33,290 nucleotides of DNA from Pseudotabrizicola sediminis (GTDB lineage Bacteria; Pseudomonadota; Alphaproteobacteria; Rhodobacterales; Rhodobacteraceae), in assembly GCF_004745575.1 (NCBI RefSeq), contig NZ_RPEM01000015.1, positions 24,916 to 58,205 on the forward strand, in the 5' to 3' direction. Shown here piece after piece: positions 1 through 33,290 of the stretch. Below the pieces are notes generated by a model. It was not told the origin of the DNA and searched no databases. It was given only the letters and a program-made list of their open reading frames with translations. Numbering within the stretch: position 1 is the first letter of the stretch; each line of letters opens with the position of its first letter. Made by a program: the position numbers and the translations under genes.

Positions 1-216
1 ACCTGTTTCCTCTGACAGTTCGCGGCGCAACCCGTCGATCAAATTTTCTCCGTCGGCGACGCCGCCGCCCGGGAAACTGAAGTCGTTATAGCGCTCGGTG
101 AATAGCAGCAGGATCGACCTCTCGCGCAAAACGATACCGCGCGCCGCACGTCTGGTAAGGATCGCACCCGTCGTGGTCTTTACGTCAGGATGTACGAGCT
201 TCTTGATCAGTCTCAT
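1..216 (-). CDS. Nudix hydrolase, N-terminal part (cut by window edge)
   Basis: Nudix proteins hydrolyse nucleoside diphosphates linked to another moiety, using divalent metal bound by the Nudix box. The first 72 residues are visible; the gene runs off the left edge. Near residues 50-72 the full box GX5EX7REUXEEXG can be read (GGGVADGE, then RRELSEETG), so the metal-binding glutamates are intact. The N-terminus begins MRLIKKLVHPD. I chose the ATG at 216 because a GGAG lies 9 nt upstream; in-frame ATGs at 225 and about 261 are possible alternatives. Substrate (NTP, NADH, ADP-ribose) cannot be told from this fragment. The family call is secure; the specific function is unknown. Confidence 0.85.
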   Translation of the reverse strand, partial: MRLIKKLVHPDVKTTTGAILTRRAARGIVLRERSILLLFTERYNDFSFPGGGVADGENLIDGLRRELSEETG

Positions 217-225
217 TGCATCCAT

Positions 226-1083
226 CTCCGTTGTGACACTGCCCGCACCATTGCCACTCATCGGAACGCTGCCAAAAGTAAATCACGGACGAGATGCCTG
301 TTTAATAAGGCAAGCTGCATGGAAAAGCTATAGTCTGCATATCCACGAGCCTATACCCCGACTTCACGCTTACATATCTCATTTATCTGCCAGTCGGTTA
401 CCGCATCCGCTGGCATGCCGACAACGATGCACCAGAACCGCCGAGAACGAAGACAGTTCAGGCCCGGTGCGCAGGCGCGGATTGTAATGGTGCAACGTCA
501 CCGTGGGCGCCGGCACGATCCCCATTTTGTAGACGTTCCAAGGTCGGTCGCAGGGCGGAAATGCGTCCTCGCAGACGATCTTGCAGGCTAAATGAACATC
601 AAGTCGCAAAATTTGCCACGATTTGTAGCTGTTGGAACAAGAAATCGCGGGGCTTCGGGCGCCTTTGCCGTAGGCTCGGTCCCAAGCGGGTTTACCGTTC
701 CAGAAGCCCAGACTGGACAGGGTTCCGGATTCGGACACGACAGGTGGCGCGGATGAAGGAACTTAGAGGCCATCGACCTCCGCCAAGCCCACACTGGAAA
801 CTTCGAGAAACACGGAGTTGGTTACAAATGTCTCGTTCTGCGCCAGAAAATGCCTTTAGTGACGTGGGTGTCCGTGCGCCGTGAAAGGTTTGAAATACCA
901 GCCCGATGTTGCGGGCAAATTTTCGTGTTACGCGAAGCATCAAAAATAGGTCGCGGCTGCCGCCGCGTGTTGGCTTTTCCAGAACGACGCCAGCCGTATT
1001 TTCGCACAGGTTCGGCCATCTTTGTAAACTCTTGCAGGTCGAGTAGCGGGCCTGAACGGTGTCACCGCGCCAGGACCAAACAC
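226..1083. other. Gene-poor stretch, no recognisable gene
   Basis: About 0.86 kb separates the Nudix gene from the ABC-F gene. Several open frames exist on both strands, but none gives a protein I recognise, their compositions are rich in Arg, Cys and Ser as expected of shadow frames, and none is preceded by a convincing ribosome binding site. No tRNA-like or strong hairpin structure was seen. It may be decayed coding sequence. Confidence 0.5.
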
Positions 1084-2934
1084 CTACTGCGCCAGGGCCT
1101 GCTCCAGTTTTTCCATTGCTTTGGTCCAAAGGGCTTCGCCCCGGTCAAGACCATCCATGACTTCAGCGTATTTCTTCTGCCAGGTTTCGGCTTGCGCCCC
1201 CATGTCGGGCTCATAGAGGCCGGGATCGGACAGTTTTACCGCCAACTGGTCGCGCATCTTGTTCAGCTTGGTCAAACGCGTCTCGCATTTGCGCACCTCT
1301 GCCCGCAAGGCGATGATCTCGTCGCGTGAGATACGGACAGGTGGGGCAGTTTTCGGCTTTTCGGTAGGCACGACAGGCGGATGCAGCATCTGCGCGCGAT
1401 AGTCTTCCAGATCATCCTCATACGGGGCAACCGTCCCGCCTTGCACAAGCCAGAGCCGGTCTGCGACCAGCCCCAGCAGATGCATGTCATGGCTGACAAG
1501 GATGATTGCACCGGTATATTGTGTAAGCGCCTCAACGAGTGCATCCCGGCCCTCGATGTCGAGATGGTTGGTCGGCTCATCAAGGATCAGAATATGCGGC
1601 GCGTCCAGTGTGGCAAGCAGCAGCGACAACCTCGCCTTTTCGCCACCGGACAACTGCATGGCAGTCGTTTCGACTTGATTTGCCGTCAGGCCAAAGCTGG
1701 CCAGCCTGGACCGTGCCCATGCCTGGCTGGCCTCGGGGCGCGCCATGGTCACGTGCTGCAATGGCGTTGCATCCGGATAAAGTTCGTCAATCTGATGCTG
1801 CGCGAAGTATCCGACGCGCAGCTTGGTGGCACGGGTCACGGTGCCGGCGCAGGGCGTCAGTTTCTCGGCCAGAAGTTTGGCGAGTGTCGATTTGCCCTCA
1901 CCATTCCGGCCCAGCAAAGCAATGCGGTCATCCTGATCAATCCTCAGATGCAGGCGCTGCAATACTGGCGGGCCACCGTAGCCGACGGCGGCACCGTCAA
2001 GATTGACGATAGGCGGTGACAAGGCTTCGGGTTCGGGAAAAATCAGACCCGGAACTTTCAGGCTGTCAGGCATCGCAACGGCGGTCATCCGCTCCAGCAT
2101 CTTCACGCGCGATTGCGCCTGCTTGGCCTTGTTTGCCTGATAACGAAAGCGGTCCACAAAGCCCTGCAAATGCGCGCGGCGCTCCTCGTATTTGCGGGCC
2201 TGCGCGGTTTGCACCGCGCGCTGTTCCATCCTTTGCCGTGCAAACTGGTCATACGGGCCCTGGAAATATGTCAGCTTCCGATCCTCGACATGCAGGATGG
2301 CCCCGACCGCATTGTTCAGCAAAGCACGGTCATGGCTGATGATGATGACCGTATGCGGATAACTTTGCAGATAGTTTTCCAGCCAGAACGTGCCTTCGAG
2401 ATCAAGATAGTTTGTCGGCTCATCCAGCAACGGCAGATGAGGCTGTGCAAACAGGATACCCGCGAGCGCGACCCGCATCCGCCAGCCGCCGGAGAACTCC
2501 GAACAGGCACGGTGCTGCGCCTGCGCATCAAAACCCAATCCTTTCAGGATCGCGCTGGCCCGCGCCTCGGCCGACCATGCATCAATGTCGGCGAGCCGAG
2601 TCTGCACGTTGGCAATGCGCATGGGATCGGTCGCGGTTTCCGCTTCGGCCATGAGGGCCGCACGCTCGGTATCCGCGTCCAACACCGTGTCGAGCAATGA
2701 CCGCGCGCTCGACGGCACCTCCTGATCGACGCAGCCGATGCGGCAGTTGGCGGGCAGATCAATCTGACCGCTCTCAAGGGGCAGTTCCCCCCGTATCAAG
2801 CGGAACAAAGTGGTCTTGCCCGTCCCGTTGCGCCCCACCAGACCAACCTTATGGCCCGTCGGTATATCGGCTGAAGCCTCGTGAAACAAAGGCACGCCAC
2901 CGATCGCATAAGTTGTCGCGGAGATTGTGAGCAT
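1084..2934 (-). CDS. ABC-F family ATPase (YheS/Uup-like)
   Basis: ABC-F proteins are soluble, have no membrane domain, and mostly act on the ribosome as translation factors or resistance proteins. This 616-residue protein has two ABC cassettes in tandem. Cassette 1 has Walker A GRNGTGKT at 34-41, signature FSGG at 147-150 and Walker B ending LLDEPTN at 169-175. Cassette 2 has Walker A GRNGEGKS at 342-349, signature LSGGEK at 428-433 and ILILDEPTNHLD at 448-459. Between them a charged linker (about 235-300) matches the ABC-F interdomain segment, and the C-terminal 80 residues are a charged helical tail typical of YheS/Uup. Length is normal. It is a single gene, with no close neighbour on its strand. 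The family is certain; whether it is YheS, Uup or another subgroup is not. Confidence 0.93.
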   Translation of the reverse strand: MLTISATTYAIGGVPLFHEASADIPTGHKVGLVGRNGTGKTTLFRLIRGELPLESGQIDLPANCRIGCVDQEVPSSARSLLDTVLDADTERAALMAEAETATDPMRIANVQTRLADIDAWSAEARASAILKGLGFDAQAQHRACSEFSGGWRMRVALAGILFAQPHLPLLDEPTNYLDLEGTFWLENYLQSYPHTVIIISHDRALLNNAVGAILHVEDRKLTYFQGPYDQFARQRMEQRAVQTAQARKYEERRAHLQGFVDRFRYQANKAKQAQSRVKMLERMTAVAMPDSLKVPGLIFPEPEALSPPIVNLDGAAVGYGGPPVLQRLHLRIDQDDRIALLGRNGEGKSTLAKLLAEKLTPCAGTVTRATKLRVGYFAQHQIDELYPDATPLQHVTMARPEASQAWARSRLASFGLTANQVETTAMQLSGGEKARLSLLLATLDAPHILILDEPTNHLDIEGRDALVEALTQYTGAIILVSHDMHLLGLVADRLWLVQGGTVAPYEDDLEDYRAQMLHPPVVPTEKPKTAPPVRISRDEIIALRAEVRKCETRLTKLNKMRDQLAVKLSDPGLYEPDMGAQAETWQKKYAEVMDGLDRGEALWTKAMEKLEQALAQ

Positions 2935-3152
2935 AGGTATTGGTCACAGATCGCGCGGCAAAGCTCAATCACTACGGTTTGTACGCGACATCAACCCGAT
3001 GCTGATTATGCTCGTGATCGCGCAGACCTATTGATCTGCGGTTGATGACCCCGCTCGGTTTACCTGATCGAAGAAAGGCGGGCCATAGGTCGGCCCGGCG
3101 CCCTTTCGCAGCCAGTCGGGTGAGCGCGATACCTTGGAGGAATCACCAATGA

Positions 3153-3176
3153 GTGCGACGTCAATCTCCGTCGCAC
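3153..3176. repeat. Perfect 8-bp inverted repeat (hairpin)
   Basis: GTGCGACG (3153-3160) and CGTCGCAC (3169-3176) are perfectly complementary across an 8-nt loop. The repeat begins just after a GGAGG-ATG pair. There is no T-run, so it does not look like an intrinsic terminator. Its role is unknown; operator, RNA hairpin or element end are all possible. Confidence 0.5.
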
Positions 3177-3672
3177 GCTCTGCTAGGTGCCAGCGTGATA
3201 ATGCACTGGCGGCAAGCCATTCGGCTGAGAACGCGAGGCCAAGGTTGCACGCCGTCTTGGTGTCAAGCGAGCCAAGCCGGACATGGCGCAGTACATTGCG
3301 GTGAACATCGGATGTGGGTCGATGTGGCCAACTTCCGAACCGAAATGCCTGCGTCCAGTGCGGCCAGATGCACGGGCGCTAATCCGTTGCCTGCCCGCCC
3401 GCAAGTTTTCGAGGTCTCTCAGGGCCACGGTGGCGAAGATGTCGTGGTTCGAACCGTTGCCGATCCATATTCAGATGTACAAGAACATGACAGCACAGCG
3501 TTTCAGAAAACTGGACGCCGCGGCTCTGCGCGCGAAGGCGCATACGCTGATTGGCTTGACTGACACGTTCAAGCTATTGGACCCTGATATCAGGCCAAGT
3601 TGGCTTCCAGCGCGGCCTTGTTGATGTTGATTGACTTACTGACCGCCGACCGTCCTATCCAAATAGCTTTAA

Positions 3673-3707
3673 CCAAATCTAACACATGTTGATGTGATCG
3701 CATTTGG
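3673..3707 (-). terminator. Nested inverted repeat after the E2 gene
   Basis: CCAAAT (3673-3678) pairs with ATTTGG (3702-3707), and inside it CACAT (3683-3687) pairs with ATGTG (3692-3696) across a GTTG loop. It lies 10 bp beyond the stop of the minus-strand dehydrogenase operon, where a terminator would be expected. The stem is AT-rich and there is no clean U-run, so it may only stabilise the 3' end. Confidence 0.3.
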
Positions 3708-3717
3708 CTTTCGAAAA

Positions 3718-4938
3718 TTAACCAAAAAGCATCTCCTCGACGATGGCCTCAGCACCCAAGTGTGGCAAATGCCCTGCGCCAGCGCGCAGATGGATGGCCG
3801 CGCGAACCGGCAGGCGCGCGCTGTCCTGCCAGTCAAGCACGGCGTCTGCGGTGCCGAAAAGCGCTCGGACCGGCGTGGCGATGGCGTCAAGCTCGTCGGC
3901 GATGTCGATCTGCTGCACTCCGCCAGTAGACAATTCCCGTGCAAGAGCCAGCTGCGATGCCCGGTGCTTGCGCAGCATCGCAAGTTCCAGACCCAGCGCA
4001 GCATCCGAAATCGGCCCCGCCCCGAGTATGGACATGCCACGCCGCAGCGCCGCCGGGGTCTCGGCATTGCATAGAATGTCGAGGAAAAGCTGGTTCATCC
4101 GTGGCCCCAGCCCCGCAGGGGCCAAAAGCACGAGCCGCTTTACCCGGTCGCCAAATCGGCACGCCAACCGAGTAGCAAGGATTGCTCCCATCGAGTGACC
4201 GACCAGATACAGATCACCGGTTGGCGCTGTGGCGTCGATCAGATCTGCAAGGCCGCCCTCGATCTGCGCAAGTCCAGAAGCATCCGGACTGTCGCCGTGC
4301 CCCGGGAGATCGGGTGCCAATACCTGCACGCCCGCCCGCGCAAGGCGGGCCGACAGCCCGACAAAGGCTGAACGTGTGGAAAATAGGCCATGCAGCAACA
4401 AGACTGTCCCCGCCTCCGCCCCGGCCGCTTGCCGGTCGCAAGCCATACCTGCGATGCGTGGTTTGACCTGTCGTGCTGTCTCCACATCTGCGCCCGTCAC
4501 CCGACCACGGGGGCCTGTGCCTGCAACGGATTGGAGATCGAGCTTTGACCCTTGCGCCATCCGTCGCGCACGCGGGCTGGCGCGCAGGTTCGGACCGGCA
4601 GACGCCGCGGCGGTTGGCGGTTTCTTCGGAACGTCGACCACTGTAGGAATGGCCGGGAGTTCAGTCAGACCCTCTTTTGGCAGCAGTGCCGCTACTGTGT
4701 CGCTTTCAACCTCGGCAATCACTTGGCCGATCTCGACTATATCACCCGGGCCAACCAGATGCGCCCGCATCACGCCCGAAGCCAGCGCTGGAACCTCTAC
4801 GACCGTCTTGTCGGTTTCCACTTCCAGCAAGACATCGCCACGAGCATAGGTCTGGCCGGGTGCAACGAGCCAATCGGTGACCCGAGCCTCTTCCATGGTT
4901 TCACCAAGGCGCGGCAGGGTCAGAACGGTCAGGCCCAT
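3718..4938 (-). CDS. acoC: Acetoin-dehydrogenase-type E2: lipoyl domain plus alpha/beta hydrolase
   Basis: Likely E2 of a TPP-dependent acyloin/2-oxo-acid dehydrogenase complex: its swinging lipoyl arm takes the acyl group from E1 and passes it to CoA. The 406 residues read as a lipoyl domain (1-80, lipoyl-lysine K44 in the motif ETDKTVVEV), an Ala/Pro linker, an E3-binding-type segment (about 118-155, RASPRARRMAQ to GRVTGADVE), then an alpha/beta hydrolase fold (about 177-406) in place of the usual acyltransferase domain. The hydrolase part has HG (oxyanion), GHSMG with nucleophile S249, a likely acid D365 and base H390 or H393. This architecture is that of AcoC of acetoin dehydrogenases. 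It overlaps the E1 beta gene by 10 bp. No E3 (lipoamide dehydrogenase) gene is in the window. True substrate is unknown. Confidence 0.88.
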   Translation of the reverse strand: MGLTVLTLPRLGETMEEARVTDWLVAPGQTYARGDVLLEVETDKTVVEVPALASGVMRAHLVGPGDIVEIGQVIAEVESDTVAALLPKEGLTELPAIPTVVDVPKKPPTAAASAGPNLRASPRARRMAQGSKLDLQSVAGTGPRGRVTGADVETARQVKPRIAGMACDRQAAGAEAGTVLLLHGLFSTRSAFVGLSARLARAGVQVLAPDLPGHGDSPDASGLAQIEGGLADLIDATAPTGDLYLVGHSMGAILATRLACRFGDRVKRLVLLAPAGLGPRMNQLFLDILCNAETPAALRRGMSILGAGPISDAALGLELAMLRKHRASQLALARELSTGGVQQIDIADELDAIATPVRALFGTADAVLDWQDSARLPVRAAIHLRAGAGHLPHLGAEAIVEEMLFG

Positions 4939-5921
4939 TGCGGTGCCTCCCGCCGCACCAGCCAGCGTGCGGCGTCAGCGATCAGCCCTGCCGATGGGAT
5001 TGACCCGCGCTCTAGTGCGGGTGAGACAGGGATCGGAATATCCTCACCGCCAATGCGCAGCACCGGTTCCTCAAGCCAATCGAAACACCGCTCGCCGATC
5101 CGTGCAGCGATGTCTGAGGCGACTGACCCGGTGACAACAGCCTCGGTTACAATCATGGCGCGACCCGTCCGCGCGACCGACGCAAAGATCATGGCATCGT
5201 CAAGAGGGTTGAGACAGCGCAGGTCAATCACCTCTGCCGTGATGCCCACATCAGCCAACGCCGCTGCCGCCGCCAGCGCCTCGTGCACCATTCGGGACCA
5301 TGTCACAATCGTCAGGTCATCTCCGGCACGGCGCACCAGCGGCGCGCCCCACGGTGCCTCTGGTTCCGCTGTGATGTCGCCCTTCAGTGTGTACAGCCCC
5401 TTATGTTCGATGAAGACTACCGGGTCGGGCTGCTCCAGCGCTTGGCGCAACAGGTGATAGGCGTCAGAGACGCTGGCGGGCATGACAAGCCGTAGGCCCG
5501 GAACATGCAGCATCCATGCCTCAAGGCTTTGGGAATGTTGCGCCGCCGCCGACCGGCCCGTGCCGCCTTGCGTGCGCAACACCATGGGCACGCCGATCTG
5601 GCCCCCGAACATGTATCGGCTTTTCGCCGCCTGATTGGCCAGTTGGTCCATCGCCATGCCGATGAAATCGACATACATCAGCTCTGCAACAGGGCGTAGG
5701 CCGGTCATTGCCGCTCCGATGGCCGCACCTATGATTGCGGGTTCGGAAATCGGCGCATCCATGACACGATGCGCGCCAAACATGTCGATCAGACCCTTGG
5801 TCACGCCATAGGCACCACCGTAAAGCCCCACCTCCTCGCCCAAAAGGATAATGTCGGAGTCTGCCTGCATGCCGTCGATCAAGGCCTGACGAAGCGCCTC
5901 TCGATAGGTGGTCTGAGTCAT
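4929..5921 (-). CDS. acoB: TPP-dependent dehydrogenase E1 beta (acetoin-type)
   Basis: The beta subunit of the E1 heterotetramer activates thiamine diphosphate and helps transfer the acyl group to the lipoyl arm of E2. The 330-residue protein has the transketolase pyrimidine-domain pattern: LLGEEVG near 27-32, DAPISE with the TPP-activating glutamate E60, the AQHSQSLEAW segment with H129 near the active site, and the C-terminal transketolase domain (about 195-320). Length is typical of PdhB/AcoB. The start overlaps the stop of E1 alpha by ATGA, so the two subunits are translationally coupled. AcoB is favoured over PdhB because the partner E2 is the hydrolase-fold AcoC type and a kinase gene is in the same operon. 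Confidence 0.9.
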   Translation of the reverse strand: MTQTTYREALRQALIDGMQADSDIILLGEEVGLYGGAYGVTKGLIDMFGAHRVMDAPISEPAIIGAAIGAAMTGLRPVAELMYVDFIGMAMDQLANQAAKSRYMFGGQIGVPMVLRTQGGTGRSAAAQHSQSLEAWMLHVPGLRLVMPASVSDAYHLLRQALEQPDPVVFIEHKGLYTLKGDITAEPEAPWGAPLVRRAGDDLTIVTWSRMVHEALAAAAALADVGITAEVIDLRCLNPLDDAMIFASVARTGRAMIVTEAVVTGSVASDIAARIGERCFDWLEEPVLRIGGEDIPIPVSPALERGSIPSAGLIADAARWLVRREAPQWA

Positions 5922-6943
5922 GGGGCGGCCTCATACAAGATCGCGCGCAGGCGGTCGGCCTGGGCAAAGGGAGCGGGGGTGCCGGGGGCGTAGACGTCCT
6001 CAAACATCGTCTGCATTCCGGGCGCGGGTGCCGCGATAGCAGAAGCAAGGGCGGCGTCCATTTCGGTGGCGGCCTCGGCGTCGATACGGTCAAGGTCGGC
6101 AGGGCTGACCTGATCTTCGGCATCAAGGGTGGCGCGGGCACGGGCAACGGGATCGCGCAAGCGCCCTTCGGCCTCTTCCTCGGGAGTTCGGTACGGGCTT
6201 TTGTCCATGCGGGCATGGCCAAAAAAGCGGAAGGCCGAAATTTCAAGAAACCCGGGCTGCCCGCTGCGCGCGCTTGCCATCAATGTATGAGCCGCCTGAT
6301 AAACGCTTTCAACATCCGCGCCATCCACCGTTTCGCCCGCAAGACCAAAGGCCCGTGCGCGTTCGGCAAAGGCTACCCGCCCTGCCGAACGGTCAACCCG
6401 CGTGCCCATGCCATACTGATTATTGATACAGCAAAACAGCACCGGCAGATGCCACAGGGCCGCCATGTTCATCGACTCGTAGAGGATGCCTTGCGACATC
6501 GCCCCGTCGCCAAAGAATGCGACCGAGACATGATCCTGCCTACGGTTCCGGGCAGTGATGCCCGCGCCAACCACATGAGGGATACCACCGCCGACAATGG
6601 CATTGGCCCCAAGATGCCCCAGCGCACGGTCAGCGATGTGCATCGACCCCCCCTTACCGCGGCAATAGCCGGTTTCCTTGCCTGCGATCTCGGCCATCAT
6701 CCGGGCAGGGTCTGCCCCCCGGCCCAAAAAGACCCCATGCCCACGGTGGTGGGTGGTAAAGGTATCGCCAGCGCGCATCAGATCGGTCAGGCCCACTACG
6801 CCTTCTTCCCCGATCGACAGGTGCAGCATTGACCCTGCACTTTCGCCCTTGAGGAATAATTCGCCCACCCGTTCCTCGAACGTCCGAATCCGTCGCATCA
6901 TGCGATATCGGGCGACGGCGCCGCTGTTTGTTCTTTCGGTCAT
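5918..6943 (-). CDS. acoA: TPP-dependent dehydrogenase E1 alpha (acetoin-type)
   Basis: This alpha subunit binds the diphosphate of TPP and starts decarboxylation or acyloin cleavage of the substrate. The 341 residues show the E1 alpha pattern: R-x-FEERV near 20-26, HLSIGEE at 41-47, HHRGHG at 65-70, and the TPP/Mg motif from GDGA (145-148) to NNQYG (174-178). YCRGKGGSMH (93-102) is the conserved loop of this family. The C-terminus is normal. The start ATG overlaps the stop of the upstream FGGY kinase (ATGA at 6940-6943), so kinase, E1 alpha, E1 beta and E2 form one coupled operon. Cofactor use is certain from the motif; the substrate (acetoin, a 2-oxo acid, or another acyloin) is not. Confidence 0.92.
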   Translation of the reverse strand: MTERTNSGAVARYRMMRRIRTFEERVGELFLKGESAGSMLHLSIGEEGVVGLTDLMRAGDTFTTHHRGHGVFLGRGADPARMMAEIAGKETGYCRGKGGSMHIADRALGHLGANAIVGGGIPHVVGAGITARNRRQDHVSVAFFGDGAMSQGILYESMNMAALWHLPVLFCCINNQYGMGTRVDRSAGRVAFAERARAFGLAGETVDGADVESVYQAAHTLMASARSGQPGFLEISAFRFFGHARMDKSPYRTPEEEAEGRLRDPVARARATLDAEDQVSPADLDRIDAEAATEMDAALASAIAAPAPGMQTMFEDVYAPGTPAPFAQADRLRAILYEAAP

Positions 6944-8433
6944 TGGACCTCTCGCAGGGGTTTTAGCGCATCATAGGCTGCGCGATATCGGTCATAGATC
7001 GGGGCATAGGCGGCATGGGCCGCAGCATCGGGTGTGATCGTGCGTGCGACGCGCACCATAGCGGCGCAGCCATCCTCGATACAGTCAAAGCGGCCTGCCC
7101 CTGTTGCGGCCAAAATTGCCGAACCAAGGGCGCAGGCCTCGGTTTCTTGGGTCAGAGTCAAAGGCACGCCCAAGGTATCGGCATGGACCTGCAACCAAAA
7201 TTCCGACCGTGTTGCCCCACCTGCAACGACAATCCGGCGCGGCTCGAAAGCATCACCGAAGCTGTCCACGATCATTCGTGTGCCAAAACAGACCGATTCC
7301 ACCAGCGCGCGATAAATATGGGCAGGCGTGTGTTTCAGAGTCAGGCCGGTGATCGCCCCCCGTGCCAGCGCGTCTGTATGCGGTGTGCGGTTGCCTTGGA
7401 AATGATCAACAGCCAGCAACCCCTCGGCACCCGGCTGCAAGGCGGCGGCGGTTGCGTTCAGGGTATCAAAGTCCATATGCTCTGCAAAATTCCTTTTGAA
7501 CCAGGCGATGACCGATCCGGTTGAGGTCTGCCCACCCTCGATCACTTGCTTTCCTGGATAAACGCAATCGGAATAGGTGCCCCAGACACCGCGTGCATGT
7601 GCTGGGCGCAATGCGATGCCAAGGTGCAAATGGCTGGACCCGGTGATCAGTGCCAAGTCGCCGGGTTCGTTTACCCCAAGCCCGATCATTCCAATAAAGG
7701 CATCTGCCCCCCCCTGAACGACCAATGTACCCACCCGAAGGCCAAGATGCGCAGCGGCCTGCGCCGAGAGTCCATCAATTACCTCCCCGGGGCCTACGAT
7801 GGTCGCCGGCCATTTGGCCATCAGATCGGCCAGATCCAGCCGCGCAAGCATCTGCGCGGGCCAACCGCCATGGTCTCTTTGCCAGTGCCAGCGCATCGAG
7901 ATGTTGTTGCGCGACGCACACCAGCGACCCGTCAGTCGGTAATTCAACCAGTCCTGATACTCGCATATCCGGTCTGCGCGGGCATAGATTTCCGGCTGAT
8001 GTCGCTTGATCCACAGCGCCTTTGGGATCATCCATTCCGGACTGACCGGGCCGCCTCCCCCACCATTGATCCGTAAGGCCGGATCGCCGCAGGCAGCCAC
8101 CTCATCCGCTTCTCGGTGTGCGCGCACGTCCATCCACAACAACGCGGAGCGCAGCGGCATGCCATCGGCCGTGCAGGCCACCACGGTGCAGGATGTCGTG
8201 TCCGCAGCCAGCGCAATAATCTGATCCGCCCCGACGCTTGCGGCGGCAAGGGCCGCCCTTACCGCGTCTGCCGCCGCCTGCCACCAATCGTCAGGCGCCT
8301 GCTCCGCCTGCGCAGGGGCGGGGTATTGGGTGGCATAGCTGGCCTTTCCGATGCCGATTGACCGACCATCCAGATCAACGACATGCGCCCTCAACCCTTC
8401 GGTGCCGCCATCTATCCCGATCACGTATCCCAT
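6940..8433 (-). CDS. FGGY-family carbohydrate kinase (ribulokinase-like)
   Basis: FGGY kinases phosphorylate ketoses, polyols or related sugars with ATP. From the ATG at 8433 the protein has 497 residues; that start is preferred over 8496 because a GAGG lies 7 nt upstream and the phosphate-1 motif GIDGGTEG follows at residues 6-13. Other marks are the DTTSCTVV segment (reminiscent of ribulokinase DxTxxTV), LITGSSHLHLG and GGQTSTGS in the middle, and the adenosine motif VVAGGATRSEFW late in the protein. These features sit closer to ribulokinase-like members than to LsrK, by eye. It heads the operon with the E1/E2 complex and shares a divergent promoter with a SorC regulator. Likely substrate class is a pentulose or deoxypentulose, which is an inference. 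Confidence 0.88.
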   Translation of the reverse strand: MGYVIGIDGGTEGLRAHVVDLDGRSIGIGKASYATQYPAPAQAEQAPDDWWQAAADAVRAALAAASVGADQIIALAADTTSCTVVACTADGMPLRSALLWMDVRAHREADEVAACGDPALRINGGGGGPVSPEWMIPKALWIKRHQPEIYARADRICEYQDWLNYRLTGRWCASRNNISMRWHWQRDHGGWPAQMLARLDLADLMAKWPATIVGPGEVIDGLSAQAAAHLGLRVGTLVVQGGADAFIGMIGLGVNEPGDLALITGSSHLHLGIALRPAHARGVWGTYSDCVYPGKQVIEGGQTSTGSVIAWFKRNFAEHMDFDTLNATAAALQPGAEGLLAVDHFQGNRTPHTDALARGAITGLTLKHTPAHIYRALVESVCFGTRMIVDSFGDAFEPRRIVVAGGATRSEFWLQVHADTLGVPLTLTQETEACALGSAILAATGAGRFDCIEDGCAAMVRVARTITPDAAAHAAYAPIYDRYRAAYDALKPLREVQ

Positions 8434-8564
8434 GACACGCCTCTCTGTCGCCGCAGGTGCAATGCTGCATTGCAATATTGTGCAGTCTACGCACAAATGT
8501 AAATTTATTCATTGACCGGCGAATTAGTCAATAGTTAGATGCAGTCGACAATTGGTGAATCTCA
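8434..8564. promoter_or_regulatory. Divergent promoter region with three dyads
   Basis: This 131-bp AT-rich gap separates the FGGY kinase and SorC genes and should carry both promoters. Three candidate protein-binding sites are visible: CTGCA-N11-TGCAG (8465-8485) around the palindrome CAATATTG; ATTGAC-N10-GTCAAT (8511-8532); and GACAATTG (8547-8554), only 10 bp before the regulator's start. GACAATTG recurs twice just downstream of the regulator gene. SorC regulators typically bind such dyads and respond to a phosphorylated sugar. Exact promoter elements were not assigned. Confidence 0.6.
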
Positions 8565-9542
8565 ATGTTTGCACCCAATCCGAATACCGATGATTTGGCG
8601 CGCGTCGCGTGGTTGTACCACGTTGGCCAGATGAGCCAGGAAGATGTCAGCCAAGCGCTTGGCATCTCACGATTCAAGGTGTTGCGTATGCTGGCCGAGG
8701 CGCGGGATCGTGGAATCGTTCGGGTAAGCGTCCAACACGAGATCAGCGAGACCCTTACCTTGGCCGACCGCCTTAAACAGGTTTGGGGCATGACCGAGGT
8801 GATGGTCGCGCCAATGCCTGCGGGCCTTCCTCCGGGGGCTGAAACTTCGGACTTTGCCCGGCGCGCCGTTGGAATTCTGGCTGCTGGCTTTCTGAAGCGG
8901 ATCGGACGTGGTGGACAGGCCGTTACCATTGGCATGGGCTGGGGCTGGACACTTGCGGCGATGGCACGCGCCGTGGCAGACCTGCACAACCCGAACCTGC
9001 GCTTTGTGTCGCTGATGGGATCGATGACGCAAACGTCGGACTCCTCGCCCTTTGATGTTTGCACCAACCTTGCGGCCCTGACCGGAGGCAGTGCGATGTT
9101 CCTGCCTGCGCCTTTTATGGCCGACGACGAAGATGCTTGCCGCCTGATCCTGTCGCAGCGGCTTGTGCGAGAAACCCTCGCCGTGGCGCAGCAGGCCGAT
9201 TATGCGATTGTAAGCGTAGGGGAATGTCAACCTGGCGCGCTGCTGTTCTCGTCATCCGTGCTGACGGCAGAGGATCGGTCCGAGTTGCAGATGGCAGGGG
9301 CGGTGGCAGATACTACGGGGCGATTTTTTCGCGCTGACGGCACGTTGGCCGACACTCGCCTGAACCACCGAGCACCGGCGATAGCGTATGACGACTTGCG
9401 TCGGTGCGATGTGGTGCTTTTGTGTGCCGGTACGGAGAAACTCGTGGCCACGCGCGCGGTCCTTCGGGCCGGTTTCGTGCGCCGGCTGATCATTGACCAG
9501 AAGCTGGCCGAAAGCCTGATCTCCAGCGAAGGCGCACAATAG
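8565..9542 (+). CDS. SorC/DeoR-family sugar-responsive transcription regulator (LsrR-like family)
   Basis: SorC-family proteins bind operators through an N-terminal helix-turn-helix and sense a sugar phosphate through a C-terminal NagB-like domain. The 325-residue protein has the classic start: ARVAWLYHVGQMSQ, then the recognition part DVSQALGISRFKVLRMLAEAR (about 27-47), then the sugar-binding domain from about residue 60, with GMGWGWTL (phosphate-binding-type glycine loop, near 125) and GSMTQ. Length is standard. The family includes LsrR, SorC, CggR and DeoR of Bacillus. It lies between two divergent catabolic operons, so it likely controls both and itself. No strong ribosome binding site is seen before the ATG, and its leader contains a candidate operator. 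Effector unknown. Confidence 0.9.
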   Translation: MFAPNPNTDDLARVAWLYHVGQMSQEDVSQALGISRFKVLRMLAEARDRGIVRVSVQHEISETLTLADRLKQVWGMTEVMVAPMPAGLPPGAETSDFARRAVGILAAGFLKRIGRGGQAVTIGMGWGWTLAAMARAVADLHNPNLRFVSLMGSMTQTSDSSPFDVCTNLAALTGGSAMFLPAPFMADDEDACRLILSQRLVRETLAVAQQADYAIVSVGECQPGALLFSSSVLTAEDRSELQMAGAVADTTGRFFRADGTLADTRLNHRAPAIAYDDLRRCDVVLLCAGTEKLVATRAVLRAGFVRRLIIDQKLAESLISSEGAQ

Positions 9543-9571
9543 ACAATTGACATAAATGTCTGACAATTGTC
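9542..9571. promoter_or_regulatory. Candidate SorC operator: two GACAATTG boxes 20 bp apart
   Basis: GACAATTG occurs at 9542-9549 and, as the full palindrome GACAATTGTC, at 9562-9571. The starts are 20 bp apart, close to two helical turns. Between them GACAT (9549-9553) faces ATGTC (9556-9560). The array begins on the last base of the regulator's stop codon and sits upstream of the oxidoreductase-ABC operon. The same 8-mer is in the divergent promoter at 8547-8554, so the two promoter regions of this unit share a motif. One other copy (26258-26265) lies inside a coding region and is taken as chance. Confidence 0.6.
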
Positions 9572-9616
9572 GAAATGTACGCCAACGGCGGTCAGGAATC
9601 GGAAAGGGGGAAATTT

Positions 9617-10498
9617 ATGACACGGATTGCGCATCTTGGGTTGGGGATCATGGGGCGCGGTATGGTGCGCAACCTGCGCGTTGGCGGGCATGACGTTACG
9701 GGATGGAACCGCTCGGCCCCAGACCTGCCATCAGAGCTTCTTGATCTTTCGCTTGCCCCCAGCATTTCGGCTGCAGTGACCGCTAAAGATGTGGTGACGA
9801 TCTGCCTGACGGGTCCGGATGCTCAGCGGGCGGTTCTGATGGGTGACGACGGCGTGCTCTGCCATGCGCCCGTAGGGACGCTGATCATCGACGCGACAAC
9901 CACCGACCCCGAGCTTGCGCGCGAAATTGGTGCCGCTGCCGCAGACCGCGGGCTGCGCTATGTTGATGCGCCGGTTTTCGGTTCACGCGGCGAGGCATGG
10001 GACGGACGGCTTGATTTCATCTGTGGCGGGTCGGAAAAAGATGTTGCTGACGCCCGCCCGGTGCTGGAGTCTATGGCCGCTACAATCCATCATCTTGGGC
10101 CGGTGGGCGCGGGCGCGGCAGCAAAGCTAGTGGGTAACCTGTTGGTCGCGGCACAGCTTGTCTCTTTGGGAGAAGCACTGGCACTGGCCCGGAAGTCGGG
10201 CCTGCCTGATGCAGCGCTTATGGGGTTTCTGGATGTGACCGACTATTCCTCGGCCCTGATCCGGGGGGTGGGGCGCAACACCCTTGCGGGCGATTTCAGT
10301 CCTCATTTTTATCTTCGCCACATGCTGAAGGACGCACGTCTGATCACCGATCACGCGCATCGTCTTGGGGTGTCGGTACCAATGACAGCCGCAGCTGCCG
10401 AGCAGTTTCAGGCCGCTGTTAATCACGGGCATGGCGACCTGAATGCCTCGGGTCTGCATGTGACGCAATTCGCGAACGCGGGTCTGGAAAAACCCTGA
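9617..10498 (+). CDS. NAD(P)-dependent 3-hydroxyisobutyrate-dehydrogenase-like oxidoreductase
   Basis: Members of the beta-hydroxyacid dehydrogenase family oxidise 3-hydroxy acids or reduce aldehydes and keto groups with NAD(P). The 293-residue protein starts at ATG 9617, chosen for the strong GGAAAGGGGG just upstream and the Rossmann motif HLGLGIMGRG at residues 6-15. It has DATTTDP (92-98), DAPVFGS (117-123) in the substrate-binding position, the catalytic lysine in GAGAAAK (K170) and N174. The second domain continues in the family helical fold. It is the first gene after the SorC regulator and precedes the sugar importer. Its cousins act on tartronate semialdehyde, threonate, 4-hydroxybutyrate and 3-hydroxyisobutyrate; the substrate here is unknown. 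Confidence 0.87.
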   Translation: MTRIAHLGLGIMGRGMVRNLRVGGHDVTGWNRSAPDLPSELLDLSLAPSISAAVTAKDVVTICLTGPDAQRAVLMGDDGVLCHAPVGTLIIDATTTDPELAREIGAAAADRGLRYVDAPVFGSRGEAWDGRLDFICGGSEKDVADARPVLESMAATIHHLGPVGAGAAAKLVGNLLVAAQLVSLGEALALARKSGLPDAALMGFLDVTDYSSALIRGVGRNTLAGDFSPHFYLRHMLKDARLITDHAHRLGVSVPMTAAAAEQFQAAVNHGHGDLNASGLHVTQFANAGLEKP

Positions 10499-10504
10499 CC
10501 CAAA

Positions 10505-10528
10505 GTCGCACGCAGGGAGGCGTGCGAC
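10505..10528 (+). repeat. Perfect 9-bp hairpin between oxidoreductase and ABC genes
   Basis: GTCGCACGC (10505-10513) pairs perfectly with GCGTGCGAC (10520-10528) around AGGGAG. It lies 6 bp after the oxidoreductase stop and about 10 bp before the Shine-Dalgarno of the next gene. There is no T-run, so it more likely tunes mRNA decay or translation than terminates transcription. Confidence 0.7.
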
Positions 10529-10550
10529 CCACCAACGACAGGAGGATGAT

Positions 10551-11327
10551 GTGCACTCAACCGGAGAACCGATCCTACAAATGCGGGGAATCTCCAAATC
10601 CTTTGGTGGCCTAAGGGCGCTCATGGATGTGGATCTGGAATTATACCCCGGCGAGGTTCTCGCCATTGTAGGGGACAATGGTGCGGGGAAATCGACCCTG
10701 ATCAAGGTCCTGACTGGCGTGTATCAAGCCGACAAGGGTGAGATCAGGATCGACGGAAAGACTGTTCAGGTCCGCTCACGCCGTGACAGCATCGATGCCG
10801 GCATTGCCGCCGTGTACCAGAACCTCGGACTTGTTGATTCGCTGCCCGCCCCCGAAAACGTCTTTCTGGGAGTTGAACCAATCAAACGCATCTTCGGGCT
10901 GCCTTTCATCGATAACCGTGAAATGCGCGAACGCACCATTGCCATTCTGCGCGACCGTGTTGGCGTGTCCCTACCCAACGTCGATGAGCCTACGCGTAAC
11001 TTTTCCGGCGGTCAGCGGCAAGCGGTGGCGATTGCGCGCGCGATCAACGCCGCCGAACTGAAGGTGCTGGTAATGGACGAACCCACTGCCGCACTGGGCC
11101 CTGAGGAGACGCGCAACACGCTCAACCTTATCCGCGCGGTCAAAGAGCGCGGCACCTCGATCATTCTGATTTCCCATAATCTTGATCATGTCTTCAAGGT
11201 CGCAGATCGCGTGCAGGTAATGCGCGGCGGGCGCAAGGCGGGCGTGGCTGTGGTGGCCAATTCCACCCGCCGAGACGTGCTGGGCATGATCGTCGGCACC
11301 GATGTCGACGAAGACGCGCATGTGTGA
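10551..11327 (+). CDS. Sugar ABC importer ATP-binding protein (FrcA/RbsA-type, single domain)
   Basis: This ATPase drives import of a sugar through the ribose-type permease that follows. The 258-residue protein has one cassette: Walker A GDNGAGKS (41-48), signature FSGGQ (151-155), Walker B KVLVMDEP (171-178), with an H-loop histidine in LISHNLDH. RbsA usually has two cassettes in about 500 residues, so this is the half-size FrcA type that works as a homodimer. The start is a GTG at 10551, with AGGAGG 5 nt upstream; ATGs at 10546 and 10549 are in other frames. The permease starts 15 bp after its stop. Substrate specificity sits in the binding protein. Confidence 0.92.
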   Translation: MHSTGEPILQMRGISKSFGGLRALMDVDLELYPGEVLAIVGDNGAGKSTLIKVLTGVYQADKGEIRIDGKTVQVRSRRDSIDAGIAAVYQNLGLVDSLPAPENVFLGVEPIKRIFGLPFIDNREMRERTIAILRDRVGVSLPNVDEPTRNFSGGQRQAVAIARAINAAELKVLVMDEPTAALGPEETRNTLNLIRAVKERGTSIILISHNLDHVFKVADRVQVMRGGRKAGVAVVANSTRRDVLGMIVGTDVDEDAHV

Positions 11328-11342
11328 GGTCGGAGGAAAAAG

Positions 11343-12362
11343 ATGACCATGACAACCACCATTCCCGCTGACAAGAACGCAGGCCGCAAGGTCGCACTGC
11401 CTTGGTATGAACGCTACATAAACATTGTCGGACCATTGGTCATGATCATTGCGTTGGTGATCGCCATGCTGATCTTCGAACGGCGATATTTCGAATTCCA
11501 GAACATGATGATCATTCTTCAGGATGCTGCCATCTTCATGGTGCTGGGCATGGCTATGACCATCGTCATAACCGGCAAGGGAATCGACCTGTCCATTGGT
11601 GCGGTGGCGGCGCTTTCTGCTGTGATCATGGCGATGCTCATCAAGGATCAAGGCTGGCCTGTCTATCCGGCCATGCTTGCCGGGGTGGTTGTCGGCCTCA
11701 CTTGTGGCACTATCAACGGGCTGGTGATCACCCGACTGAACGTGCCTGACCTGCTCGCGACATTGGCGATGGACCAGATCTACCGCGGCATCGGTCTTGT
11801 GCTGGCAGCCGGCGCGGTTCTGGCGCGATTCCCCGAACCGATCCCTTTTCTAGGCCGTGGCCGGGCTTTTGATCTTATCCCCACGGCCGCCATCGTGGGG
11901 CTAATATTCCTTGCCTTGGGATTTGTGCTTTACCGCTACACTTGGCTTGGCCGCTATGCCATCGCCATCGGCGGAAACCGCGAGGCGGCAGTGCTGACCG
12001 GCATCAACATCCGCCGGCAGAAGGTTTATCATTATATGCTGATGGGCACCTGTGCCGCGATTGCGGGCATCCTGCTGACTGGCCGCCTCAACGCCATCCA
12101 GGCCACCGCAGGGATGGGGTTTGCGCTCCATACAATTGCGGCAGTTGTTGTGGGGGGAACGGCGCTTTTTGGTGGCCGCGGGTCGATGTTTGGTACCTTG
12201 GTCGGCGTGCTGCTGCTTGCCATGGTGACGAATGCGCTGGTGATGTTGCGGTTCCAGTTTTTCTGGCAGCTCGTTGCTTCGGGGATCATCATCATCGCAT
12301 CTATCGGTTTCTATTCCTACCTTCAGCGCCGGGGGAATTCCGACGCCAAGGGGGATGACTGA
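11343..12362 (+). CDS. Sugar ABC importer permease (RbsC-type)
   Basis: The 339-residue integral membrane protein forms the translocation pore, probably as a homodimer. It has the BPD_transp_2 layout: a short cytoplasmic start with a first helix at about 28-46, further hydrophobic stretches at about 62-100 and 105-125, the family's TLAMDQIYRGIGLVL segment, a late glycine-rich helix TIAAVVVGGTALFGGRG, and a final helix near 300-325. The conserved GKGIDLSIGA motif near 79-88 is typical of RbsC/XylH/LsrC relatives. GGAGG at 11332-11337 precedes the ATG. An 88-bp gap before the binding-protein gene holds no clear structure but ends with a good Shine-Dalgarno. Confidence 0.92.
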   Translation: MTMTTTIPADKNAGRKVALPWYERYINIVGPLVMIIALVIAMLIFERRYFEFQNMMIILQDAAIFMVLGMAMTIVITGKGIDLSIGAVAALSAVIMAMLIKDQGWPVYPAMLAGVVVGLTCGTINGLVITRLNVPDLLATLAMDQIYRGIGLVLAAGAVLARFPEPIPFLGRGRAFDLIPTAAIVGLIFLALGFVLYRYTWLGRYAIAIGGNREAAVLTGINIRRQKVYHYMLMGTCAAIAGILLTGRLNAIQATAGMGFALHTIAAVVVGGTALFGGRGSMFGTLVGVLLLAMVTNALVMLRFQFFWQLVASGIIIIASIGFYSYLQRRGNSDAKGDD

Positions 12363-12450
12363 CGCGGGAGAGGGAGGAGCCTTGCCCGCCCCGCCGACCC
12401 GGCTGACCCCGGACCGGCACACCGAACCAGAAACGGGAGGAAAACCAAAA

Positions 12451-13596
12451 ATGAACGGAATGACCAAACTTGCGACCGGTGCCTCGGCACTGGCGATCGG
12501 CCTGATGCTGGCAGGAACTCTGTCGGCTCAGACACTACCCTTGAAACCACTGCCGGATGATGCTGACCGCTATTTCTGGTGGTATCATCAGGTGCAAACC
12601 GACGAAGTTCTGTCCAACATGCAGGAAATTGTCGGCAAGCCAGCCACCGCCATGGCAAGCCCGCCCACCGCACCAATCAAAATCGCGGTGATCTATCCTA
12701 GCCAGGATGTGTCGGATTTCTGGCTGCGCAGCTACCTGTCGATGGAGGCGCGTTTGAACGAAATGGGCCTTCCGTTCGAGGCGGTTCAATACGCGTCGAA
12801 CATGGGCGACTTTCTGCTGCAATCCACTTACGCTGAACAGGCTGCGCGCGAGGATTTCCAATACGTGATCTTTGGCCCGTCAGAGCTTCAGGCGCAACAA
12901 GACGACATCAAGCATCTCATGGATGCGGGCAAGAAAGTCATCGTGCTGAATTATGACACCCCAATCCAAGAATGGGGCGATGACCAGCCGATGATGTACA
13001 CGACGTTCAGCCATCTTTTTGGAGCGCTGAACATCTGTAACTGGGTAGTGGAAAACCTTGGCACCGAAGGCACCTATGCCATGATTCGGGGCATCGTTGG
13101 GGGCATCGACGACCAGCGCTCAGGCGGGTTCCGCGATTGTTTGGCGGAAAAGTCGAACTGGAAATTGGCCTATGAACACTATGGCGAGTTCCAGCGCGAA
13201 GGCGGCTTCAATGGTGCGCAGCTGATCACATCGGCCTATCCCGAGGTGACACTGATCCATAACGCCAACACCGCTATGGCCATGGGTGCAATCTCGGCAG
13301 TTCAGGCAGCAGGGATTGGCGACAAGGTCGGTGTCACCGCGTGGGGCGGCACGGGCGACGAGATCGACGCGCTGAAAAACGGCGAGTTGCTGGCAACCCC
13401 GATGCGCATGTCAGACGATGTCGGTGTGGCCATGGCTGAGGCGATCCGCGCTGATATCGAAGGGCGTACGGCGGATATCCCACTCGTGTTCCTTGGCCGG
13501 ATCGACATCGTCTCGGGCAAGTCCACGCCCGAAGACGTGGAGGCCAAGGCCAACGAGGCCTTCCGCTACACCGGGCGCAACACGCTGGAACGCTAA
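12451..13596 (+). CDS. LuxP-like periplasmic sugar/AI-2-type binding protein
   Basis: This is the soluble receptor of the importer. It has 381 residues from ATG 12451 (GGGAGG 10 nt upstream), with a Sec signal peptide MNGMTKLATG to LSAQ (cut near 26). The fold is PBP type 1. Alignment from memory to Vibrio LuxP is strikingly good: PIKIAVIYP (75-83), VSDFW, the NYDTPIQEW stretch (167-175), the WGG motif (298-300) and MRMSDDVGVAMAEAI (318-332). Of eight LuxP residues that contact AI-2 I place seven as conserved (S88, W91, N167, R223, T274, W298, R319), while LuxP Q77 is D86 here. LuxP normally pairs with the kinase LuxQ; here it is joined to ABC genes. Ligand may be AI-2 or another furanose-like sugar; the pocket suggests but does not prove it. 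Confidence 0.85.
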   Translation: MNGMTKLATGASALAIGLMLAGTLSAQTLPLKPLPDDADRYFWWYHQVQTDEVLSNMQEIVGKPATAMASPPTAPIKIAVIYPSQDVSDFWLRSYLSMEARLNEMGLPFEAVQYASNMGDFLLQSTYAEQAAREDFQYVIFGPSELQAQQDDIKHLMDAGKKVIVLNYDTPIQEWGDDQPMMYTTFSHLFGALNICNWVVENLGTEGTYAMIRGIVGGIDDQRSGGFRDCLAEKSNWKLAYEHYGEFQREGGFNGAQLITSAYPEVTLIHNANTAMAMGAISAVQAAGIGDKVGVTAWGGTGDEIDALKNGELLATPMRMSDDVGVAMAEAIRADIEGRTADIPLVFLGRIDIVSGKSTPEDVEAKANEAFRYTGRNTLER

Positions 13597-13604
13597 AGCC
13601 AGCT

Positions 13605-13636
13605 CCGGGCGCCCTTGGTGGGGCGCCCGGGTTTTT
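13605..13636 (+). terminator. Intrinsic terminator/attenuator after the binding-protein gene
   Basis: CCGGGCGCCC (13605-13614) pairs perfectly with GGGCGCCCGG (13621-13630) around TTGGTG, followed by GTTTTT (13631-13636). This is a textbook rho-independent terminator on the plus strand. dhaK starts only 18 bp later, so either it is a partial terminator that makes the importer more abundant than the kinases, or a separate promoter feeds dhaK. Confidence 0.85.
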
Positions 13637-13653
13637 AGATGTGGGGAAAGACC

Positions 13654-14646
13654 ATGAAAAAGGTTCTCAACGACCCGTTTGCCTATGTCGATGAAATGCT
13701 GGCCGGCTTGTGCGCCGCACATCCTGAATACTACCGCCAGACCGGCGATCAGGGGCGCGTGATCGCACGGGCGCTCCCCATCCGTTCGGGCAAGGTCGGC
13801 ATCGTGTCGGGTGGCGGCTCGGGGCATCTGCCAGTTTTTACCGGCTATGTCGGTCCCGGCCTGCTTGACGCCTGCGCCATCGGTGATGTGTTCGCCAGCC
13901 CTTCGGTCGATCAGATGGCGGACGCCATGCGCGCGGCAAACGGTGGGGCCGGTGTGCTCCGGCTGTATGGTAATTATGGCGGCGACATCATGAATTTCGA
14001 CATGGCCGGCGACATTGTCGAGATGGAAGATATCACCTGTTCCACGGTCGTTCTTGCGGATGATGTGGCCTCGGCAAAATCGGATGAGGCCGAAAAGCGC
14101 CGGGGGGTCGCAGGCATGGTCTATGCCTTCAAGATCGCCGGCGCTGCGGCCGAAGCCGGGCTGGACCTTGCCGGCGTCACCGACGCAGCGCAGCGCGCAG
14201 CAAATGCCTGCCGGTCGGTTGGCTTTGCGCTGTCGTCGTGCACCGTGCCGCAGGCGGGCAGACCCACATTTCAGATCGACGAGGGCGATATGGAAATGGG
14301 CATGGGCATCCACGGCGAACCTGGTGTCTGGCGAGGTCCCCTGCGCAAGGCCGATGTGATTGCCGAAGAAATGATGGATATTCTTTTGGCTGATCGTGCG
14401 TTTTCAGGCCGCGTTTCGGTCATGGTCAATAGCCTTGGGGCCACCCCCCCCGAAGAGCTTTACATCCTTTATCGCATCGTTAAGGCAAGGCTGGAGGCCG
14501 CAGGGGCACAGATTGTCATGCCCCTGATCGGCCGATATGCCACATCAATGGAAATGTCTGGCGCGTCAATCACGCTTTGCCAGCTGGATGATCATCTTGA
14601 GCGTTGGCTGTGCGCGCCCTGCGATTGCGCGTTCTGGAAGGTCTGA
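13654..14646 (+). CDS. dhaK: Dihydroxyacetone-kinase-type subunit DhaK
   Basis: DhaK binds a short ketose covalently and DhaL supplies the phosphoryl group. The 330-residue protein begins MKKVLNDPFAYVDEM, with GGGGAAAG before the ATG at 13654. It keeps the key residues of E. coli DhaK at matching places: GGGSGH with H58, GNYGGDIMNF with D111, and GMGIHGEPG with H220, the histidine that forms the hemiaminal with the substrate. Length and C-terminal LGATP and SITL motifs are normal. DhaL follows at once, with 1 nt between stop and start. No DhaM (PTS subunit) is present, so DhaL is likely ATP-dependent. Natural substrate could be dihydroxyacetone or a four/five-carbon ketose such as erythrulose. 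Confidence 0.9.
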   Translation: MKKVLNDPFAYVDEMLAGLCAAHPEYYRQTGDQGRVIARALPIRSGKVGIVSGGGSGHLPVFTGYVGPGLLDACAIGDVFASPSVDQMADAMRAANGGAGVLRLYGNYGGDIMNFDMAGDIVEMEDITCSTVVLADDVASAKSDEAEKRRGVAGMVYAFKIAGAAAEAGLDLAGVTDAAQRAANACRSVGFALSSCTVPQAGRPTFQIDEGDMEMGMGIHGEPGVWRGPLRKADVIAEEMMDILLADRAFSGRVSVMVNSLGATPPEELYILYRIVKARLEAAGAQIVMPLIGRYATSMEMSGASITLCQLDDHLERWLCAPCDCAFWKV

Positions 14647-14647
14647 C

Positions 14648-15253
14648 ATGCTGACCCGTGACAGCCTTGCCGCTGGCCTTGCCCGCCTTGCTAATCACAT
14701 GGACAGCGTGGCGGATGAGCTGAACGCGCTTGATGGCCAGCTTGGTGACGGTGATCTAGGCATCACCATGGTGCGGGGCGGGCGCGCGGTGCGAGATCTG
14801 CTATCTGACCTTCCCGTCGATCTGGGGCAGGCGCTGCTGCAAGTGGCACAGGCCTTTACCCGCACATCCGGATCAAGCTTCGGCACATTGACCGCTACCG
14901 GCCTTATGGCAGCGGCAAAAGCACTGAAGGGGCGAGAGGCTGCCGACTGGTCAGAAACCTCCGCCCTGCTGATGGCTGCATTCGAGGTGATGCGCATGCG
15001 AGGTAAGGCGGATCTTGGCGACAAGACGGTGCTGGACACGCTGCACGCAGCCGCAACCGCAACCGAAGGCCTGACCGACGCAGCCGAGATCCGCACCGCC
15101 GCGCTTACCGCAGTTATCGGCACCATGGACCGGATGCGCGGAAAGCATGCCCGCATCGGCCGCGCCCGCATTTTTGGTGAGAAATCCGTCGGCCTCGACG
15201 ATCCGGGCATGCGGGCCTTTCTCCACATGCTCAGAGGCATTGCTCCGCCCTGA
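14648..15253 (+). CDS. dhaL: Dihydroxyacetone-kinase-type subunit DhaL
   Basis: DhaL holds the nucleotide and passes its phosphate to the DhaK-bound ketose. From ATG 14648 it has 201 residues. The Mg/nucleotide aspartates are kept (D29, D34, D36 in LDGQLGDGDLG), as are GDKTVLDTL (124-132) and the GRARIFGEKS to DPG segment near the end. Two positions that are histidine in many DhaL proteins (DGDHG and GHxDPG) are leucine here (L37, L183). This may mark a subgroup or changed substrate use. It follows DhaK directly, and the next gene begins about 96 bp later without a clear terminator. Confidence 0.88.
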   Translation: MLTRDSLAAGLARLANHMDSVADELNALDGQLGDGDLGITMVRGGRAVRDLLSDLPVDLGQALLQVAQAFTRTSGSSFGTLTATGLMAAAKALKGREAADWSETSALLMAAFEVMRMRGKADLGDKTVLDTLHAAATATEGLTDAAEIRTAALTAVIGTMDRMRGKHARIGRARIFGEKSVGLDDPGMRAFLHMLRGIAPP

Positions 15254-15349
15254 AATACCAATTTCTTAAATCGTCCTCGGTTGGTTCCAGGGGGGCGGAC
15301 ATTCTTCTGGTGCCATCCAAATCATATCCGTTTCGACAAAGGAAAAATC

Positions 15350-16198
15350 ATGCAAGGCTTTGGCGTTCATACCAGCATGTGGACCATGAACTGGAACCGC
15401 GAAGGGGCCGAGCGCGCTATTGCCGGTGCTGTCCACTACAAAATGGACTTCATAGAAATTGCGCTTCTGACCCCGGAAAAGGTTGATACTCAGCACACAC
15501 GCGCGCTGTTGGATGCAAACAATCTGCGCGCGGTCTGCTCGCTGGGTCTGCCAGAGGGGAAATGGCCCTCGGTCCACCCTGATGCCGCCATAGACCATCT
15601 TAGATTTGCGTTAGACAAGACCGCCGAGATGGGTTGCGAGGCGCTGACGGGAGTCACCTATGGCGGGATCGGACAGCGCACCGGGGTCTATCCGACGCGG
15701 GACGAATACGACAACATTGCCCGTGCGCTGGAAGCGGCGGCTAAACATGCCAAATCGCGGGGCGTGCTGTTCGGGATCGAGCCGGTGAACCGCTATGAAA
15801 ATCACCTCCTGAACACCGGCCGCCAAGCGCGCGAGATGATTGAGCGGGTGGGCGCGGACAACATGTTCATCCACCTTGATACCTATCACATGAATATCGA
15901 GGAAAAGGGCGCTGGCAACGGTATTCTTGATGCGCGCGATTACATCAAATATATCCACCTGTCGGAATCCGATCGCGGCACGCCCGGCTGGGGCACCTGC
16001 GACTGGGACGAAATCTATGCAACCCTTGCCGCGATCGGCTTCAAGGGGGGGTTGGCGATGGAAAGCTTCATCAATATGCCGCCAGAGGTTGCCTTCGGCC
16101 TTGCGGTCTGGCGGCCGGTGGCAAAGGACTTCGAGGAAGTGATGAACAATGGCTTGCCCTTCTTGCGCGGCAAGGCGCGGCAATACGGGTTGATCTGA
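15350..16198 (+). CDS. Ketose 3-epimerase (D-tagatose/psicose 3-epimerase family)
   Basis: TIM-barrel epimerases of this family invert the C3 hydroxyl of a ketose through a metal-bound enediolate. The 282-residue protein starts at ATG 15350, with AGGA 6 nt upstream. All four metal and proton-transfer residues are present and keep the exact spacing of Pseudomonas tagatose 3-epimerase (E152, D185, H211, E246): here E144 in GIEPVNRYENH, D177 in HLDTYHMN, H203 in IHLSESDRGTPGWG, and E238 in AMESF. Its stop overlaps the next gene's start (TGATG). In context it may convert a ketose or ketose phosphate made or used by the neighbouring kinases. The exact sugar is unknown. Confidence 0.88.
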   Translation: MQGFGVHTSMWTMNWNREGAERAIAGAVHYKMDFIEIALLTPEKVDTQHTRALLDANNLRAVCSLGLPEGKWPSVHPDAAIDHLRFALDKTAEMGCEALTGVTYGGIGQRTGVYPTRDEYDNIARALEAAAKHAKSRGVLFGIEPVNRYENHLLNTGRQAREMIERVGADNMFIHLDTYHMNIEEKGAGNGILDARDYIKYIHLSESDRGTPGWGTCDWDEIYATLAAIGFKGGLAMESFINMPPEVAFGLAVWRPVAKDFEEVMNNGLPFLRGKARQYGLI

Positions 16199-16827
16199 TG
16201 GAAACGGATGCGCTTGCCAAACTTATTTTTGCACGTCTTGGTCACGGCCGGATGATCGTCGCCATTGCGGGCGCGCCGGGATCTGGCAAATCAACGCTGG
16301 CCGAGGCCCTTTGTGCTGCGCTTAACGACCAGCGCGCTGGTGCGGCGGCGGTGATGCCGATGGATGGCTATCACCTCGACAATGCCATCCTTGATGCGCG
16401 GGGCCTCCGGGCGCGCAAGGGCTCACCCCCTACATTTGACGTGGATGGTCTGGCGGGCGATCTGGCCCGCGTGCGCGCTGCAGACCGCCCAGTGATCCTG
16501 CCAGTGTTTGACCGCGAGCTAGATCTTGCCCGCGCCGGGGCACGAGAGGTGGGGCCAGAGGTCCCGGTGATCCTCATCGAAGGCAATTATCTACTGCTTG
16601 AACAGGCCCAATGGCGGGATCTGTCACCGCTGTTCGACATGACGGTGTTTCTGGATGTGCCCGAGGCCGAACTAGAACGCCGCCTGATCGACCGCTGGCT
16701 GCATTACGGCCTAGATGCAGAAGCAGCCCGCACCCGTGCGCTTGGCAATGATATTCCCAACGCACGACTGGTGGCGACCACATCCCGCGCTGCCGATATC
16801 ACAATTAAACAAGAGGGTTCTGCATGA
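16198..16827 (+). CDS. P-loop sugar/nucleoside kinase (FrcK/uridine-kinase-like)
   Basis: The 209-residue protein has a phosphate loop GAPGSGKS (25-32), the MPMDGYHLDN segment, a KGSPPTFDVDG segment, and a late IEGNYLLL that matches the Walker B region of uridine- and pantothenate-kinase relatives. These are the marks of the small FrcK-type kinase found in fructose and other sugar ABC loci of rhizobia. Start and stop overlap its neighbours by TGATG (16196-16200) and ATGA (16824-16827), so it is tightly coupled to the epimerase before and to MtnK after. It probably phosphorylates the imported or epimerised sugar, or a related vitamin/nucleoside; substrate is not evident. Confidence 0.8.
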   Translation: METDALAKLIFARLGHGRMIVAIAGAPGSGKSTLAEALCAALNDQRAGAAAVMPMDGYHLDNAILDARGLRARKGSPPTFDVDGLAGDLARVRAADRPVILPVFDRELDLARAGAREVGPEVPVILIEGNYLLLEQAQWRDLSPLFDMTVFLDVPEAELERRLIDRWLHYGLDAEAARTRALGNDIPNARLVATTSRAADITIKQEGSA

Positions 16828-18083
16828 TCGCCTATACCCCCTGCACTACCGAAAGCCTGCGCGCGCGTTTGGCGAATGTGCCCGCTGTGACCGAACGGCT
16901 CGGCACCGATTCCAGCGTCTGGGACGTGCGCGAGGTGGGCGACGGCAACCTGAACCTCGTCTTCATAGTCCAAAGCTTACAAGGCGCGCTGGTGGTCAAG
17001 CAGGCGCTGCCCTATGTGCGGCTGGTCGGGGACAGTTGGCCCCTACCGCTGAAACGGTCTGTCTTCGAATACAACGCCCTGATCCGCCATGCCCTCCGCG
17101 ATCCGGGCCGGGTGCCCGAAATCTATCATTTTGACGAAGTCCAGGCGCTTGTCGTGATGCGCTATCTAAGTCCGCACGTGATCTTGCGCAAAAGCATCGT
17201 GACGGGGGTGCAACACCCGAACCTTGCCGCTGACATGGGGTTGTTTCTGGCGCGCACACTGTTTCGCGGGTCGAACCTGTCGTTGCCCGCACCGCAAGCC
17301 AAGGCTGATCTTGCGCTGTTTTCCGATAATGTTGCGTTAGCCGATATTACAGAAAACCTTGTGTTTTCAGATCCTTATTTCGATGCTGCCATGAACCGGC
17401 ACACGCCGGGGCTGGACCCTTGGATTACGAAACTGCGCACTGATCGCGATATGAAAGTGGCCGCACAGGCGATGAAACATGCCTTTGTCAGCAAGAGCGA
17501 AACGCTGGTGCATGGCGACCTTCATTCCGGGTCGATCATGGTAACGGCCGAAGATACGCAGGTTATCGACCCTGAATTTGCCATCTACGGCCCATTTGGT
17601 TTTGATATCGGAATGCTGCTGGCGAACTTTTTGCTTGGGTATTTCGCGCAATCTGGACACGAAGCCACGCCCGGCGACCGTGCTGCCTATAGAAGTTGGC
17701 TTCTGAGTGTGACGCGCGACACATGGGGCGTGTTTGTCGCAGAGTTTTCCCGGCTGTGGCGAACCGAGCGAACTGGCATCCTCTATCAGCGCGCCCTTTT
17801 CGAGGATCAGGGCGATCCGCTGGCGTCTGAACAGGCGCTGCAAGATGTGTTGCGCGGTATATGGGTCGACGCCATGGGGTTTTGTGGTGTGGAAATGCAC
17901 CGCCGCGTTCTTGGCCTTGCCCATGTCGAGGATTTGGAAAGCATCACGGATGACAGTCGTCGGCTGATTGCCGAACGGCGTGCTCTGGCATTGGGGCGGC
18001 ACGTCACAATCAATCGCGCGATCATTACCATGGAGGGGCTGATTGCGCTCGCTGAACGGATCGAAGAGGAGGATCTGGCATGA
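16824..18083 (+). CDS. mtnK: S-methyl-5-thioribose kinase
   Basis: MtnK phosphorylates methylthioribose (and in the DHAP shunt also 5-deoxyribose) at O1 with ATP. The 419-residue protein shows the whole aminoglycoside-kinase-like MtnK pattern: [10 protein letters not shown] (38-47) as glycine-rich loop, [10 protein letters not shown] with K59, catalytic HGDLHSGSI (230-238, one residue off the common HGDLHTGS) and the metal motif [15 protein letters not shown] (249-263). Length is normal. It overlaps both neighbours by ATGA and is followed at once by mtnA. Methionine-salvage partners mtnB, mtnC and mtnD are absent from the window. This points to sugar disposal rather than methionine recycling. 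Confidence 0.93.
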
Positions 18084-19171
18084 AGGTCAACGGCATTCCC
18101 TACCGCTCGATCTGGACCACGCCAGAGGGCCGTGTGCAGATCATCGACCAAACCCGTCTGCCTCATGAATTTGTGATCGTCGATCTTGCAACAATGGACC
18201 AGGCGGCCATTGCCATTCGCGACATGTGGGTGCGGGGCGCGCCGTTGATCGGGGCGACGGCGGCCTGGGGCATGGCACTGGCGATGGCGGAAGACGCGTC
18301 AGACGCGGGATTGGCAAGGGCCTACGATGCCTTGATGGCCACACGGCCGACGGCCGTAAACCTGCGTTGGGCGCTGGAAGACGTGCGCGCACGGCTGGCG
18401 CCGCTGGCCCCATCGGCCCGCCAGGACGCTGCCAGCGCCCGCGCTGCTGCGATCTGCGACGAAGATGTCGAGATCAACCGCCGCATAGGTGAACAAGGCG
18501 TGGCGCTGATCGAGGCGATTGCGGCGCGCAAGTCCGGTCCGGTCAATATTCTGACCCATTGCAACGCGGGCTGGCTGGCCACGGTGGACTGGGGCACAGC
18601 CACCTCGCCCATCTATCACGCGGTCGAACGCGGGATTGATGTGCATGTCTGGGTGGACGAAACCCGCCCGCGAAATCAGGGAGCGCATCTCACGGCATGG
18701 GAGATGGCAGGTCACGGAATTCCGCATCATTTGATTGTCGACAACGCAGGCGGCCATCTGATGCAGCACGGGCAAGTTGACATGGTGATCGTGGGCACCG
18801 ACCGGACTACGGCGCGCGGCGACGTCTGCAACAAGATCGGCACCTACCTCAAGGCGCTTGCGGCGCATGACAACGGCGTGCCGTTTTACGTGGCGCTACC
18901 CTCTCCCACCATCGATTGGCGCGTGCAAGACGGAGTGCGCGAGATCCCGATCGAAGAGCGTTCGGGCGATGAGGTATCGTTCGTGCAAGGTCGCGATGCG
19001 GCGGGGCAGGTCGGAATGGTGCGGATCAGCCCCGACGCCACTCCTGGCGCCAACCCAGCATTCGACGTAACGCCTGCCCGACTGGTCACTGGCCTGATCA
19101 CGGAACGCGGCGTTGCCCCGGCAACGGCCGCGGGTCTGGCCGCGATGTTTCCGGATCAGGCCCCCTTATGA
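18080..19171 (+). CDS. mtnA: S-methyl-5-thioribose-1-phosphate isomerase
   Basis: MtnA converts methylthioribose-1-phosphate (or 5-deoxyribose-1-phosphate) to the ribulose-1-phosphate. The 363-residue protein, an eIF2B-alpha relative, has [10 protein letters not shown] near 21-30, [14 protein letters not shown] (51-64), the catalytic cysteine C161 in THCNAGWLA and the catalytic aspartate D241 in [10 protein letters not shown], followed by NKIGTYLKA. These match functional MtnA enzymes. It overlaps mtnK by ATGA and ends 2 bp before the convergent second SorC gene. Paralogues that act on ribose-1,5-bisphosphate or 5-deoxyribose-1-phosphate look very alike, so the natural substrate remains open. 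Confidence 0.93.
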
Positions 19172-19173
19172 CC

Positions 19174-20136
19174 TTAACGCGCGATGTCGAGCAACTCGGT
19201 CGCGGTGTCAGCATCAGTGACCAGATGGGTGGCATAGCCCCCTGTCAGCACCGAATGCATCGGCACCACCTTTTCGGATCCGCAAGACACCAACAGCCCC
19301 ATCTGCAACCCGCGCAGCCGGTCAAGCGTCATTCCCATCATCCGCCCGTCCATGGGGCCGGGCAGTGGCGATCCTTGGGCATCAATGAACCGTCCACACA
19401 ATACACCCTTCGCCCCCGCCGCCTTGTAAACGTCCAGTTCTGCAAGGCTCGCGACTCCTGCGCCCACCACATGACTGTCAGGCAGGCACGATCCGGCCGC
19501 AAATATCGCCTTGGTGCAGGTGCCCAGCGTTGCCAACTGCGCCGCGATGATCGGCTCGGCCATCAGGATTCGGGCGTTTTCGGCATTGGACAGGATGACT
19601 GGTGCGAACAGATTAATGCATTCGGCAGACAGTTTCCGCGCAAGGTTGGTCGAACATGCCTCCGCAGTAAAGCCGAACGGGCTGGGGACCGAACCCACCA
19701 GTTGAAGCACCTTTACATCTTCGGTCTGGATCTGGCCCATGGCCTCGACCGTTTCGAACACAGTTTGGCCCCAAGCGATGCCCAGTCGATCTCCGGGTTC
19801 CAAAAGTGTTGGCAGCCATTCGGCCGCGGCACGCGCCACCCTTTTGAGCGTGCCCTCCACACCCGCGGCAGCAGGCGCGACATACGCGGCCTTCAATCCA
19901 AAACGGTCGCAAAGATCATGGGCGAGGCGGTGGCGGGTAAATGGTTCTTCGGCCAGAGATATACGCACAAGCCCCGAAGCCCTCGCCTCCTGAAGATAGG
20001 TGACCACGGTAGCGCGCGAGACCCCAAGCCGCGTCGCGATGTCATTCTGGTTAAGGCTGTCATGAAAATACAGCCATGCTGCCTCGATCACTGCATCCTC
20101 GCGGATGCCTCGTCCGGCGTTTCGGGGAGTGGCCAT
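19174..20136 (-). CDS. Second SorC/DeoR-family transcription regulator
   Basis: Another sugar-sensing regulator of the SorC family, 320 residues from ATG 20136. It has the HTH start ELIVE-like region IEAAWLYFHDSLNQ, then DIATRLGVSRATVVTYLQEA (about 34-53), and a sugar-binding domain with LGIAWGQTVFE as the glycine-rich effector loop. A longer start at 20181 is possible but would cross candidate operator repeats. It is divergent from the FGGY kinase and aldolase pair and convergent with mtnA. It differs clearly from the first SorC in sequence, so it probably answers to a different sugar phosphate. Confidence 0.88.
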   Translation of the reverse strand: MATPRNAGRGIREDAVIEAAWLYFHDSLNQNDIATRLGVSRATVVTYLQEARASGLVRISLAEEPFTRHRLAHDLCDRFGLKAAYVAPAAAGVEGTLKRVARAAAEWLPTLLEPGDRLGIAWGQTVFETVEAMGQIQTEDVKVLQLVGSVPSPFGFTAEACSTNLARKLSAECINLFAPVILSNAENARILMAEPIIAAQLATLGTCTKAIFAAGSCLPDSHVVGAGVASLAELDVYKAAGAKGVLCGRFIDAQGSPLPGPMDGRMMGMTLDRLRGLQMGLLVSCGSEKVVPMHSVLTGGYATHLVTDADTATELLDIAR

Positions 20137-20143
20137 CAAAGTA

Positions 20144-20183
20144 CCTGCCAAATTTTTTTGGGTTGTCCGCAACCCTGCCAAAT
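20144..20183. promoter_or_regulatory. Candidate operator: repeated CCTGCCAAAT with central dyad
   Basis: CCTGCCAAAT occurs twice, at 20144-20153 and 20174-20183, 30 bp apart (about three helical turns). Between them GGGTTG (20160-20165) and CAACCC (20170-20175) form a 6-bp dyad around TCCG. The array fills the gap between the second SorC gene and the FGGY kinase, where a repressor of both would bind. Repeats are exact, but binding is inferred. Confidence 0.6.
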
Positions 20184-20210
20184 GTCGAGCGCGGCAACAA
20201 GGGGGCCGTG

Positions 20211-21761
20211 ATGACTGATCTGTTCGTTGGTCTGGATGCAGGTACCTCGACCATCAAGGCCGTGGCCTTCGATCTGACAGGACAGACAGTTGCAATGGCC
20301 CAACGGCGGAACTTGCATGATGTCGGACCAGATGGTGCCGTAACACAGGACATGCGGCGGACATGGGATGACTGCACCGCCGTCTTGCGCGGCCTCGGGG
20401 CAAAGGTGCCAGACTTTGCCGATCGGATTGCAGCGATCGGCGTTACCGGACAGGGGGACGGGTGCTGGATAATCGATGGGGCTGGCGATCCGGTAGGGCC
20501 GGGTTGGCTGTGGCTCGACGCTCGGGCAGCGGGGTTGGTTGCCGGCCTGCGAGGCGGCGAGGCCGAAGCCGTGCATTTCCGCACTACCGGCACCGCGCTG
20601 ACCTCATGTCAGCAGGGTCCGCAACTCATGTGGATGCAGGCCCATGCTCCCGATTTGTTGGTCAGGGCGGCCACCGCATTTCACTGCAAGGATTGGCTGT
20701 TCTTTCGCATGACCGGCGTCCGCGCCACTGATCCGTGCGAAGCATGTTTCAGCTTTGGCGATTTCCGCACCCGCGCCTATGATGATGGTGTGATCGATGC
20801 GCTTGGCCTTGGTATCCTGCGCCACCTTTTGCCACCCATTCTTGACGGGGTGCGAACCGTCCTCCCACTGACGGCAGCTGCCGCAGCCGAAACGGGTCTG
20901 CGGACTGGGACGCCGGTTAGCCTTGGCTATCTGGATGCTGTCTGCACCGGCTTGGGCGCGGGCATCTTGGAGGGCGGGCAAGGTTTTGGCTGCACGATCC
21001 TCGGGTCCACAGGCGTGCACATGAAGGGGATGCGGGTAGAAGATGTCACTTTGCCCGCGCAGCCGACCGGATATGTAATGGTCATGCCGATACCGGGGAT
21101 GGTTGCACAGATGCAGACCAACATGGCCGGAACACTCAATCTGGACTGGATGCTTGGACTGGCCGAGGGGCTGTTAAAGGGTCTGGACCAACCGGTGCCC
21201 GATCTGATTGAACGGCTGGACGGGTGGTTGGGCGATGCAAATCGCGGGCCTCTCTACCACCCCTACATCTCGGCGGCAGGAGAACGGGGGCCTTTTGTCG
21301 ATGCGCATGCACGTGCCGGGTTTATTGGGCTTACAACGGAACATCGCTTTGTCGATCTGGTGGGCGCCGTCGCTGAGGGGTTGGGTTTGGCTGCCCGCGA
21401 TTGCTATTCGGCCATGGGTGGTGTCCCGCCAGAGGTACGCCTGACCGGCGGGGCTGCCCGATCTGTCGCGTTGCGGCGCATTATGGCGGCGGCCCTCGGG
21501 GTGCCGGTTCGTCCAAGCTCGCGCGAAGAGGCTGGGGCCGCAGGCGCTGCCATGATTGGTGCCGTCGCCGTCGGGGCCTTCCCCGACATCCCAGCCGCCG
21601 TAGACTCGTGGGTCAGCCCTTGCCTTGGTCTGGCGTTGGAACCCGACGACGCGGCAAGGACTCGGCAGGACCGGCGATTTTCACATTATCTGCAAGCGCG
21701 CAGAACCCTTGCCCCCCTGTGGACCACGATGGCGAATGACAGCGAAAGGAACGAGAGATGA
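20211..21761 (+). CDS. FGGY-family carbohydrate kinase (erythritol/fuculokinase-like)
   Basis: This second FGGY kinase has 516 residues from ATG 20211. Marks are the phosphate-1 motif GLDAGTSTIKAVAFDL (7-22), GVTGQGDGCW near 81-90, WLWLDARA, the mid-protein GFGCTILGSTGVH and the adenosine motif RLTGGAARS late in the protein. The GQGDG segment and length recall erythritol kinase (EryA) from memory; xylulo- or fuculokinase relatives are alternatives. It overlaps the FucA-type aldolase gene by ATGA, so the kinase product is probably the aldolase substrate, i.e. a ketose-1-phosphate. It would be controlled by the divergent SorC regulator. Confidence 0.88.
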   Translation: MTDLFVGLDAGTSTIKAVAFDLTGQTVAMAQRRNLHDVGPDGAVTQDMRRTWDDCTAVLRGLGAKVPDFADRIAAIGVTGQGDGCWIIDGAGDPVGPGWLWLDARAAGLVAGLRGGEAEAVHFRTTGTALTSCQQGPQLMWMQAHAPDLLVRAATAFHCKDWLFFRMTGVRATDPCEACFSFGDFRTRAYDDGVIDALGLGILRHLLPPILDGVRTVLPLTAAAAAETGLRTGTPVSLGYLDAVCTGLGAGILEGGQGFGCTILGSTGVHMKGMRVEDVTLPAQPTGYVMVMPIPGMVAQMQTNMAGTLNLDWMLGLAEGLLKGLDQPVPDLIERLDGWLGDANRGPLYHPYISAAGERGPFVDAHARAGFIGLTTEHRFVDLVGAVAEGLGLAARDCYSAMGGVPPEVRLTGGAARSVALRRIMAAALGVPVRPSSREEAGAAGAAMIGAVAVGAFPDIPAAVDSWVSPCLGLALEPDDAARTRQDRRFSHYLQARRTLAPLWTTMANDSERNER

Positions 21762-22417
21762 CCGAATTCGAATTACGCGCGGATCTGGTGGCGCGGGCTA
21801 AGGAACTGGATGCCTCCGGTCTGAACCGTGGGGCATCTGGCAACCTTTCGGTGCGCTGCGGAACCCACATGCTGATCACGCCATCGGCGGTGCCTTATAT
21901 TCAATTAACTGTCGACATGATTGCCGCCATGCCGTTGGAAGGCGATTACGGGGCATGGGAAGGGCCGCGAAAGCCGTCGACCGAGTGGCGCTTCCATTTG
22001 GACCTTATGCGCGCCCGGCCAGATATCGGTGCGGTTGTGCATACTCACGCGCCTTGGTGCACGGTGCTTGCGATTGCCCGCCAGCCGATCCCGGCGGTTC
22101 ACTACATGATGGCAGCCTTTGGCGGGCCTGAAATTCCGGTCTGCGACTATGCCCGCTATGGCACGGAAGACCTTTCCACCCATGTGGTCACAGCGATGGA
22201 GGGGCGCGCGGGCTGTCTGATGGCCAATCATGGCATGCTGACAGCGGCCAATACGCTGACCCGCGCCTGCTGGCTGGCGCATGAGATGGAGGCTCTTGCG
22301 CACCAGCATTATCACACATTGCTGATTGGCGGCGGTCACATACTGACCGAGGCGCAGATCGCCGACGCCGCCACCGGCTTCGCCAGCTATGGGGTGCAAG
22401 ACCGGACCGATTCCTAG
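21758..22417 (+). CDS. Class II aldolase, FucA type (L-fuculose-1-phosphate / deoxyribulose-1-phosphate aldolase)
   Basis: Zinc aldolases of this type split ketose-1-phosphates into DHAP and an aldehyde. The 219-residue protein follows E. coli FucA closely: SGNLS (27-31), phosphate-binding PST then catalytic E76 in EWRFH, zinc ligands H95 and H97 in VHTHA, the HYMMAAFGG segment with Y116, and H158 in ANHGML. Each lies three residues after its FucA counterpart (E73, H92, H94, Y113, H155). The EWRFH motif argues against the related dehydratase MtnB. It could use the product of the coupled FGGY kinase, or 5-deoxyribulose/methylthioribulose-1-phosphate from MtnK-MtnA as Ald2 does. Its stop codon overlaps that of the convergent permease gene in CTAG. 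Confidence 0.9.
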   Translation: MTEFELRADLVARAKELDASGLNRGASGNLSVRCGTHMLITPSAVPYIQLTVDMIAAMPLEGDYGAWEGPRKPSTEWRFHLDLMRARPDIGAVVHTHAPWCTVLAIARQPIPAVHYMMAAFGGPEIPVCDYARYGTEDLSTHVVTAMEGRAGCLMANHGMLTAANTLTRACWLAHEMEALAHQHYHTLLIGGGHILTEAQIADAATGFASYGVQDRTDS

Positions 22418-23271
22418 CCCTTCACAGCACCCGCTGTCATCCCGCTGACAATGTAACGGTTTGCCGTCAGGGCGAACAGGATCACGGGCGCGATGACCAG
22501 CACCGCATAGGCCGCAATCACGCCGTATTCGGCACCGGCCTCGGCTCCGCCCAGAAACCGGGTGATCCCTACGGTCAACGGCTGCGCACTGTTGCCTGCA
22601 AGGAACAGCGCGAACAGATACTCGTTCCATGAGATGATGAACACAAGGATCGCCAGCGCAATCACCCCTGATCGCACAACCGGCAGCGAAACATGCCAGA
22701 ACAGGTGCCAGGGGTTGCAGCCATCCACAATGCCAGCCTCTTCCAGCTCTTGCGGAACGGTGTCAAAAAACCCTACGAGCATCCAGGTGGCGAAAGGAAT
22801 ATGGATTGACAGATGGGCGAGCAGCAGACCGGTGCGCGACCCTGACAATCCGAGGTTCACGAATATCAGGAACAGCGGCAATGCCAGCACGACGTAGGGT
22901 ATGAAGCGCATCGCCAGTACCCCGAACGACACCGCAGCTCGTGCCCGGCCCGAGATCTTGGTCAGCCCATAGGCCAGCGGCACGCAGACAACCAAAGTGA
23001 TGACGACGGCACTGGCCGAGATGATCACCGAATTGGTAAAAAAGAACCAGAAATCGCCACGCGTGAAGGCTTGGGTGAAATTCTCAAGCGTGAAGTCGCG
23101 AAAAGTCAACAGGTCCATCGGGCTGCGAAACAGGGCTGTGCGGTTCAGGCTGGCCGCAATCAGCATGACAGGCGGCAAAAGCGAAATGACCAGCCATATC
23201 GCGAGCAAGGCGTGAATGATCCAGACGGCACCGCGCTTACGAAGTCTGGCTGACATCATGCGATTGGTCAT
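22414..23271 (-). CDS. Sugar ABC importer permease (MalG/UgpE-type)
   Basis: One half of the membrane channel of a CUT1-family sugar importer. The 286-residue protein starts at ATG 23271 inside an ATGA overlap with the partner permease. It has six hydrophobic segments (first at about 15-40) and the cytoplasmic EAA loop, LEEAGIVDGCNPWHLFWHVSLP, that contacts the ATPase. Length is typical of MalG-type permeases. A longer in-frame start at 23316 is unlikely given the overlap. Confidence 0.92.
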   Translation of the reverse strand: MTNRMMSARLRKRGAVWIIHALLAIWLVISLLPPVMLIAASLNRTALFRSPMDLLTFRDFTLENFTQAFTRGDFWFFFTNSVIISASAVVITLVVCVPLAYGLTKISGRARAAVSFGVLAMRFIPYVVLALPLFLIFVNLGLSGSRTGLLLAHLSIHIPFATWMLVGFFDTVPQELEEAGIVDGCNPWHLFWHVSLPVVRSGVIALAILVFIISWNEYLFALFLAGNSAQPLTVGITRFLGGAEAGAEYGVIAAYAVLVIAPVILFALTANRYIVSGMTAGAVKG

Positions 23272-24158
23272 GCCTTGTCTCCCAATGTGCGGCGGTAGAG
23301 AGTGATGTACAGCCAAGCGATCACCGCCATGATGAGGAACATCGAAAAGGCGATCGTATTGGCCATGCCCATGTCCTGATTGGCGATGCCCCGGTTATAG
23401 GCAAAGATCGACAAAACCGTGGTTGACCGGCCCGGCCCGCCGCCCGTCAGCGCCCAGATCATGTCAAACTCGCGAAAGGCGGATGTTATGATGATGATCG
23501 ACACAAACAGGATATGCGGACGCAGGATTGGCAGCACGATATACCAAAGTGCCTGAAACGGCCCCGCGCCATCCACCCGCCCGGCCTCGTGCAATTCATC
23601 GGGGATGGTGGTCAGGGCCGCGTAAAACACCAGTACTGCGAGCGGGATCAGATGCCACGAATTGGTAATGATCGTGGCATACAGCGCGGTGTCCCGCTCC
23701 AAGAGCCAGAACGGCATCCCGCCGCCGAAATAGGAAGAGATCTGGTTTACGACGCCGAATTCCTGCTGCCAGATGAAAAACCGCCACGCAATGCCGCCGA
23801 CCACAGGGGTCATTACAAAGGGAATGAGAAACAGCGCCATCCACATCGGCCGCAGTTTGACCTGACGCGCATTGAGCAGGAACGCGATTAGAATACCGAA
23901 ACCAACCGACAGCACTACGCAGCCCAGCGTGAACAGTCCCGTGATCCGTAAGGCATTGACGAACAGCGGGTCTGCAAACGCCTTCCAGTAATTCTCAAGC
24001 CCAACGAACACCTGATTGTTGAAGTCATACAGAAATACCCGGTGCAACGAATAGCGCAGCCCCATGACCAGGGGCGTGCCTACGACGATCACCATCAAGA
24101 TCAATCCCGGCAGGATAAACCACCAACCCCGTGTAAACTGTGCGCGTCTGCTAGACAT
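23268..24158 (-). CDS. Sugar ABC importer permease (MalF/UgpA-type)
   Basis: The other channel subunit, 296 residues with six likely membrane helices (first at about 10-32, last near 265-288). The EAA loop reads DELHEAGRVDGAGPFQALWYIVLP, near 195-218. GGGGGGAA lies before the ATG at 24158. The gene is separated from the binding-protein gene by a stem-loop and overlaps the next permease by four bases. It is a normal member of the MalF/UgpA group without the large MalF periplasmic insertion. Confidence 0.92.
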   Translation of the reverse strand: MSSRRAQFTRGWWFILPGLILMVIVVGTPLVMGLRYSLHRVFLYDFNNQVFVGLENYWKAFADPLFVNALRITGLFTLGCVVLSVGFGILIAFLLNARQVKLRPMWMALFLIPFVMTPVVGGIAWRFFIWQQEFGVVNQISSYFGGGMPFWLLERDTALYATIITNSWHLIPLAVLVFYAALTTIPDELHEAGRVDGAGPFQALWYIVLPILRPHILFVSIIIITSAFREFDMIWALTGGGPGRSTTVLSIFAYNRGIANQDMGMANTIAFSMFLIMAVIAWLYITLYRRTLGDKA

Positions 24159-24177
24159 GCGGTTCCCCCCGTAAATG

Positions 24178-24201
24178 CCCCGCGCCCTTTCAGGCGCGGG
24201 G
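24178..24201 (-). repeat. GC-rich 9-bp hairpin between binding protein and permease
   Basis: CCCCGCGCC (24178-24186) pairs perfectly with GGCGCGGGG (24193-24201) around CTTTCA. In the minus-strand transcript it follows the binding-protein gene and precedes the first permease. Such hairpins often protect the binding-protein message from decay, so it is made in excess of the membrane subunits, as in malEFG. No U-run. Confidence 0.75.
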
Positions 24202-24210
24202 GAATCATGC

Positions 24211-25572
24211 TTATTTCAGATAGCCCGCAGCCGTGAAGGCTTCAGTCATGCTGCTGACCCAGCGCTGCTGCGCCTGCTCACCGGTCAGATCGCCCGAGAA
24301 GACATCGGTAATGAATTCGGTTGTCCCGTTCCACATCACCGCGCCGTATTCAGGGATACCCTGACGGATAAAGACCTGTTGAAGAGTTTTCTCATAGGCG
24401 GGCAGGAAGTTCGCATAGTAGGGCTTGAGGTTGCGCAACTCATCGCTGGCGAAATGCCCGGTAGTCGAGAATTGCTCGGACTGCTTGCCCCACTCGATTT
24501 CCTGATCCTGAAGCATCCATTTCAGGAACTTGAAGGCCTCTTGCTGGTTCGGCGTGTCAAAGACGAACACACCGCCCCCACCAAGGAAGGGCACGCCCTG
24601 CTCATAGCCTTTCAGATTGCCTTCCCACTGGGGCAACGCGGCATAAAGCGTGTTGCCGGCCGCCTTGCCGCCCTCGGCCTCTACCGTGCCAAGACCCTGC
24701 GGCCACATAACTGCGGTCGCGAGATGCCCGTCGCGGAACATTTCCAACCCCTCGAGGAAGCCCCAGTTCTGGGCTTCACGCGGTGCAGTGTTCTGCGCCA
24801 TGTGGGTAAACCAGTTTGCGGTTTCCAGTAGAATAGGGTTGTCAATATCAGGCTTGAAATCCGCACCCCAGCCAGCCAGACCAGCCGAATACAGAACCAC
24901 GATATAGCTGCGGGTGATCCCCGCCCCTGCGCCAAGCGCATCCGCCCAACCATAGAGCGGACGTTCAAGCGTTTCGCCGGCCGCCATCGCACCAGCCGGC
25001 CGGGTGAAGAATTCGGCCACGTCACGCCACTCGGCATAGGTCGCCGGCACGGTCAGATCGCGCCCGTATTTCTCCTTAAAGGCTGCCTGCTCGTCGGGAT
25101 GCTCGAACAGATCTTGCCGGGCAATCATCATCGGCGCCGCAGGCGTCGTCGGTACGGCGATGATTTCACCGGGGCGTGCATCCGACTTCATATGGCTTTC
25201 GACGATCAGCGGCGGATATTTTGACACGTCAAAACCGGTCGACTCGATCAGCGGAGTCAGATCGACGACGTGGTCCTTGAAGGTGCCAAACCAGCCGGGG
25301 CTGTGATAACCCAGATCCCAGCGACCGGTCTTGCCAATCGCCTCGATCGACATCTGGTCGCGCAACTGGTTGGGGGGCAGGATTTCCCCGATCACCTTGA
25401 TGCCGGTTTCGGCCTCATATTTTGGTGCGAAATAGTTCACGACGGCGTCCGCCTCTGCGCCGGGGTGCAGCGCCCAGCGGATTGTGACGTCCTGCGCCGT
25501 TGCAGTTGTCGCCAAGCCAAAGCCAAGGGCTAGTCCCCCGGCGATGGCAGCACGTCTGGTTGGTCCGGTCAT
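24211..25572 (-). CDS. ABC importer substrate-binding protein (family 1), Tat-like signal
   Basis: Periplasmic receptor for the CUT1 importer, 453 residues. The start MTGPTRRAAIAGGLALGFG looks like a twin-arginine or Sec signal ending near AQ (about residue 27), then a two-lobed family 1 SBP fold (TIRWALHPGAEADAVVNYF; GYHSPGWFGTF; LPQWEGN; GGGGVFVFDTPNQQEAFKFLKWM). AGGAGG precedes the ATG. It lies 33 bp after the ATPase gene. Likely ligand is a sugar, polyol or glycoside; the sequence alone does not say which. Confidence 0.9.
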   Translation of the reverse strand: MTGPTRRAAIAGGLALGFGLATTATAQDVTIRWALHPGAEADAVVNYFAPKYEAETGIKVIGEILPPNQLRDQMSIEAIGKTGRWDLGYHSPGWFGTFKDHVVDLTPLIESTGFDVSKYPPLIVESHMKSDARPGEIIAVPTTPAAPMMIARQDLFEHPDEQAAFKEKYGRDLTVPATYAEWRDVAEFFTRPAGAMAAGETLERPLYGWADALGAGAGITRSYIVVLYSAGLAGWGADFKPDIDNPILLETANWFTHMAQNTAPREAQNWGFLEGLEMFRDGHLATAVMWPQGLGTVEAEGGKAAGNTLYAALPQWEGNLKGYEQGVPFLGGGGVFVFDTPNQQEAFKFLKWMLQDQEIEWGKQSEQFSTTGHFASDELRNLKPYYANFLPAYEKTLQQVFIRQGIPEYGAVMWNGTTEFITDVFSGDLTGEQAQQRWVSSMTEAFTAAGYLK

Positions 25573-25605
25573 GTTGTTCCTCCTCTGGTTTGTTTGTCCC
25601 GACGC

Positions 25606-26661
25606 CTAGTTCAGCCGGGTTTGGGTCGTAGGGTCGAAAAGGTGCATCCTCCCGGGCAAAGGGGTCATCGCAATCGCCTGACCATGCTTGAGGCTATGAC
25701 GCTCGCGGAAGACGGCTGTCATCTGCTGACCCGCCAGCCGGGCTCCCACATGCAGCTCTGCCCCGGTGGGTTCCACCAATGTCACCTCGGCGCGCAGGCC
25801 GTGATCTGACAAGACCAATTCTTCGGGGCGCAAACCGACGATGACTTGCAGGCCCTCGGCCAACGAAGTCCCTTCCGGCACTTGCAGACTCTGGCCGTCG
25901 GCGAGGCGCAAGGCACCGTCAGTCACGGTTGCGGCAAAGAAATTCATCGAAGGCGAGCCGATGAAACCCGCCACAAATAGATTTGACGGACGGTCATAGA
26001 GTTCCAACGGCGCACCGGCCTGTTTGACCACACCGTCATGCATGACCACTATCATGTCCGCCATCGTCATGGCCTCGATCTGGTCGTGGGTCACGTAAAC
26101 GGTGGTTACCTTCAGGCGTTGATGCAACTCCTTTATCTCAGCCCGCATCTGCACGCGCAATTTGGCATCAAGGTTCGACAACGGCTCGTCAAACAGGAAC
26201 ACCTGCGGATTGCGAACGATCGCGCGCCCCATCGCGACACGCTGACGCTGACCGCCGGACAATTGCCGCGGAAACCGGTCGAGCAGCGGGGTGAGATTCA
26301 GGATTTCTGCAGCCCGGCCGACGCGCAATGCAATGTCTGCCGTTTCTGCGCGCGCAAGCTTGAGCGCAAAGCCCATGTTTTGCGCCACCGTCATGTGGGG
26401 GTAGAGCCCGTAGTTTTGGAACACCATTGCGATGTCGCGGTCCTTCGGGGCCATGTCATTGACCTCGGTCCCGCCAATCAGAATTTGGCCACCTGTCACA
26501 TCCTCCAGCCCGGCAATGATGCGCAGCAGAGTGGATTTACCGCAGCCCGACGGGCCGACCAACACAACAAAGGCGCCATCCGCGATTTCGACATTGATGC
26601 CGTGGATTACTTGGGTTTCCCCAAAGGTTTTCTCGACATTGCGGATGCTGACACCAGCCAT
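25606..26661 (-). CDS. Sugar ABC importer ATPase (MalK/UgpC/SmoK-type)
   Basis: Shared ATPase type of CUT1 importers. From ATG 26661 (strong GGGAGGGGGG upstream) it has 352 residues; the longer frame to 26760 would cross the divergent promoter. It has Walker A GPSGCGKS near 37-44, the signature LSGGQRQR, Walker B FLFDEPLSNLD, an H-loop VTHDQIEAMTMAD, and a C-terminal OB-fold regulatory domain (about 240-352) with VGLRPEEL. It is the first gene of the importer operon. Confidence 0.93.
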   Translation of the reverse strand: MAGVSIRNVEKTFGETQVIHGINVEIADGAFVVLVGPSGCGKSTLLRIIAGLEDVTGGQILIGGTEVNDMAPKDRDIAMVFQNYGLYPHMTVAQNMGFALKLARAETADIALRVGRAAEILNLTPLLDRFPRQLSGGQRQRVAMGRAIVRNPQVFLFDEPLSNLDAKLRVQMRAEIKELHQRLKVTTVYVTHDQIEAMTMADMIVVMHDGVVKQAGAPLELYDRPSNLFVAGFIGSPSMNFFAATVTDGALRLADGQSLQVPEGTSLAEGLQVIVGLRPEELVLSDHGLRAEVTLVEPTGAELHVGARLAGQQMTAVFRERHSLKHGQAIAMTPLPGRMHLFDPTTQTRLN

Positions 26662-26719
26662 ACGCCACCCCCCTCCCAAGTTGTTGCGATCGGATAGTAC
26701 GTCCGTTTGCGCTAACAGG

Positions 26720-26744
26720 TCAACATAAATCAGACTTGTTGACA
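26720..26744. promoter_or_regulatory. Candidate ROK operator, GTCAACA-N11-TGTTGAC
   Basis: GTCAACA (26720-26726) and TGTTGAC (26738-26744) form a perfect 7-bp inverted repeat with half-site centres 18 bp apart. It lies in the 85-bp divergent gap between the importer ATPase and the ROK gene and ends 2 bp before the first ATG of ROK. ROK repressors bind such dyads and are released by their sugar. TTGACA at 26740-26745 is inside it and could be a -35 box if ROK starts further down. Confidence 0.6.
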
Positions 26745-26746
26745 TA

Positions 26747-28000
26747 ATGGCCAAAACCAAGCCCTATCGGGAGCATCGTCCCTTTTATGACATCCTTGCC
26801 ATGTTCAAACGCACCCGTCGCAACGATTTAGGCCCGACCTCTCGCCGGGGAGCGGGGCCGGAGTCTTTGCGCGCGCACAATGAGCGGTTGATTTTGGGCA
26901 TGTTGCACAGCGCCGGCGCTCTGAGCGCCGCTGACCTCGCCCGCCGGTCTGGCTTGTCGGCGCAGGCGGTCTCGGTAATTTTGCGAGCCCTGTCCGCCGA
27001 GAGGCTGATCTTGCGGGGCAATCCGACGCGGGGCAGGGTGGGGCAACCCTCAGTGCCGATTTCGATCAATCCAGATGGCAATTATGTGCTGGGTTCCAAG
27101 ATCGGGCGGCGGAGCGCTGATCTGGTCTTGCTGGGCCTTGATGGCAAGACCCGAGCGCACAAGCGACTGCCCTATGCCTGGCCGGATCCTGTAGTCGTCC
27201 TCCGCTGGCTTGAGGATACGACCGTTGCTTTTCGCGCCACGGTGCCGACCGTGGCAGGCTTGGGTATCGCGTTGCCGTCGCGGTTGTGGGACTGGGCTGA
27301 AGAAGTGCCCGAAGGCCAGATCGCCATGCAAGCTTGGCGTGATATCGACTTGGTCGCGACTTTTGGTGCAACCGGGCTACCCGTCATGGTAGTCAACGAT
27401 GGTGCTGCGGCCTGTGCGGCTGAAATGACCTTCGGCACGTTACCGCATGGAGACGAGGTTCTGTATGTTTTTGTCGGAACGTTCATCGGAGGCGGGCTCG
27501 CGTCCCGGGGCAGCCTTGTGCTGGGCGCATCGGGCAATGCGGGGTCGTTTGGATCCGTGCTCGTGCAAGGGTCGGATGGCGTGGTGCAACAGCTGATCGA
27601 TGTAGCGTCGCTGATCGGTTTGGAACGCGCATTACGCGCAAAAGGGCAGACGGCCGAGGTTCTGCGACTTGAGCCTACACAAGCAACGCTGTCCAACCCA
27701 TTAGTGGACAGATGGATCACGCAGGCGGCGCACGGTATTGCTCAGGCTATGATCTCTGCCGTTGCCACCACCGACAGCCGGCTTGTGATCGTAGATGGGG
27801 CAATGCCCGCAGAGATCCTTGACGTGCTGGTGGCACGGGTTGCGGCCTTCATGCCCCGCTATCCCCTTGCCGGAATCGACGTGCCGACCATCCAACGTGG
27901 AACGATCGGTCCTTTGGCGCGGGCAATTGGGGCTGCCTCTGTGGTGTTGAACGAACGCTTTCTGGCTTGGCCAGCCGATATAAAGGGGCAGGCTGCGTAA
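26747..28000 (+). CDS. ROK-family transcription regulator
   Basis: ROK repressors (NagC/Mlc/XylR type) join a winged HTH to a sugar-kinase-like domain that senses a sugar. In the 417-residue frame the HTH lies at about 43-90 (LHSAGALSAADLARRSGLS, then AVSVILRALSAERLI). The C-terminal domain has GLGIALP, VVNDGAAACAAEMTFG and FVGTFIGGGL. GASGNAGSFG stands where kinases carry the zinc-binding His/CxCGxxGC motif, so that zinc site is absent and kinase activity unlikely. No ribosome binding site is obvious at 26747; the next in-frame ATG is at 26801, still before the HTH. Divergent from the importer ATPase, it probably controls that operon. Confidence 0.88.
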   Translation: MAKTKPYREHRPFYDILAMFKRTRRNDLGPTSRRGAGPESLRAHNERLILGMLHSAGALSAADLARRSGLSAQAVSVILRALSAERLILRGNPTRGRVGQPSVPISINPDGNYVLGSKIGRRSADLVLLGLDGKTRAHKRLPYAWPDPVVVLRWLEDTTVAFRATVPTVAGLGIALPSRLWDWAEEVPEGQIAMQAWRDIDLVATFGATGLPVMVVNDGAAACAAEMTFGTLPHGDEVLYVFVGTFIGGGLASRGSLVLGASGNAGSFGSVLVQGSDGVVQQLIDVASLIGLERALRAKGQTAEVLRLEPTQATLSNPLVDRWITQAAHGIAQAMISAVATTDSRLVIVDGAMPAEILDVLVARVAAFMPRYPLAGIDVPTIQRGTIGPLARAIGAASVVLNERFLAWPADIKGQAA

Positions 28001-28496
28001 CGCGCATTTGCGATTCTGGCACTGAGACCGAATTAATGATATCGCCTCATGGACGCTGATTAGACGTTGCCTCGCGCTGATGATGTGACCGTTCTCCTTT
28101 GTGGATCAGCTTAGACCCAACTTGGCACATCGATACCATGGGGAAACTGTCACATCGTTAGAGCCTATGCCGCCACCCAGATCATCGCGGAGGTGTTCAG
28201 AAGCGAAGGATTTGACGGCATGATCTACAAGAGCGCGTTTGCCGAAAAGGGGTACAACATCGCGCTGTTCGACCTCGACGCTGCCCTGCAGACAGAGTCA
28301 TACCTATATCAGGTGCAAAAGGCCGCTTTCGAGTTCAGGGAGCTCAACCTCGAATAATCTGAAACTTGGCGGCAGGTTCTACTGAACTGGTGCCTCCGTG
28401 GCGTCCGAGGATACGCTTGCAATTTGACAACATGATTTTCAAACAGCCGGGAAAGTCACAAGGTCATTCGTTACCCAAACCCCCGACACGAAAGAC
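28001..28496. other. Intergenic region with decayed gene fragment
   Basis: About 0.5 kb between the convergent ROK and M23 genes. It holds a RES-domain remnant at 28139-28357. The rest shows no coding sequence or RNA gene I recognise, and no clear terminator for either neighbour. Confidence 0.5.
28139..28357 (+). pseudogene. C-terminal fragment of a RES-domain protein
   Basis: RES-domain proteins are NAD+-degrading toxins of the Xre/MbcA-RES toxin-antitoxin type. A reading frame of about 72 codons, closed upstream by an in-frame TAG at 28112, reads YAATQIIAEVFRSEGFDG, then YKSAF, GYNIALFDLDAA and LYQVQKAAFEFREL before its TAA. This is the conserved C-terminal part of the fold (TQYIAE, GYDGI-YKS, YNIVLFD, LY-V). 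The N-terminal two thirds and the usual antitoxin gene are missing, so it is a remnant, probably not functional. No start codon or ribosome binding site fits. Confidence 0.65.
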
Positions 28497-29798
28497 TCAG
28501 CCGCCCTGATCCTGGCTCCCCGGAAGGTTCGTTGCCAACACTCGGGTCAGTTTGCTCCGTGCTTCAACAAGCAGCATCTGCATGGACTGCATGTCCAGAT
28601 GTTCTGCCGAGTTTTGTCCGAGCCTGTCATCCGCAAGCGGCGGCACGGGTGTGCCATTTACAATGATCTCATAGTGCAGATGCGGGGCGGTCGATGTCCC
28701 TCTCGATCCAACACGGCCAATTTCTTCGCCTGCAGCAATTCTTTGGCCGACTGAGATTGCCTCGCTGGCGGCGCTCAGATGGGCGTAAATCGTGGGAACA
28801 TTCTCAGGATGGTCGATTTCGACCATAAGGCCATATCCGCTGCGGAGTCCAACAAACGCAAGGGTACCGGACTGCGTGGCGTGCACTGGTGACCCAAACT
28901 CGGCTGCGAAATCCACGCCGCTGTGCATCCTCACGCCACCGTGGACCGGATGCTCCCGCATCCCAAACGATGAGCTCAGACGTGCACCGGGGATCGGTTG
29001 ATCGAACACCCGAATGATCTGATTGTCCTTGTAGATTATGGCGTGACTGGACTGGTCACCCGGCCAGATCACTTCGAAGCGCACTGCGCCAAGATCTATT
29101 TCCGCATAGTCTATCGTGGGCACTCCGATCACCTCGTCGCCCAACCGGTTCTCGCGCCATACGATGCGCAAGCGCTCGCCGCCATTAACTGCCCGTCGGA
29201 GGTCGAGGGTTCCGTCCAGGATTAGTTCAAGGTCTGAGGCAAACCTCGTCGGGATGCTGGCGGTCTCCAAGGCCGCGTAGATCGACGAGGCAATCTCTGC
29301 CTCACCAGCGCGGGTCACAGTCTCCAGTTCGGGGAGTATCGTCCGGACAGATGGGGTGCCATCAAGTGTCGCGTAAACACGCAATCCTTTCTCGACCTCG
29401 AGCATCGCGCTCCAGACCTTTCCGTCCGCCATTATCTTCAAGGTAAGGCGGTACCCGGGCTGAAGACGCCGCAGATCGTATTCCGACCCGATCACGCGGG
29501 ACAACTCAGATCGGACGGAAGCGTCAACACCCGCCTCAGTGAGTAGAATATCGAGGCTTCCGCCTGGACGAATGGTGCCGGACCAGGAGATCAGCGCGTC
29601 CGGCGTTGTGCCATTCCATTGATTACTCCGGGGATTTGCATCCGGTCTGTCACTGGCTGTGACATCTGGAACATGCTTTTCTGGAACGCGTGCCGCAAGA
29701 CTGGAGATTTGTAGCTTCGACTGATCGTTCTCCCGAACTGCAAGAGTCACCAAGAGGCAAACAGCAGCGAACAGAGCTGTCCAGTACCTCAACTTCAT
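28497..29798 (-). CDS. M23-family cell-wall metallopeptidase
   Basis: M23 enzymes cut peptidoglycan peptide cross-links using a zinc ion. The 433-residue protein begins with a single hydrophobic segment, WTALFAAVCLLVTLAV (6-21), a signal anchor or signal peptide. The middle (about 70-260) resembles the LysM/OapA-like region of MepM-type proteins. The C-terminal LytM domain begins near 275 (SSSFGMREHPVHGG) and has the zinc motif HSGVDF and the catalytic HLHYEI, so it should be active. GGAG precedes the ATG at 29798. It lies 64 bp after the DksA-like gene on the same strand, so a shared transcript is possible. It acts in the periplasm. Confidence 0.9.
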   Translation of the reverse strand: MKLRYWTALFAAVCLLVTLAVRENDQSKLQISSLAARVPEKHVPDVTASDRPDANPRSNQWNGTTPDALISWSGTIRPGGSLDILLTEAGVDASVRSELSRVIGSEYDLRRLQPGYRLTLKIMADGKVWSAMLEVEKGLRVYATLDGTPSVRTILPELETVTRAGEAEIASSIYAALETASIPTRFASDLELILDGTLDLRRAVNGGERLRIVWRENRLGDEVIGVPTIDYAEIDLGAVRFEVIWPGDQSSHAIIYKDNQIIRVFDQPIPGARLSSSFGMREHPVHGGVRMHSGVDFAAEFGSPVHATQSGTLAFVGLRSGYGLMVEIDHPENVPTIYAHLSAASEAISVGQRIAAGEEIGRVGSRGTSTAPHLHYEIIVNGTPVPPLADDRLGQNSAEHLDMQSMQMLLVEARSKLTRVLATNLPGSQDQGG

Positions 29799-29862
29799 AC
29801 AGTTTTCTCCATGCTGTTGTCACGGCGGATCGCCGATGCAAACCCACATCGCGTTGGCCGTT

Positions 29863-30210
29863 TTACTTGGCGCATGCCCGGCAGCGCATGATCGTCGGAT
29901 CAAGCTCGAGGCGTTTTTCGCCGATGAACTCACCGCAGGCGTCGCACCAGCCGAAGTGCTCTCCCTCAAGGCGCTGGAGCGCGGCTTCAAGTGCGCGAAT
30001 GCGGCCATTCCGGCGTGCATCCAAGGCTGTGGCCATGGCCTGCTGCTGCATGGCGTCCATCCGGCTGAGCCGACCCACGCTTTGCTGGTCCAGTTCGACG
30101 GGCTTGCGATGCTCGATGGTGGCGCCGGAAGCCTCGTGCAGTTCGTCTAGTTCCTCCCGCAGGCGCGGAAGGAACCGTGATCTAAGCTGTTCTGGTGTCG
30201 GCTCGCTCAT
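29863..30210 (-). CDS. TraR/DksA-family zinc-finger protein
   Basis: Short DksA relatives enter the secondary channel of RNA polymerase and shift promoter choice under stress. The 115-residue protein has an N-terminal coiled coil (about 5-85) and a four-cysteine zinc finger (CDAC, then CRAC near the end). Full DksA has about 150 residues, so this is the shorter type common in Proteobacteria. The coiled-coil tip motif of DksA is not obvious. Its start lies 4 bp after the universal stress gene, indicating an operon. Confidence 0.88.
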   Translation of the reverse strand: MSEPTPEQLRSRFLPRLREELDELHEASGATIEHRKPVELDQQSVGRLSRMDAMQQQAMATALDARRNGRIRALEAALQRLEGEHFGWCDACGEFIGEKRLELDPTIMRCRACAK

Positions 30211-30214
30211 GCGC

Positions 30215-31093
30215 TCAGCGCATCAGCACGACGGGCACCTTGCATGACCTGATCATCGCTGTGGTGGTTGATCCGATGATCAGGCTGCGGATGCGGCTGT
30301 GGCCATAGGCGCCCATGACCAGCATGTCGAACTGCGCCTCTTCCACCAGCTTGCCAAGCGCGGTTTCGGGCTGGCCGGGCAGCACAGAGGTTTCCGCCTC
30401 AATCCCCGCCGACTTCAGCATCGCTTTTGCATTGTCGAGACCCTTGATCACTTCGGGCGAGCTACTGCCCACGGTCACGACATGCACGGCCAGCCCTTGG
30501 AACAGCGGGCTGCGGGCAATGTGGTCGATGGCTTTCATTGCTGATGCGCCACCGTCATACGCGACCAGCACCTTGGAAATCGGCTTGAACGCACGGGAGG
30601 CGACAAAGACCGGCTTGTGGCTTGCCCGCACGATGCGTTCGAGGTTCGACCCGAGGTGTCCTTTGGCAAAGTCCGCATCCTCGCCACGCTTGCCGATGAT
30701 GATGACGCGCGCATCCGCTTCCACTTCGGCCACGGCTTCCACCACATCGCCGTGGCGCAGGCGGGTGCTGATGTCAGTCACCCCACCCTTTACTAAAATG
30801 GCGCTGGCATCCTCCAGAATGGCCCGGCCCTTGTGACTCATCAGCTTGGACCGCTGTGCATCCAGTTCTGCCAATTCGTTCAGGAGCGCGGTGCGTGCTC
30901 CGAGCTTGATTGCACCGGAGCGGTCATGCGTATCAGAAGCCTCGCGGCGACCAAGGACATGGATCAGCTCCACAGGAGCCTCGGTGCGCTGCGAAATCCA
31001 GGCGGCATGGTCGCAGACGCTGGCAGAGTAGATGGAGCCGTCCACGAGGGCGACGATCTTTCCCGCGATGGTGGTCTGTGTCTGTTGGGTCAT
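30215..31093 (-). CDS. Tandem universal stress protein (two UspA domains)
   Basis: The 292 residues form two UspA-type nucleotide-binding domains (about 1-150 and 160-292). The second ends in the ATP motif G2xG9xGS (GAYGHSRIRSLIIGS), followed by CKVPVVL; the first carries a similar motif with one extra spacer residue (GKRGEDADFAKGHLGS). Such tandem proteins help cells survive energy or oxidative stress. It lies 14 bp after the SulP gene and 4 bp before the DksA-like gene, in one operon. Confidence 0.92.
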   Translation of the reverse strand: MTQQTQTTIAGKIVALVDGSIYSASVCDHAAWISQRTEAPVELIHVLGRREASDTHDRSGAIKLGARTALLNELAELDAQRSKLMSHKGRAILEDASAILVKGGVTDISTRLRHGDVVEAVAEVEADARVIIIGKRGEDADFAKGHLGSNLERIVRASHKPVFVASRAFKPISKVLVAYDGGASAMKAIDHIARSPLFQGLAVHVVTVGSSSPEVIKGLDNAKAMLKSAGIEAETSVLPGQPETALGKLVEEAQFDMLVMGAYGHSRIRSLIIGSTTTAMIRSCKVPVVLMR

Positions 31094-31107
31094 GGTCTTT
31101 CCCTCCC

Positions 31108-32598
31108 TTAATGCGACATCAGCTGATCCATCGCGCCCGGCTTGTCATGGATGGCAAGTTTGTCGACGATGGTTTCAGTGGCCGCGTTCATTCCAACGAT
31201 CTCGACCTCGGCCCCGTCGCGGCGGAACTTCAGCACTGCCATGTCCAGGGCCTGAACGGATGAAATGTCCCAGATGTGGGCAAGACTGACGTCGATGACG
31301 ACCTTGTCCAAGGCTTCCTTGAAGTCGAAGGCGTTCATGAAGTCCTCGACAGAGCCATAGAACAGCTGACCCTCTACGATGTAGGTCCGCACGCGGCCGT
31401 CCTTCGAGATGCTGGTTGTGACGTTGAATAGCTGTGCGATCTTGCCTGCGAAGAAGATGCCCGACAGCAGCACGCCAACCAGCACGCCGATGGCAAGGTT
31501 GTGGGTGTAGACCACGGTTACCACCGTCGCGACCATCACGATCGAAGACGACCGGGGGTGCAGGCGAAGGTTCTTGATCGATGACCAAGAGAAGGTGCCG
31601 ACTGAGACCATGATCATGATCGCCACCAGGGCGGCCATCGGGATCTGACTGACGAGGTCGCCAAGCACAACGACCATAAACAGCAGGTAGACGCCTGCCG
31701 CGAACGACGACAGGCGTCCACGGCCGCCGGATTTCACGTTGATGATCGACTGGCCGATCATTGCACAGCCTGCCATGCCGCCAATGAACCCGGTCGCGGT
31801 GTTCGCGATGCCTTGGCCGATACACTCCTGATTCCGGTTTGACTTGGTGTCGGTCAGATCATCGACGATGTTCTGTGTCATCAGGCTTTCTAGAAGACCC
31901 ACCACGGCAACCGCCACCGAATAGGGCAGGATGATCATCAGGGTTTCAAATGTCAGCGGAATCTGCGGGATCAGAAAAATCGGCAGCGTATCGGGCAGCG
32001 CCCCCATATCGCCCACCGTGCGGACGTCCCAGCCAAAGATCATGACCAACCCGGTCAACACCACGATTGTGACCAAAGGCGACGGGATTGCCTTGGTCAG
32101 CAGTGGGAACAGGTAGATGATCGCCAGCCCTGCTGCCACCAGCACATAGGTCAGCCAGGTGACCAGTCTCGGGTCGAGTTCGGTCAACTGCGCCATGAAG
32201 ATCAGGATGGCCAACGCATTCACAAAGCCGGTCATCACCGACTTCGAGACGTAGCGCATCACAAAGCCCAGCTTGAATATGCCCGCCGCAATCTGGATCA
32301 GCCCGGCAAGAACGGTCGCCGCGAGCAGGTATTGCAGCCCGTGGTCCTTGACGAGCGTGATCATCAGCACGGCGGTGGCCGCCGTTGCGGCCGAGATCAT
32401 GCCCGGACGTCCGCCCGTAAAAGCGATCAGCACAGCAATGGAAAAGCTGGCGTAAAGACCGACCTTCGGGTCGACCCCCGCAATAATCGAAAATGCGATG
32501 GCTTCGGGGATCAGGGCAAGCGCCACAACAATCCCTGCTATCAAATCGCCACGGATATTCCCGAACCATTGTTCGCGGTAAGCGTCGAGTGAAATCAT
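31108..32598 (-). CDS. SulP-family anion transporter with STAS domain
   Basis: SulP proteins move sulfate, bicarbonate or other anions across the inner membrane. The 496-residue protein has many hydrophobic helices from about 18 to 380, the SulP signatures [20 protein letters not shown] (16-35) and [20 protein letters not shown], and a C-terminal STAS domain (about 400-490) with the [19 protein letters not shown] segment. Operon partners are a universal stress protein and a DksA-like protein, so it may work in stress or pH/carbonate balance. Family sure, anion unknown. Confidence 0.92.
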
Positions 32599-32822
32599 GT
32601 AAATGTGTTCCTGAACGACGAAGGGCCGTACCGGCCACGCGTCGAGATTTGATCTGTTGTCGGTTCAGGTGGTCTGGCGGATCAGCGGCCAGAATAGCCA
32701 CCCGGGCTTGCACCGGGTCCATGCTTTTCTCGGTCCTGTTAGCCGCAAACATGCCTCTTTGGCAACCCGAAACCTGCGAGGGACTTCTGCACTGCGGCAT
32801 GAACCGCGCCAGACGCCCGTTT
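32599..32822. other. Leader region of the SulP operon
   Basis: 224 bp between the NYN fragment and SulP. It should carry the SulP promoter. A short hairpin ACCCGG-N7-CCGGGT (32700-32718) is present. No known riboswitch was recognised and no terminator is clear. Confidence 0.4.
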
Positions 32823-33224
32823 TTAGTCAGATCCAAGGAAGAATCGCTCGTCTTCATTCAGGTCGATAAACTCCTCGGCAAGGTCGACCAGTGGCGGCGG
32901 GGGCGCAATGCTGGCAGGCACTGCTAGGCTGGATATCAGCGTCACCGGCACGTCCATTTTCTCCAACCGGGTGAGCAGCGGGATAAGCTTGGCGTCTCCC
33001 GCCACGATCACGAGGGACGCCCCGTCATGCGCTGCCTCCATGGCGTCGACCGCAAGCTGGATCAGGTTGGAACCGTAGCGTTCACGCTGATACCACGGCC
33101 GTGCAAAATCCTGTGATCCTCGCGTTTCGATGCCGTGCCGCTCCAACCATTCAAAGAACCGTTGAAGTCGGTGATGTTCATCTAGGTCGCGGGCATCACG
33201 ATAGTAGATTGCCGTGGCAGGCAC
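32823..33224 (-). CDS. NYN-domain (LabA/PIN-like) protein, possibly truncated
   Basis: NYN domains are PIN-fold nucleases. The 133-residue frame, starting at a GTG (33224), has AIYYRDARD, the central YGSNLIQLAVDAMEAAHDG (a variant of the K-x-VD-x-x-x-x-D region) and LVIVAGDAKLIPLL, the classic SGDxDFxPLL strand. The first metal-binding strand (IDGxN) should lie 25-40 residues upstream, but that frame is closed by a TAG at 33285-33287 close to the window edge. The gene may be broken, or its true start may be downstream. Function not stated further. Confidence 0.6.
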   Translation of the reverse strand: MPATAIYYRDARDLDEHHRLQRFFEWLERHGIETRGSQDFARPWYQRERYGSNLIQLAVDAMEAAHDGASLVIVAGDAKLIPLLTRLEKMDVPVTLISSLAVPASIAPPPPLVDLAEEFIDLNEDERFFLGSD

Positions 33225-33290
33225 CGCCTCTGTTCCGAAGGATGCCTTGTGAGCTACCCCCCGAAGATCGGACAGTGACGGAAGCTACGA

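Follow-up and report, generated by a model that had tools for sequence, protein, structure and literature searches.

The LuxP-like protein encoded in this DNA appears, from sequence comparison, to be an importer receptor of the LuxP family rather than LuxP proper, and the agreement of its binding site with the LuxP pocket is, on the aligned sequences, a family signature common to other ABC importers and not special to this protein. Its gene lies in the window, by which we mean the whole analysed stretch of 33,290 nucleotides from Pseudotabrizicola sediminis, and the importer that it would serve may be one for a small C5 deoxy- or keto-furanose, a reading of function and ligand class to which we give about an even chance. 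Older surveys, in their available portions, placed LuxPQ receptors in the Vibrionales with a few outliers (PMC2561040, PMC3386761), and the accessible text of a 2025 survey counts 267 predicted LuxP proteins, mainly from Proteobacteria (PMC12268683). No description of these LuxP-like importers was found in the available portions of the literature on LuxP, deoxypentose and AI-2 uptake. Here, ABC importers with LuxP pockets come from Rhodobacterales, a Labrenzia and Deinococcota-assigned bins, some of them inside Lsr-like operons. These importers hint at the source of a quorum signal receptor, and its origin becomes testable as importer first, sensor later; they also carry the warning that pocket residues alone are insufficient for naming AI-2 receptors, and they supply named candidates for screening ligands in the presence and absence of borate.

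The gene is an intact open reading frame of 381 codons' worth of residues (Table 1). Among all PDB chains, a phmmer search placed four distinct LuxP sequences at the top (E 6e-51, 176.7 bits), with the first non-LuxP match at 54 bits. The AI-2 contact positions in LuxP, which we take to be Q77, S79, W82, N159, R215, T266, W289 and R310, bore these letters at all eight places in a MAFFT alignment in which the LuxP chain was numbered from the alignment, and seven of the eight contacts are kept in the window protein, the exception being Q77, which is D86. S265 of LuxP, a position neighbouring the pocket residue, corresponds to N273. The eight pocket positions are invariant in all 13 aligned sequences (the window protein and 12 relatives). 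A chance or generic pocket is ruled out by 13 other sugar-binding proteins from the fetched loci, of which 10 keep none of the eight contacts and three keep one, a control of limited independence that is only modest because nine of the 13 form one related group and remote alignments can slip. An AlphaFold2 model of the window protein, built from the 13 aligned sequences (mean pLDDT 79.0, pTM 0.80; residues 1-44 and 248-252 poorly modelled), had LuxP in all of its eight best PDB places (E 3.0e-26 to 7.7e-24, the next at 1.2e-17). The sequence-only reading, which had claimed a LuxP-like protein with seven of eight contacts, both arginines kept and Q77 aligned to D86, is thus confirmed by the search, the alignment and the model, and the structural comparison that it had proposed gives LuxP as the solved structure closest to the predicted fold, with TM-scores of 0.75 and 0.83 against 1zhh.

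Compared with LuxP of Vibrio harveyi (1jx6, 1zhh, 2hj9, 4yr7), the window protein is alike in its predicted fold, its contacts and an identity of 30-31%; it is unlike LuxP in having D for Q77 and N for S265, in belonging to the other main clade of the family, and in being encoded beside an ABC ATPase and a permease, with no LuxQ match in the window (query V. campbellii LuxQ, E 1e-10), an absence that had been correctly anticipated. We did not file the protein as LuxP, since Q77, a LuxQ partner in the window and placement in the LuxP clade were each tested and none was found.

Whole-genome searches with a threshold of E <= 1e-20 recovered relatives in 25 of 394 genomes from the same family and 11 of 385 from the class, and a group C protein (see below) used as query did so in 17 of 398 genomes from the phylum. 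The window's own genome is part of every count, and there is slight overlap among the three samples. Named genome contigs, scanned with three close sequences, yielded 12 loci. The resulting 69-row alignment divides by pocket letters, given here in the order LuxP 77, 79, 82, 159, 215, 266, 289 and 310. Group A, that of the window protein, reads DSWNRTWR (15 rows from 13 distinct places). Group B reads DSWARTWR in 23 rows, with close variants in three more, and keeps six of the eight LuxP residues, with A, S or G at the position of N159. Group C reads ESWNRTWR (five loci in four genomes) and differs from the LuxP pocket only at Q77, which is E. The LuxP clade itself reads QSWNRTWR in 20 rows, and three divergent rows differ further. 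At position 77 every one of the 20 LuxP-clade rows has Q, and the remaining 49 rows have D or E. At position 265 groups A and B have N throughout (41 rows), the LuxP clade has S or A (20/20 rows) and group C is mixed (S in three, N in two). These two positions split the family into Q77 with S or A265 (the LuxP clade) and D77 with N265 (groups A and B), group C having E77 together with S or N265. In the tree, groups A and B form one clade with support 99/99, which contains the window protein and leaves it outside the LuxP clade; group C is the sister of the LuxP clade with support 93/90, a join at which the tree program warns of long branches meeting. Both supports were unchanged in a tree rebuilt without L129, which has a stop inside, and with L094 cut at its stop, which comes after the end of its gene. 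L096 (the same record as L050), L102 (overlapping L030), L110 (overlapping L031), L103 and L104 were omitted from the trees and are counted in the 69 rows.

An ABC ATPase accompanies the LuxP-like gene in 15/15 rows of group A and a permease in 14 of them, the exception being a 4.6-kb contig; in group B each is present in 21 of 26 rows, and both are found in all five group C loci and all three divergent rows. Neither adjoins any of 19 LuxP-clade loci, and in 16 of these 19 Q77 loci LuxQ is matched no more than about 2 kb away (three of the matches weak, 62-75 bits: L113, L117, L124). The sequence-only reading had set the gene with a ribose-type ATPase and permease, and this association holds in the window and extends to the relatives.

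Within the window, ten genes between 9617 and 19171 share a strand and are separated by -4 to 96 bp (Table 1). The importer has the composition of ribose-type (CUT2) systems, in which a Peripla_BP_4 binding protein adjoins a BPD_transp_2 permease and a sugar ATPase. In this it is like the RbsB system, from which the receptor differs in scoring at most 50.5 bits against ribose-binding proteins in the same PDB search and 51.6 bits against the RbsB model (cut-off 337). The divergent operon runs from FGGY1 through E1 alpha and E1 beta to an E2 with a hydrolase domain, which is the acetoin-dehydrogenase layout. Between the two operons, the closest solved relatives of SorC1 are LsrR (97.6 bits) and DeoR (96.2 bits), and the inverted repeat that follows its gene is a possible SorC operator. 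A related half-site occurs at 8546-8554, ahead of the SorC1 gene; the number of half-sites over the window was not above chance (9 found, 7.8 expected), and an operator string of our own devising had no match there.

Table 1. Features of the window, in window coordinates, and the group C locus on its own record
Feature	Position	Strand	Remarks
E2-like protein with lipoyl, E3-binding and alpha/beta-hydrolase domains	3718..4938	-	acetoin dehydrogenase E2 253.5 bits, cut-off 307
E1 beta subunit (E1b)	4929..5921	-	NF006667 342.2 bits, cut-off 321
TPP-dependent E1 alpha subunit (E1a), PDH/acetoin dehydrogenase type	5918..6943	-	
FGGY kinase, pentulose-kinase-like (FGGY1)	6940..8496	-	ribulokinase 313.4 bits, LsrK 177.3 bits, both under cut-off
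SorC-family regulator (SorC1)	8565..9542	+	NCBIfam DeoR 157.2 bits, LsrR 117.5 bits, both under cut-off
Inverted repeat GACAATTGACA/TGACAATTGTC	9542..9571	.	11-nt arms, 91% complementary, 8-nt gap, between SorC1 and importer operon
HIBADH-type beta-hydroxyacid dehydrogenase	9575..10498, start probably 9617	+	43-44% to Trueperaceae homologue in similar cluster
ABC ATPase, sugar type, single nucleotide-binding domain, 258 aa	10551..11327	+	matches first half of two-domain sugar ATPase models
ABC permease, BPD_transp_2 (PF02653)	11343..12362	+	profile match
LuxP-like periplasmic binding protein	12451..13596	+	pocket D86 S88 W91 N167 R223 T274 W298 R319
DhaK-type dihydroxyacetone kinase subunit	13639..14646	+	360.1 bits, below cut-off 406.25; 57% in Trueperaceae
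DhaL-type kinase subunit	14648..15253	+	profile match; also in Trueperaceae
Ketose 3-epimerase	15281..16198, start probably 15350	+	221/282 residues (78%) identical to D-tagatose 3-epimerase 7dz2
Nucleoside/nucleotide-kinase-family protein	16198..16827	+	NF006746 281.6 bits, cut-off 250
MtnK, 5-methylthioribose kinase family	16824..18083	+	TIGR01767 455.4 bits, cut-off 275
MtnA, methylthioribose-1-phosphate isomerase family	18080..19171	+	TIGR00512 418 bits, cut-off 279
Second SorC-family regulator	19174..20181	-	
Second FGGY kinase, xylulokinase-like	20211..21761	+	187.3 bits, under cut-off
Class II aldolase, fuculose-phosphate-aldolase type	21758..22417	+	under every cut-off
Group C locus L096	NZ_CP061502.1 158864-179760		Roseicitreum antarcticum plasmid pRA01

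In the reading that we prefer, the receptor would catch a C5 furanose, such as 5-deoxyribose, 5-methylthioribose, a 1-deoxypentulose or a ketopentose like L-xylulose, and pass it on to the permease and ATPase, whose genes lie directly upstream. MtnK and MtnA, with a class II aldolase, could then convert 5-substituted riboses to DHAP and an aldehyde; alternatively, the 3-epimerase, an FGGY kinase and the acetoin-dehydrogenase-type complex could take a 1-deoxypentulose to acetyl-CoA and a triose. DhaK and DhaL would phosphorylate trioses, and SorC1 would sense a sugar phosphate. The nearest described relatives of the first route are the DHAP shunt and 5-deoxyribose salvage (mtnK-mtnA-ald2; PMC6079011, PMC12632272), where MtnK-MtnA substrates are 5-deoxyribose and 5-methylthioribose (PMC12632272); LuxP does not occur in either paper. 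The window is alike in having MtnK and MtnA over cut-off, a class II aldolase nearby and a sugar importer in the cluster, and unlike in that its aldolase lies in a separate operon. The aldolase scores under all cut-offs of models that are not specific for the shunt's Ald2, and it is a possible ketose-1-phosphate aldolase acting after MtnA. The MtnK of the window is the sole match in its genome, over cut-off, and no MtnB passes the cut-off there, a combination that fits a DHAP-shunt-like use; the role of MtnK and MtnA may instead be the salvage of internal methylthioribose, with no tie to the importer beyond the common operon.

In favour of a C5 furanose as the ligand, MtnK, MtnA, DhaK and DhaL lie near the LuxP-like gene in four of the 15 group A rows (the window, L099, L108 and L109), and HIBADH in three of the 15. 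Against it, the neighbouring genes suggest several substrates and vary between relatives. MtnK and MtnA are absent from the stretch examined in the other 11 rows, two of which (L103, L104) are short contigs, and L099 has no HIBADH. L100 and L101, which at 75% identity are the next closest after L099, have different sugar genes nearby.

In LuxP, the residues that reach the C4 hydroxyl of AI-2 are Q77 and W82 (PMC12921845); a D or E at position 77 thus keeps a hydrogen-bond acceptor for a sugar hydroxyl, and we infer that a carboxylate at this position suits an ordinary sugar hydroxyl. LuxP is activated by L-xylosone (EC50 ~2 uM) and L-xylulose (~6 uM), both of which are most active only with boric acid, but not by D-xylulose, D-xylose or L-xylose (PMC12921845). 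It has also been crystallised with 1-deoxy-alpha-L-xylulofuranose-1,2-borate (by the title of PDB 4yr7), and sulfone inhibitors are proposed to contact R215 and R310 in the manner of S-THMF-borate (PMC3794749). Since the clade with six of eight contacts lies, in two annotated loci, beside sugar-acid genes and LuxP itself takes L-xylulose and 1-deoxy-L-xylulofuranose-borate, a near-complete LuxP pocket does not identify AI-2 as the ligand; since both arginines are kept, the ligand may nevertheless be a borate ester, AI-2 included. Acetoin dehydrogenase acts on methyl ketols, and a 1-deoxypentulose is one, which is what suggests the route through FGGY1 and the acetoin-type complex.

Three other functions have to be weighed against import of a C5 deoxy- or keto-furanose. 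An ordinary importer for a ketopentose or ketohexose (L-xylulose, L-ribulose or a tagatose-like sugar), drawing on the 3-epimerase and the FGGY kinases, is in our view rather unlikely. The epimerase is 78% identical to D-tagatose 3-epimerase and has counterparts in L099 (85%), L101 (69%) and L100 (33%), the activation of LuxP by L-xylulose agrees with such a ligand, and group B lies beside sugar-acid catabolism genes in the two annotated loci examined (in Ruegeria pomeroyi and Phaeobacter inhibens, genes for L-rhamnonate dehydratase, a DHDPS-family protein and aldehyde dehydrogenase). Yet this leaves unexplained MtnK and MtnA, the acetoin-type complex and the gene set common to the Trueperaceae, D-xylulose does not activate LuxP, and the A, S or G in place of N159 means that the group B ligand may differ. 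A sensory role, in which the receptor would signal through a membrane output protein as LuxP does through LuxQ, is highly improbable. Its precedent lies in five group B loci without ABC genes (L094, L095, L120, L122 and L123, from two Vibrio records and three genomes of one family), whose LuxP-like proteins are 40-44% identical to the window protein and whose genes adjoin those for a second binding protein and a membrane protein of about 830 residues. Pfam finds HAMP, GGDEF and EAL domains in that membrane protein (L094 and L120), by which it is of the cyclic-di-GMP type. These loci, however, belong to group B, outside the window's branch; rows with the window's pocket have transporter genes, and neither LuxQ nor a HAMP-GGDEF-EAL gene was matched in the window. 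The five loci themselves present a possible cyclic-di-GMP sensor built from an importer receptor.

The sequence-only reading had named AI-2, or a chemically similar furanose, as a possible ligand. Import of AI-2, as borated or unborated DPD released by neighbouring cells, would have FGGY1 phosphorylate the signal and the acetoin-type complex split the phosphorylated diketone, in place of LsrK, LsrG and LsrF, and we hold it to be quite unlikely. The seven kept contacts speak for it, as do several traces of Lsr systems: LsrR is level with DeoR as the closest solved relative of SorC1, LsrK (5ya0, 166.7 bits) is the third PDB match of FGGY1, L108, which has the window's pocket, carries an LsrF over cut-off, as does the genome of L109 on another contig, and group C, the sister of LuxP, has in its neighbourhood an LsrK that passes its cut-off together with genes resembling LsrG and LsrR. 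Lsr systems that lack LuxS have been described in S. meliloti and Rhodobacter (PMC3386761), and AI-2 binding was reported for three tested domains from Proteobacteria and Deferribacterota (PMC12268683), both according to the text available. The window system is also like Lsr in that it would import a furanose and has a SorC-type regulator in its neighbourhood; it is unlike Lsr in its single-domain ATPase and single permease gene. Against AI-2 stand the D at position 77 and the N at 265, the greater nearness of FGGY1 to ribulokinase (313 bits) than to LsrK (177) and of SorC1 to the NCBIfam DeoR model (157) than to LsrR (118), and the content of the genome. In this genome (G000, 99.99% complete), LuxS, LsrG and LsrF had no match, LsrK reached at best 177 bits (cut-off 528) and LsrB 62.5 bits (cut-off 384), and AI-2 processing of the group C type was rejected here on these scores; LuxS was matched in five of 14 control genomes and in none of the 11 genomes searched for this study, and the LsrK, LsrG, LsrF and LsrB searches had no positive control, since no control genome passed these cut-offs. 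Of the earlier proposal, then, the importer is supported and a similar furanose fits, but AI-2 itself finds no support in this genome.

Group C is a different matter. LsrK scores 784-806 bits in its four genomes (cut-off 528) and is annotated as lsrK at the locus on Roseicitreum antarcticum plasmid pRA01, an LsrG-like protein scores 104-126 bits in the four (below the cut-off of 135), and an LsrR-like regulator scores 291.6 bits in the one locus tested (below the cut-off of 486); LsrB passed its cut-off in none of 14 genomes, all four of group C included. From these neighbours, the group C protein with its ABC genes is a candidate LuxP-type AI-2 importer, and the LuxP-like importer inside Lsr-like operons is likely the sister of LuxP. 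Genes for AI-2 processing are thus linked to a LuxP-like importer in these four other genomes, where LsrK lies beside it, and not in the window genome. The group C operons (L049-L052, L096) also hold an RbsD-like protein and a class II aldolase.

Parts of the window's gene set recur elsewhere, and its order partly recurs in bins assigned to another phylum. The Trueperaceae loci L108 and L109, short metagenome bins of 19.8 and 15.0 kb whose Deinococcota label consequently rests on binning, both hold a SorC-like regulator, MtnK, MtnA, a bifunctional aldolase, the importer, DhaK, DhaL, HIBADH and two transketolase halves; L108 additionally has a RuBisCO-like protein and, at the locus end, its LsrF (376.9 bits, cut-off 297). 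The RuBisCO-like protein scores 223.7 bits against MtnW (cut-off 409) and 89.6 against OiaX (cut-off 700), and passes neither. D-apiose, a branched furanose that binds borate, was considered in view of this protein and the transketolase halves of the Trueperaceae; with these cut-offs failed and no transketolase pair matched in the window, it was set aside as a ligand and is a minor possibility only.

The divergent operon recurs more widely. Among 14 matching records, six plasmid loci were examined, and five have the FGGY1-E1a-E1b-E2 module with a SorC-type regulator and a ribose-type importer. The module occurs without LuxP on plasmids of Tritonibacter, Rhizobium, Roseateles, S. meliloti (E2 annotated in two pieces) and Nitratireductor, where its neighbours are a sugar-binding regulator and a different ribose-type importer; on a Priestia plasmid the arrangement is looser. 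An FGGY kinase, acetoin-dehydrogenase-type E1/E2 and a SorC-type regulator can thus be seen as a recurring module with exchangeable sugar importers (window 3718-8496; L149-L152, L154 and L155). Genome G386 has relatives, 53-79% identical, of the epimerase, SorC1, FGGY1, E1a, E1b, E2, DhaK and DhaL, but the importer that accompanies them is another one: its binding protein has 5bra, which is named for ribose, as closest match and scores only 90 bits to SmLsrB; the group C locus of G386 (L052) lies elsewhere in its genome. Of 13 further genomes that bear LuxP-like genes, only two yielded FGGY1 orthologs: the genome of L099, next to the LuxP-like gene, and G386, at a distance from that gene.

A joint reading would take LuxP-type receptors to have been originally nutrient importers for methylated C5 furanoses, possibly as borate esters, with the window operon an undescribed route for a 1-deoxypentulose (or DPD) in which the FGGY kinase and acetoin-dehydrogenase-type complex yield acetyl-CoA and a triose, and with LuxP derived from a group C-like AI-2 importer through loss of the transporter and a change from D or E to Q at position 77; as a whole we regard it as doubtful. 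Next to the genes discussed here, a second sugar ABC importer operon, of the maltose type, adjoins at window positions 22414-26760, beside which a regulator-like gene (26747-28000) was assigned by eye to the ROK family.
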